Assembly: GCA_963555705.1 (NCBI GenBank)
Contig: OY743180.1
Coordinates: forward strand, 43,618,129 to 43,682,128
Direction of reading: 5' to 3'
Source: Ligustrum vulgare
Taxonomy: Eukaryota; Streptophyta; Magnoliopsida; Lamiales; Oleaceae
DNA: 64,000 nucleotides
Below are positions 1-64,000 of this stretch, piece after piece. The notes under the pieces are model-generated. The model saw only the letters and a program-made list of their open reading frames with translations. It searched no databases and was not told where the DNA came from. Both the position numbers and the translations under genes were made by a program. Position 1 is the stretch's first letter; each line of letters starts with the position of its first letter.

Positions 1-10
1 CCAATATGCG

Positions 11-925
11 GTGGGCAATGGGCAAGCTCCCGCACAAGAAGAGTATGTACTTAGGGTCAGAATCCCGGAACCGTGCACCTATGGAGGGGCACGCGATGCA
101 AAGAAAGTGGACAACTTCTTGTTTGACATAAAACAATACTTTCTTGCTGCTGGCATTAGAGATGAAGCAAGAAATGTGACTACAGCTACCATGTATCTGG
201 ATGGAGATGCAAAATTGTGGTGACGGTCGAAATATATTGATATTCAAGCCAACAGCGTCAAGATAGATTCTTGGGATCTTCTGAAAGAAGCAATTCGAAC
301 CCAGTTCTTCCCAAAGAATGTGGAATATGATGCCCGTCGGGCATTGCAGGAATTAAAACATACGAGCTCTGTCAGGGAGTACGTGAAAGTCTTTTCTGAG
401 CATATGCTAAATATTCGACACATGTTAGAAAAGGACAAGCTTTTGACCTTCATGGAGGGCTTGAAATAGTGGACACGTACGAAACTCCAAAGGCAGAAGA
501 TTACAGATTTAAGCTCGGCAATGGGAGTTGTCGAATGCTTAATGGATTATCAAACTGAAACCAAGAAAGATCGATCTAATGGTGGAGGAAATAAGCAATT
601 CAGAGCTAGCTCAAGCTCAAATGGGGGACAACGGTACTCCAACCAAAGAGGAGGTGGATATCAAGGTTCTTGTCAGAACAACTCTCATGGTTATCATCAA
701 GGTGGCCGTCAAGGCAACTATCAAAATAGTAACCAAAGCAATTGGAATAAAGGAAAGACAACAGAGGGTAAATCTGATACTGCTACTAAAATTGTATGCT
801 TCCTATGTGAAGGGTTTCATCGAGTGTCTGATTGTCCACAAAAACGAATGGTAAACGCCTATTGTCAACTTTTTAGGAATGGAATTTCTTCGAGATACGA
901 AGACAGCAGTGTTCCCACACTCTGA
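11..925 (+). pseudogene. gag of gypsy chromovirus 1
   Basis: The retrotransposon Gag core is visible in pieces: a capsid-like start (to about 220), a middle part with the FFPKNVEYDARRALQELKH stretch near 310-360, and an Asn/Gly-rich tail followed by a zinc knuckle near 797-840. The knuckle reads CFLCEGFHRVSDC, spacing CX2CX3HX4C, also seen in chromovirus 2. In-frame stops occur at 221-223 and near 467, so no intact capsid protein can be made. Confidence 0.8.
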
Positions 926-1046
926 TTCCTTAATGATGATGGGTACAAATTCTTGTGGTATAATTACATTGGCTGGAAAAGTTGGCGAGAAGAGCATCTC
1001 GACCATGTAATTCAGTAAGGACTTCAAGAGAAATGAACCCTCATTT

Positions 1047-1960
1047 TTGTGCACTCTTCGTCTAGGAGAGATCGAAAAAGCGTCTGGTCCTATTTCAAAA
1101 CCTGTCCGAAAGGTTATACAGGAATTTGAGGATATAATGCCAGAGAAGTTGCCAAGAAGATTGCCTCCTAGGAGGGCAATTGATCACGAAATTGAACTTA
1201 TTCCAGGTCCAAGCCACCTGCCAGGGGCACCCTACCGGATGTCTCAACATGAGCTGGAAGAGCTTAGGAAGCAACTAGGAGAAATGTTGGAAAGTGGAAT
1301 TATCGTGCTTGAGAAATCACCATATGAAGCTCCCGTGTTATTTCAAAAAAAGACCGATGGCTCTCTCAGAATGTGTTGTGATTATCGTGCCCTGAACAAG
1401 ATCACTGTAAAAAACAATTTTCCTATTCCGCTGGTGGCAGATTGCTCTGACCGACTAAGCAAGGAAAGATACTATATGAAAATTGATCTTCGATCTGGAT
1501 ACTAGCAAGTTCAGATCAAGGAGGAAGATGAAGCAAAAACGACTGTGGTAACCAGATATGGTGCTTTCGAATTTAAAGTCATGCATTTTGGCTTGACAAA
1601 TGCTCATGCTACTTTCTGCACGATGATGAATTAGGTGCTTCACGGATTTTTGGATGATTTCGTGGTCATGGTAGTGGTCGTGGTCGTGTAACTGGGCGAC
1701 ATCGTAATCTACAGGGAGACATTGGAGGAACATGTGCAACATGTTAGAAGAGTCCTGAGTCGACTCCGAGGGAATTAACTTTATGCTAAGCCATCCAAGT
1801 GCTCATTCGCCCAAACTTCTATCAGCTTCTTGGGTCACATCATTGAGCAAGAAAATGTTCGCATGGATTCGAAGAAAGTGGCAGCAATCAAGGATTGACA
1901 ACCACCAAAGAACATACATGACGTACGCTCGTTTCTTGGGTTATGCAATTACTATCGAAG
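1047..1960 (+). pseudogene. Reverse transcriptase of gypsy chromovirus 1
   Basis: The usual linker (EFEDIMPEKLPRRLPPRR) leads into the RT fingers and palm: SLRMCCDYRALNKITVKNNF, then KIDLRSGY followed by a stop at 1503. The palm continues as [18 protein letters not shown]. At the catalytic YLDD position there is a run of GTGGTC-like repeats (about 1662-1690), then a stop and LGD, so the first catalytic Asp is lost. Downstream [11 protein letters not shown] and the thumb are frameshifted. The enzyme is dead. Confidence 0.85.
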
Positions 1961-1964
1961 ATTC

Positions 1965-2460
1965 GTGAAGGGATACTCAGAAATTGCACTGCCCTTGACG
2001 GAACTAACGAAGAAGGAAAAAGTTTGGGATCGGTCTGCACAATGCCAAACGGCTTTCGAGAAGTTGAAGAAGTCTATGTGGACAAACCCAGTATTAGCCT
2101 TACCAGATGTGACAAAACCATTTGAAGTCCAGACTGATGCTTCAGATTTTGCGCTTGGTGGAGTCCTCATATAGGAAGGACATCCGGTCACTTTTGAAAG
2201 TTGCTCAATAATGCAGAGCATCGTTATTCAGTACACGAAAAAGAGTTGTTGGCGGTTGTTCATTGCCTCAGAGTATGGCTTCACTATCTACTTGGGTCTC
2301 CATTTATTGTGAAAACCGATAATACTGTAGTCATCCACTTCATGTCCCAACAAAAACTTTCGAGCAAACAAGCTATCTAGCAAGAACTTCTTTCGGAGTT
2401 CAACTTCATGTTGGAATATCGTCCTGGATCTAGCAACCGTGTCACAGATGCTCTCAGTCG
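1965..2460 (+). pseudogene. RNase H of gypsy chromovirus 1
   Basis: The connection reads [18 protein letters not shown], and the RNase H start reads [17 protein letters not shown] with a stop just after it at 2172. The rest is frame-shifted, but the VTDALSRRAD motif marking the RNase H/integrase boundary is clear near 2440. The domain order matches intact gypsy polyproteins. Confidence 0.8.
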
Positions 2461-2639
2461 TCGAGCTGACTTAGCTCCAATATGTGCAATGGCTACTCTT
2501 TCTAGAAGCGAAGTCACTACAAATGTAAGAGACAGAATACGAGCACTTCTGGAGAAGGATCCAGCTACACAATATTTGGTCAACCTCATCAAACAGGGCA
2601 AAATTCGTCAGTTCTGATTGGACTAGGGTCTAATGAAGA

Positions 2640-3500
2640 CTAAAGGGGACCGCATGTATGTCCCGAAGGGAGATTTACGAAAATCCCTGATAACGGAATG
2701 CCACGATACCCTCTGGGCGGGACATCTGGAGAAGAACGCACTTGTGCACCTTTACAACGTGCTTTCTATTGACCGCAAATGTGGGACGACATTGCAACTT
2801 ATGTGAAAACTTGTCTTGTCTGTCAACAGGATAAGGCAGATCATCAGAAGAAGGCAGGCTTGCTTGAACCTCTTTCCGTCCCATCCAGGCCATTTGAAAG
2901 TGTATCGGTGGATTATATAATTGGTTTGTCAAAAGTCGCAGATTTTGGAACCATTATCGTGGTGGTTGACCATTTATCAAAATATGTAACTTTCATCGCA
3001 ACGCCTAAGTATGTTTCAGCTGAAGAGACACTCATCACTTCTTCAAGCATATTGTTAAATACTGGGGGCTGCCTAAAGACATTGTTAGTGATCAAGATCC
3101 TCGGTTTACTGACATATTTTGGACAGAATTGTTCAAACTTTTTGGTTCAACTCTGAGCATGAGTTCTAGTTTTCACCCAAAAACTGATGGACGGACGGAG
3201 CGGTTCAACTCTATGTTGGGAGGAATATCTTCGGCACTTCATCTCTACTTCGAAGAAAAATTGGGTGAAACTTTTGGAAGGTGCACATGTATGCTTTAAT
3301 GCCCAAAAGAACTCTTCCACCAATAAGAGTCCTTTTGAGATTGTTACGGGCTAACAACCGTTACTCCCTCATACTGTAGATCTGAACTCAAGTACCAAGT
3401 CCCCTCAAGCAAGGAACTTCTCTCAAGAATGAAAACGAAATATTGAAATTGCCCGAAGCTATCTTGAGAAAGCTCAGAAACGATACAAGAAGTCTGCTGG
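2640..3500 (+). pseudogene. Integrase of gypsy chromovirus 1
   Basis: The HHCC zinc-binding region is present but frame-broken (the ECHDTLWAGH part near 2697-2725, the CLVCQQDKADHQ part near 2815). The catalytic core shows VDYIIGLSKVADFGTIIVVVDHLSKYV and, in another frame, a SDQDPRFTDIFW-type second Asp block near 3088 and the TDGRTERFN block near 3185. Several frame changes and stops separate these blocks. Confidence 0.8.
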
Positions 3501-3528
3501 TCTGAAGCGTTGTTTTGTTGAATTCAAT

Positions 3529-4035
3529 GTGGGAGATTTGGTAATGGTTAAACTTCCCGACAGAAACTGTTACAAGCTCACCAGAGGGAAATACTCAAAG
3601 TTGTTTCCAAAATACACAGGGCCATTACCTATCGTGAAGAGGATTGGAAAAGTTGCTTACAGAGTAGAACTCCCTTCTCGGTGTAAAATTCACAATGTCC
3701 TCCATGTCGGTGTTCTTAAGCCATACTTTTCAGACAAAGAGGATACATCCAGAAATAAGCTGAAGCAACCTGTGTTTGAATTGAAGAAAATTGGAAAGAG
3801 GGTTGTTGAAGCTATTCTTGATCACCGAGTTACCCGAGCTTCCAGAAAGGATCATCAAGAGTATTTGGTCAAATGGAACAGATGCTGCAGCGATGAGAAT
3901 ACTTGGGAAAGAGAAAAAGACATTGAAGCCTTCAAGCATCTTATTAAAGAATATCATGAACTTATGGCACCGAGAAAGTCGCCAAAACAGATGGGAGAGA
4001 ATGTCAAGGACCGCAACTATTACTTAGCCCCTTGA
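3529..4035 (+). pseudogene. Integrase tail and chromodomain of gypsy chromovirus 1
   Basis: This 168-codon open stretch holds the integrase C-terminal GPF-type domain (LFPKYTGPLPIVKRIGKVAY, then HNVLHVGVLKPY). It is followed by a chromodomain-like end (VEAILDHRVTRASRK, EYLVKWNRC, ENTWEREKDI). In chromoviruses this domain is thought to steer integration towards modified chromatin. It is the best preserved part of the element. The stop lies inside the proposed 3' LTR, a common arrangement. Confidence 0.8.
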
Positions 4036-4380
4036 CCCACTCGCAACCGCAATTTGCCCAACTTTGGCCGCACTTTGTAAATATTGTTGTAATTATTGTA
4101 ATTCCCTTTTAATTGTAAAATTTTATTATGATTCTTCAGCTTTTTATGTCTACTCCTGTCACTGGGGTTTTTCCTCCGAAGTCTATTATAGGGGGTAATA
4201 GAATTTATAACTTTCAAGTTTTTGGTGTCCACCCCCTGCATTAACATTTGTAATTTACTGTTTTCATCAATCAATGTAATTTACTGCTCTCTGCAATCAA
4301 TAAACAATCAAGTTTCAATGCATTCAAATTTTCTCTTGTAAAGTTTTCTTCAATTTGTAATCAAATCTTCTTTCGTCTCA
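4002..4380 (+). repeat. Candidate 3' LTR of gypsy chromovirus 1
   Basis: A purine run (ATGGGAGAGAA) precedes TGTCAAGGACCGC, a typical PPT-to-LTR start. The region is AT-rich and non-coding and could end at the CA of TTTCGTCTCA (4379-4380), immediately before chromovirus 2 sequence. The 5' copy is outside the window, so neither end is confirmed. Confidence 0.45.
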
Positions 4381-4382
4381 GC

Positions 4383-4530
4383 GAGAAAAGGCGGAAGCAC
4401 AGTGCCCCTTTCTGTGCAAGAAAGAAAGGCACCCCGTGAAACTAAAGGTCGACTACTAGAGAAAAGGCGGAAGCACAATGCCCCTTTCTGTGCAAGATAG
4501 GAGCCCCATGAAACCAAAGGTTGACTACCC
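4383..4530 (+). repeat. Tandem duplication, two units of about 76 bp
   Basis: The unit beginning GAGAAAAGGCGGAAGCAC and ending in the GACTAC region occurs at 4383-4458 and again from 4459, with a few substitutions and a small indel. It sits exactly at the border between gypsy 1 and the gag start of gypsy 2. It could be a natural leader repeat of gypsy 2 or a product of the insertion. Confidence 0.8.
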
Positions 4531-5298
4531 TAAGCCTAGGGAGTTCGATGGAAAACGAGACGCAAAGGAGTTAGATGACTTCCTATGGCGATTGGAGGTA
4601 TACTTTGAGGGCGTAAATATCATGGATGTAGCGATTAAGGTACATACTTCAACTATGTATCTTACGAACACCGCGGCTCTATGGTGGCGACGTAAGCAGC
4701 CGACATAGAAAAGGGTGCTTGTAGGATAGATAGTTGGGATGATTTCAAGAAAGAATTAAAGCGGCAATTTTATCCCGAAAATGTAGTCTACGAGGCTCGT
4801 AAAAAGCTTCGAGAGTTGAAACACAAGGGCACTATCCGGGATTATGTCAAAGAATTTACTACCCTTGTGCTTCAAATCCAAAGCATGTCAGATGAAGATC
4901 TATTGTTTCACTTTACCGATGGCTTACAAAATCGGACTAAGCAAGAACTACAACGTCAGGGAGTAAAGATAGTAGACGAAGATATTGTAGTGGCCGAATC
5001 TTTAACCGAGTTCCAAAGGAGCACAGAGTCATCAAAATCTTCTAAAAGCTCTAAGGGTAACTCGGCTAAAGGCGGGGGAGAGAAGAAAGATTATAAGAAG
5101 CCACCCTTCTTCAAAAGTAGCAACACTTACAAACCTTCTCCTTCACGAAGAAATTATGACGAAAAGAAGAAAGCCTCGACGAGTCTTCAAAGTGGATGTT
5201 TCGTGTGCAAGGGGCCACATTTAATGCGTGATTGCCCTAAACTCGATACGTTGGCCACTATGGCAGAGGAACGGGATTCATCCTCTTGCCAAGATTAA
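4478..5298 (+). pseudogene. gag of gypsy chromovirus 2
   Basis: The capsid region runs from KPKVDYPKPREFDGKRDAKE through LWWRRKQPT, where a stop occurs at 4706-4708. It resumes with FYPENVVYEARKKLRELK and continues to a Ser/Lys-rich linker. The zinc knuckle CFVCKGPHLMRDC (CX2CX3HX4C) lies near 5200-5240. The tail stops shortly before the copia insertion at 5367. One nonsense codon and otherwise good preservation make it younger-looking than gypsy 1. Confidence 0.85.
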
Positions 5299-5361
5299 AG
5301 GGCGAAACATGTTAGCTCGTTGCAGTTACTTAATGCACTTAAAGCCCTCAATGCTAAGGTT

Positions 5362-5366
5362 GTTCC
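5362..5366. repeat. Target-site duplication GTTCC of copia 1, left copy
   Basis: GTTCC directly precedes the 5' LTR and recurs at 9679-9683 directly after the 3' LTR, as expected for 5-bp staggered copia integration. Confidence 0.95.
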
Positions 5367-5510
5367 TGTTGAAATGTGTTACTTCTTCTATTATTGTACC
5401 AATTTAGTATCTAGTAATTGTTAGGGACTAGGTTGTTAATTGTTGTAATATTCTTGTATATACCAAGTTCAAGTAAATGAAAGATTATTATTCTCTCCAA
5501 ATATTCTACA
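5367..5510 (+). repeat. 5' LTR of copia 1
   Basis: 144 bp beginning TGTTGAAATG and ending ATTCTACA. Base-by-base reading shows no difference from the 3' LTR. A TATA-like TGTATATACC lies near 5455. Confidence 0.95.
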
Positions 5511-5523
5511 TGGTATCAGAGCC
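5511..5523 (+). other. Primer-binding site of copia 1 (tRNA-iMet type)
   Basis: TGGTATCAGAGCC begins at the first base after the 5' LTR. It is the usual complement of the initiator-tRNA-Met 3' end used for minus-strand priming. Confidence 0.93.
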
Positions 5524-6071
5524 GGTGAGAAAGAAAAAAAAAAAACCCTAGCTTTCAAAATTATACCCAAATCAGCACTGACCAGCTTAAATTCACCCCT
5601 GCCGCTGCTGACCCACGCAACTCCGACGCCGTCCGACCATTTTCCAACCACCGGTGACACTCGCCGACCGTCGGAGACACTCGCCGACCCAGATCGCGAA
5701 ATCTGCTCACGTTTTTTACTCGCGATTCAGGCCACTGCCAGACCATTCGGTCCAGTCCGAGGCCATTCCGCCGCTGACCCGTCCATTCCGAGGTCGTTCC
5801 GGCGCCGACTGTTGCTGCCGTGTTCTTCTTTCCCATTTTTTCTGCGATTATCTTCCTGGTTTCGAGCTGCCGGAACCCTAGCGACTTAAGCTCGCGATTT
5901 CGAGCTTCAGGTTACTGTTCCAGCTTCTTCTTGTATTTCTCAACGGCCTTCAGGTACTCCTCGCTCACAGTTGGTAGTTCTTCACCATTTTCAGTTTTCT
6001 TTCTCTCTGAAATTGCCCACGAAAGAGAGTGTGGTTAGCTTGTGTTATATTGTATTTTTAGAATTGGAAAA
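5524..6071 (+). other. Leader of copia 1, C-rich, without a supported gene
   Basis: About 550 bp of C-rich sequence between the PBS and the first useful ATG. The open frames here on either strand have no retrotransposon similarity that I recognise. In related elements a gag gene of roughly 250-350 codons would follow; here the start MDGSTD runs within about 40 residues into the protease active site. Confidence 0.6.
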
Positions 6072-9000
6072 ATGGATGGGTCTACTGATATCTCTGTTGC
6101 ATCACACGTTGCTCGATTGTCTCCTGAGGAAGGTTCTTTTGGTTTAGCATCAACTTCTACAATATCTAATTATTGGGTTATCGACTCTGGAGCTACCGAC
6201 CATTTTGCTTGCAATCATTCTACACTTGACTCTCTAACTACTTCACATGTTAAATCTGTCCAGGTGGCTAATGGAACTCCTGTTCAAATTACCGGGGCTG
6301 GAAATGTTTCATTTTCACCCACGTTATCTCTATCGTCTGTCTTACTTGCACCTACATTCTCTACCAATCTATTATCCATTAGTCAAATTACCAAAACCCT
6401 TGATTGTTTTGTAACCTTCTTTCCTTCTCATTGTATCTTTCAGGATAATCAAACGAAGAAGACGATTGGTACTGGTATTGAAAGGGGAGGACTATACTAT
6501 TTGGAGAAGACCAGTAAGTTGCAAACAGAGACTGGTGCTGGTCTTCAAGTAGTTAGTAGATCTTCTCCTAGAGACAGGATCCTTTTGTGGCATTGTAGAT
6601 TAGGACATACCTCATTTTCTTATTTAGAGCACTTGTTTCCAAAATTATTTCAGAATATTCCTATCTCTAGCATGCGATGTGAACGATGTATTTTTGCCAA
6701 AAATCATCGTGTACCTTTTAAAATTAGCCAAAATAGAAGTCATGTCCCTTTTGCTTGTGTTCACACCGATGTTTGGGGCCCTTTCTCTACTCCTTCTACC
6801 TCAGGTCAGAAATATTTTGTTTCTTTTATTGATGATTGTACTAGAGTGTCTTAGGTATACTTTCTAAAATCTAAGGGCGATGTCACACATGTTATTCCTC
6901 AATTCTCAAAAATGGTTGAGACACAATTTCATTCTCAGGTTAAAGTTTTTCATTCTGACAACGGCCGTGAGTTTGTAAACCAAACCCTTGCTAACTTTTT
7001 CGCGAATCACGGTATTCTCCATCAAACAACTTGTGCTTACACACCTCAACAGAACGGCATAGCAGAGCGTAAAAATAGGCATATCCTTGAGGTAGCCCGA
7101 GTATTATGCTTTACTATGCGTGTTCCAAAACGTTTTTGGGCTGAAGCCGTGTCAACTGCTGTCTATCTCATTAACCGTATGCCTTCTCGCATAATTGATT
7201 TCCTGACTCCTCTAAGGATGTTGTCAAGATTCCACTCTATTCCTTCTGCCTTGAATATTTGTCCTAAAATTTTTGGTTGTGTGTGTTATGTCCATGTCCA
7301 CTCCCATCTCAGAGACAAACTTGACCCACGTGCCTTGAGGTGTGTTTTTCTTGGTTATTCCAGCTCCCAAAAGGGTTAAAAATGTTTTTATCCTCCTACT
7401 GGGAAATACTATATCTCTATGGACGTTGAATTTTGTGAATCTGAGTCTTTTTTCTCTGATGATGTGTCGTTAGTTCCTCTTCAGGGGGAAATTTGTAGTA
7501 AAGAAGAGGAACAAATATGGTTAGAAGAAAAGAAAGTATGGATTTCTAATGGTAAGGGGGAGTCCGAAGACGAGAGTGACAGATCACCTAGGTTGTTCCA
7601 AAAGTGCTACACCAGGAAAAATCTAAATACTCCTTGTACTCCAGCACCAGTTACTGAAGGCACTATCGAGCCCTCTTCAAACTTTAATAGTTCTCCTGTT
7701 GATACTACTGTGCCATCGGACTCTTCTATGATTGAAAATGAGGTACATACTCCACCTCCTACCTCTCCCATTTCTATTCCTATTCATATCCCTGCTTCTA
7801 ACTCTAACCCTGCAGCTTTAGACATTGTTGACACTCCAGTTAGGAGATATCCCCTTCGGAACCATAACCCACCTGATAGGTTGGGCTTCTCAACATCTTC
7901 TTCCTATGCTATATTTCCTATCTCTGACTATATTTCTTATCATCGGTTATCTAAGACCAACATGGCATTTGCCCTTCAGTTGTCTTCTGTGTCTATTCCT
8001 AATCACTTTCAGGAAGCTCTTGATCACCCTAAGTGGAAGTCTGCTATGGTAGAAGAAATGAATGCTCTCCAACAGAACTCTACTTGGGAGATGGTCTCAT
8101 TGCCGTCAGGAAAAAGGTCCGTTGGGTGCAAATGGGTGTACTCATTAAAATACAAGTCAGATGGAACCGTGGACAGGTATAAAGCAAGACTAGTTGCCAA
8201 AGGTTACTCACAGACCTATGGAATTGATTATCAAGAGACTTTTGCTCCTGTAGCTAAGATGAACACAGTTAGAGTTATATTATCCTTGGCGGTCAATCAG
8301 GACTGGCCATTGAGGCAATTTGATGTGAAAAATGCATTTCTTCATGGTGATTTGATAGAAGAAGTGTATATGGATCCACCACCAGGTTTCACTCCTCCAG
8401 GGGATAAGGTTTGTAAGTTGAAGAAGGCTCTATATGGACTAAAACAATCACCAAGGGCATGGTTTGGAAGGTTGAGTTGCTTAATGAAGAGGTATGGTTT
8501 TAAACAGGCTTTAGCTGATCATACCCTATTTTATAAAAGGAATGGTCAGGATATTACATTACTTATTGTGTATGTGGATGATATGATTGTTACTGGCAGT
8601 AACCCCAGTGAAATTGAAAAACTTCAGATTCATCTTACGAAAGAGTTTGAAATGAAAGACTTGGGTGCCCTAAAGTACTTCTTGGGCATCGAGGTATCAA
8701 GATCCAAACAAGGACTTTTTATTTCCCAACGTAAGTATGTTCTTGATCTACTAGCAGAAGCTGGTATGTCGGCTTGTGCACCTGTAGACACACCTATAGA
8801 GGTGAATCACGGTCTATCTATTTACCCTGATCAGATTCCTACAAACAAAGAGAGATATCAGCGTTTGGTAGGAAAATTGATCTATTTGACTCACACAAGA
8901 CCTGATTTGTCATATGCAGTGAGTGTTGTGAGTCAGTTCATGCATAACCCAAGTGATCAGCACATGAGTGCAATTAATCGTATTTTGGCATATTTAAAGT

Positions 9001-9527
9001 CTTCTCCAGGTAAGGGCATCTTGTACTCAAAAAGGGGGCACCTAGACATTGTGAGCTATACAGATTCTGATTTCGCTGGATCTAGATTGGATAGAAAATC
9101 TACATCAGGATATGTTTCATTTGTTGGAGGAAATCTTGTTACTTGGAGAAGCAAAAAACAAAATGTGGTCTCATTGTCTAGCGCTGAGGCAGAATATCGT
9201 GCTTTGCATCATGCAACTACCGAGCTTACGTGGTTGAAAATCCTTCTTAGTGAACTTGGTTTTGGTCCGAGGAAGCCCATGCTACTTTTTTGTGACAACA
9301 CTGCAGCTATTGAGATAGCAAACAATCCGGTACAACATGATCGAACGAAACATGTTGAGCTGGACAGAAATTTCATCAAAGATAACCTCGACTCCAAGAA
9401 TATAGAGATTCCATATGTTAAGAGTGCAAATCAACTAGCTGATATTATGACACATGGAGTGGCTAGTGGTTTATTCTATACATCGATATCCAAGTTGGGC
9501 ATGTGTGATATCTATGCACCAACTTGA
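6042..9527 (+). pseudogene. Copia 1 polyprotein (protease, integrase, RT, RNase H), two nonsense mutations
   Basis: One frame runs through the whole region and is broken only at 6852-6854 (TAG) and 7377-7379 (TAA). The ATG of choice is at 6072. Visible parts: protease VIDSGATDHF near 6180; integrase zinc region with HCRLGH and CERC (6590-6700); catalytic HTDVWGP, FHSDNGREFVN and the GIAERKN block; RT from LDHPKWKSAM with FDVKNAFLHGDL and the catalytic YVDD near 8570; RNase H YTDSDFAGS to SSAEAEYRAL; and the C-terminal LADIMTHGV. The RT and RNase H part (7419-9527, 702 codons) is fully open. Gag is missing. Confidence 0.93.
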
Positions 9528-9534
9528 GGGGGAG

Positions 9535-9678
9535 TGTTGAAATGTGTTACTTCTTCTATTATTGTACCAATTTAGTATCTAGTAATTGTTAGGGACTAGG
9601 TTGTTAATTGTTGTAATATTCTTGTATATACCAAGTTCAAGTAAATGAAAGATTATTATTCTCTCCAAATATTCTACA
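9535..9678 (+). repeat. 3' LTR of copia 1
   Basis: 144 bp identical to the 5' LTR, preceded by the purine tract GAGGGGGAG and followed by GTTCC (9679-9683), the right copy of the target duplication. Confidence 0.95.
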
Positions 9679-9683
9679 GTTCC

Positions 9684-10167
9684 GGCTTCCAAAAATGAAA
9701 GAGGATTGATGTATGTGGAAGCCCAAGTAAATAGTCGGCCTACACTAGCAATGGTGGACACGGGAACCACTAACAACTTTATTACTAAAGATGAGGCTAG
9801 ACGATTGGGCCTCAAAATCACTAAAGGTGGTGGTCTTATGAAGGTTGTGAATTCTCCATCCACACCCGTGGTTCAAAGGGCACAAATCCAGTTGGGCACT
9901 TGTCGTGGCCAAGTTGATCTTTCAGTGGCAACAATGGATGATTTTAGCTTGGTTCTCGGGTTGAACTTCATGAGGAAGGTTGATGTTATTCCTATGCCTT
10001 TCTTTGGCTCGGTTTGCATCTTAGAGAAGGATTCTTCATGCATGGTTCGTATGGTGGCTAGGAAGAAAGCAATGGGGCAACTTTCGGCCATGCAACTAGT
10101 AAAGGGACTAAAGAAAGGCGAGGTGATGTACTTGGCAGCACTAAACTGGAGGACCAAGTCGACATAG
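9684..10167 (+). pseudogene. Protease of gypsy chromovirus 2
   Basis: This resumes the interrupted gypsy 2 directly after the copia insertion. The aspartic protease active site reads MVDTGTTNNFITKDEARRLG near 9750, followed by the VVNSPSTPVVQRAQI flap region and the LVLGLNFMRKVDVIPM block. The frame stops at 10165-10167; the linker to RT continues in other frames. Confidence 0.85.
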
Positions 10168-10229
10168 TCGTGGGTAGTCGGATAGATGATGACGTACCCA
10201 GAGTCATCAAGGACATCCTTGAGTAAAAT

Positions 10230-11552
10230 ATGGACGTAATGCCGCCAGAGTTGCCTAAGAAATTGCCACCTAGGAGAGAGGTGGATCATAAGATTGAGTT
10301 GGAGTCGGGTGCCAAATCGTTGACCATGGCACCCTTATCGGATGGCACCGCCAGAACTCGAAGAACTTCGAAGGCAATTAACGGAGCTACTAGACACGGG
10401 AAGGATCCAACCTTTGAAAGCACCTTATGGCACACTGGTCTTGTTCCAAAAGAAGCATGATGATTCGTTGAGGATGTGTGTAGATTATCAGGCGCTCAAT
10501 AAGGTAACAATCAAAAACAAGTATCCTATTCCATTGATTGCTCACTTATTTGATAGACTTGGTAGTGCAAAGTATTACACGAAGGTAGATCTACAAAAGG
10601 GTTACTACCAAGTACGGATTACTAAAGGAGATAAGCCTAAGACTGCATGTATTACTCGATATGGCTCATTTGAATGTTTGGTGATACCTTTTGGCTTAAC
10701 CAACGCCCCGGCCATATTTTGCACATTAATGAACAAGATTTTCCAACCTTACTTGGACAAGTTCATGGTGGTCTATCTCGATGACATAGTCATTTATAGT
10801 GACAACTTGGAGGATCATGTCAACCACCTACGGACGGTGTTCCAAGCATTGCGGGAAAATGAGCTATACATCAAGAAGGAGAAATATTCTTTTGCCAAGG
10901 AGGATGTGCACTTCCTTGGACATGTCATTAGCCATGGACGAGGCAAAAATAAAGGCAAACAAGGAGTGGGAGGCACCAACCAAGGGAACCGAACTTCGTT
11001 CTTTCTTCGGTCTAGTTAATTATTATCGGCGGTTCATCCAGGGCAACTCAGCGAGGGCAGCCCCATTAACAGACCTATTGAAAAAAGAATAAGACTTGGA
11101 GTTGGTCCGAGAAATGGCAAAAGACCTTTGATGATTTAAGGCGGCCGTAATAGAGGAACCGGCCTTGGCGTTGCCGGATTTCACCAAAACCTTTGAAGTT
11201 CAAACGGATGCCTCGAATTTTGCTATAGGGAGAGTTCTAATGCAAGAAAGGCATCCTATCGCTTTGAAAAGCTGCAAGCTCAATGACATCTAGCGTCGGT
11301 ACACTGTACAAGAAAAGGAGATGACGGCTATTATTCATTGCCTACGGGTATGGCGTAATTACTTGTTGGGCTTTAAGTTCATCATCAAGATAGATAATGC
11401 TGCCACTAGCTATTTTCATTCCAATCACAAAAGAAGCCGACTCCTAAGCAAGCACGTTGGCAAGATTTCTTAGCAGAGTTTGACTATGTAATGGAATACA
11501 AACCTGACAAGGCAAACGTTGTTGTTGATGCTCTAAGTAGGAAGGTGGAGCT
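10230..11552 (+). pseudogene. RT and RNase H of gypsy chromovirus 2
   Basis: The linker PPELPKKLPPRREVDHKIEL is followed by a frame change near 10340. A long clean RT then runs 10342-11019: RMCVDYQALNKVTIKN, KVDLQKGYYQVRI, an intact YLDD catalytic motif (VVYLDDIVIYS near 10770) and FLGHVI. The thumb and RNase H (QTDASNFAIG near 11200, TVQEKEM, ADALSRK-type end near 11530) are frame-shifted. The domain is cut at 11552 by the solo LTR. Confidence 0.85.
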
Positions 11553-12236
11553 TGTAGAAACCCGAAAACTTTTATCATATTTTTTTTGAGACGGCTTGCT
11601 ATCGTGAGCCTAGCCCATAGACAAACATTATGTTTGGTCCACGTAAGATAAATAAAGCCCAAAGCTAGTCCAAACAAGTTTATCATATGGTTTATTAAAT
11701 TATTTTAAAATATATATGATTTGAGTAATATTTGTTTCAAATGATAAACTCTTTTAAAAAAAAAAAGGTTTAAAATTTTTTTTATGTCTTAAAGACTATG
11801 TTGCACAATTTATTTTATAGAAAGACCCAATTTCATATTTCAAAAGTATAAACAAAAATGGGGGGACTTATAAAGTTTAATAGTCCTGCATATACTCTAT
11901 TGTGTATATTGTAAAGTTTGGGATAAAGGTGCAAAATACTTTGACTTTAAACCTCTTTTTTTCTCTCTCTTCCTGCATGAAATATATAGATGTAAATATA
12001 CATAGTATACACGAGTTCACTGCAAGAATGAAACTAAAACTTGCAATGAAAATGAAATGAAAGAAATGATTTAACACATTTACTCCATTTAATCATTTTT
12101 AAACACTCCATAAACCTCCACTTAAAACACCCCCATTACACCATTTATAATTATCACATAAATGAGACTCGTTTCGTCTCTTCAAGGGGTAGAAATGGTG
12201 GTTTCAGCTTCTTTCACCCATTCACATTCCTTCCAC

Positions 12237-12245
12237 TATAAAAGG
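12237..12245 (+). promoter_or_regulatory. TATA box of the solo LTR
   Basis: TATAAAAGG lies about 685 bp into the LTR within an otherwise A/T-rich U3-like stretch, a likely Pol II core promoter for the parent retroelement. Confidence 0.55.
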
Positions 12246-13613
12246 AGTCTTCTAAGGTAGTGTTTAAGTTCCTTGGCTTCAAATATCACAAACCCACGAA
12301 AAATTCTCATTTCTAGGAAGCTTAAAGTTCAAGCAAGTAAGGTGATCGAATTTGTATAGCGACGTTCACCGTCAGAAAACACCATTCACCGTTCAAGCTT
12401 TTATATCAAACGTTTTTGAATTGAGGTAGGTAGAGGTGCAAGTGGATATTTCATTTTCAAGTTATGAAATTCTCAAATGTTATGAAAGTATGACACCTTC
12501 GGGTATGGTGTTTCGGCACTACTATAGATGAATGATCATTCTCCAGCTCTACGTCTTATGATAATGCTATAGAAATTTGGATTTTGCCGGAAATCCATCT
12601 ACGTGCAATGGTATGAACTATAGTTGAGTTTTTCTAAATTTGATAATGGAATGCACCTATGACATCTATTGAGTTTTGACTCATAGGTTAACTCCCTTCT
12701 ACTGGTTGAATTTGTGGCATGAAGTCGTGGATTGCGGATTTAACGAAGGAAATGCGAGATGGTGTCAAGTGGTGGAGTTCTTCTTCAAGGACAATAAGAC
12801 TAGTACGTATTTGAATTTTTAATATTGTTATACATCAAGTTTGGTTTCCATGACATGAAAATGAAAGTTTAATTGTTATGTTGAAGACATATTATGTGAA
12901 AAGTTTGTGCAAGTTAAGGATTGAAAATCGGGGTGAAAGAAAAGAAAAACAATGTCGAAACAAATCTGTCCAGGCAACTTCGGGACGTTACTGTTCATAG
13001 CACAAACTTGGAATGGAATTCCGAAGACACAGTAACACTCACTGAATTATCTTTCTATGAGCGCAAAAATCACTTAATTGGAAGTTGTATAGAGGTCTGC
13101 ACGAATTTTTAAAAAGAGGTGGACGTCACAGTGTTCTTTCCGAACTCCCAACTTCTATCATTTGTTTCAAAACTTCATATCTTATTCATTACTTGGTATT
13201 TTTGGAAGAAACCAATTGGGTTTGATAACTTAATGAGTTAGCTATCACATAAACTTGGAATCAAGACATTCCAAGGTCTGTAGGAATTGTTATGTCACTT
13301 TTAAGTATAGATGCACAGTTTAGTTTTCAACTGGAGTTGAAACGGTGTTTTGAAAATTGTTTTAGTACTACACGTCTCGTCAACCGAAGCCAATTTTAGG
13401 ATATGTTGTACGTTATTGAGTCTTTTATATACGGTTAAAATTTCATTGAAAATTGAAGTGATTTGCTATGTCAAATGATTTTTTAATCATCAATGCTTGT
13501 AACACAAAGAGAATAGGATTTGCCATTTTTTTCTTTACATGAAGGTACTGTGCAGCAACTCAAATCCTCGTGAATAGTGCCATGCATTATGGTACTGTTC
13601 ATACAATTCAAAT

Positions 13614-13735
13614 AAAAAAAAAAAAAAAAATTGCTTTTAATATGATAATGAATTGATTCGAACCTTGCACCTCAAGGTTAGGTGGTAAACCTTTTACCAC
13701 TTAGGCTATAACTACTTTGTGTAAGGTGATGCATT
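13614..13735 (-). mobile_element. Possible tRNA-derived SINE inside the solo LTR
   Basis: Read on the minus strand, TAGCCTAAGTGG (plus 13697-13708) fits a Pol III box A and GGTTCGAATC (plus 13655-13664) fits box B, with about 32 bases between them. The segment ends in 17 T on this strand. This fits plant tRNA-related SINEs with a poly(T) end. No target duplication was found, and a full tRNA cloverleaf cannot be drawn. Confidence 0.4.
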
Positions 13736-13961
13736 GACAAATTGATACATTTTCGAAATGAGACCAAAAGCTGTTTCCTTTTTCATGAACTAAACTTATT
13801 GAAATTATTAAGGAAAAAAAAATACACCCATAAATTCTTATTGCAAATATTTTTCGCAAAATAAATTCATTAGTTTATTAATTGATTTCTAAGCTTACAA
13901 TATATGATTTAAAAGTTTTTGTGACGTTTCAACCCATGCGGATTTGGGGCGTTGCAGAGCT

Positions 13962-15030
13962 TGCAGCCATAAGTCAAGCCAAAGGGACGTTGCTTAGCTT
14001 AATTCGAGAAGACATGGATCATGATCCCTTAGCTAAGGAATTAGTAAAAGCTGCCCGAGAAGGAAAACACGATGATTTTGGGTAGAGGACGGCTTACTCT
14101 ACACTACTGGGTAGCGTGTCTATGTTCCTAAGTGGAACAACTTACGGCAGGGTATTATCAAGGAGTGCCATGAAACGAAGTGGGCTGGACATCCCAGGCA
14201 GAAACGCACATTGGCACTATTTGAGCGAGCTTACTATTGGCCACAAATGAAGGACATAGTGGAGCTTTATGTGAAGACTTCACAAGACAAGGTGGAGACT
14301 AAATCATCGGCAAGATTGTTGGAGCCTCTATCAGTCCCGAAGCGTCCATGGGACTATCACCATGGACTTCATTAGTGCCTTGCCAAAATCCGAAGGGTTC
14401 GGGTCAATTATGGTGGTAGTTGATCGATTCTTGAAGTATGGCACATTCATCCTGACTACTAAGGATTGCACGACAGAAGAAGCGGCAAGGATATTCTTCA
14501 AAAATGTGGTAAAGTATTGGGGGTTACCGCAAAGCATAATAAGTGATCATGACCCCCGTTTCACGGGTTGGCTGTGGACGGAGTTGTTTAAACTCCTAGG
14601 CTCAGACCTACACTTCTCTACAAGCTTTCACCCACAGACGGATGGGCAAACAGAACGGGTGAACGCTTTGTTGGAATGCTATTTTCGGCACTTTGTAAGT
14701 GTCAATCAAAGAGATTGGGCTAAGCTCCTAGACATTGCTCAATTTTCTTATAACTTATAAAAGGAGTGAGGCCACGGGGCGAAGTCCGTTCGAGCTAGCA
14801 ATGGGACAACAACCATTAATGCCCCACACCTTGTCCACTTCCATTGAAGGGGGAAAAAGCCCCAAAACCTACAAAATGGCTAAGTCATGGGAGGAGCATG
14901 CCGATTTAGCTCGCTCTTGCTTGAACAAGGCACAAAGGCGCATGAAGAAGTGGGCAGACAAAAAGAGACGGCTATTGGAGTTTAAGGTTGGTTACCAAGT
15001 CCTTGTGAAAATATTGCCTCAGCAATTCAA
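13962..15030 (+). pseudogene. Integrase of gypsy chromovirus 2
   Basis: The part upstream of the zinc domain resumes after the solo LTR (AAISQAKGTLLSLIREDM). The zinc region (ECHETKWAGHPG-like, near 14165-14290) is frame-shifted. The core shows MDFISALPKSEGFGSIMVVV, ISDHDPRFTGWLWTELF and the HPQTDGQTERVNALLECYF block with its catalytic Glu (14362-14760). A frameshift at about 14757 leads into 14735-15226. Confidence 0.85.
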
Positions 15031-15432
15031 AGCATATCGAAGTGTTCACAAAAGCTTGGTACGAAGGTATGAATGGTCGTTCCCAGTGGTGGCTAAGGTT
15101 GGCAAGGTTTCCTATCGCCTTGACCTACCTAGCGCATTGAAGATTCATCCCGTCTTCCATGTAAGTATGTTGAAACCTTGTCACGAAGACATGGAAGACC
15201 CCACGGGCACCTCCGATTGTGACTAAGTCTTTTGACAAGGAGGTTGATGAGGTTTTAGCAGACCGTGTTGTTCGAAGGTGTGGAGTACCTCCGTACCAAC
15301 AATTTTTAATCAAGTGGAAGGGAGTGCCCGTGTCAGAAGCAACCTAGGAGACACAAGAAGACTTGTGGCAATTCGAAGACAAGCTAAAGCACTACTCAGC
15401 GACGAGGGCGTCGCCCAAATAGGCGGGGAGGA
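15031..15432 (+). pseudogene. Integrase tail and chromodomain of gypsy chromovirus 2
   Basis: The GPF/HPVFHVS-type tail (VAKVGKVSYRLDLPSALK, HPVFHVSMLKPC) is in frame to 15226. After a frame change, a chromodomain-like stretch reads VDEVLADRVVRR, QFLIKWKGVPVSEAT and EDLWQFEDKL. A purine tract (GGCGGGGAGGA, 15422-15432) then forms the PPT. Confidence 0.8.
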
Positions 15433-15982
15433 TATCACAACCCCCTCGATTTTGCCCGAAATAATGGAGAAATATAGAAACAACGCTGTCTTGAAGCTAA
15501 CCAAAGTGTTCTAGACGACTCTAGCACAAAGGAGCAACTAGAAGATCATGGAGAATTCTAGAGAAATGCAAGCTCCAACACTTGGTGAATTATTCTAGAT
15601 CATCCTAGTCTAGTCCATGAAGATTTAATTGTAGATATTTGTATAGAGAATTCTAAATATGTAATCTAGACCGTCGGATAGAATTGATCATAGTCGTTCG
15701 TTGAGGAAGGCTTTGCCTATAAATAGCTTGGTAGGATCATTTGCTTGGCTTCAAGAGAGTAAAGTTGTATAAAGTTTGAGTGTTGTAAAGTTTCTTTGTA
15801 TAATACAAAGCTTTCCTTATAATCTCGTGTTCCTTCCTTATTCCTTTCTTAAAGTGTTCTATTTGGTGCATTTCCAAGACCTCAATGTCAATCGGGAGGT
15901 TGACTTAGTGCGATTACCGCGGGCCAGAAGTTGGACACACTAAGGCCGCATGGTTCTTGAAGAAAACAACAAGTCCATGACA
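15433..15982 (+). repeat. 3' LTR of gypsy chromovirus 2
   Basis: About 550 bp starting TATCACAACC (TG mutated to TA) right after the PPT and ending CCATGACA. A TATA box TATAAATAG lies at 15718-15726. The same sequence recurs on the opposite strand at 18306-18839 with a PBS after it, which fixes both LTR ends. Confidence 0.85.
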
Positions 15983-16098
15983 ACTTGAAACAAACCTACT
16001 GTTCGGCACCCGAGATGCTCCCAAGCATACGAGTCAGTCTTCCCTAACACACAGGCCAACAAGCTATAATGCATGTACAATGTAACTCTGAGAAAGAG
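15983..16098 (-). other. Short non-coding remnant between LTRs
   Basis: 116 bp without coding potential. Once the solo LTR at 16099-17614 is removed, it continues into 17615-17733. Confidence 0.4.
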
Positions 16099-17614
16099 TG
16101 TTCACTAATATCTCGCGATGCGAGATATCCCCGCAAGTGCACGGGTCGTAAGAAGTAATAAAATGGACCTAGGAGTCCGGATTATCGTCCCACGAGGACT
16201 GCTATTAAGTACCGAAATATTTTAGTTCTACACTTTATTTGAACGAACAAAGAGAATTTGAGGTTTTAAAGTAAAACTAAAGAATTAAACTAAATAATTT
16301 AAAATTGGAGAATTGCTTTTGTTTTTAAATACGATTGTAAAGTAGTTGGGAATCCCGATTTCACCTAACCAATTAAATTAACTCCAATTCCATGTTTTAT
16401 TTCCTAATTATGCATTCGGTCGAATTCACTAATTTAAATTGAAATTCCTCTCTCGAGTTTAAATCAATTCTACCTAAATAAGTCAACAATGTATCTCTAC
16501 AGCGGGTCCGAATATTCCTTATCTAGATGCACAAGACACAAGAATTCACACACGACCGCAATAATAACACGAGTATATCTCTATCTCTTGTTCAATTACT
16601 GGATTTATTGCCACGTTCTAAATTATTAACTCACCTCTCGAATTATGGAAATAACTCAATAAATCATGAATTGGTGATCAAGCAATTCAAGCATTAAGAA
16701 CAATAATAAATCAATACATGCAACAATACATTAAAACAACGAATATGGCATTAAAATAATTAACTAGGCTACATCGTTCATCCCAACATAGAATTTAGTT
16801 ACACATCATCAATAAATAACAAAAACAATAAAAATTAACGTTCATTAAAGATAACATAAAGAATGGAAATCTTGCACCAAGTTTTGATTCTTCAATTATC
16901 TTCAATTCACGCGCCTTTGCAATGCTTGATTCTCCACAATTTGATGTTGAATTCTCTATTGTGGCTCGTTCTGTGGAGAGACAAAGGTCTGAATTTCGTG
17001 CCTCTTATGTTGTATATATAGGTTTTGGAGAAAACCTAGGTCAAAAAGCCCAAAGCCTGTCAAAAATCGCGAGAAAAATCTGATCTGCGGCCCAGACGGA
17101 CAAGCGCGCGATCGCGCAGGCGTAATGTCGGCGATCGCGTGGAAGACCTTATAACTCTCGGGTTATAATTTACAACCATCTCGCGATCGCTTGGTGTGTA
17201 ACCAGCGATTACGACTTCATCTTTCTTCCGGATGTGCAAGTTAGTCCCCTGACTTTTAATTGCACCTTCAGTCCTCAACTTTCAATTGTTGCAATTTAGT
17301 CCCCAAACTTTATCTTCTTCTCGGTTTGACCATTCAAACTCTTAATTCATTCAATTAGGTCCTCCAACCTCTGATTTAGTCACTTTGGCACCAAGCATGT
17401 TTCCCGGTTGTTGTCACAAACTCCTCACTTGTCCAATTTAGCTCCAATTAACATCCAATCGTGTCATTTTTCCATTAATTGCTTCATTCTTCTTCAATTG
17501 AGACATTTTCTGAAAAGTAAACAAATAAACATAAATTAAATAGAAAATATTCCCACACGACAATAATTAATCCTAATTTAGACATACAAATAAGTGTATA
17601 AAATACGCTTATCA
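16099..17614 (-). mobile_element. Solo LTR, 1516 bp, minus orientation
   Basis: On the minus strand the segment starts TGATAAGCGTATTTTATACAC and ends GATATTAGTGAACA. It contains the CCGTGCACTTGCGGGG stretch that I associate with large plant gypsy LTRs. The flanking 5-mers AAGAG (16094-16098) and AGGAG (17615-17619) look like a target duplication with one change. No PBS or coding domain is present. Confidence 0.65.
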
Positions 17615-18291
17615 AGGAGCTTATTGATATATACCTGCAAGTACATAGGCCATGTTAGTGCACATCCTGAATAATCCAACAATATGAGTTTCTTGACGTG
17701 CCACATGAGTAGGGGAAAAACCGGACCGTGACATTCTCCCCACCCAATCCACTAGCGTCCCCGCAGCGGTGTGCTTGCCTCGCGTCCCCGCATGGCCTTC
17801 ATCTTCAAATCATCCACTTCAAAGGACTTTCCAATTTTCCTCCACTTACGGTACCGCCCGATCCTCGTATAGCTGACAAGAGTCCACAATGCCCCCCACA
17901 ACTCGTCTCATAGTGCCCCTACACTTACCGCCTTCGACACCAACCTTCACCTTGTGCCCCCTGCACTAATTCCTCGGTTGGACGGCACTCCTCTTGGCAA
18001 CAGCTTCTCCCACTTGTTGAAGCATTCACAATGCACAGTCCATCTTGGTGAATTCCCCTCAATAGAATGTCACACTCAACAAAACAAACGTGCAGCATGA
18101 CTGAACCAACCATGCCTTTTTCCTTCCATCAACCCAAAGTTTTCCACCATCGATTGATTAGCTTACTAGCACCATTTTGCCATTTTGCTCTTGGCAAAGT
18201 CACGCCTTTGATGGCCCAAAATTGTTGCGCAATCCCGCAGAACGCACACCATTGGTCTGCCGCTCCAACAACGCAACGTTTGAACAGTCCC
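17615..18291 (-). other. Leader/internal remnant of the minus-strand gypsy element
   Basis: Non-coding sequence downstream (minus strand) of the PBS at 18292-18303. A purine tract GGGTGGGGAGAA followed by TGTCACGG (LTR-like start at plus 17733) suggests a second LTR edge, so almost all internal coding sequence appears lost. Short ORFs on both strands have no recognisable domain. Confidence 0.5.
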
Positions 18292-18303
18292 GCTCTGATA
18301 CCA
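18292..18303 (-). other. Primer-binding site of the minus-strand gypsy element
   Basis: On the minus strand TGGTATCAGAGC follows the LTR end after two bases, matching tRNA-iMet. Confidence 0.85.
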
Positions 18304-18305
18304 AC

Positions 18306-18839
18306 TGTCACGAACTTATTGTTTTCTTCAAGAACCGTGCGGCCTTAGTGTGTCCAACTTCCGCCCCGCGGTAATCGCACTAAGTCAACCTCCCGATTGG
18401 CATTGAGGGCTTGGAAATACACCAAGTAGAACATTTTTAGAAAGGAACAAGGGAGGAATACAAGATTATAAGGAAAGTTTTGTATTAAACAAAGACTCTT
18501 TATACAACTTCGCTCTCTTGAAGCCAAGCAAATGATCCTACCAAGTTATTTATAGGCAAAGCCTTCCTCAACGGACAGCTAGGATCAATTCTATTCGACG
18601 ATCTAGATTACATATCTAGAATTCTCTATACATATATCTACAATTAAATATTCATGGAATAGACTAGGATGATCTAGAATAATCCACCAAGTGCAGGAGC
18701 TTGCCTTTCTCTAGAATTCTCCATGATCATCTAGTTGCTCCTTTATGCTAGAGTTGTCTAGAATACTTCGGTTAGCTTCAAGACACCGTTGTTTCTAGAT
18801 TTCTCCGTTATTTCGAGCAAAATCGAGTATGTTGTGACA
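18306..18839 (-). repeat. LTR of the chromovirus 2 family, inverted copy
   Basis: On the minus strand the LTR runs from TGTCACAACATACTCG to TTCGTGACA (perfect TGTCAC/GTGACA ends), 534 bp. It is clearly homologous, with scattered differences, to the plus-strand LTR at 15433-15982. A TATA box (TATAAATAA) lies at plus 18546-18554. It is followed by a PBS, so it is a 5' LTR in this orientation. Confidence 0.88.
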
Positions 18840-19252
18840 AGCAGCTATGATAACTAAAATATATATATATATATCCACAACTGTAAAGTAGCATAAACTT
18901 CAAGCTGTATTTCAAGTATCATTTCCATGTTTGACCAAAATGAAAGAGAAAATGTTTAATCTAATTTTCTAGACAATCTAACCGAACACGTTTGTGGCAA
19001 AAAAAAAAGGCTCGAATTGTGGACCAATTATACAGCTTAACAATCAGAGAATAAGGCCTTCTAGACAACTTCCTTCGTGCAATCACTTTAACAGGCATTA
19101 CCTTATCGACATCCCTGACAATCAACAGATATAAGTTCCATTTTTTAAGAAAAAGGAACAATACTTCTCGAAATATGGAGGAAATCTCTATCCACTAGTC
19201 AAATATCACACTAAATAAAGCAGAATGTATGTAGAAAAGGGATTTAACTGAC
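18840..19252. other. Non-coding stretch between the retroelement nest and the PP2C gene
   Basis: Contains an (AT)n run near 18860. I see no further PP2C exon on the minus strand, although this is where the next one might be expected. It is probably intron. Confidence 0.5.
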
Positions 19253-19402
19253 CTGTCCAGAGCTAGGCAAATCTCCACCATTACCACTCTTCAGCTGATA
19301 AGGGTAATTGAAATCATGCTGCTGAACTGGGGATCTGAAAACTGTACAGCCATCTCTAACCACCATAAACCCACTATCCCCTAAATTAATGGCATGAAGA
19401 CC
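19253..19402 (-). CDS. PP2C-family phosphatase, third visible coding exon
   Basis: A 50-codon exon in phase with the previous one, bounded by TTTCTTTACAG and a GTCAGT donor. It encodes [19 protein letters not shown] and ends [10 protein letters not shown]. The LGDSG block is a conserved PP2C core motif near the metal-binding centre. The next family exon, with the GTDG and DDIT motifs that complete the metal site, is not visible between here and 18840 and may be beyond the left edge or lost. The visible product (about 408 residues) is therefore incomplete. Confidence 0.85.
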
Positions 19403-19695
19403 CTGTAAAGAAAGGAAGTATGATTAGTGGAAACTATGCAAACTTAGGCACATCAAGTTCTTTTGATTACAACTGAAAAAACTTAAATATTGTCAAACAT
19501 TCAGAGAACACTAAAAATTTGAAATATAGAAAAATAAAATTCTTAAAGTGGAGCTATTTTAATCAAATGAAACTTGATTAATAAATATCTTATGTCAAGT
19601 TTATTGAATTGATTAATAAATATCTTATGTCTAGTTTATCGATCCTTAATGTCCTTTTATTTGTGGTGTAGTAACTCAAGTCGAGTATAAGATAC
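19403..19695 (-). other. PP2C intron of 293 bp
   Basis: GT-AG intron: donor GTATCTTATAC after the codons for TYQ, acceptor TTTCTTTACAG. AT-rich, no insertion seen. Confidence 0.8.
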
Positions 19696-20020
19696 CTGAT
19701 ATGTAAGAGCAATAATACACGCAGTTGATGACCCTCTAGATTTTGTTCTTATGTAAGCTTTCTCCAAGACTCTGGCTGGGTTAATGGAACCACTTGGTTC
19801 TTCATGGATTGCATAAACAGAATTGGACATGAGCTCACGAGCATACTGTCCTGCATCAACACCGATATCTGCCCATCCACCGACACCGTCAGCTACCCCA
19901 ATGGCTTGTTCATCCATACAAATAAAATGAGCATCCTCTCCACCAGTTTCTTCTTTTTCAGGATGGGGCAAATAGCATGATCCTGAATTTAGTTTCAGAG
20001 TTCTGCCTATTGGGATCTCC
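19696..20020 (-). CDS. PP2C-family phosphatase, second visible coding exon
   Basis: A 325-bp exon that continues the Leu codon split by the preceding intron (CT|G), so the phase fits exactly. It encodes the start of the catalytic domain: PHPEKEETGGEDAHF, the metal-binding DGVGGWADIGVDAG block, and RGSSTACIIAL. These match the plant PP2C subgroup related to Arabidopsis PP2C55-like and PBCP-type enzymes, Mg/Mn-dependent Ser/Thr phosphatases often sent to plastids or mitochondria. The subgroup is recalled from family knowledge. No stop interrupts the exon. Confidence 0.88.
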
Positions 20021-20665
20021 CTGCAGTCAACAAGTTAAAAACTAATAATAAAAAATAAAAGAGAGATTCCACAATATTTTCATTTCTTCAACCAGGTTAT
20101 CAAATTAAATTATGAAGTAATCAGAGAGAAAAATTTATATCCTCAAACTATCAAATGGCTTTCATAAATACATTTGTACTAATATAATGGCAGATTTTCA
20201 TGTAAATTTGCAATGAAAAAATTGTAATATATGGAACAATGTATCATGCCCAGTCTAAATTATTGTGAGCATTCATAACCTCTCACACCAAAAGAAAACT
20301 GAATATTGACTCCTAAAAATAGGTTGAGGTTGTGTTATAATTTGTTCAAAACATATAAATGAGAAGTGTTTTGAATCTACATTAACATGAAATCAAGTGA
20401 AAAAGAAAGTCAAGATAACACCGGAAGAGGCCCAGAAAAATGAACTGGGTGACCGCTCACTTTAAGCTAGGCCGTCGCCTGACTGTCCCCAGCCGTGACT
20501 TAGGTATTTTGCTTTAACTGGGCAGCCACCTAGTTCAAAACTAGGTGGCCGCCTAATTCAAAAAACTAACCGTTTGGCTTTGAATTTCTGGTGCATTTTT
20601 TAAGCATTTTAACACATTTTCACTTGGTTTTTGCATTCATTCGTGCATAGGACTTGTAAATCTAT

Positions 20666-20981
20666 ACATAGGGATATTGTTGAAGAAAAATATATATTCA
20701 TAACATACAAGCAACATCTCTTACATCCAAAACAAAGATCAAACTTCAATAGTGTTCTTGATAGTTCTATAGTCAAGTTTCAAATTGCTTGATTTGAAAT
20801 TGATCCATAGGTTTGATTACTCTTTCATCAAATTTTCCTTGAAGCCTTCAAGTACTCACCCCGGTGGCAGCAAATATTGTTTGAGGACAACGATTTCACA
20901 CCGTGTTCAAACCTTCCATTTGGGTGAATTTACTTGTTCATTTTGTTTGTTCTTCATCTCCTCCTTCCAATTTCCACAACA
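20666..20981 (+). repeat. 5' LTR of copia 2 (homologous part)
   Basis: From TAGGGATATTGTTGAAG to TTTCCACAACA, aligned by eye to 24234-24900. The upstream stretch 20330-20665, with GGCCGTCGCC and GGTGGCCGCC motifs like copia U3 regions, may belong to the LTR too. Confidence 0.75.
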
Positions 20982-21002
20982 GTCTCAAACAATATTAAAA
21001 GA

Positions 21003-23640
21003 TGGAGAACGAAACTACCATGGCGACAATCAAGATGTTGCATCAAGACCTTTTCGGGCTTGATAGGTTTGATGGGATGAATTTCACAAGATGACAAGAT
21101 AAGTTAAATTTCTTCTCACCACTTAGAAGATATTTTACATATTGGATCTAGACTTAGAGCCATTACCGAAATCAACACCGGAAGACAATGACGAAGTCAA
21201 TGCAGAAAGAAAGAAGAGACAAGAGGATGAGTTAATATGTAGGAGTCACATCTTGAATGCTCTCTCTGGCCGCATTTATGATCTCTACACCAACATCACT
21301 TCGACTAAGGAGATTTGGAACACATTGGAAAACAAGTACAAGGTCGAGGAATAAAGCACTAAAAAAATTTTTATTTCCAAATAATTTGATTTCAAATTTT
21401 GGATAATGTGTCATTGCTGGGACAAATGCATGAGTTACAAATCATTGAGGTCCATGAAGATTGAAAATTCTGAAACCTTCCAAATTGACACAATAATTGC
21501 AAAGTTACCATCTTCATGAAAAGGTTATAGGAAGAAGATACTTCACAGTTCAGAAAATTATTCTTTAGAAGGAATTCAAAAGCATATTCGCATTGAGGGG
21601 GAGTCAAGGGCACGAGATGAGAATTAACATTCTCATTAGGGCATTTCCAAAGCCTATGTCGTAAATCAAGCCAACCAATTTAATAAGGATTTCAAGAAAA
21701 TGAAATCCTTCGACTCCAACAAAGTAGACAATCAAAGACAAAAAGAAATTTAAAATCTCTTGTTCTGTGTGTCACAAACCGGAATATTATGCTCGTGAAT
21801 GCAGAAATCAAAACAGCCAAATCAAGAAAGCAAAGTGAACTCTATTAACACCAACAATATTGTTACAACCGTGAGCATTATAAATGTGGTGAAGGGAAAA
21901 GTACAAGGATGGCGATATAACATTTGTGCTACCATCCACATATGGTATGATAGGACACTCTTCAAGAACTATTATGAAGTGAATGACAAACACATTCAAA
22001 TGGGAAATGAAGTCCAATCTAAGGTTGTTTGCAAAGGAAACGTGGATTTAAATTTTAGATCCCGCAAGAAAATTACATTAATTAATGTCTTACATGTATC
22101 GAATATGAATAGAAATCTAGTTAGTGGTGGTTTGTTCGAAAAATCGAAAATAAAGTTTGTATATAAGTAGGGAAAACTTACTTCCTCATAATGGTATATT
22201 TGTTGGTAAAGGCTATTCTAGTGAAGGAATTGTCAAAGTTTGTACTATTGACAATGATATCAATAAAACTATCAATTTGAATTATATGCTTGAATCTATT
22301 TCTTTATGACATGATACACTATGACATGTTGGTTATTCTACTTTAAAAAGAATGATAAAAAATGGAATGATTTCATGTGATAACTTAGAACATAATAAAT
22401 GTGAATTATATGCTAAGTCTAAAATGATTAAGAAACATTTTCATAGTAATGTGAACTCACTGGAATGTTAAATAAGTGAGGTAATAAATATTTTAATAAC
22501 TTTTATAGATGATCATTCTAGGTCTTTTATATCTACTTGATAAAACATAATGATGAAGCCTTTAATATTTTAAGATATACAAAACTGAAGTAGAAAACCA
22601 ATTAAATAAAAAAATTAAAATTCTTAGAAGTGATAGAAGTGAATATTTATCAAATGAATTTAATTTTTTTGTGAACGTGGCATAATACATCAATGCATTG
22701 CACCTAGAACCTCAACAAAATGGTTTGGTTGAAAGGAAGAATATGACACTAGTTGACATAATAAATGCTTCCATTAAATACTAAGTTGTCATTTCATTTT
22801 TGGGGTGAAGCTTTTTTAAGTACGTATCAGATAGTTAATAGGATTCATTCTAAAAGACTCAAGGTTTACCTCATGAATTGTGGAAATGAAGAAAACCAAA
22901 CATTAATTATTTTAAAGTGCAGGTTGTCTTCCTTATTGCGAGAACATTGATCCTAAAAGGATCAAGTTGAGTCCTAGAAGAATCAAATGCTCATTTGTAG
23001 GATATGCTCAAAATATTAAGACATTTCGCTTATTAAACTTAGAAATCAATGTCATAATTGAATTCCGAGATGTATAGTTCTTCGAAATTCTATTATCTTA
23101 GTATAATTCTTTAAGGGAACCTCAAGGGGAGATTCCTAGTTCTACAAGATCAAAAATGGAAACACCTTCTGAGGATGTTGACACAAATGAACTACGTAGA
23201 AGCAAAAGAGAGCGAAAGGATAAACTACTAGAACCAAATGAAATTGTATCTCAACTCATTTCTTTCTATTAGGTTGAGGGAAATGGGAAGATTGTTACAA
23301 AAACTATTTCATGTGTTCTTCAAGTAGATACTGATCTTAAAGTCTTATCGAGAAGCAACGTCATCTAGGGATAACATCTTTTGAAAAGATGCTATAAACG
23401 ATGAAATTGATTCAATAATGTCTAATAATATTTGGGAAATAGTCGATTTACCACCTGACTCAAGACTAATAGGTTGTAAATTGGTATTTAGGAAAAATAC
23501 AACTCATATGATATGTTTAATACTTTAAAGCTAGGATAGTAGCCAAAGGGTATCAAAAAAAGGGAAGAAGTAGATTATTTTGGCGTGTATGCGCCAGTTA
23601 CACGAATAACGATAAGGATTTTATTTGTTTTAGCTTCTAT
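21003..23640 (+). pseudogene. gag-pol remnant of copia 2
   Basis: Gag starts MENETTMATIKMLHQDLFGL and LDRFDGMNFTR, then a stop. A zinc knuckle near 21750-21800 reads CSVCHKPEYYAREC, with His changed to Tyr. A degraded protease, integrase pieces (LRSDRSEYLSNEF, the PQQNGLVERKN block near 22715, FWGEAF) and the start of RT (NNIWEIVDLPPDS near 23425, ARIVAKGYQK, YAPVTRITI) follow in different frames. Nothing is translatable as a whole. Confidence 0.8.
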
Positions 23641-23649
23641 ATATATATA

Positions 23650-24224
23650 CTAGTTTTGGTGTGTGCGTTACACACATATTGTCAGTATTTTTTTATCAGA
23701 GAAGCTTCAAATAATGATTTCTTGTTTGATACTCCCCATGTCCCATAAAGATATACTCATTTCTAATTTTACACGAATTAAGAAAACATAATTATTTTAT
23801 GTTGGAACTATAAATTTGCTTACATTTTACTTAATATACCCTACATGTGTTTAATTGGATGAATAGTGCATCCAATTGTTGCCCGCATAGTGTTTAATTG
23901 GATGAATAGTGCCAAACTTGGATGAATAGTGTTTAATTGCAGTGGATGAATAGTGTTTAATTATAATGGGATGAATATTGCCATGAATAGTGACTAAATT
24001 GGATGAATAGTGTGTTAATTTTAATTGGATGAATAGTTAAATTGAATGAATAGTGTTTAATTGCAAATGGATGAATAGTGAATAGTATTTAATTGCAATT
24101 GGATGAAAAGTGCTTAAATTGGATGAATAGTGTTTAATTTCAATTGGATGAATAGTGTTTAATTGAAATTGAATAAATAGTGTCAGTTGAGATATTCAAT
24201 CTTTTATATATATAGATAGAGAGA
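23650..24224 (-). mobile_element. Helitron-like non-autonomous element, copy 1 (575 bp)
   Basis: On the minus strand it starts TCTCTCTATC after A and ends CTAG before T, so it sits between A and T as Helitrons do. A short hairpin (GTGTG TAACG CACAC) lies just before the CTAG. The interior is rich in GGATGAATAGTG / TTTAATTG repeats. Copy 2 at 27700-29086 shares both ends and interior motifs. Confidence 0.7.
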
Positions 24225-24233
24225 TATAGGATG

Positions 24234-24900
24234 TAGGGATGTTGTTGAAGAAAAAATATATTCATGGCTTATAAGCAACATCTATGTTGCTCGGACTCTT
24301 CATTTTTTAAGAAGTACATGTGTTGCACACACAAATATAAGATAAGGGTATGGGATCCTTCTCGGGTCCTTTAAACCAAAATATGATACTTTATATCATT
24401 TAAATCAAAAGAATCATTTATATCTCCAACAAATGCATTTATAATTATTAATACATAAATTTCTAAAGTAATTTGAAGTTTATAAGATGTATTCATGTAC
24501 CGATGTCAAAATTTTGTATCATTTTTAGTCGTATCAGTGTACCCTAGATTTTGGAAAATAATGTCCGACGCTTAGATATGTACTCGTACCCGATACCCGT
24601 ACTCAAGTCTGAGCAACATAGAGCAACTTCTCTTACATACAAAACAAATATCAAACTTCAATTTCCGTAATGTTCTTCAAAGTTCTACATTCAAGTTTCA
24701 AATTGTTTGGTTTGAACTTGGTTCATAAGTTTGATTACTCCTTCATCAAATTTTGACTTGAAGCCTTCATGTACTTACCCTGGTGGCTGTAAATATCGTT
24801 TGAGGATAACGATTTCGCATCGTGTTCGAACATTCCTTTTTGGTGAATTTACTTTTTCATTTTGTTTGTTATTCATCTCCTCCTTCCAATTTCCACAACA
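24234..24900 (+). repeat. 3' LTR of copia 2, interrupted by a MITE
   Basis: Homologous to 20666-20981. It is interrupted by 340 bp (24282-24621) plus an 8-bp duplication. It ends TTTCCACAACA at 24900. Confidence 0.78.
24282..24621. mobile_element. hAT-like MITE, 340 bp, in the copia 2 LTR
   Basis: The terminal inverted repeats CTATGTTGCTCGGACT and AGTCTGAGCAACATAG match 15 of 16. The flanks AGCAACAT (24274-24281) and AGCAACTT (24622-24629) form an 8-bp target duplication with one change. Comparison with the uninterrupted 5' LTR gives the empty site. It is non-coding. Confidence 0.85.
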
Positions 24901-25223
24901 GATTGTTTTGTAAGTTTCATTGGATTAAAGAGGCATCGGAAGATTTATTCCAAGCAAACAATTCTACTAAGGCTAGCTACCATGCCTAAGCCCAAACTAT
25001 TGCTTGCGTACCTTAGATCTCAGAAAACTCAACATAAGGTCCTATCCTAGAATAAGGTTAGAATTATCTGTAAGTTTCACTTTTATTTAAGAGACATCAA
25101 GCAGAACAGCATATCAAATGCAACAAATATCCTCCAACAACGACCAAAAAAATTAAAAAAAAAATAATAATAATTTGCGTTGTCAGTCAACAGAAACGGA
25201 AAAGGAAACTAGAGAATACATAC

Positions 25224-25972
25224 AGCTTAGCAGAATCTGCAGAACTTAGATGTTGTTCCTGACACACTGAGTTATCTATGGACACATCAGGAGCAGAGCA
25301 AGCAGAGAAGCATGCTGAGATGTGGAAGCCCTCGAACCCAAACCTTTGGAGTAGATTCTTCACAACATTGGGCGTGAAATATTCATGAATCAAGAAATTA
25401 TTAGGCTGTTCTTTACTTCTGAAGCTCCTGTTAGGTTGTCCACAATTTCCAGAGCTTCTTTCGCCGCAAAAAGTGAAAGAATGATATGCTGCCACACCAG
25501 GTTGCACACGCCTGGAAATCAAATTACTTGTAGAGCAGTCTGTGAGAGACTGCAGAGATAATCTAGATCCACAGACAGCCATTAATACCTTTTGAGGGTT
25601 AACTCCCACTCTAACCTGACTAGGCTCTGATAGAAGACAATCAACGTGATACTCACAAACTTGAAATAAAGGTCCTGACAAAGACAGAAATGAGCTTGCA
25701 CTAGAAACTGCTCCAAAAACTGGAAGATTCTTTATCTGGTTGACTGTAAAATTTGCCTGAGCAGCAGCAACCATGCGAGGTTGCACAAAAACATGCTGGT
25801 TGGTAAATGTTTCGGAAGGCATACTATAGGTCATCCTTGACCTACCAAGCAAAGATTTTCCTAGGCCGGTCAAAGCTTCTATCTGAGCTTGGACACCACT
25901 ATCTTGCCCTGATATTGATCTCCACCCTCCCTTCCGTAATGAGCCACCGAGTCTCAAAAAATAGCAAGGCAT
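25224..25972 (-). CDS. PP2C-family phosphatase, first coding exon with N-terminal extension
   Basis: From ATG at 25972 (MPCYFLRLGGSLRKGG) to a GTATGT donor, 749 bp = 249 codons plus two bases, exactly in phase with the next exon. An intron acceptor (CACCCAAGCAG, exon from 25976) just upstream argues for this ATG rather than the one 21 bases earlier. The long N-terminal part, rich in Arg and Ser, is typical of this PP2C subgroup and may include an organelle-targeting signal (inference). No stop interrupts it. The 5' untranslated exon(s) should lie right of 25977 and were not located. Confidence 0.82.
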
Positions 25973-25976
25973 TTCC

Positions 25977-27699
25977 CTGCTTGGGTGAAACAATCAACCA
26001 ACCTGTTTGCTATATAAATCACAATGACAAGTGCCACAAACACAAGACAATCACATTCCTCTCAGCGCATCTATATATTTACAATTTCGTAATCAGGATC
26101 ACCTTCCCCTTCACGATATCTTACGGGAATCGAGGAACCTGATGTTACAGACAAGAAGAGAGTGTTATGAGGAAATACTTGACAAACTTTGTCTGAGTGA
26201 AAACAAAATATGGTAGTCACAAAACAGCACCAGTTATCAGAACTTGAGTGGTAACATGTAATCCATCGGGCCCCATTTTTTAATCTTCTCCAATATATTT
26301 AGAGAATAACGGCTTATAGAACAGCAAAACAACAACCCAACAAAGTGAGTGAACAACAGCAACTACTTTCACCTGTCTATTTTCAGGACTAAGAAGTAAA
26401 ATCTTATAAAAGGAAAAATCAGTATGTATGATTTTCAACAAAAATCATCATTAAATAAAGTTTATCCACTGGTATATAGATTTCCACCAAATGAGTTTTC
26501 CAAGTTTAATGACAAAAATGGGTTTTTTATTCTTTTTTATTTTAACCTAAAAGATTAAATCTGTGGCCGGCAAAGTAAATAGAGAAGAACCAATTTACCA
26601 ATAAAGAACTTGTTCCAGTATTCCTTGGGATTCTATAATTTCTTAAAATCAAACAGAAAGAAACCAAGGCTAAACAAAACAGGAGGCCAATAAAATTTTG
26701 ATCTGACCATCCCAATTCACCACTCCCCAATCTTACGAAAAATGGAAAAACTTGTTAAGAACTGTGATTCCCTGAAACTGCCAACACCGAATGAAACAGT
26801 ATTAAACTATTGAAGAACAATAAATGGAAGCAAGTTTCATTCTTGTCATAAAAACGAGAACTTTTCAAAATCAATATAGAAAGATCAAATTCAACCATCA
26901 TCTCCTCGATAATGCAATACACAAATTTCGGTCATATCAAACATTAAAGGCTGGACACAACTAAAATCATTAAAAAAAAACTACTTAATAATAATCAAAT
27001 ACAAAAAGCACGATGAAAAAAATGCTCAAAAGTACAAAATCATTGCTTTGACTGATGAAAGTTTGCACCTTAGTATTCATAAACTTGCTAGCAGTGTCAC
27101 AATCACAAATCTCTACTTATCCCCCAACTGTATATAGTAACAAATAGTTGGATAAAACCCAATAAAATACTAAGATTCGTGGTTCATATTCGTTGTTTTG
27201 GATTCACAAATATTGTAGGCGTATGGCCACAAGCCTCTCTTTCTCTCAAGATTATGTGGGACGGCTGTTTGGGTTGTTGAAAGGACAAGTCCAAAATCTA
27301 GTTCTGAGGGAACGGTGGGAAGCTCAGCTATCACTTCACCACCAAACTCAACAACCTCTGTGATTAATTACAGTTCGAATTTGGGAATTTGGGTGGATTG
27401 TGTCATCAGTTCAAAAAAAGGTAATGTGCTTGCACTGTAAAGACTATTTTGCCCCCTAGTGTTTCTTCACTTTCAATTTTTACCTCTTTTTATTTAGACC
27501 GGTACGTAACACGTGCGGCACACATTATATTTTAAAGATATTTTAATATTTTTATTCAAGTATATATGTTTTTTAGATTGAAGGAAATTGTCCAAATTTT
27601 CCTTTATATTTTTTCACTTAAAAATGTATAAAATATTGAACTAATCAATCAAGTGTCGAACTTAATAACCCTAGATATTATTCAAATTTTTATAAAATA
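25977..27699 (-). other. Upstream region of the PP2C gene (5' UTR intron and promoter expected)
   Basis: No coding exon is supported. A GC-richer stretch near 27230-27430, against an AT-rich background, is the best candidate for the first untranslated exon and promoter on the minus strand, but no TATA box or donor site is convincing. Open frames on the plus strand here are short and unsupported. Confidence 0.4.
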
Positions 27700-29086
27700 C
27701 TAGTTTTGGGCATATTGTCAATATTTTTCTATCAGAGAAGTTTCAAATTATGATTTCTTGTTTGATACTCTCCCTATTCCATAAAGATAAACTCATTTCT
27801 ATTTTTATAGGAATTAAAAAAACATAATTCTTATATGTTGGAATTATAAATTTGCTTACATTTTACCTAATACACCCTTATATTAAATAATAAGTAGTTC
27901 ATATGTGTTGATAATAATGCATATTAAATAGGAGTATATTAAAAAGATATTAATATAATCTCAATAAGGAAAGTAACATATAATTTGGAATAAACCAAAA
28001 AGGAAAACGAAAGATGAAATACAATGCTAATGGATCATTTTAAATGACTAAATTTTTTACTACAGTTTAGTAATTCGAAAATAATGTAACAAAGTATTGT
28101 GTGAAAACTTCACATCAATATTAAGATGTTGCTATTAAGATTTTTTTTGAACTCTCATAATTAACATAAAGAAAAAAATAAGTAATACAAAACGATAAAG
28201 AATAGGAACATGAGAAGGTCTTCATAAAAATGTCCAAGGTAATATTTGGACAGGTGAGTACCGAATAGTGTATTAAATCCAATTATTGCCCGCATAGTGT
28301 TTAATTGGATGAATAGTGTCTAAATTTAATTTGATGAATAATGACTAAATTGATGAGAAATCCGGGCAATTTGCCCGCATTGGATTTAGGTTCTGGATGA
28401 ATAGTGCATTCAATTATTGCCCGCATAGTGTTTAATTGGATCAATAGTGCCTAAATTGATGAAAAATCCGAACAATTTGTCTGCATAGTGTTTAATTGGA
28501 TGAATAGTGCATCCAATTGTTGTTCGCATAGTGTTTAATTGGATGAATAATGTCTAGATTGGATGAATAATGTTTAATTGCAATTGGAATAATGCCTAGA
28601 TTGGATTAATAGTGTTTAATTGCAATTTGATGAATAATAGTGCATCCAATTGTTACACGCATATAATGTTTAATTTGATGAATAATGCCTAAATTGGATG
28701 AATAATGTTTAATTTTTATTTGATGAATAGTTAAATTAGATGAATAGTATTTAATTGCAATTGTACCTAAATTGGATGAATAGTACTTTATTGTAATTGG
28801 AATAATGCCTAAATTGGATTAATAGTGTTTTATTACAATTGGATGAATAATAGTGCATCCAATTATTGCTCGCATATAGTGTTTAATTTGATGAATAATG
28901 CCTAAATTGGATGAATAGTGTTTAATTGCAATTTGATGAATATTGTCATAAATAGTGTCTGAATTGGATTAATAGTATTTAATTTTAATTAGATGAATAC
29001 TGTTTAATTGAAATTGAATGAATAGTGTCAATGAAATTGAATAAATAGTGTCAATTGAGATTTTGAATATTTTATATATAGAGAGA
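27700..29086 (-). mobile_element. Helitron-like non-autonomous element, copy 2 (1387 bp)
   Basis: It has the same minus-strand start (TCTCTCTATATATAAAA after A) and CTAG end (before T) as copy 1, and the same inner sequences. The near-terminal hairpin is eroded. Extra length comes from many more GGATGAATAGTG / TTTAATTGCAATT repeat units between about 28250 and 29040. Confidence 0.68.
28250..29040. repeat. Degenerate minisatellite in Helitron-like copy 2
   Basis: Units such as TTGGATGAATAGTGTTTAATTGCA recur many times with variants (AATAATGCC, ATAGTGCATCCAATT). The same units occur in fewer copies at 23860-24190 in copy 1. Confidence 0.85.
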
Positions 29087-29270
29087 TATGCAATACTTTT
29101 ATGGGAAAATTATGTAACTAACTACATGTAATGTCCTATAATTGAAAAATACGTAATTTTGAAACTATTCGTAATATTACAGAATTTTGCCTAGTTTTAG
29201 ATTAATACCAGAGCCTGTGAGAGATAATGTAATATTTGATTAGGTAATTAAATACTGTACATATTAATTA

Positions 29271-29430
29271 GAGCATCTAAAATGCACTCCATGAATTGGA
29301 AAAAAAAAATCTGACACGTCAGCTAATAGACTGAATATGTAAAAATACATCTCAAATGCACAATGCACAACATGTATTATAATCTTAAGCTAAATTAGTT
29401 TTTTAAAAAAAAACATTGTAGGGTGCTCTG
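29271..29430. mobile_element. Possible MITE, 160 bp
   Basis: GAGCATCTAAAATG at the left end and CATTGTAGGGTGCTC at the right end form imperfect inverted repeats of a common plant MITE style. No clear target duplication was found. Confidence 0.35.
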
Positions 29431-31301
29431 TCTATATCTAGACGTTCCATGGTACATAATGAGACAGCATTATTTTTATTAAATAATTATTTAATTATTA
29501 TAAATAAGAACGTTGATAAATCAGGTTGTATTATACAAGTTATTTCTATTTGATCTCTTTATATAGTGAGAAATCATGCGTATAAGGTCCAATTTTTGCA
29601 TAGTAATTAATTTTCAATTTAGGAAAAAATATTGTCACATGATCAGTATTATTTAAATGTAGAAGGAACCGTTAGAGAGTAAATGTTAGACTTCTTCGTC
29701 TATTTATCCACGTTCTCTAGACGTCCTTCTATTACATTGTCACTCAGCCACAATCCACGTAATGCACTGGAGATACTTTTAGGGGTGTAGTTACTATTTA
29801 TTTAGGATATTGAATATGACAATTTTAATTGATAAATGTTATTACATATTGCAATATTTTATTTAGGAATTTAAATTATGTAGATTGTAACTTTCAATAA
29901 TTACTCTAAAATCAACGATTTGCTTCCTACATCACGGTTTGGGCATCCTTCCTTCCGACTGTTCACGGCTTCTACCATTTTTCAACAATTACGTTATGTA
30001 ATGTTATGTAACATGTTGTAATTTATGACCACATTTGTGTAATATTCATTAATATTATTTTTCTTCATCTTGGTATTATTGACAATTAGTCAGTTGAAAT
30101 TTGAAGAAGTATTACAGTCATTATAATGTTATATAATTGTAGTTACTGTATTCTTGTAATGTTATGTAACTGTATTTACTATAACATTACAATCAATGTA
30201 AGTGTCTTGTAAGACTAGCAAAATTTACTACCACAAATACATGATACATTTTCAAGAAAGATATGCATGTGACTACAGTCACAAAAAAGATACACAACAT
30301 GAAAGTAACTTATTACACTCCCTATAATGTTATAGTGCACATAATAACAGCTTAATTCATGAATTTAATGTGATTATTTAGCATTACAAGTATGGTAATA
30401 ACATATATCATCTAATATTACAGGACACATTATATCATGTAATATTACAGGTTACGTTAAATATCATGTAAATAAATGTTGTAATATAATCATGTAGTGT
30501 TAAATGAATTATACTTCATTACACTTCATTACGAGGAATACACTTCATTACAACAGTTTGAAGAAGGATCGGTATAACCAATTCTCGAAGAGTTCCTAGT
30601 TGTAGTTACAAATTAGTGGAGCTTTCAGTTAGTGCAATTGTGATGCAAATTTTTGTTCCTATTCCATATTTCAATTCTATATGGAACATATGTTGCAACT
30701 AGCATAGATAGGCCTCCAGAAGCATCATACTTACTTGTTATCTTCAAGTTCGGAAGATGCATTTTTGCTTTCACTCTAGCAGCATCATACTTCACTAAGC
30801 AGACCTCTCTTTACAAGAAACAATTATATTAAAGCTACTCGTACTCTCAATAGCTAGCTAAAGCATTACCTCATTGACCAAAATAGTTTCAAAGAATAAA
30901 ACCAAGCAAACTTACCACTTCCCAGTTTATTGTTTAAAAATTAACATAGATATCAAGTTGCTTTAAAAAAAATTATAAAATAAAGAAATAAAAAACATAG
31001 ATATCAAGCGTTTGTGAAATTAATCTAAATAAGATATGAAGGAAACAACATGTAGGACATCGACTTAAGAAAATTCAAATAACAATTTTTGGAACCAATA
31101 TTGGCACTGCTCCATAAGACAAAAAAATTATAAATATCATGATCGACGTCTAGGATGGTGAACACATGAATAACAATGATATTATATTCGAATTCCACAA
31201 TTTGAAATGTAGCACTCACCTAGGACAAAAACAACTGTAACTTTCTTGTTAGTGGGTATGCTTCCATTTGCTTCCACCAGTGTTACTACATCAAATTAAT
31301 A
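29431..31301. other. AT-rich intergenic DNA without a gene
   Basis: Between about 29990 and 30500 words like TGTAATGTTATGTAA recur on both strands, perhaps the relic of a transposon. No coding or RNA gene is supported. Confidence 0.5.
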
Positions 31302-31309
31302 CTCTTAAT

Positions 31310-32299
31310 CAGAGGCGGATCCAGATATGGCCTGTGCTAGGCTGTAGTTCGGTCCTTTAGCAGTTCAGGTGACTGAAAAAAGGAAAGAAATGGGGGTAGC
31401 TTGGTCCAAACCTCAAAATCCATAACCCAAACTACCTACCTGCACTGTAATACCACAAAATCATATTAACGTTTCTTTACCAAATCGATTTCTTACCTAT
31501 TTCGTTTCTTCCCCAACTCTATCCCTATTACCCATAAGACCATAACCCATTACTCAAAATTTGCTAAGATCCAAATAGCTAAATCCCTAATCAGTATGTG
31601 GAGTATATAATATACTGTACATTTGTGTAGTCCAAGTGAGCACTCGCCTCGAATTAGGATTTCGAAATGTCACCGAAGCCATTTTCGATAAGGAAAAATG
31701 TAGAGCAAGTGTACTTGAATTGTGACACTCTGTTTATGCGTATATTTGACTATTTGAGTGAACTTGAATTGGGTTTTGTTGCAGGTTTAATGGGATGAAA
31801 TTCTTGGAGAAATGGAGATGGAAGAAGATAATGTTTGTAGTTGACTAAGTGCTGAGAGGAATTGGTGGCAGGTAAGTTTCATTACAATTCTTGCCATGTA
31901 TTTTTTAAATTATTCGCTTGGTAGGTGGGATGGGGATGGTCGTGGTAGCTAATTTGGGTTGAACCACTTCAAACTGAATTTAGTTCCTGGTTTGGATAAA
32001 AATAAGATATCTTAATAGTTTTTTATAAAAGTTTGATAACATATGTGATTAAAAAATCTAGTTCAATTTTGATTAACTTTGCTGCATTTTTTAGAACTGA
32101 AAATTGAACATATTTTGCAAGAATGCAATCGCAAGCCACAACTATTAATATCCTCTTTCTTAAAAAAATGAGAGATTTGTCAAATTAGTGAAAACACTTT
32201 AAACCATGATGAGCATTTTTCGTATATTAAATGCTTCGGCCACCCCCACAATTTCTAAAATTCAGCTCGGCCCAACAGAAAATCCTAGATCCGCCACTG
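31310..32299. mobile_element. hAT-type non-autonomous element, 990 bp
   Basis: The ends CAGAGGCGGATCCAGAT and ATCCTAGATCCGCCACTG form imperfect terminal inverted repeats. The 8-bp sequence CTCTTAAT flanks it perfectly at 31302-31309 and 32300-32307. No transposase is recognisable inside. Confidence 0.88.
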
Positions 32300-32307
32300 C
32301 TCTTAAT

Positions 32308-32871
32308 CCAAGCTGGTAAATAAGTATCCAAACGAATTTTGCATGGCCAACTCGTACTGCTAAATTAGTGGCTAAACAACCATTAGGTTATGTACAAATC
32401 TAACAATATATTTGCCTTCTCCCTCTTCTTCCTGCTGCCTCCACCACTTTGTTCCATGTGACGTTGTTATTCTTTAATTTGGCAATGGGGGTTCAATTGA
32501 TAAGATAATATATGATTTGGGCAATTTTTATGGAATGTTTTGCATTTCCTCAATATAGATAGATGAGAGAAAGAGTGATTTTAAGGATTGATTCGGTTGT
32601 GGGGAGAGAGATATGGAGGATTGAGAATAACAAGAGTCTGATTTTTTTCTAATTAGTTTCAGATCACCGTGTTTATCTAAACCCATGTTTAATAAGTAGT
32701 ATATGGTCTGATTTTCCTACTTTTATTAGTAATACCATCATCTTTTCTTTTCTAATTATTGATTGTTGGCTTCTTTAATTTTTGAACCTCCTAGAATGTA
32801 TTCTTAAACTGCCTTCTATGAAGAAATTGGAATTGGAATGAATTTCTTCTCTTATTAATATAGTGCATGCA
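32308..32871. other. Intergenic DNA, nothing recognised
   Basis: About 560 bp of AT-rich sequence with no supported gene or repeat, next to the left arm of the long inverted repeat. Confidence 0.5.
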
Positions 32872-32887
32872 TGACCAATCCATTTCC

Positions 32888-33085
32888 GCAGCAAAAAAAT
32901 AATGATAAACGTTATAAACTAGAGAGAATGAAAAGAGAAGAATAGAGACACCAATAAGCTTGTGTATTTATTATGAACCAGAGTCTCATATATATATAGG
33001 AGAGAATAGAGATATACAAAGTAATAATGTCTAGGGTTATAGGGGTACAATTGTCATTTATCAATACAAGATAATATTTACAACA
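32888..33085 (-). repeat. Copia LTR (family 3), left arm
   Basis: On the minus strand it begins TGTTGTAAATATTATC after the purine-rich CAAGGAAGAG and includes a TATA-like CCTATATATATATGAG. Homologues lie at 37464-37650 (plus) and 41210-41350 (minus). Confidence 0.75.
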
Positions 33086-33301
33086 CTCTTCCTTGAATGA
33101 CATATTACAAAATATCTGCCTCATTAAAACCTTGTTTGATAAAAACTCAATGAGACAAAAATATCAAACGAAAGAAAGAGAGTAAAGTTAATTTTGGAGT
33201 ATTAAGATGAATGCTACCTCGTTAAAACCTATTCAGGAAAATTCGAGAGGACAAAACCTTGACAAAGGAAAAAGAGTACAGCTACTCCTCCTAGTGTTAA
33301 T

Positions 33302-33420
33302 CACTGTAAATTATCGAGTCGATACATTCCAATCTTTTTAACTGATTTCTTGAATGTAGATGTTGGTAATGCTTTTGTGGATAAATCAGCCACATTGTTA
33401 CTTGAGTGAATTTGTTGAAA
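33302..33420 (-). pseudogene. RNase H C-terminus of copia 3, left arm
   Basis: The minus strand encodes NNVADLSTKALPTSTFKK and KIGMYRLDNLQ followed by a stop, the conserved end of copia polyproteins. It is the better preserved of the two arm copies. Confidence 0.85.
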
Positions 33421-34744
33421 ATTATAGAGTGTTTTAATGCTACTTCGTTAAAACTTTGTCAGAAAATACATTGGGACAAAACTTGAACGAAGGAAAAAGA
33501 GTACAGATATTCCCCCTTATTCAATCTATATTTAATCATCATATAACTACTCCCCATGATTCAATCTCTATTGAATTTGAATCATCAATATCTTGATCTC
33601 TTCAAGGGTCTTGTATAGGAGAGTATATCAACAGACATTGATAACAGCTACCTCATTGAAAACCTTGCAGGGAAAACCTCGTGGGAAAAAATCCGTCTAA
33701 GGAAAAAAGAGTGTAGCACATATTAGCTCCCCCTCATGGGAACGTTATAATTATATTGATATTGTATATAATTATTTCAACTATTAATTGGTGCAATATC
33801 GAATATATTCACCAAGCATATATAAATGGCACATCTCATATTATTTGTTCTTCGAATATAAATTTAATTATTTTTTTCAACTTGAAGAACTATAAATTAT
33901 TTCGAATCATTTGAACATGCTGCATCGATCCATGATCTACAATCAATATTCCTCAATGCATTTAATGCAATTCTCAAATTTGAAAATGATTTATTCACTT
34001 CAGGTGAATAATTAACCCTGAATTTGCATCTTGAAAATCAACTTTCACGAGTTTCAAATATTATTATTCACAATAATGATACATCCCAATTTCAACATTT
34101 TGTCATATAGAGTCATTTGTACCATTTTTCATGTAATCTAATTTTATATTATCAATCATATTCCATTACAAACTGAATCCATTCTTGGCATGTTAAATAT
34201 TCAGATAACAAAGTATCTGTATACTTTGATCAAACAAGTTTCTTAAAAACTTGAATTATATGTTTCAAACATATTTAATCATTCAAGGATTATATTGTAT
34301 GCTTCAGGCATATTATATGTGATATGAATCATAATGGGCTTGACGGAAAGTTAAATATTCAAGCCAAACAAAAGTGCAATCCAGTCAACCATGTCAAAAT
34401 TGGATGTATGACGTGTTTTACGAGTAGAATCGGGTCACTAAGCAAAATTAATGGGCTCAAGCCCTTGAGCCCACTAATTTTATGGTCAAATTCCATCATT
34501 TGGGGTTTCAACACAACAAGTCAATTATGCAAACGAGAAGTAGGGTTTACGCACATTTTTATGTTATTTTTCGATTTTTCATTATTTTGTTAGGATTTTT
34601 TTCCTCTATAGCGGCTACCCTAGTTATTAGGTTTTTTTTATTATTATTTATATGCTATTTTTTCATTATAATAGTTAGACTTTGATTTTTAATAAAGATA
34701 TTGAGTGTTTTTCAATAGTAAATGTGTGGATTCACTTTACAAAT

Positions 34745-34870
34745 TCGAACTTATCAAGATCAATCATCTTGTGGTATTCATCCCGAACTTATCAAAGATT
34801 AATCATCTTTGTGGCGTTCAAATCGAACTTATCAAGGATCTGGACATTCCTTGTGGTGTTCACAAGTATT
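34745..34870 (+). repeat. Three degenerate 45-55-bp repeats in the arm LTR
   Basis: The phrase CGAACTTATCAA..GATCAATCATCTTGTGG..TTCA occurs three times in a row. The mirrored copies lie near 35680-35810. Confidence 0.75.
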
Positions 34871-35010
34871 GGTTCTTACTTCCGTATTGTCAATTCTTGT
34901 GGCATGAAGCTCGGGTCAAGATCATATCGTCCATCCACAACCCAAATTTGGAACTTTTTGGCGTTTCTTCAGCATTTTCGTCGTGTTTCTCGAACGGGAT
35001 CACATCATCT

Positions 35011-35022
35011 GGTATCAGAGCT
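35011..35022 (+). other. Primer-binding site at the palindrome loop border
   Basis: TGGTATCAGAGC at the exact inner end of the left arm marks the end of an LTR facing right. The right arm lacks it, having GCGATCGCGCGG at that place. Confidence 0.8.
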
Positions 35023-35544
35023 GGACTCTGAATTCAAGTTGTCTTCTAGCCTAGTTCGATTCCATATATTTATCATGTTTTCCCGCTCGGGAAATGAGAC
35101 GAAGAACGCGGAATAATAAACAAAAGATAGGAAATATCTAAATTCAGCGAGAATAACAATAACAAGACCCAAGAAAATAAGAACAATAATTAAAGATAGA
35201 TTTGACAGTAAAACATTGACTGAATATTCACGACGCAAGAAACAATGCGGAATAAGAACCAAGATTGGTGAGCGCCACAAGGGATGTCACTTCCTTGATA
35301 AGTTCAATTAGTTGTTCTTGAAGAACATGAAAAGGAAAATTTCACCTTTCAAGAGAAAAATCTCAATAATTAATTCAATATCAAAGTTGTGTGTTCAATA
35401 ATGAATGAAAAATAAAATATACGTCAAAATACGCCTCAAAACTGACCTAACGGCACTAGGGTTCGAAAATAGAAACATAAATAATTAAAACGAAAATTAA
35501 ATAAAAATTCATGAAAATTCTTATCTGCTTCAACCGCGCGATCG
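35011..35544 (+). other. Loop of the palindrome: copia leader and gag start remnant
   Basis: After the PBS a short frame MFSRSGNETKNAE precedes stops. The stretch 35230-35310 resembles part of the arm LTR (AAGAACCAAGATTGGTGAGCG). No long coding region. Confidence 0.55.
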
Positions 35545-37134
35545 CAGATGATGTGATCCTGTTCGAGGAATACGATGAAAATGCGGAAGAAATGCCGAAA
35601 AGTTCCAAATTCGGGTTGTGGATGGACGATAGGATCTTGACCCAAGCTTCACGCCACAGAAATTGACGATGCGGAAGCAAGAACCAAGACTTGTGAACAC
35701 CACAAGGAATGTCCAGATCCTTGATAAATTCGGTTTGAAGGCCACAAATATGATTAATCTTTGATAAGTTCGGGATGAACGCTACAAGATGATTGATCTT
35801 GATAAGATCGAATTTGTAAAGTGAATCCACACATTTACTATTGAAAAACACTTAATATCTTTATTAAAGATCAAAGTATAACTATTACAATGAAGAAATA
35901 GCATATAAATAATAAGAAAAAAGACCTAACAACTAGGGTAGCCGCTATAGAGGCAAAAAACCCTAACAAAATAATGACAAAAGGGAAATAACATAAAAAT
36001 ATGTGAAAACCCTAATTCCCGTTTCATAATTGACTTGCTATTTTGAAACGCCAAATGATGGAATTTGACCATAAAATCAGTGGGCTCAAGGGCTTGAGTT
36101 CATGAGTTTTGCTCAGTGACCCGTTTCTACTCAAAAAACACATATTATACATCCAATTCTGAAGGGGTTGACTGGATTGCACTTTTGTTTGGCTTAAATA
36201 TTTAACTTTTCGTCCAGCCCACTATGATTCGTATCACATATACTATGCCTGAAGCATACAATATAATTCTTGAATGGTTAAATATGTTTGAAACATATAA
36301 TTCAAGTTTTTAACAAACTTGTTTGATCAAAGTATACAGATACTTTGCTATCCGAATATTTAATATGCCAAGAATGGATTCAGTTTGTAATGGAATATGA
36401 TTGATAATATAAAATTAGATTACATGAAAATTGGTACAAATGACTCCATATGACAAAGTGTTGAAATTGGAATGTAACATTATTGTGAATAATAATATTT
36501 GAAAATCGTGAAAGTTAATTTTCAAGATGCAAATTCAGGGTTAATTATTCACCTGAAATGAATAAATCATTTCCGAATTTGAGAATTGCATTAAATGCAT
36601 TGACGAATATTGATTATAGAACATGGCTCAATGCGGTATGTTCAAATGATTGAAAATAATTTATAGTTCTTCAAGTTCAAAGAAATAATTGAATTTATAT
36701 TCGAAGAACAAATATTATGAGATATGTCGTTTATATATGCTTGGTGAACATATTCGATATTGCACCAATTAACAGTTGAAATAATTATATGCAATATCAA
36801 TATAATTATAATTTTCCCATTAGGGGGAGCTAATATGCGTTACACTCTTTTTTCCTTAGCCGAAGTTTTGTCCAACGAGGTTTTCGTGGCAAAATTTTTA
36901 ATAAGGTATCTGTTATTAATGTCTATTGATATACTCTCTTATATGAGATTCTTGAAGAGATCAAGATATGGATGATTCAATATAGATTGAATCAGGGGGA
37001 GTAATTATATGGATGATTAAATATAGATTGAATCAGGGAGAATAGCTGTACTATTTTTCCTTCGTTCAGGTTTTGTCCCACTGAGTTTTTCCGATAAAGT
37101 TTTAATGAGGCAGCATCAAAATACTCCAAAATTT

Positions 37135-37250
37135 TCAACAAATTCACTCAAATGACAATGTGACTGATTTATCTACAAAAGCAGTACCAACATCTACATT
37201 CAAAAATCAGTTCGCAAGATTGGGATACATCGACTCAATTATTTACAGTG
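37135..37250 (+). pseudogene. RNase H C-terminus of copia 3, right arm
   Basis: The plus strand encodes HSNDNVTDLSTKAVPTSTFK and a diverged tail, the mirror copy of 33302-33420. Confidence 0.8.
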
Positions 37251-37463
37251 ATTAACACTAGGGGGAGTAGTTGTACTATTTTTTCTTAGCCAAGGTTTTG
37301 TCCCCCTGAGTTTTCTTAGTGAGTTTTTAACAATGCAACATTCACTTAATACTCCAAAAATAACTATACTTGTTTTCCTTCATTTAATATTTTTGTCCCA
37401 TTGAATTTTTATCAAACAAGGTTTTAAAAGGCAAATATTTTGTAATATGTCATTCAAGGGGAG

Positions 37464-37650
37464 TGTTGTAAATATTATCGTATATTGGTGAATGACAATT
37501 GTACCTCTACAACCTTAGAAACTATTGCTTTGTATATTCCTACCCTCCCCTATATATATGGGGCTCCGGTTCATAATAAAACACACAAGTTTATTGGTGT
37601 TTCTATTCTTCTCTTTTTATTCTCTCTAGTTTATAACATTTATCATTATT
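37464..37650 (+). repeat. Copia LTR (family 3), right arm
   Basis: It starts TGTTGTAAATATTATCG after the tract CAAGGGGAG. TATA-like CCCTATATATATGGGG lies near 37550. Confidence 0.75.
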
Positions 37651-37678
37651 TTTTTGTTGCAAAAATGGATTGGTCATT

Positions 37679-38448
37679 CCTTCTTTATAAGAACATCATA
37701 ATAATTTGCTCTATTTATATTTATTTGGGGATCCTTATTCGAATCAGATATCGCTACACTTCTGGCATGCCATACATACATCAATATAAGATAGAGCATC
37801 TGTAACTAGTGTATGAGATTTTATTAATCTCTTATGCATCTTGTAATTATGTTATCTTTTTAACTTTTCGTTCTTATTTTCAATCGAATTTATGGTTCGT
37901 ATTATCAATCGCGAGGATATACATAACATAATATGATGCAGTTGTTTGATTTTAAGCTACTAATCTTCCCCCTAATGTTGGGAAGTTTGTCCAATCAAAT
38001 TGGCAATCATTTTTTCGGTGTTGTAATACATCACCCATTTGGGATACATGTTCAAACTATGCATATTTATCAACATTCTTTATTTTTCATTTCGGTGCAT
38101 TGTGGTGGATCAATTGCACTATCAAAAAATTAGATGGAAAAATTAGGCTCTAACCATAAGCCAATTATAACAAGGAGAACTGTGATATTGGCATGATGCA
38201 TAATAGAATTTCCTAAACAAAAAGAAAAGTATTTTGTTCTCAATTAAATTAATTGGAGGCGTTTAACAAGCAAAAGTGTTAAACCATATATCGACATCCC
38301 AACTAACACTTATTAAAATGTTAAGATTCATGTCCACTAAAATTATCAAGAAACGTTCTTGATTATATAATCTGAAGATTATGCTCATAATTTAAAATTT
38401 GAGCAATAATTTGCAAACTTCTGGTTGCGAACACCATGCAATCATCTA
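37679..38448 (-). pseudogene. Copia 3 internal remnant, minus strand
   Basis: Near 37970-38040 the minus strand reads WVMYYNTEKMIANLI and NFPTLGG, resembling the conserved DCxFDExxFPxLGG block between integrase and RT of copia elements. Other parts are too decayed to assign. Together with the LTRs at 41210-41350 and 32888-33085 it may belong to a single minus-strand copia spanning about 32.9-41.35 kb. Confidence 0.5.
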
Positions 38449-38470
38449 GTGTGTGTGTGTGTGTGTGTGT
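38449..38470. repeat. (GT)11 microsatellite
   Basis: Eleven uninterrupted GT units. Confidence 0.98.
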
Positions 38471-38939
38471 ATCAAAACTATTAGATACAAATAATATTTA
38501 GATGATTAACGTGGAGGATGATGGGTCTCATTTATCACCCTGGTTAATTTTAAGAAATATATGGAATTTAATCTATATTTTAGCTAATGATAGTTAATGA
38601 AAAAAATTCATGAAAGAGAACAAACATCATATAGGATTGAATTGAAGAATCTTATTGTTCTCATTGAGTATCCATTTTAATTTCGCATCATTATTGATCC
38701 AGTAATGGTCCAATTGGTCATGTCAAATAATCAAAACAAATTGAACTTCTGGTTCAATATAAAATATAATTCAATGATTAAACATTATATAATCGTATAC
38801 ATTCAAGTAGTCAAACAAAATCAACCTCCTTATAACATTAGTTATATGTTTTCCTTCGGGGATAAACATGAACTCAAATGATATATTCTTCGAAACATGT
38901 GCTACTTTGAAAACAAGTTTTTATTGCTCATTCAAAATC

Positions 38940-41060
38940 AATATACCAGTATTTATCTGGAATATTGAAATTCTAATATCATATTATAATATTATTTTAT
39001 AATTATTGTATTTCTTTGGGAGTAACAACATATTAAATATATTAAACTTGAATATTCAATGTGAAATAAGATTTTGCTTCTTCAAGAGTAAAAGCAAAAT
39101 ATTATTCTGGAATAATTTATTAAATAACTAAAAAAAGATATTTCTAATGCTGCAATATTCTGTTGGAATGTCAATTTAGATCAATATTCTTATGGAACAT
39201 TGATTTAGATTATTCCTTTTCTAGAATAGTGATACAATATTACTATATTATTGAATGTAAAGTATACATTCAAACAAATGTTTATTGTAAGTTGCTATAA
39301 TCGTAACGTTATGATAAGATCGAATAACTACACCGTCTTCTATGGAAATTCAAAGTTAAGAGAATACTAACCTTTACTTTGAGCAGAAAAATAAACTTTG
39401 CCTTGTAAATTCTTTTGCCTATAATTTTTTGTCTTTATTTGGTTGAAGGAAAAATTATTTCTCTTCTGTTATAATTTGCTAAGAGATTTGTGAACGGAAA
39501 TAAAATAAATTTTACTAACTCATGTAATATTCTTCTAGAATATTAGTCATAGTGTTGTAATACTTCAAGAGCAACAATTAATTCTTCATAATAGACAGAT
39601 CTGTGATTAATATTTTTCTAGAATATTAATTATATTGTTATGCTACTTCAGGATCAACAATATATTTGATCTAATAAACTATGTTATTCATAAACAAGTA
39701 ACATAATAAATTTAAATATTTATCATAAAATAAAATTGTTATTCTTCAGGAGTAAAAACAAAATATTGTCCCAAAATATCAAATTAATAACATATCTTAT
39801 AATATTGGGCTCCTTGAGAGTAAATTATATTCCGTTAGAATATTTAATGTGAGATAAAATTAAGATTTTTTAGGAATCATCACAACAAAATAGTATTCTA
39901 CATCATAATAATCTTCCTGATTATTAATAAATTCAGAAATTGGTATTTCTTTGAGAACAAGAATGCAATATTTATCATATGTGCAATAAAATAATATTCT
40001 TCTAGAATATTGAAATGTGGCAATAAGGTAATATTCTTCTGAAATATTGATTCGAAACTCATTCAATTATAATATAATCAATAATCTTCTTGAATATTAA
40101 TAATCTATTGTGCTACTTTAGGAGTAAAAAAGAAGTATTATTCTGGAATAATTATTATAGTTCTAAAACTGCTATTCGTCAAGAATAATATGTCAATATT
40201 CTTCCAAAGTATTGTAAATTATAATTCATACTCTTGAGGAGCAAGTAATATTCTACTGGAATATTATTTATACCGTTGTGCTACTTCTAGGTATGTCAAC
40301 GAGCTGAGCCGAGCCTCGAGCCGAACATCAAAGCTCGAACTTGGCTCGAGCTTTTTAGGACCGAGCTTTTTTTGGCCCGAGCCGCCAAAAATTTGAGGCT
40401 CGGCTCGAGTTTCATCGAGCCGAGCCGGGCCGGCCCTTTTTTTTTTCGGCGAATGAATATGAATTGTATTTGTAATTACTTAAATGAATTATACACAAAA
40501 AATGTAGTTAAAATATCAAATATAAGATTTAATAAAAATGTAAACGTAGATTTCGCAAAAAAAAAATTCAAATTTTCAAAAAAAAAAAAATCTGCATAAT
40601 TCAAATACATATCAAAAATCAGATCAATTTGTAGCAAGTAACAACTCGTGTTGTAGGCAGCTACTGTTGCTGCCTGGAAATTTGCAGGCAGGCAGGCCAC
40701 ACGAGTCGGCCCCGGCTCGAGCCCAGTGAGCATTTTTGGGCTCGGCCCGAGCTTCGGTTCGATCCTACGAGCCGAGCTTAACTCGAGTTTTTAACGAGCC
40801 GAGCCCGAGCTACCCGAGCCGACGAGCGTTTTGACACGCCTAGGCCTACTTCTGGAGCAACAACAAGTTGTTAAATATTATAGATATTTGCTCTTCTGGA
40901 GCAATTGAATAATAAATCTTTCAAAATTATGCTCTTCGAGAGCAGTTAATATTGTATAAGAATATTATTATAATTATAATAAAATTTATTTTACTTTAGG
41001 AGCAAAAAAAAAATTATTTATGATGGTCGGATCAATATTCTTGTGGAATATTAATTATAC
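38940..41060. repeat. Degenerate AT-rich repeat array
   Basis: Two motifs alternate many times: a TGCTACTTCAGGAGCAACAA-like motif and AATATTCTTCTGGAATATT. Spacing is irregular (roughly 40-150 bp). The array is interrupted by a MITE at 40289-40845. It has no coding capacity that I can support. Confidence 0.65.
40289..40845. mobile_element. GAGCCGAGC-rich MITE, 557 bp
   Basis: Both ends are GC-rich (GTATGTCAACGAGCTGAGCC... and ...GAGCGTTTTGACACGCCTA, inverted relative to each other) and the centre is AT-rich. CTACTTCT occurs at 40281-40288 and 40846-40853 as an 8-bp target duplication. This is a common plant hAT-like MITE style with GAGCCGAG subrepeats. Confidence 0.8.
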
Positions 41061-41209
41061 ATATATTAATATGAACTGATGAACATCATTAACAATTTAT
41101 CAAACAAAAAATGGATTCATGTAAATGCCCGAATCCTAGCAGTGGTTTCTTAACCACTTTCAAGGAGTTTTGATATTTCTCTACGCATCTGCCGTATTTG
41201 AACCTCTTT

Positions 41210-41350
41210 TCGATTCCTCAATAAACTTGTTTATTTTATTATGAACTAAAACCCTATATATATATGGAAGAATATAGATATAAAAAGTAATATTGTCTAA
41301 GGTTATAAGGGTACATTTGTCATTCATCAATACAATATAATATTACAACA
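41210..41350 (-). repeat. Copia LTR (family 3) fragment
   Basis: On the minus strand it starts TGTTGTAATATTATATTG at 41350 and is homologous to the arm LTRs at 33085 and 37464. It ends within the R/U5 part. Confidence 0.7.
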
Positions 41351-41535
41351 ATAAACATCGTTTTAAAATCCAGCCATATTTTAGAATAAGATGAAATCAA
41401 CTAATTAGAATCTGACACACAAGAATGTTAATCATGTATGTAAAATTAGAATTCAGAACATCTGATCATAAATGTTTGAGAAAAATTGAAATGTATCTGA
41501 CCTATATTCCATACGAAGATATGATTATTCAAGCC

Positions 41536-42318
41536 CAGTGACGGATCTAGGATCAGAACTCAGCTAGAGCGGCCAACCGTTGATCGACAATGGTCAACAG
41601 CCACAATAACGAGATTCAAAAACACATTCATTATTCTTTTAATACTAAGTTATGAATTTTAGTAGTCAATTAACTCAAATCTCAAACAAAAAATCGTAAC
41701 ATAACCTAACTTTACCAATCTACTTAATTAAACTTCTAACTATTCATAAATTTGAAAATTTAATTTACACCTTGTATAATTTCCTAAATATGAATTGCAA
41801 TTTACAACCCTAAACAAAATATAAAAAGTTAACTATCACAACTAAATTCATATATTTCAAAAATCTGAAATTAATATACACATTTTCATAATTTTCCCCA
41901 AATTTGAAAACTACATTTACAACTCCAAATTAACCAAAAAATACCAATTAAACAAACTAAATCTATAATTTCTAGAATCTGAAAATTTCACAATAAATCA
42001 AAATAGAGATTATTAGAATTTATTTGGATTTTGGCCAATTTTAGAGGCCCAAATAATTAAAAAGTATGCCCAAGCCCAAAATTATACCCAATATTCATCA
42101 TCTTCAGCCTGTCATCATCTTCTACGCCTCACGCCTGCCCTGGTGTTATGAATATCAGTTCAAACCTCCAGATCACAAATATGATTAAATCACAAAAACA
42201 GAAATAGATATACATTTTCAAATCTAAGTTACTTAAAAAAGAAGGAAAAAAAAACAGGTTGACCGGCGATCGAGGTAGCACGGCCGCGCTACCTCGACAT
42301 AGGTTAGATTCATCTCTG
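41536..42318. mobile_element. hAT-type non-autonomous element, 783 bp
   Basis: The ends CAGTGACGGATCTAGG and TTAGATTCATCTCTG are imperfect inverted repeats similar to those of the element at 31310. TTCAAGCC flanks it perfectly at 41528-41535 and 42319-42326. Confidence 0.85.
42265..42298. other. GC-rich hairpin inside the hAT-type element
   Basis: CGAGGTAGC and GCTACCTCG form a perfect stem around ACGGCCGC near the right end of the element. It stands out in otherwise AT-rich DNA. Confidence 0.75.
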
Positions 42319-42326
42319 TTCAAGCC

Positions 42327-42826
42327 ACAAAAGATATCATATTAAGTAGGTTAATTACTCTAACTGACACTGAAGTTGCAAAATAATTTCAAAATAGACA
42401 CTAAAGTTCATTCCTTACGCCAACGAACACTGTAATTTTGATGGCTTACTGAAATGGACTCTAAAGTTCAATCATTACACCAACGAACACAGAAAGTTGC
42501 AATTATAATTGGTTTTTATTTAAAAAATTCAACTACGTGATTACATTTTTGTAATTCATATGCACTTTAATTTGAAAAAACAAAAAAAAAATCTAAATAA
42601 AAAAAGAATCGTACACGATTTCATATTCTTCAGTTCCAATAGAAGAGAAATTGTGCAAAAGAGTCGTGTTTATTATACATCTTTATCTTAATATTAGAGT
42701 GAAAATATTATATAATACACACTCGTCACATGGTGGGTGACGATTGGATTTTAGGTTGGTGAGCCCCACCTACCCATAGGAGGGATGAAGGGGAATGGCC
42801 CACTTGTGGATATGAGAATTATATAA
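42327..42826. other. Intergenic DNA, nothing recognised
   Basis: Loose repeats of AACTGACACTGAAGTT and CACCAACGAACAC near 42360-42500; no gene. Confidence 0.5.
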
Positions 42827-44148
42827 TCTATATCTATATAATATAATATATAAAAGTAGCTGAGTCAACCACAGTCAATTTCACTGTTTCCATCCAAAAA
42901 TCTTGTACTATGTGCAGATTTTATTTATTTATTTATTTTTCCAATTTTTGGGGACTTCAATATTTATCATGTTCACACTACTTATATCACATATCCAATA
43001 ATCAACTTCAAAACCCACTTCAAAAATAGTTGGGTTTTCAATATTTATTTATTATTTTCAAAATCGCTGACGTCTACTTACAGTCTTCAATATTTGTTGT
43101 GTTTACATGGCTTCTATTTCCTGCCGCCTAATTACACTGGAAAGCTAGTTATTTTCTTCTTTTTTTTTCCTTTTTCGCCTTTTCAGAATTTGTTTCATTT
43201 TTTCCCATTTTTCAAAATCTGTTGATTCATTTTTGTTTTCTATATCCTTTTGTTTTTTTTTTTCCATTTCCCTATATACAACATTTTCCATTTCTGTTAT
43301 ATATAATTATTATTAAGATATACATAATAATAAAAGATTCAATTAAAGTGTTATTTCTTTGAAAAATGTGTACTGTTTAACATGACCGTTTCACTCCACC
43401 TTCTATTTATCACGTTTTATGATTCAAAATTTCTGGTGCGGTGGTAATGCTTATTAGTTATTTATATTACAAACCAGTTGAAAATAAAAAAATAGTAAAT
43501 TATTTTTTGAAAAAGTAAAAATGATTGACACTACTCTTTTCTTCAAGACCTGTGATATTTTGAGTCGTTGAATATAGATTTGAGTTTCTAACAAAAAAGA
43601 AAAAATATTAAAACAATAATATTGTAGAGAAAGCTTCGAAAACAATATAGAATGCAAAATTATTTTAGACTAATAAGAGGATTTGTTAATAAGCTATTTA
43701 TATTATGTTCTAAATTTCTCTGTTGGGGTTGCAATGTGTTAACTAATGTTGGGCTATTTAGAATAATTTTGGGTTTGATAGATATGTTAATGGTTTCGGC
43801 CGTTGATTGAAGAAAAAACATATTATTCATGGGTCAGTATATATATATGATGAAATTGTATATCACATTGTATAAAAAATAATAAAAATAAGAAATTAGA
43901 ATTATTATTTTTTTAAAATTTGCTTTTACCGAGAAGTTGTTTTTTATTTTTTATGATATAAGAACGATAATTTGTTTGGTTTTACTTATTTATATTTGGC
44001 TTTTTTGTGTCAAAACCTCTCTTTTCATAAAAAAAATGTGTTCTTCTAACGTTTTCAATCTTACAAATAAATATTTGTGTTCATTTATACAAATCCAAAG
44101 TAAAATTTTCAGTTAAAAATTATGTTGAAATTTTATTACTAGATAATA

Positions 44149-44305
44149 CTATCTCTGTCCTACAAAGATAGTCCACTATTTTTTTGTATGTCTCAAAAAG
44201 ATAGTCTACTTTATTTTTTAAGAGTGAAATTAATATTTTATATTCCAATTTGTTCTTAATCTGTGTGAAAATGAGTAGATGACTATCTTTATGGGATAGA
44301 GGGAG
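44149..44305. mobile_element. Stowaway-like MITE, 157 bp
   Basis: The ends CTATCTCTGTCCTACAAAGATAG and CTATCTTTATGGGATAGAGGGAG are inverted repeats, flanked by TA at 44147-44148 and 44306-44307, as expected for Tc1/mariner-derived Stowaway elements. Confidence 0.85.
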
Positions 44306-45197
44306 TACTAAATTATAAATCACATCATATATATAGTTTTTTTTTTAAATAATCTTATTTTTAGTTATTTAGTACATCTAAAAATTGGAGCTCTTTTTTA
44401 TAGCGTATTATTAAATTATTAAATATTTTTATAGATAATTACATTTAATACGTAATTAACTTCTTATAATAATTGTGATATTTTATTGGTCTTAATTTTA
44501 TGGATAAATATTTGGTTCAGTCATACAGATCCAATGTCAAATTCTCAATTAAAATTATATCTAAAATTTATACACATTCATATTTTTATAAATCACGTTG
44601 TATTGAAATTTTTATAACTAAATCCTATTTTTAAGTTATTTATTACATATACATATTAAAATTCTTTCCTATATTGCATTATTTATCAAAATTATTTCAA
44701 TGACAATTACATTTAATTATTAATTAATTTTTTATTCCAAAAAATCTCATATCACATTTTTTAACATTAACAGTTAACAAATTTATCTATATTGTTTGAA
44801 ATGATATAGTTATTAATGGTTTTTGTCCTAACTGTTAATTTTAAAATTTCAAAAAGTAATTAACCATACCAAAATATTCTTTGCTATATTTTAATTCAAA
44901 TTTTATGATATTTTTTCACAATAATATATAAATTGTCTCCCAATTTACTTAACTAAAAATGAGACGATCAATATTGAATTATAATTTCAATTAGAAAATA
45001 ATTACGTTGTATAAATATTGAAAACCTAAAATATCATAAATTTGATGTAATATCTTTGTCAACCTCGCAATTTTTTTATTTTTTATTATTATTATTATAC
45101 ATGTTGTTTTTCATTGTCAATGGTCAAAATATTGAATTTTATGTTTTATATGCGTGGTCTCTATTATTAACTTTTTAATCTATTGTTTGAATGTTCA

Positions 45198-45290
45198 GAG
45201 TACATGAATACTGGAGATCCTACATTTAAGTGTTCATTTTGCAAGGCGAATTTTTGGTTCGAGGAGATAGTGAATAATAGTTACAAAACT
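45198..45290 (+). pseudogene. Helitron replication-protein N-terminal remnant
   Basis: The frame reads EYMNTGDPTFKCSFCKANFW then FEEIVNNSYKT. The pattern GDPT-x2-C-x2-C-x-A-x2-W-F is the zinc-type motif typical of plant Helitron helicase N-termini. A splice-acceptor-like TTTGAATGTTCAG precedes it. Stops follow directly. Confidence 0.7.
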
Positions 45291-45653
45291 TGAAAATCAT
45301 ATTTTATAAGGTCAAATTCTATCTGACAGTAATGCAGGATACAAGTTCTTTATTCCAAGGATATCGTTGAGCTATTCGAATTTTAGGATACTTATTAGAT
45401 TTAAAAAAAAAAAAAAAACAATTTTCATTGATGGTGTCATATGCCATGACTATCAATAAGAGTCAGGTACAATCATTTTCGCATGTATGACTTCTCTCTA
45501 AAAGGTTGATGTTTATACATGAAATTAATAAATGATGAACTTGTCTCTTATTTGTGAATGTTGTTTATTTTGTTTAAGAATTCATTTAATTTCGAATATA
45601 ATTATTTTTATTTAGAAGTTTCTTCCCGTGAATTGCACGAGATGATTCACTAG

Positions 45654-46763
45654 TTTCCTATCAAAATAACTTTCTAAATTTCAAAATTTTTACAAAAAAA
45701 ATATATTGTATTATTATATTAAATATTTTAGCAAATATTATAGTACATGTGTCATTAATGACATTAGTATTGACATCCGCATGGCATCAATATGTTATTT
45801 TTTTTAATTTATAAACTATTTTTTTATAATTTTATTGTATTATTTTGAAATCGAAAAATATGTAATATGGATGTCAAATCAAAAATATCATTGAGAAGTT
45901 TAATTAAATCTAATAAGTGAGAGGAAACAGTAAACATATTGTCTGTAAAATTGTCTAAAAAATTAAAGGTAAAATTTTTATTTTATATATATATATATTT
46001 TTTTTTTACTTTTATTCAATATCTCATTCATTATAAATTATATCATTTAAGTCCTATAATACAATTAATAATTTGTTAACTAAATTCAATTTACTCATAT
46101 ATGATTAATTTCAGTTCGAGTTTTTTTTTTCTTATCAAATTAAAACAAGTAATAAATATACGAATTTTCGAAGTAAATTCAATTAAGTTCTATTAGGTTT
46201 TACAACTTAAGATTTCGATCAATTTATTCATCATTTTGACATTATTTTTATTTATTTACTGATTATGTTCATTGTCTAAGTTTAATAACTACAACATGCA
46301 GAATATATATTAAAGATTTAAAAAAATGTTCATATAATATTTATATTTATATATATTATAACAATAAAATTTTCAAATAAAACACCACACATTTTCCCAC
46401 CCAGTCTGCCTTGCCATAAACAGAAACTTTTTTTTTTTTTTGCATATACATTATTACGCCATATTTATTATGGAAAGTATTAATACAGATTCAAAATTCT
46501 GCTTGAAAACCAAGGGACGTGTAGGAATATGTACAGACTATTTGACCGTGTTTTGGAGAAGGAGACCAGCTCTTTGTTTTAATCAATTATTATACACTTT
46601 AAATACTTTTTTTATACAACAGCCCAGATTTGCTTTAATACTGGGATTGTTTCTTGCGTACACTACGTGAAGTGTGTAAGTACTTCCATATTGATTTAGA
46701 TCTTTTTTTTTTTTTTAATTGTCTATAGATTAACAACTGAATTTTTTCATGTCATGAAGGAAC
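45654..46763. other. AT-rich intergenic DNA
   Basis: Poly(T) and (AT)n runs; the 76-codon open frame near 46440 has no recognisable domain. No gene supported. Confidence 0.5.
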
Positions 46764-46916
46764 ATGGCTCCGATTTTCAGCCTTTTTGACCAAATTAACT
46801 CTTCAACCACGAATTGGGGTTTCAAAGCTCGGGTTGTTCGCCTATGGGAGACTTCGGCATGCTTCAACAGCAACTCTGGTGTTATTAGTCTCGACATGGT
46901 GTTGGTGGACCGTCAG
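46764..46916 (+). pseudogene. RPA1-like OB-fold exon fragment
   Basis: Starts MAPIFSLFDQINSSTTNWGF and continues KARVVRLWE and ISLDMVLVDRQ, followed by a perfect donor CAG|GTATGT. The W-x-(F/I)-K-(A/V)-R-V-x-R-L-W pattern matches the first OB-fold of plant RPA1-like single-strand DNA-binding proteins (replication protein A large subunit / DUF223 relatives). Only one exon plus part of a possible second (46939 onward) is seen, and the downstream sequence is replaced by viral DNA. Such genes are often carried by plant Helitrons. Confidence 0.65.
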
Positions 46917-46938
46917 GTATGTCTGACTTTAATTTTCA

Positions 46939-47079
46939 ATAATGAGTTGATTGTTTCCTCAAAGTCAAGTCCAGCAACCTTGACTTTTGAAAATATGACT
47001 AGAAACAATGGAAGTGACAACCCTATAGCATGTAAGTTCATTACCTTTTATTATATGTTGAATACCATATAGTCCATAA
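46939..47079 (+). repeat. RPA1-like second-exon segment, copy 1 of a 141-bp duplication
   Basis: Contains NNELIVSSKSSPATLTFENM in frame and a donor-like CAT|GTAAGT. It recurs at 47583-47724 with about a dozen differences. Confidence 0.85.
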
Positions 47080-47582
47080 CCTCTTCTTATGTGTTTTTCC
47101 CCCCATATAATCAATTCCAGTCATCTTATGGATATTTTGACTTTTATACCGATGATCTGAACATGTTAAAATCATGTAAATTATTTATAGATAATGTATT
47201 CAATTTACATACTGGGAGTTATTTGTAATATAAGTACAGACAAATAAGGGGAAGTATTCGAATGGATAAATAGACAAAAGATGGTTAATAACGATAAATC
47301 CTAAAAAATTTTACCAAAAAATGTAATTTTTATTTTCTCTTCTTACAAGTTTTTTTTCATCAACTTCACAGCTGGCTTCCCCAATTTTCCTAGGCATCTC
47401 GATCAAGATAGATATATTTCGTTATAATTTTTATTATGTCATTTCATCTTTCTTTTCTTAGAGTTGGCCATGCAAGATAGATATATTTCTTCTAATCGAG
47501 GGTCGGTTAGTTACAATCGACCATCGATTGTAACTTTTATGAAATCATCAAAGGCACTAAGTACGGAAAGTTTACATTATCC

Positions 47583-47724
47583 AATAATGAGTTGATTGTT
47601 TCTTCAAAATCAAGTCCAGCAACCTCGACTGTTGAAAATATTACTAGGAACAACGAAAGTGACAACCTCATGGTATGTAAGTTCATTACCTTTTCTTATA
47701 TGTTGAATACCATATAGTCCATAA
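47583..47724 (+). repeat. RPA1-like segment, copy 2 of the duplication
   Basis: Homologous to 46939-47079. The preceding codons (EIIKGTKYGKFTL) differ from copy 1 and look more exon-like. It ends exactly at the viral junction. Confidence 0.85.
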
Positions 47725-47742
47725 TCCATTATGGACTATATG
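47711..47742. other. 15-bp perfect inverted repeat at the RPA-like/viral junction
   Basis: CATATAGTCCATAAT, two bases CC, then its exact reverse complement. The left half belongs to the RPA-like repeat and the right half leads into viral sequence. Confidence 0.9.
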
Positions 47743-48701
47743 AAGTCTGTTTCTAAGTCTTTTATGAAGTCTGTTTCTAAGTCTCTCATAGCTTTCCTCT
47801 GGATACTCATATGTCCTGAATTAGGGTCTGCTCCAGTAATTAAAATTTGTACTTTATTAACAAAATTATAAGGATTGCTTCCTAATTGATCTAGCTGATC
47901 ATATTCTTCTTTTCTTTCTATTTTATAGGCTTCCCACATTGCCTTAGTACTTTCTCCTAAGAATGTTTCTAAGTATCTATACATGTCTAAAGGTTCCATT
48001 TCTTGAATATTTCTAATATAATGTCCTATTATTGTATTCTTCCATACGTCTATAACATTAGTCCATGTCTGGGGATCATGTGCAGTAATATATAATATTT
48101 GTGCTTTAGAGGCTGACTGGAATTCTATTTTTTGTTCTAAAGGTCTCTCATTTCCTTTTGCTACATATCTACTATTCTGTGGTGGTTCATTATATGCACT
48201 ATAAGCTCCTCTAGGAGGAAAACCATCTTCGTAAGTTAAAATCTCATGTTTTGTGGTCTTATCAAAAGGGGTTTCATCAAATGTTCTATACCTAGTTGTA
48301 ACTTCCATAAGTTCTTTTGTATAGATATAATCTGTAACATCTGTCTTATTATCATTTTCTTCATTGATAATTCCTTTTCTAATGTTTTGTTCTAAGTCAT
48401 AATATAAATATTCATTTTCTTTTACTTGCTTTGAAATATACATTTGATCTTTTAGTTCTAAAAGTTCTTCTTTATTTAAAATAATTCCTAATTCTTTTGG
48501 AAAGATTATTTTATCAATGTCTTCTTCTATCAGTTCTATGTGAACATTTTCTTGGTATGGTTCTTGTTCTTCTTCATCAGAGGTTTTTGGTACATATCTA
48601 TAATCAGTAAACCTTAAACTTGTTCTACCATGTACGTCTTTATAAGTTAATGATTCTCTAGGTGCAATTGATTTTTCTTCTTCTTCTAAGAACTTATCCA
48701 T
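47736..48701 (-). pseudogene. Caulimovirid coat protein, segment A, C-terminally truncated
   Basis: 321 codons from an acidic start (MDKFLEEEEKSIAPRES) through a charged region to the capsid core (TWTNVIDVWKNTIIGHYI, LDMYRYLETFLGESTKAMWE, NPYNFVNKVQILITG). It is cut after the QRKAMRDLE block by a 26-bp tandem duplication and the junction at 47743. Segment D carries the matching region and the missing downstream part. Caulimovirid coat proteins usually have such acidic N-termini. The ATG lies four bases from the end of the movement-protein ORF. Confidence 0.75.
47742..47790. repeat. Tandem duplication of about 26 bp at the coat-protein breakpoint
   Basis: GAAGTCTGTTTCTAAGTCT occurs twice in direct order and gives the repeated KDLETDFI residues at the truncated end. 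Confidence 0.85.
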
Positions 48702-48704
48702 ATC

Positions 48705-49515
48705 TCATTCTAATCCTGCTAATTGTTCTGCTGAAAATTCTTTGGGTTTAACCATATTGATTCCTTTACTACTCATTAGTCCTACTACTTTATCCATATA
48801 TACTTTATATTTAGTTTGTGAATTGATTGAGCATCTTCCTAAGAATCCTATATGTATTAAAAGATTATCACCACTGTTTGTTTCTTCATATCCTTTAGTT
48901 TGTATGCCGATTTTAATTTTTTCTGAAAAATCTCTGATAGTCATTAAAAAGTCTGGGTTACAGTAAATAATACCATTATTACTATTCATGTCTTCTTCCA
49001 TACTTGCTATCTGACCTTTTTCTATATTATTAAATCTTTCATCATAAATGGATCAGTGTTTTACATTCTAAACTCTTCCTAGTTAATCCTTTTATTCCTA
49101 TGACAATTAATCCTAAATGAATAAATCTAAAATTTCTTTTTCTAAGTTCTTTTTTAAAATCTTCTGATATTAAGTTAAGTTTTACTACTTGATTGCTAAT
49201 ACATTGTATTTCTACTTCTCTATGGTGTCTAAAAAATTGAGTTCTTGATTCAAATATTCCTCTATTATACAAGATATCAGGATTAAGTACTCTTAATCCA
49301 TGTGTCTGGAACCTTGCATAATCTTGTTCTGGATCTATAATCTCTTCTAAATTTTGATTATGTTGTTCTACTCTTCTTAAAATCCTATCTAAGAAATTTC
49401 TATTTATTCCTGATATACTTGGTCTTGATGTTCCTTCGCTAATTGTTCTAGATCTTCCTAAGAATGGTGTTGTTAAACTCATGTTGGGAATTTTAAATCT
49501 TTTGGTAATCTTCAA
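48705..49515 (-). pseudogene. Caulimovirid movement protein, broken in two frames
   Basis: The first frame (49515-49042) contains KKELRKRNFRFIHLGLIVIG and IKGLTRKSLECKTL, a strong signature of caulimovirid 30K-superfamily movement proteins, which form tubules through plasmodesmata. The second frame (49001-48705) holds YCNPDFLMTIRDFSEKIKIG and SQTKYKVYMDK, the expected later blocks. The linking part near 49000-49045 is frame-shifted and shortened. No functional protein is encoded. Confidence 0.75.
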
Positions 49516-50141
49516 GTAATTTTTTCTTTACCTGTTTCTTTGATATTTAAATTTCCTAATTTGTTTGTTATGGATCTTAGATCACTTTCTATCTTCGGGT
49601 CTATCCTTTTATCAAAAACGTCTAATTTTTTGTGCAGACTAACTACAAGAGTAATAATTATATTATTTTGTCTAATCAGAATTCCTTCGGTTATTTTTGG
49701 AGAATCTAAATTAGTTATTCCTTCTGGGTTTTTATGAAAAATCTTACAATATTCAAATGCTTCTGTGTAGTTTCTTTCAGATTCAAAATCTTTATTCAAT
49801 GACTAAGAATGAATTCTTTTAATTCTTCTGTTTTATTATTTATCTTTCTTGTCTCTTGTAAAATTTCTTTATTAGAATCTAAAATTTTTGTTATTTCTGA
49901 AAAATTACTTTTTAAAGTTATATTTTCTTGTTTAGAATTTTTTTTCTAAAATAACACAATTTTGATTTTTAATAAAGTCTAAATTTTCTTTAACATTCTT
50001 AAATTCTAAGCTTCTTGTTTTTAGATGATCTAAAACTTCTTCTAAAGTCTTATAAAATTTTTTATTAGCTTGGTCTAATTTTTTTGCAAAATTTATGATT
50101 AAGTCTATTAAAAGGTTCTGATTTGGATCTTCTGAAAACAA
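49512..50141 (-). pseudogene. Caulimovirid small ORF(s) upstream of the movement protein
   Basis: Two open pieces (50141-49932, 69 codons; 49799-49512, 95 codons) lie between the PBS and the movement protein, in a position where caulimovirids have small accessory or virion-associated proteins. They are Lys/Asn/Ile-rich with heptad-like Leu/Ile spacing suggesting coiled coil. The second ends overlapping the start of the movement-protein ORF by four bases. Identity not recognised. Confidence 0.45.
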
Positions 50142-50260
50142 ACTGTGTAATTTATGTTTTGTTTCTAAATTACAAATTAAAATATTATTTTCTATTGTTT
50201 TAAACTTTTTACCTTGACTAAAAAGTTCTAAGTCTAAGTATTCTATGTTTTTCTTATTAT

Positions 50261-50275
50261 CTATGGCTCTGATAC
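50261..50275 (-). other. Pararetroviral primer-binding site, segment A
   Basis: On the minus strand GTATCAGAGCCATAG matches the tRNA-iMet-complementary site used by Caulimoviridae. It precedes the accessory ORFs and is followed upstream by a G11 run (plus 50285-50295). Confidence 0.7.
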
Positions 50276-50466
50276 AAAAAAGGAGGGGGGGGGGTACCTT
50301 AAAATAAACACAATCACTGGCGTAGAAGGGTTTATCTTAAGATTTAATGCAGAGGTCGGCTTGTGTGCGGAAGTTACTAGTCTAAAAGGCTTTCACAGTC
50401 TTGTTTATAATATCACGTCTCTATTCTGTATTGTTCTAAATAAAAAGGATAAAATTCACTATCTGT

Positions 50467-50850
50467 CTATATAATTTTTGTTCTTAAATTTCTTTCAAGT
50501 TTTTTAATTTTAAATTGTAATTCAAAAATTCTTTTACTAGTTCTGTTTATATAATCTTTAAACGGATTAAAAGTATCACTATATTCTCTAGCGTCTATTA
50601 TTGTATCTAAAAGTTTATAGTCTTCTTTTAAAGCTTTATCTATGACAAAAACTTGGGTTTGATGTAATGATATTAGATATTCAAATTCTGGAATTATTTT
50701 TGAAAATTCTTCTTCAATGTTAATTTCGTTTGTGGGGTTAGATGAATATAGATTCATAAAATTTTTTGTTTTTTCAAATTCAACTTTAATCCTACTCAGT
50801 ACTCTCCTTAGTTTACTTGTATTTTTTAAGATGCCTTTTTTTTTCACCAC
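50467..50850 (-). pseudogene. 127-codon ORF in the viral leader, segment A
   Basis: MVKKKGILKNTSKLRRVLSR and a Lys/Glu-rich remainder with regularly spaced hydrophobics (coiled-coil-like). It lies between promoter and PBS, an unusual position for a protein gene. Homology to segment B stops at its first codons. It may be a genuine ORF or a rearranged piece. Confidence 0.4.
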
Positions 50851-51040
50851 CTAAGACATATCAACTTGAATCTGACCTTTTCCTATAAGGTTACCACTGG
50901 CACTCCCTTACAAGATTCCTAGATTAACTAACCCTTTTCCTAGTACTTAAGGATCCAAACAGGCTCACTCCGGTCAACAATCCTATCTTTCTGGGTCACT
51001 CAGGATTAACCTAATAACAGTATGGCTTCTAAAAATCAAG

Positions 51041-51265
51041 TTATGCTTTTATGATATGCATAGAATGAAATGATTTATATTTACTAACAAAATTTACAGC
51101 ATATGAACTACTGGAATTAAAAACATGAATACATAAATGTAAAACATAAATAATATTTTTTGGAGATTTATTAAAACATTTTAAAGATAATACAACTAAG
51201 GATTTCCCTTTCGAAAAATCCCCAAAAAGATTGAATAAAACTTTGGGAAAGAAACAATACCTCAA
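51041..51265 (-). other. Conserved 74-codon leader ORF, segment A
   Basis: MRYCFFPKVLFNLFGDFSKG starts about 110 bases downstream of the expected RNA start. The same ORF with few changes is at 53809-54033 (segment B), and its first half is at 52737-52864. Short ORFs are normal in caulimovirid leaders; whether this peptide matters is unknown. Confidence 0.5.
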
Positions 51266-51390
51266 GGATATTCACAGGTTTCTATACACAGGTTTTTGAA
51301 TTGAGAATTTTTCTGATATAAGGAGGTTTTTGTTTTGGAATGAAAGCAAGGAGATCACAAGTTGAAAACTCTTGCCGTTTCCAAATGAAA

Positions 51391-51410
51391 CTAAGTCCTT
51401 ATATAGAGAA
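51391..51410 (-). promoter_or_regulatory. 35S-type promoter core, segment A
   Basis: On the minus strand CTCTATATAAGGACTTAG is followed by TTTCATTTGGAAACGGCAAG. TATA box and downstream spacing closely resemble the 35S promoters of caulimoviruses. Transcription would run through the leader towards the accessory ORFs. Confidence 0.75.
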
Positions 51411-51614
51411 ATTCTTGGGAGCAAGATTACAAGTCTGTCCTAACACGCGTCTTTCTTTTTACAGCTGTCTCCAATTCTTTTCTGCTTTTCTAAAAGTTGT
51501 CTTATGCTTTTTTGACACGCGTTTCTCCGAGCAACTCTGGTCAAAAAAGTTTGGACAATCTTATCCTAAAAGCAAAAATCTTCTGTCGGCAGCATCTTTT
51601 TTCTTTATTCTTTT

Positions 51615-52644
51615 CTACGTGTTCAAATTATGTTCTGCAGTAGATGAAAATGACATCCCACTATCTGAATTATTGTAGCCTTCTCCTTCTTGATCTTCAA
51701 ATCCACTATTTCCTTGGCTAGATCCGTCTTCGTTGTCTTCTGTAATTGGTTCTTTTTTATTCTGTGGACATTCTGGAATTTCCTTTTCCTTTTCTGTTTT
51801 ATTTTTGGAAAAAAAAAATTTCAAAGACTTTTTCTATGGCTTCGTTCATTTTTTCTTGAATTTCTTTGTCTTTTTTCTTTTTTATCACTAATTTTTTCTT
51901 TCTTTTAGAAGACTCTTCTTGGCTTGAACTCTTCTGGAGTTTCTGAATTTGTGAAAGTAAATGATTAATGGAAGCAATGTCGTCTTCCGGGTCTTGAGCT
52001 TCTTGAAAAATTTCTTTTCCTTTGGTATTCTGGCTACTGGATTCTTCTTGGGTAATTTGTATTGGACTGAAATTCTGAATTGGGCTAAAAGAAGGTTCTT
52101 AAGAATATTTGACTAGATAATCAAACTTTCCACTGGGCTGGCCCAATGTATCCCAAATTTCTTTGTTCTGTGAAAATTGTTGGGTCTTTTCAAAATTTAA
52201 ATGGGCTTGTATAGTAGGGAAATCAACAGTTCCCTGAGTCTGTTGGGCTTTTGGCAAGTCCACAGCCATCAACGGGTTTGAAAAGTCTTTACCGGCTACC
52301 GTTTGAGTCGGACTAGCTACTGACTTCTTGGGCTCAGTAGTACCTTTTCATAAACTAAGCTTTAAACTGACAATTTCTTTTTCTAACTCTGTGATCTTCT
52401 TTTGTAGAAGGGTTCTTTCTGAAATGAGGTTCTGGTTGGATTCATTGATAACTCTGAAATTGTTTTTCATACATTCGCACTGGTTACAAAAAATATTCTC
52501 ATCCCTGCTGGGAGAAAAGTCTAGAGGAGGATCTTGGTAGTTCTTGAGAGAAGGGGAAACAAAGAAGTTAATACCTATGAGTTGTCTGGCTGAATCTAGA
52601 GCTTCTTTCAAACTTGTAAAACCTTTGTAAAGTGGAAACGGCAA
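51615..52644 (-). pseudogene. Viroplasmin/transactivator-like ORF tail, segment A
   Basis: The first frame (52644-52348) reads YKGFTSLKEALDSARQLIG, resembling the YK-F-S-EEA part of the viroplasmin (RNase H1 N-terminal-like) fold, followed by a predicted coiled coil ITELEKEIVSLKLSL. The rest is in other frames: a Gln/Ser-rich linker, a KRKKKLVIKKKKDKEIQEK basic stretch and an acidic end (SGMSFSSTAEHNLNT). The ORF ends about 210 bases before the 35S-type TATA box, as ORF VI does in caulimoviruses. Assignment is moderate. Confidence 0.5.
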
Positions 52645-52736
52645 GAGTTTTCAACTTGTGATCTCCTTGCTTTCATTCCAAAACAAAAACCTCCTTATAT
52701 CAGAAAAATTCTCAATCCAAAAACCTGTGAATATCC

Positions 52737-53480
52737 TTGAGGTATTGTTTCTTTCCCAAAGTTTTATTCAATCTTTATGGGGATTTTCCGAAAGGGAAAT
52801 CCTTAGTTGTATTATCTTTAAGATGTTTTAATAAATCTCCAAAAAATATTATTTATGTTTTACAGACTCAGGGAACTGTTGATTTCCCTACTACACAAGC
52901 CCATTTAAATTTTGAAAAGACCCAACAATTTTCACAGACCAAAGAAATTTGGGATACATTGGGCCAGCCCAGTGGAAAGTTTGATTATCTAGTCAAATAT
53001 TCTCAAGAACCTTCTTTTAGCCCAAATCAGAATTTCAGTCCAATACAAATTACCCAAGAAGAATCCAGTAGCCAAAATACCAAAGGAAAAGAAATTTTTC
53101 AAGAAGCTCAAGACGACATTGCTTCCATTAATCATTTACTTTCACAAATTCAGAAACTCCAGAAGAGTTCAAGCCAAGAAGAGTCTTCTAAAAGAAAGAA
53201 AAAATTAGTGATAAAAAAGAAAAAAGACAAAGAAGTTCAAGAAAAAATGAACGAAACCATAGAAAAAGTCTTTGAAATTTTTTTTTCCAAAAATAAAACA
53301 GAAAATGAAAAGGAAATTCCAGAATGTCCACAGAATAAAAAAGAACCAATTACAGAAGACAACGAAGACGAATCTAGCCAAGGAAATAGTGGATTTGAAG
53401 ATCAAGAAGGAGAAGGCTACAATAATTCAGATAGTGGGATGTCATTTTCATCTACTGCAGAACATAATTTGAACACGTAG
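52737..53480 (+). pseudogene. 247-codon chimeric ORF: viral leader peptide fused to viroplasmin-like tail
   Basis: An open frame starting at the leader ORF (MRYCFFPKVLFNLYGDFPKG) passes the recombination junction at 52862 in frame and continues into the viroplasmin-like tail to AEHNLNT. The tail is intact here, with basic KKKLVIKKKKDKE near the middle and an acidic, Ser/Asn-rich end. Whether it is expressed is unknown; only the 5' start of the leader, without the TATA box, lies upstream. Confidence 0.5.
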
Positions 53481-53682
53481 AAAAGAATAAAGATGCTGCC
53501 GATAGAAGATTTTTGCTTTTAGGATAAGATTGTCCAAACTTTTTTGACCAGAGTTGCTCGGAGAAACGCGTGTCAAAAAAGCATAAGACAACTTTTAGAA
53601 AAGCAGAAAAGAATTGGAGACAACTGTAAAAAGAAAGACGCGTGTTAGGACAGACTTGTAATCTTGCTCCCAAGAATTTCTC

Positions 53683-53720
53683 TATATAAGGACTTAGTTT
53701 CATTTGGAAACGGCAAGAGT
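53683..53720 (+). promoter_or_regulatory. 35S-type promoter core, segment B
   Basis: TATATAAGGACTTAG at 53683-53697 followed by TTTCATTTGGAAACGGC. It matches segment A over the whole promoter. It is directed towards the centre of the B/C inverted repeat. Confidence 0.78.
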
Positions 53721-53808
53721 TTTCAACTTGTGATCTCCTTGCTTTCATTCCAAAACAAAAACCTCCTTATATCAGAAAAATTCTCAATCCAAAAACCTGT
53801 GAATATCC

Positions 53809-54033
53809 TTGAGGTATTGTTTCTTTCCCAAAGTTTTATTCAATCTTTATGGGGATTTTCCGAAAGGAAAATCCTTAGTTGTATTATCTTTAAGATGTTT
53901 TAATAAATCTCCAAAAAATATTATTTATGTTTTACATTTATGTATTCATGTTTTTAATTCCAGTAATTCATGTGCTGTAAATTTTGTTAGTAAATATAAA
54001 TCATTTCATCCTATGCATATCATAAAAGCATAA
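53809..54033 (+). other. Conserved 74-codon leader ORF, segment B
   Basis: Same peptide as in segment A (51041-51265) with a handful of substitutions. Confidence 0.5.
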
Positions 54034-54210
54034 CTTGATTTTTAGAAGCCATATTGTTTTTAGGTTAATCCTGAGTGACCCAGAAAGATAGGATTGTTGG
54101 CCGGAGTGAGATTGTTTGGATCCTTAAGTACTGGGGAAAGGGTTAGTTAACCTATGAATCTTGTAAGGGAGTGCCAGTGGTAACCTTATAGGAAAAGATC
54201 AGGTTCAAGT

Positions 54211-54260
54211 TGATATGTCTTAGGTGGTGAAAAAAAAAAAGCTTAGACATATCATCTTGA
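54211..54260. other. Centre of the B/C inverted repeat
   Basis: GATATGTCTTAG and CTTAGACATATC face each other around an 18-base loop (GTGGTGAAAAAAAAAAAG), continuing outward into arms of about 1.37 kb. Confidence 0.85.
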
Positions 54261-55650
54261 ACTTGATTCCTTCCTATAAAGTTACCACTGGCACTCCCTT
54301 ACAAGATTCTTAGGTTAATTAATTCCCTTTCTCCAGTATTTAAGGATTCAAACAGGCTCACTCCGGCCAACAATCCTATCTTTCTGGGTCACTCAGTATT
54401 AACCTAAAAACAGTATGGCTTCTAAAAATCAAGTTATGCTTTTATGATATGCATATGATGAAATGATTTATATTTACTAACAAAATTTACAGCATGAAAA
54501 CTAGAAATTTAAAACATGCATAAAAGTAAAGAAACAAAAAAATTTTTTTTTGAGTTTTATTAAGACATCTTAAAAGAGATACAATTAAGGATTTCCCTTT
54601 CGGGAATTCCCAAAAAATTAAATAAAACTGAGAAGAAGGGCTACCTCAAAGGTTTCCACGTTTTCTTTTCAAAGCTATTTGGATCGAGAATTTTTCTGGT
54701 ATAAGGAAGGTTTTTAGAGATGAGAGCAAGGAGATCACAGGTTGAAAACTCTTGCTTCTTCCTAATGAAAACTAATCCGTGTATAGATAAATTCTTGGGA
54801 TCAGAATTACAAGACTATCCTTAAAAGAAAAAAACGTGTCTTTCTTTTTTACAGCTGTCTTCCTATTCTTTTTTGCTTTTCTAAAAGTTGTCTTAAACTT
54901 TTTTGACACGCATTTCTCCGAGCAACTCTGGTCAAAAAGGTTTTGGACAGACTTATCTAAAAAGCATCTTCTTTTAAAAAGTCTTTTGTCTTGAAGCGTC
55001 GGCAGCATCTTCTTTTTTATGTATTCAAATTATGTTCTGCAATTGATGAAAATGACATCCCACTGTCTGAATTATTGTAGCATTCTCCTTCTTGGTCTTC
55101 AAATCCACTATTACCTTGGCTAGATCCATCTTCATTATCTTCTGGCAATGGTGCTTTCTTATTCTGTGTACATTCTGAAATTTCTTTTTCATTTTCTGTC
55201 TTATTTTTGGAAAAAATTCTTTCAAAAACCTTTTCTATAGCTTCATTCATTTTTTCTTGGATCTCTTTATCTTTTTTCTTTTTGATAATTAATTTTTTCT
55301 TTCTTTTTGAGGATTCTTCTTGGCTAGATGAAGTCTTTTGGAGTTTTTGAATTTGTGAAAGTAAACGGTTGATGGAAACAACATCATCTTCTGGGTCTTG
55401 GGCTTTTTGCATGATTTCTTTTCCTTTAGAATTCTGATTACTGGACTCTTCTTGGGTATCATGTATTGGGCTAAAATTTTGAGTTGGATTAAAAGATGGT
55501 TCTTGAGAATATTTGACTAAATAATCAAATTTTCCACTAGGCTGGCCTAGTGTATCCCAAATTTCTTTGGTCTGAGAAGAAAGTTGCTGGGTCTGATCAG
55601 AAAGTAAATGGGCTTGTGTAATAGGGAAATCAACAATTCCCTGAGTCTGT
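54245..55650 (-). mobile_element. Caulimovirid segment C
   Basis: Minus-strand copy of viroplasmin tail (55638-55017), promoter and leader (to 54245). The TATA region is mutated (TATACACGG at plus 54773-54785), and the sequence is more diverged from A and B than these are from each other. Confidence 0.82.
55017..55412 (-). pseudogene. Viroplasmin-like tail, segment C
   Basis: 131 codons open from a Met inside the tail to the same AEHNLNT end, including the basic KRKKKLIIKKKKDKE stretch. Upstream codons continue in frame without ATG to about 55640, where the junction with D truncates the ORF. Confidence 0.55.
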
Positions 55651-55654
55651 TGGG

Positions 55655-56735
55655 CTTATGGAAGATACAACTACGTATAGAACATTTGATGAAACCCCTT
55701 TTGATAAGACCACAAAACATGAGATTTTAACTTACAGAGATGATTTTCCTCCTAGAGGAACTTATAGTGCATATAGCATATAATGAACCACCACAGAATA
55801 GTAGATATGTAGCAAAAGGAAGTGAGAGACCTTTAGAACAAAAAATAGAATTCCAGTCAACCTCTAAAGCACAAATATTAAATATTACTGCACATGATCC
55901 CCAGACATGGACTAATGTTATAGACGTATGGAAGAATACAATAATAGGACATTATATTAGAAATATTCAAGAAATGGAACCTTTAGAAATGTATAGATAC
56001 TTAGAAACATTCTTAGGAGAAAGTATTAAGACAATTTGAGAAGCCTATAAAATAGAAAGAAAAGAAGAATATAATCAGCTAGTTCAATTAGGAAGCAATC
56101 CTTATAATTTTGTTAATAAAGTACAAATTTTAATTACTGGAGCAGACCCTAATTCAGGACATATGAGTATCCAGAGGAAAGTTATGAGAGACTTAGAACA
56201 ACTTAACTTATATAAATGGACTACAGGTAAATATGTAAAGAAGTTTTTAAATGAATATTATTATTTGACTTCAATATCAGGTAACACATTTAATCAAGAA
56301 ATAGAAAATAAATTGTTTTATAAACTATCAGAACTAGAAATAACAGAATCATGGAATAACTTAACCTCCATAAAAGAATTTTCAGAAAAGAACTGGAGCA
56401 TAGGACAAAGAATTCAGCACGTAATAAGATTTTTAGAAGGAAAATGCGTAGAATTACAAATTCAAAAACAATTTAAAAAGACAGATTATAAATTTTGCAA
56501 AGATATTTTCACACCCCAGACATATGGAGCATCAACCTCCAAATCACATAAGAAAAAATATAATAAGAATTTTAAAAGACCAATAAAGAAAAGATATTTT
56601 TTAAGAAAATCAAATAAAAGAAAATTATACCTAGATGAAAAAAGACATGTTAGAAAATTTAAATCAGAAAGAACTTACAGAAATGAGTGTTTATCGTGTT
56701 GTTATCAAGTACACCAGATTTCACATGCATTTTTG
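55655..56735 (+). pseudogene. Caulimovirid coat protein, segment D
   Basis: Starts inside the acidic region (homologous to plus 48330 downward in segment A) and extends past A's truncation point. An eight-base local duplication near 55770 and a stop at 56037 split the frame. The second part (56163-56870) holds the capsid C-terminal blocks (KWTTGKYVKKFLNEYY, KFCKDIFTPQTYG), a Lys/Arg-rich tail and a decayed zinc finger ECLSCCYQVH whose last Cys is not in place. PQ-YG before a basic tail is typical of Caulimoviridae capsids. Confidence 0.75.
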
Positions 56736-56772
56736 AAAAAAAAAAAATATATAATAATAATAATAATAATAA
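56736..56772. repeat. A-run and (AAT)n microsatellite at the end of segment D
   Basis: Twelve A, then ATATAATAATAATAATAATAATAAG; homology to viral coding sequence ends here. Confidence 0.9.
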
Positions 56773-57938
56773 GTGAATGGAGTCAAAAAATGTATAAAAG
56801 TAACCAAGATCTACGAGTTATTATTTCTTCCTTTTTAACAAATGTAATAAACTGTATATTGATTTATTAAAAAATTTATACGACAAATGAAAAATAATTT
56901 CTTTAAATTCCAAAATTTAAATTAGAACATATGAGTCTATAATTGCATTTTTCTCGATCTAATATAATTTATACAAAAATTGATGCTTTTTTTAACAATA
57001 AGAAGCAGTAGATCTGACAGAATAAACGATGTTTATTTTTAAACATCATGTGAAAACATTTTTTTTTTTTTATTATTATTTTCGTCACCATAACTGAGTC
57101 TTGAGAACATAGGACGTCAGATTAGAGCTTTGTAGCATTAGATCTGAGAACAAATTTCTTCTTTACTCTCGATTGTAGTCTCTAAGGAAAAAATTTAAAC
57201 ATAAAACCAGAATCTTTAAGTTTCAAAATTTATAACATCATGAACATAATATAATATTAAAAAAAATGAAAGGAAAAATAAATTTCACAGAATTACTTAG
57301 CTGATTAAGTTCTCAAACCATTTGAAGATTTTCAGAAGTGATGAAAAGAATAGTTACTCCGACTGTTTTTTGATTTTTTTCCCCATAAATGGTGTGTGAT
57401 GAGAGAACGGCTCGAACGGATAGACGATAAACAGATGGAGATGGAGTTTCGTCGTTGTCATGTGGAAAAACTGAGAAGGGGACATTATTTCTTTGCTTTG
57501 ATGATGAAGATAAGGAATATCTTTACCATTGAAAGTAAAGTAAATTGATACGTGTAATGCTTTGATTATTTTTTTGTACCTTTTTTTTTTTTGGTATTTA
57601 GCTGGTGATATAACGTTCTAGAAATAGACGCCTCTGTTTGTTATAAGTTTTTTTTAAAAATATGATTTTTTATATTTACTAGATAAAATGTGTTGTTTAA
57701 AATTGAGAAAGAAAATATGTGTGATTAAAAAGTAATTTGAAAAATTGTGCAGGTAAAAACATGTTTACCAAACGGAGGCGACATTGCATGTCAACTATCG
57801 TGCATTTATTCGTGTAGCTGTACTCTGTACAAATATCTTGCGTGTAAATAATGAAGATATCTATTCCCAACTTTCAACCACACTATTTATCTCATAATCA
57901 TAAGTAAATCATTTTATAAACTAATTTTATGAGAGATA
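56773..57938. other. Intergenic DNA, nothing recognised
   Basis: AT-rich; a stretch near 57380-57480 has more GC and ATG-rich words but no supported gene. Confidence 0.45.
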
Positions 57939-58093
57939 TTTCTAGTGGACATTTTTAAGTGATATTGTGACATGTCACACATTCATTAGGTTGCGAAAAT
58001 AATTATCTCACCACTTACTTTTTCGTATCAAATGAAAGTGTGACATGTCACAATGTCGCTAAAAAATGTTCAAAAAAAATGTCTCACTAGAAT
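57939..58093. mobile_element. MITE with about 50-bp inverted ends
   Basis: TTTCTAGTGGACATTTTTAAG at the left and CATTTTTT..TGTCTCACTAGAATT (inverted) at the right, each followed inward by the palindrome GTGACATGTCAC. About 155 bp, non-coding. Target duplication unclear. Confidence 0.55.
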
Positions 58094-58774
58094 TGTTGTT
58101 TTATACACAGCTACAATTTTATCATCCAGAGGCTAAGCAAGTGTTCAGTAAATGATTAATATGACAATTTATAACTCACACAATCTCTCAAACCACTTTT
58201 AATCATACACATATTCTCTTCCAATTTTCAAACATACATTTTATGTCTAAATCATAATTTAAACAATTTATATTAAGTCAACTACGTTTATAAATTTCAA
58301 CACTATTTGACGTATTTGACTCCATCTGACACGAGGTTACCTTTTAAGTTTCGAATGAGGCAATATGTAGCGACCGAGAATTTCTACGCAATTTAATAAT
58401 TATTTCAAAGTCTCGAAAATTGTGTCGCTGCAATCTCACTCATTTTAAGTTAACGTCATGACGCGTTCATCTAGCCACATCGAAAAATATCGAATTAATT
58501 CAATTTTTTTAAAATAAATTCAAATTTCCAAAATTTTATTATTTTATTTATTAATTTAAATTATTATTTTCAAAATCATTTTTATCCCAAATTTCATCAA
58601 TCTCATTTTTATCAGTTTAATTCTTGCGACCCAGTTGATTTCGCGCGTGAATATTCCTAGAACTACGTGCATGTTTGTCTTGATTTTCACACTCTACCAA
58701 ACCCCATAAGATTTCCCTCACATTTCCCCAACCTAAACCCATACCCTATTGCTCTCACTTCACCCAACACACTC

Positions 58775-58782
58775 TTATATAC
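58775..58782 (+). promoter_or_regulatory. Probable TATA box in the large LTR
   Basis: TTATATACACTAC, about 410 bp into the LTR and 130 bp before the long open frame, in a C-rich context. Confidence 0.45.
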
Positions 58783-58905
58783 ACTACACAACTCAACCCT
58801 CAGCATCACCAACCTCTCTCCAATTTCAGCTCTCTCTCTCTCCCTCTCACCATTGGAGCCACCTTTGACTCCATTCCAGCACGGTAGCACCCCCAGTTAC
58901 TGCCA

Positions 58906-59541
58906 ATGCTAGACCGCAGCACACCACTGCCATGGCCAAAATCAATCACAACCCAACCTATTCCCACCATCACCACCAACGGTCACCATCACCTACGCTG
59001 CAACCACCGCCTCAACCAACACCACCAGAGTCTCCTCCATACCCCAGTTGAACCACCACCATCATCACCACGGTCAAGACCAACCACCTGCAACAGCACC
59101 ACCACCACCACCAATCACCAAAGAATGTCCTGCACGCAAGCTACCAAACACCAATTGAATCATCTTCATTATAATCAACATCATCACCGTCTCACCGCCA
59201 CCATCGCACGCAGCCACTTCCCCAGCATCACCACTGCCAAGCTCGAAACCGCCCAACTACCCTCACCACTGTCACCTTCAAACACCCAACATCATCATCA
59301 TCGTCATCATCATCACCACCCAAGAATCCACCACCGAACCACATCCAAACCCGCCTACTGCTCGTCGGCCAACCTACTTCCAAAATCAGAACCAACCCCA
59401 AATCAAAACCCAACACCCACGAAAACCAAGAATAAGCCAAGCCCAAGACTTACCTCAACCACCGCCGGAAAAATCTCACTCCCAATTTGCGAACTCAGCC
59501 ACGGTTGCACACAATCCCGCACCTACACCCCACAAATCTGA
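58906..59541 (+). other. 211-codon Pro/His/Thr-rich open frame inside the LTR
   Basis: Long ORF with His runs encoded by CAT/CAC trinucleotide repeats (near 59290-59320) and many Thr/Pro. No domain recognised. Low complexity and C-richness favour a chance ORF; its position downstream of a TATA box would place it in the RNA leader. Confidence 0.3.
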
Positions 59542-60404
59542 CTCCCTTTCCATGCCGCCGCTCACCGCGCCTTGCGCCGGCGTTCGCCGGCGAAATTTCC
59601 GGTTGCACAGAGGTAGATCCCCCGCCTGGCGACGCTGCGTCCTCTCCTCCCTTACCTCTCTGTTTCTTCGATCTGAATGGGAGAAAGAGAAAGGATATTT
59701 TTATTTTTAATATTTTGATTTTTTCGAAAATTGCAACTTTAGTCCCCATGTTTCAAAGTCTTTCAAATCAGTCCCTACGTTTTTAAAATGATCATTTCAG
59801 CCTTTTAGATTCAAAAGTTATTATTTTAACCCTAAGTATCAAACTCATTTCAGTCCCTGTAGATTTAATTCATTTGATTTTAAGTTCAAGTTTTACAAGT
59901 TTCTATTTCAGTACCTCAAAGTTTTAAAGTGTTTCAAATCGGTCCCTATAGTTTTTAAAACTTATAATTTCAGCCCCTAAGTTTCGAAACGATTTTAACC
60001 CGCCCCTTCATTTTTAAAATCTATTATTTCAGCCTTATAGTAATATTTATTTGAGCTTCGACCCAACTTTTGGAAAATTTACATTTTAGTCCCGCAAGTT
60101 TGAAAAGTATTCATTTCAGTCCCTGAACTTTCAAATTATTCATTTTAGTCCATCAACTTTCAAATCATCAATTTAAGTCCCCAAATTGTAATATATCATT
60201 TTAAACTATAGATTTCAAAAGACTAATTCGACTTGATCTTCTAATTGGCTAGACGAAGCGTACGGAGATTTTAAAGGAGTTAAGTCGTTTCCCGCTCAAC
60301 TTTACACTCGTCAGATTTAAGGTAGACTCTTATCTACAAATTTACGTTTTTCAAAAGTGCGCATCAATAATTATTTGATTTATAAGTTTAGCATGTATGA
60401 TTGT

Positions 60405-60555
60405 ATTCATGAGAATTACTTGCTTAAATGCATGAGAACTTGAACTTTATGTTCATGAGAATTACTTGCTTAAATGCATGAGAACTTGAACTTTATGTTC
60501 ATGAGAATTACTTGCTTAAATGCATGAGAACTTGAACTTTATGTTCATGAGAATA
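60405..60555 (+). repeat. Three and a quarter copies of a 46-bp tandem repeat
   Basis: TTCATGAGAATTACTTGCTT... repeats at 60405, 60451 and 60497 almost without change, then partially at 60543. A related piece lies near 61198-61217. Confidence 0.95.
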
Positions 60556-60914
60556 CTGGTGATCGTTAGACACCTGAGACTTGAATATCATGATTATGTG
60601 TTTTAATTTATAACGTTAAATGATTATTATGCGCGAGTCTACTGAGTATTTCTATGAAATGCTCAACCCGTTTTTAAAAAAAAATCTTTTACAGATTTCG
60701 GAGACGGTGGCGAGTGATGGGCAATGATGGAAAATTACAAATTGATATTTTTAAAAGTCGTGAGCTTTGAAATAATTATTTCATTTTATCAAGAATTGTC
60801 ATTTTTACAAATTTGTACGAATTTACCTATTCCATTTGAATTATCGCTAAACTTTTATTCAAGAATTTAGAAAAGTGACGTTCCCGGCTCCTCGGAACTC
60901 GGGGCGTTACAGCT

Positions 60915-60927
60915 TGGTATCAGAGCC
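60915..60927 (+). other. Primer-binding site of the large LTR element
   Basis: TGGTATCAGAGCC, four bases after the LTR end. Confidence 0.9.
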
Positions 60928-63900
60928 AGTCTGCGTTTCTGTAGACTGGTAAGTTTCAAAAAGAAATTTTCAAGAAAACGTTTTCCGTTATGTAATTATT
61001 AATGAAGATTGTCACTGCCATCATTCGTTCCACCGACTCCGAGGTAAAGAAATATAAGATGTTTAAAGTTATTTCAGTATTTCGAATACTTATTTTACTG
61101 ATTTATGAGAAAGAATGAAGAGTATTTCGGATACTTATTTTAATGATTTATGAGAAAGAGAAAGAAGATTTATGATGTCGTTATGCTTGTTAAAACTTAC
61201 TTGCTTAAATGCATGAGAAAGAAGTAAAGACTATGAGTACGACTCGGATAAGGCCCCAGCGAGGGAGCCGGGTCGTTACCAAAGAGAAAGAGATTTTATC
61301 CGAATAAGAAAGAAAGAGATGAGTTTTGAAGCATAACGAGAAATTTTTTTTCAGAAAGAAAAGAAAAGAAAGAGAACGAGTGTTGAGCATAATGGGAATA
61401 ATATGACTTAAGAATGATTTTATAATAATTTTTGTCCTCGAACTTAGAAATGATGAACCCTAACTGGACTTTGCATAATTTATTTTAGACATGGCACCAT
61501 TTACGAGAAGTCAAAAGAAAGGATTAGACAATATTTTCGGAATATATCAACGAGAGATAGCAAGCCAATTTTATGAAGATGTGATGAGATGTTGCGATTA
61601 TGAGTAATATGATTTTATTGAGACTTGTATGAGAAGAATTATGAACTTTGAGATTTAAAGTTTTGATTCTAAATTATTGAGAATTAAGAATTGATATTGT
61701 GTTTGAGTAAGTGAATTATTCCTCTATGTTGAAGAGAAATTGATTATGAAGTTTGACCTTGTGAAGAAATTTTGGAGATATTGATTTGTGGCATATATTT
61801 TATAAGTATGATGAATGAGTGGTCATTTGAGCCAATTAATGTATTGAAGAAGTGATATCGTGATATTGGAAAATATAATTTGAGATCGTTATGTTGAGGA
61901 ATGATGAATTAACTTTCTGGGATATTTTGGTAGTATTGAAGTATGTTGGAATTGTTGCCAATATTTAATCGTGGTGGTCAGATGTGGAATATAACTACAG
62001 GTTGTTATTGTTGGTTATGAAGTATACCTACAGGTTGGATAAGTCCATATTACAAGGGAGACTCTGTCCGGAATTTTATCAGTTTGAGTTAAGAGCAAGG
62101 TATGGTAAAGCAACCAACTAAGAGAATTGAGGTTAGACTTGCAAGTTCATTTACACCGCAAGCAAGATTTAGTAAGTGATTTAAAGGGATAATGACTCTT
62201 GAGATATTTTTGGCTTCTTCGAAGCATAATCATTTTGTATTGGAGATAATTATATTGAAATGATCTCCTTGTTGCACAATTTCAAAACAAGATGGTGTAT
62301 ACAACTACTGGGATGTCAAGGTACATTTTGAAAGATGAGTGAAGATAAATATTAGGGTGTTATTGAGAAGAATCTTGATTATTTTGAGAACGAATTGAGT
62401 ACTAGTTGGAGATGATCACTGGTATTGGAGAATATTATAAATGATGAGGATATATGATAATACTGTTGATTTGTTTTGGAAGTTGATTGGTAGATGATGC
62501 GTAAGATTTGGTTGTTTACAAGTAATAAGATTATTTGGAAAAGTCAGTTATCATGAATGAGAGACATTGGAAGTATTTTATAGTATGATGCCCTTAAAAG
62601 TATCGAGATTTATTACAGTGAGAGATTGGGTACATATGATTCAAATGTTTGGGATTATGTGTGACAATGATGATGGTAATAAGGTCGTTTGAATATTAAG
62701 GGTACAATAGATGATTATAAGGAGTAATGTGATGATGAGAACTGAAGGTGACGATGTATTAAGATTATGAAGTAAGTTGACTTTTCATGAATCAGTTATG
62801 CTATATTTGGTTCTAAGTAGAATTCGAAGAAAGGTGATTATCAGCCATGGAAATGAATCAGGGTTTCCTCGTAATGTGAATGATTCACAGATGTACATTA
62901 AGTTTTCATTTATGATATTAGAAGATCATGAGAGAAAATTGTTTGATGAAAGTGATGACAGAAATTTTATCAGGTCCTAAATTTGCTCAAGTATTGCAGA
63001 AGTAATGCATTGGAACGGAGGAAAGTTTATGATAAGATCCTACCTTGAAATTTTTGGAAAGAGTTACTAATGGTATTTTGGTTCGAAAATAAGAAATGAA
63101 ATTTTATGTATTTGTCCTTATGGATAGAATTTGTGGAAATGAGGATCAGCCTTCACAGTAATGACTTATTACGGAGTAGTGTGCAGAAGGAGCGGCAATG
63201 ACAGAATCCAAGATTTATTTAGTTTAAGAGATTGATATATAATCTTAGTGAGCAGATTGACGTACAAGGTTCACGTGATAGATATGATGGTTATTATATT
63301 GAAATCTTAGAGAGATTGTTATGATTATTTGAGGTCATATGATGCGACGATAAGTGACATGTTACATGATTACTACAAGATATGGTGACTAGACGGGTAA
63401 TAGATGTTATGGTTATCCCGCGAAGGATTGTGTGATTATATTGAGTCAAATGATCTATTTTGATGGTTATTTGAATTACGGTGAAATATTACCTACGATT
63501 AAGAATCTTCATTTTGAGTCATAAGATATAGAGATTTATTTAAGATTTTGGTTATGCAGTTTCGATTTCTTGTTATCAGTTGTACTTTTGATGTGAGTAA
63601 GATGTTTTACTACAATGATGGAAAACCTGAGATGACCAGTTGTGTGACTTTATCTATAAAGAGATTGTATATTTGGGTTAAGTAAACTTGATGAGGAATC
63701 CTATATGATTCACAGAAGTCTTGTCCAATGGTGATAGACTTAATCAGAGTATTGTTCAAATGGTAACATGAAGTGAAGTTTTGGGAGAACAGGGAAATTG
63801 AATCTTGAACTTCAGATTGGAAAGTTAGTGAGGTTTCTTAAGTTCAGAATATCAGATTTGATTCTTGTGATGATACTTTAAGTAGTACCTTTGTCCTCAG

Positions 63901-64000
63901 CTAGAATGAGTAAGTGATATCAAGTACTTGATACATGATTAAACAGTATGGACTAACGGATTTAAGTTTGAATTCCTTCATCTTGAAAGGGAAGTTTCAG
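60928..64000 (+). mobile_element. Internal region of the large LTR element, no intact coding domain seen
   Basis: A short frame starting MAPFTRSQKKGLDNIFGIYQ at 61491 could be a gag start but stops after about 38 codons. Beyond it I find no zinc knuckle, protease, RT or integrase motif on either strand to 64000. The plus strand is strikingly poor in C compared with G. This fits either a heavily mutated gypsy interior or a large non-coding derivative (LARD). Confidence 0.55.

Follow-up and report, generated by a model that had tools for sequence, protein, structure and literature searches.

Organization of the cluster

The 64-kb stretch of DNA that we analyzed (the window) contains four caulimovirid segments, A to D, which alternate in orientation (−, +, −, +), as coding frames and mapping to other copies in the genome both indicated. 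As the preliminary description had proposed, no host DNA was recognized between the segments. That description had placed the cluster at 47743..56735; the cluster is present there, but these limits were too wide by about 30 and about 50 bp, and mapping set them at approximately 47775–56684. The gene part of segment A (47775..50835, − strand) contains small frames, a movement protein, and the 5′ half of the coat protein, in the same order as in other copies. The movement protein lies in two pieces (49527–48705, − strand) and gave a weak match in the domain search (E 0.005), under the Pfam cut-off. A sequence resembling a tRNA-Met primer site, TTGTATCAGAGC, occurs at 50266..50277 on the − strand and differs by one change from the exact 12-mer, which we take to be the tRNA-Met primer binding site of the caulimovirid leader. 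The rest of A (50836..52635, − strand) consists of the viroplasmin 3′ part, promoter, and leader, which are present as an inverted copy in B and a direct copy in C.

Segment B starts with an extra leader fragment (52633..52864, + strand, 232 bp), absent from the preliminary listing, which is a 99.6% copy of B's own 53705–53936; it then continues with the viroplasmin tail, promoter, and leader as far as the leader A-run (52862..54238, + strand). Reading of the joint showed that B and C meet tail to tail at this A-run (54217..54242, unstranded). Segment C (54242..55661, − strand) again contains viroplasmin tail, promoter, and leader, with the promoter decayed, and segment D (55655..56684, + strand) contains part of the coat protein, as demonstrated by a Caulimovir_coat_dom match (E 1.2e-18), self-comparison, and mapping. 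Taken together, the results support the identification of the cluster as an endogenous pararetrovirus in alternating orientation. Searches of the window against Rfam and of phage records gave no match.

Polymerase had been described as missing throughout the cluster, and this held: a DNA search with a polymerase piece from another locus gave no match within the 64-kb window. The same piece used as a protein query gave only weak stretches (26–33%) at 1.25–2.17 and 10.35–11.24 kb of the window, both in retrotransposon-like DNA. Other copies in the genome carry polymerase, and in L013, L015, L022, and L023, for example, it adjoins the same leader; we therefore rejected the possibility that the cluster represents a bipartite component without polymerase, of the Florendovirus type. 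Copy L015 contains the Caulimoviridae domains coat, RT, RNase H, Peptidase_A3B, and Cauli_VI, which places the virus in that family, and its Cauli_VI domain is located just upstream of the corresponding viroplasmin 3′ part. In a tree, the nearest polymerase from a named host was that of Olea europaea var. sylvestris.

Relationships among the segments and their joints

Self-comparison bore out the earlier statement that A and B, and B and C, carry viroplasmin tail, promoter, and leader as inverted copies. Segments A and B matched in inverted orientation (50836–52243 versus 54238–52862) at 95.7% over 1408 columns, B and C, also inverted, at 81.4%, and A and C in direct orientation (50851–52254 versus 54242–55661) at 82.5%; the coat-protein regions of A and D (47775–48311 versus 56198–55655) matched in inverted orientation at 95.6% over 544 columns. 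The E-values were approximately 0, far beyond chance. In substitutions A and B are 2.2% apart, and C is 14% from both. The tree placed B as sister of A (support 100/98) and C with L038 (100/100). We concluded that A and B are sister copies and that C is a different lineage of the same caulimovirid.

Each of three joints in the window contains a short overlap: TGG at A/B, ACA between the leader fragment and viroplasmin, and 3–7 nt (CTT/CTTATGG) at C/D. Such microhomology of 3–7 nt agrees with an origin by end joining of linear viral DNAs. Beside the left end of the cluster lie a perfect 24-bp tandem and a duplication of 143 bp of host DNA, both compatible with filler DNA. We propose that the cluster is probably an old composite scar, in which several linear viral DNAs, derived from two or more lineages of a single caulimovirid, would have been joined to each other and to host DNA by microhomology-type end joining; we infer simultaneous capture of the segments. 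The B/C inverted repeat would have arisen when two A-run ends were joined tail to tail; a search of the whole genome with an exact pattern yielded no second joint of this A-run-to-A-run type within viral DNA.

The cluster might instead have grown stepwise, by later insertion of viral DNAs into an existing copy or by an inverted duplication on the host side. The different lineage of C is consistent with this, as is the extra leader fragment, which is 99.6% identical to B while A and B differ by 2.2%; since the fragment also contains B's private 14-bp deletion, part of B was copied locally. Splicing was rejected as its source, as the joint retains GTTTTAC and displays no donor/acceptor pattern. 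However, host DNA was not recognized between segments, and the private changes of A and B are similar in kind: 8 of 9 in A and 10 of 15 in B are C>T or G>A, as expected if they arose in the chromosome, relative to 7 of 15 among shared changes. We consider stepwise growth rather unlikely.

Promoters and a candidate hairpin

The preliminary description had two well-kept promoters facing repeat DNA. Both A (51399..51405, − strand) and B (53683..53689, + strand) do keep TATATAA, whereas C has TATACAC at this place, and the B promoter does fire into C; the A promoter, however, fires away from B, leaving the A/B inverted repeat without a promoter-driven hairpin. The proposed 1.37-kb hairpin from B towards C survives only as a reduced stem of about 0.52 kb, as 1.37 kb is the length of the DNA arm and not of a transcript from the B promoter. 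With the TATA box at 53683–53689, B's own transcript would pair approximately 53713–54238 with 54242–54770; the viroplasmin-side arms sit upstream of this promoter, and their transcription would require read-through from elsewhere. For RNA of the hairpin stretch (53712..54772, + strand), folding predicted −628 kcal/mol, relative to −220 for shuffled sequences, with seven uninterrupted stems of 21–58 bp despite the 14% substitutions between B and C.

The B promoter might, on this model, transcribe a 0.5-kb hairpin that would be cut by Dicer-like enzymes. It is possible, but doubtful, that the locus gives siRNAs in some tissue, and we regard its retention by selection for siRNA production as improbable. 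A heritable antiviral hairpin, in which transcribed B/C yields siRNAs that target related viral RNA and the locus is maintained by selection, would agree with the orientation of B's TATATAA towards C, with the strong predicted stem, and with the description of such loci in tomato in the available text of PMC10377300. On the other hand, the C promoter is decayed, the arms differ by 14%, inverted joints occur commonly among the copies of this virus without such a promoter arrangement, and an AATAAA about 190 nt past B's inferred start, ahead of the B/C joint, could terminate the RNA before C. We think this explanation very unlikely.

Inverted joints and leader ends elsewhere in the genome

The cluster is not a one-off: at least 14 inverted joints were found at 13 other loci. 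Inverted joints are a known type of assembly artefact; however, the joints at those 13 loci are different, and the arms in the window differ by 2.2% and 14% and have private indels, making an artefact extremely improbable.

The leader A-run is the preferred end of captured virus. It was reached by 13 of 20 sampled copies, 9 of which pass at that point into DNA without viral match (L041 and L042 were sampled too far inside viral DNA to show ends). Of 74 loci, 9 carried the exact primer-site 12-mer at its expected position in the virus, representing 8 distinct places as L011 and L035 overlap; the matches in L018 and L028 fall outside viral DNA. In terms of our end-joining proposal, the long leader would be where viral DNA is preferentially open or broken, both at the A-run and close to the tRNA primer site, which would account for the frequent ends of captured segments there; the nature of this discontinuity we likewise infer. 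Two other origins for the A-run end found no support. Against a poly(A) tail of a LINE-type insertion, the A-run is also present in copies that continue in virus, and inspection by eye of L014, L018, L019, and L027 revealed no target-site duplication. LINE-type retroposition of viral RNA predicts such a duplication together with a beginning at the 5′ end of the RNA; L010, L012, and the copy at C5:54.36 Mb begin at the A-run or directly behind it rather than at the promoter start.

The host genome, probably that of a member of the Oleaceae, contains 142 exact copies of the leader-end motif. From 100 of these sites, in a motif list not selected for orientation, 16 pairs were obtained, 10 outward, 3 inward, and 3 direct. 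Without the window's pair (9, 3, and 3 of 15), the outward excess relative to 1/4 had P 0.004 and the inverted excess relative to 1/2 had P 0.018, for pairs that are possibly not independent and include one outward pair spanning 21.6 kb. The idea that inverted pairs are only outward-facing was rejected, given the three inward pairs and an outward excess among inverted pairs that was not significant (P 0.073).

Some clusters are palindromes. Two are near perfect, L061 (breakpoints 8–15 nt apart, arms 98.7% alike) and L063 (11 nt, 98.5%); L062 is looser (488 nt, 97.9%). The arms of L073 measure 2.2 kb and are 99.3% alike. These clusters raise the alternative that one viral strand folded onto itself and served as its own template, in the course of reverse transcription or while a break was being repaired, the palindromes then being captured. 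The 98–99% likeness of the arms in L061, L063, and L073 points to copying from one molecule and against joining of separate ones, and some inverted joints are located just upstream of the primer site. In the window, by contrast, B and C are of different lineages, and the two breakpoints of the A/B joint, like those of C/D, lie far from each other in viral coordinates; L072, L073, and L074, moreover, are asymmetric. The two arms of other clusters were mostly no nearer to each other than to other loci, in 205-bp comparisons of low power. As L033–L037 were chosen via neighboring matches to one 2.5-kb query, small breakpoint offsets were not used as a fold-back statistic. We judge fold-back an unlikely origin for the cluster. 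A broader version, also unlikely, is that the virus entered the genome largely via inverted-dimer or fold-back intermediates ending at fixed leader sites; replication would then regularly yield palindromes, from which hairpin loci could readily arise, and the two-lineage tail-to-tail joint in the window would be a rare promoter-driven case.

Relation to known endogenous caulimovirids

Inverted-repeat endogenous caulimovirids are already known, and the present cluster adds another member with a testable, family-wide joining habit. The entry route of caulimovirid DNA into chromosomes is called speculative in the review PMC10377300. Because one chromosome-scale genome here offers numerous distinct inverted joints along with a preferred end, this route can be tested by counting joints. 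Should inverted capture be routine, antiviral hairpin loci would be formed as by-products, a point relevant to whether such loci are evolved immunity.

In tomato, rearranged inverted-repeat endogenous pararetroviruses are associated with 22-nt siRNAs (Valli et al. 2023, msac240, as cited in PMC10377300). The inverted-repeat conformation of rearranged virus was found in the window by self-comparison and, like the tomato loci as excerpted there, could in principle form a hairpin; virus and host family differ, and the predicted promoter-driven stem is here only about 0.52 kb. Rearranged elements in tomato, tobacco, rice, and banana, with small RNAs in tomato (Staginnus et al. 2007, PMC1899175), resemble ours in having inverted, duplicated, and truncated pieces adjoining host DNA; the fixed A-run end and the count of inverted joints are not described in the available portion of that paper. 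Xendovirus-02 and Wendovirus-05, Olea-only clusters in the excerpt of PMC9794742, are endogenous caulimovirids of olive, from which the nearest named-host polymerase in our tree also comes. Endogenous rice tungro bacilliform virus-like sequences tend to end within the intergenic region and at presumed strand discontinuities (PMC526188, in part), and ends are likewise concentrated at preferred sites here; in contrast to that case as excerpted, the preferred end in our copies is the A-run between promoter and primer site.

Structure of the cluster

Self-comparison, coding frames and Pfam matches bore out the preliminary description of four segments of one caulimovirid in alternating orientation, namely A (47775-52635, − strand), B (52633-54238, +), C (54242-55661, −) and D (55655-56684, +). 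No host DNA was recognised between one segment and the next. The cluster stood, with true limits about 30 and 50 bp further inside than first described. In the self-comparison, A and B were inverted copies (95.7% over 1408 columns), A and C direct copies (82.5%), and A and D inverted copies in the coat protein region (544 columns at 95.6%). The 232-bp leader fragment at the start of B was a 99.6% copy of a later stretch of B and carried the same 14-bp deletion that is private to B. Overlaps were found at the A/B joint (TGG), the leader fragment/viroplasmin joint (ACA) and the C/D joint (CTT or CTTATGG); the B/C joint lay at the leader A-run, a run of A at which captured copies frequently end. 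Close to the outer end of A lie a tandem copy of 24 bp, perfect, and a host duplication of 143 bp (91%); either would fit filler DNA left by the repair of a break.

With the leader of A as query, at least 48 matches were obtained in the 1.385-Gb assembly that contains the window (40 of 405 candidates scored). The viral order in 20 mapped loci was leader with small frames, movement protein, coat protein, protease/RT/RNase H, viroplasmin and promoter. Because this order includes protease/RT/RNase H, the polymerase gap belongs to the cluster rather than to the virus: the cluster is without polymerase and the virus itself has one. Its absence from the cluster, claimed earlier, was confirmed by a protein search of the window, in which polymerase matched nothing beyond weak stretches (26-33%) far left of the cluster. 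Among 26 polymerases placed in a tree, an Olea protein was the sister row (support 99/91; 39% of the query covered); a row from another contig and Taraxacum adjoined, and badna- and pakakuy-like rows stood apart. Exact copies of what we take to be the tRNA-Met primer-site motif occupied a single viral position in 9 of 74 loci (8 distinct places), and 2 further loci had a match outside viral DNA. A carries the motif with one change at 50277-50266 (− strand), which places the 127-aa frame at 50467-50850 upstream of the primer site and within a leader of some 1.1 kb.

Lineages, promoters and the predicted hairpin

A tree of the common 1.4-kb piece had 24 rows, with 21 loci besides A, B and C. It made A and B sisters (support 100/98) and grouped C with L038, a locus itself from an inverted cluster (100/100). 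A and B differed at 30 of 1377 sites; C differed from either by about 14%. C>T or G>A made up 8 of 9 changes private to A, 10 of 15 private to B and 7 of 15 shared changes; this excess in private changes, small as the numbers are, fits capture of one viral clone that decayed afterwards.

The two well-kept promoters described earlier held up in that TATATAA is present in A and B (it is gone in C) and that B's promoter is directed into C; A's promoter points away from B. Because the promoter is located in the middle of B, B's own transcript would pair only the B leader with the C leader, about 0.52 kb, so that the proposed B-to-C hairpin is retained in this reduced, predicted form and its 1.37-kb extent is not. 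Predicted folding of 53712-54772 gave −628 kcal/mol versus −220 ± 9 for 15 shuffles, with 459 predicted pairs spanning the joint and seven uninterrupted stems of 21-58 bp; an equal-length stretch of A's own leader gave no such fold (−176 versus −189). An AATAAA about 190 nt downstream of B's inferred start may end the RNA before it reaches C.

With an exact genome-wide pattern allowing at most 30 bases between the ends, which diverged joints would escape, the B/C joint was the sole joint of A-run against A-run in viral DNA; the second match lay in a locus without viral match. Perfect palindromes without a spacer are unstable, and the B/C joint may have persisted because its arms are of two lineages.

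Viral ends and inverted joints across the genome

Leader similarity was used to fetch 20 loci; 13 of them reached the leader A-run and the remaining 7 ended earlier. At the A-run, 9 of the 13 copies turned into DNA without viral match, 3 went on in natural viral order and 1 jumped within the virus. The exact leader-end motif found there had 142 occurrences in the genome versus 0 for the reversed control. Among 100 listed of these 142 places, neighbours less than 25 kb apart formed 16 pairs, 10 outward inverted, 3 inward inverted and 3 direct. Without the window's own pair (9 outward, 3 inward, 3 direct; n = 15), comparison with a random 1:1:2 expectation gave P = 0.004 for outward pairs and P = 0.018 for all inverted pairs taken together, and P was 0.073 for outward among inverted pairs; the pairs are possibly not independent, and the members of one lie 21.6 kb from each other.

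Outside the window we read at least 14 inverted joints in 13 loci (L021, L033-L038, L061-L063 and L072-L074; two in L036). The inward pairs L061 and L063 were near-perfect palindromes, with breakpoints 8-15 and 11 nt apart, respectively, and L062 was a looser one (488 nt); arms in these three were 97.9-98.7% alike. The outward pairs L072, L073 and L074 were asymmetric, with arm likeness of 93.8% in L072 and 99.3% in L073. Outer ends were inspected in 13 outward pairs, of which 9 were selected from similarity searches and 4 from the end-motif list. In 4 of the 12 that could be scored, both ends were the A-run followed by DNA in which no virus was recognised; in 4 just one end was so, in 3 both went on in virus, and in 1 both met reversed leader.

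L036 and L054 (genome sequence C12, 45.56 and 45.575 Mb) have the same joint, A-run against reversed leader at about 206, as mirror images 11 kb apart, which suggests a larger palindrome. The inverted joints of L037, L053 and L061 cluster a little upstream of the tRNA primer site and may mark another preferred end.

Relation to known elements

In the portions consulted, a review describes tandem and multicopy ECV rearrangements and inverted-repeat ECVs with 22-nt siRNAs in tomato and soybean (PMC10377300), and other reports describe DCL2-dependent 22-nt EPRV small RNAs in tomato hybrids (PMC9124383), EPRVs in reverse orientation as dsRNA sources (PMC8256270), and rice copies whose ends prefer the intergenic region and putative discontinuities (PMC526188). 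Since such rearranged, inverted-repeat and reverse-oriented elements have been described, the cluster belongs, as far as these excerpts extend, to a known kind. Among the literature listings and excerpts consulted, none described a single family that combines a fixed leader end with frequent inverted joints.

Other features of the window

A second inverted repeat (32871-35011 and 35545-37677), with 2.1-kb arms 88.8% alike and about 0.5 kb apart, is longer than the viral one and by position unrelated to the virus; part of it also matches DNA adjoining the virus copy in another locus, L008. Identical 144-bp direct repeats (5367-5510 and 9535-9678) flank long copia-like frames (6039-9527), and together these look like a very young short-LTR retrotransposon. 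A protein phosphatase 2C 55-like frame lies at 25187-25993; its closest match, at 78%, is from Olea europaea var. sylvestris, which makes a host of the olive family probable. A tandem repeat of a 46-bp unit (3.2 copies, 100% alike) lies at 60406-60554.
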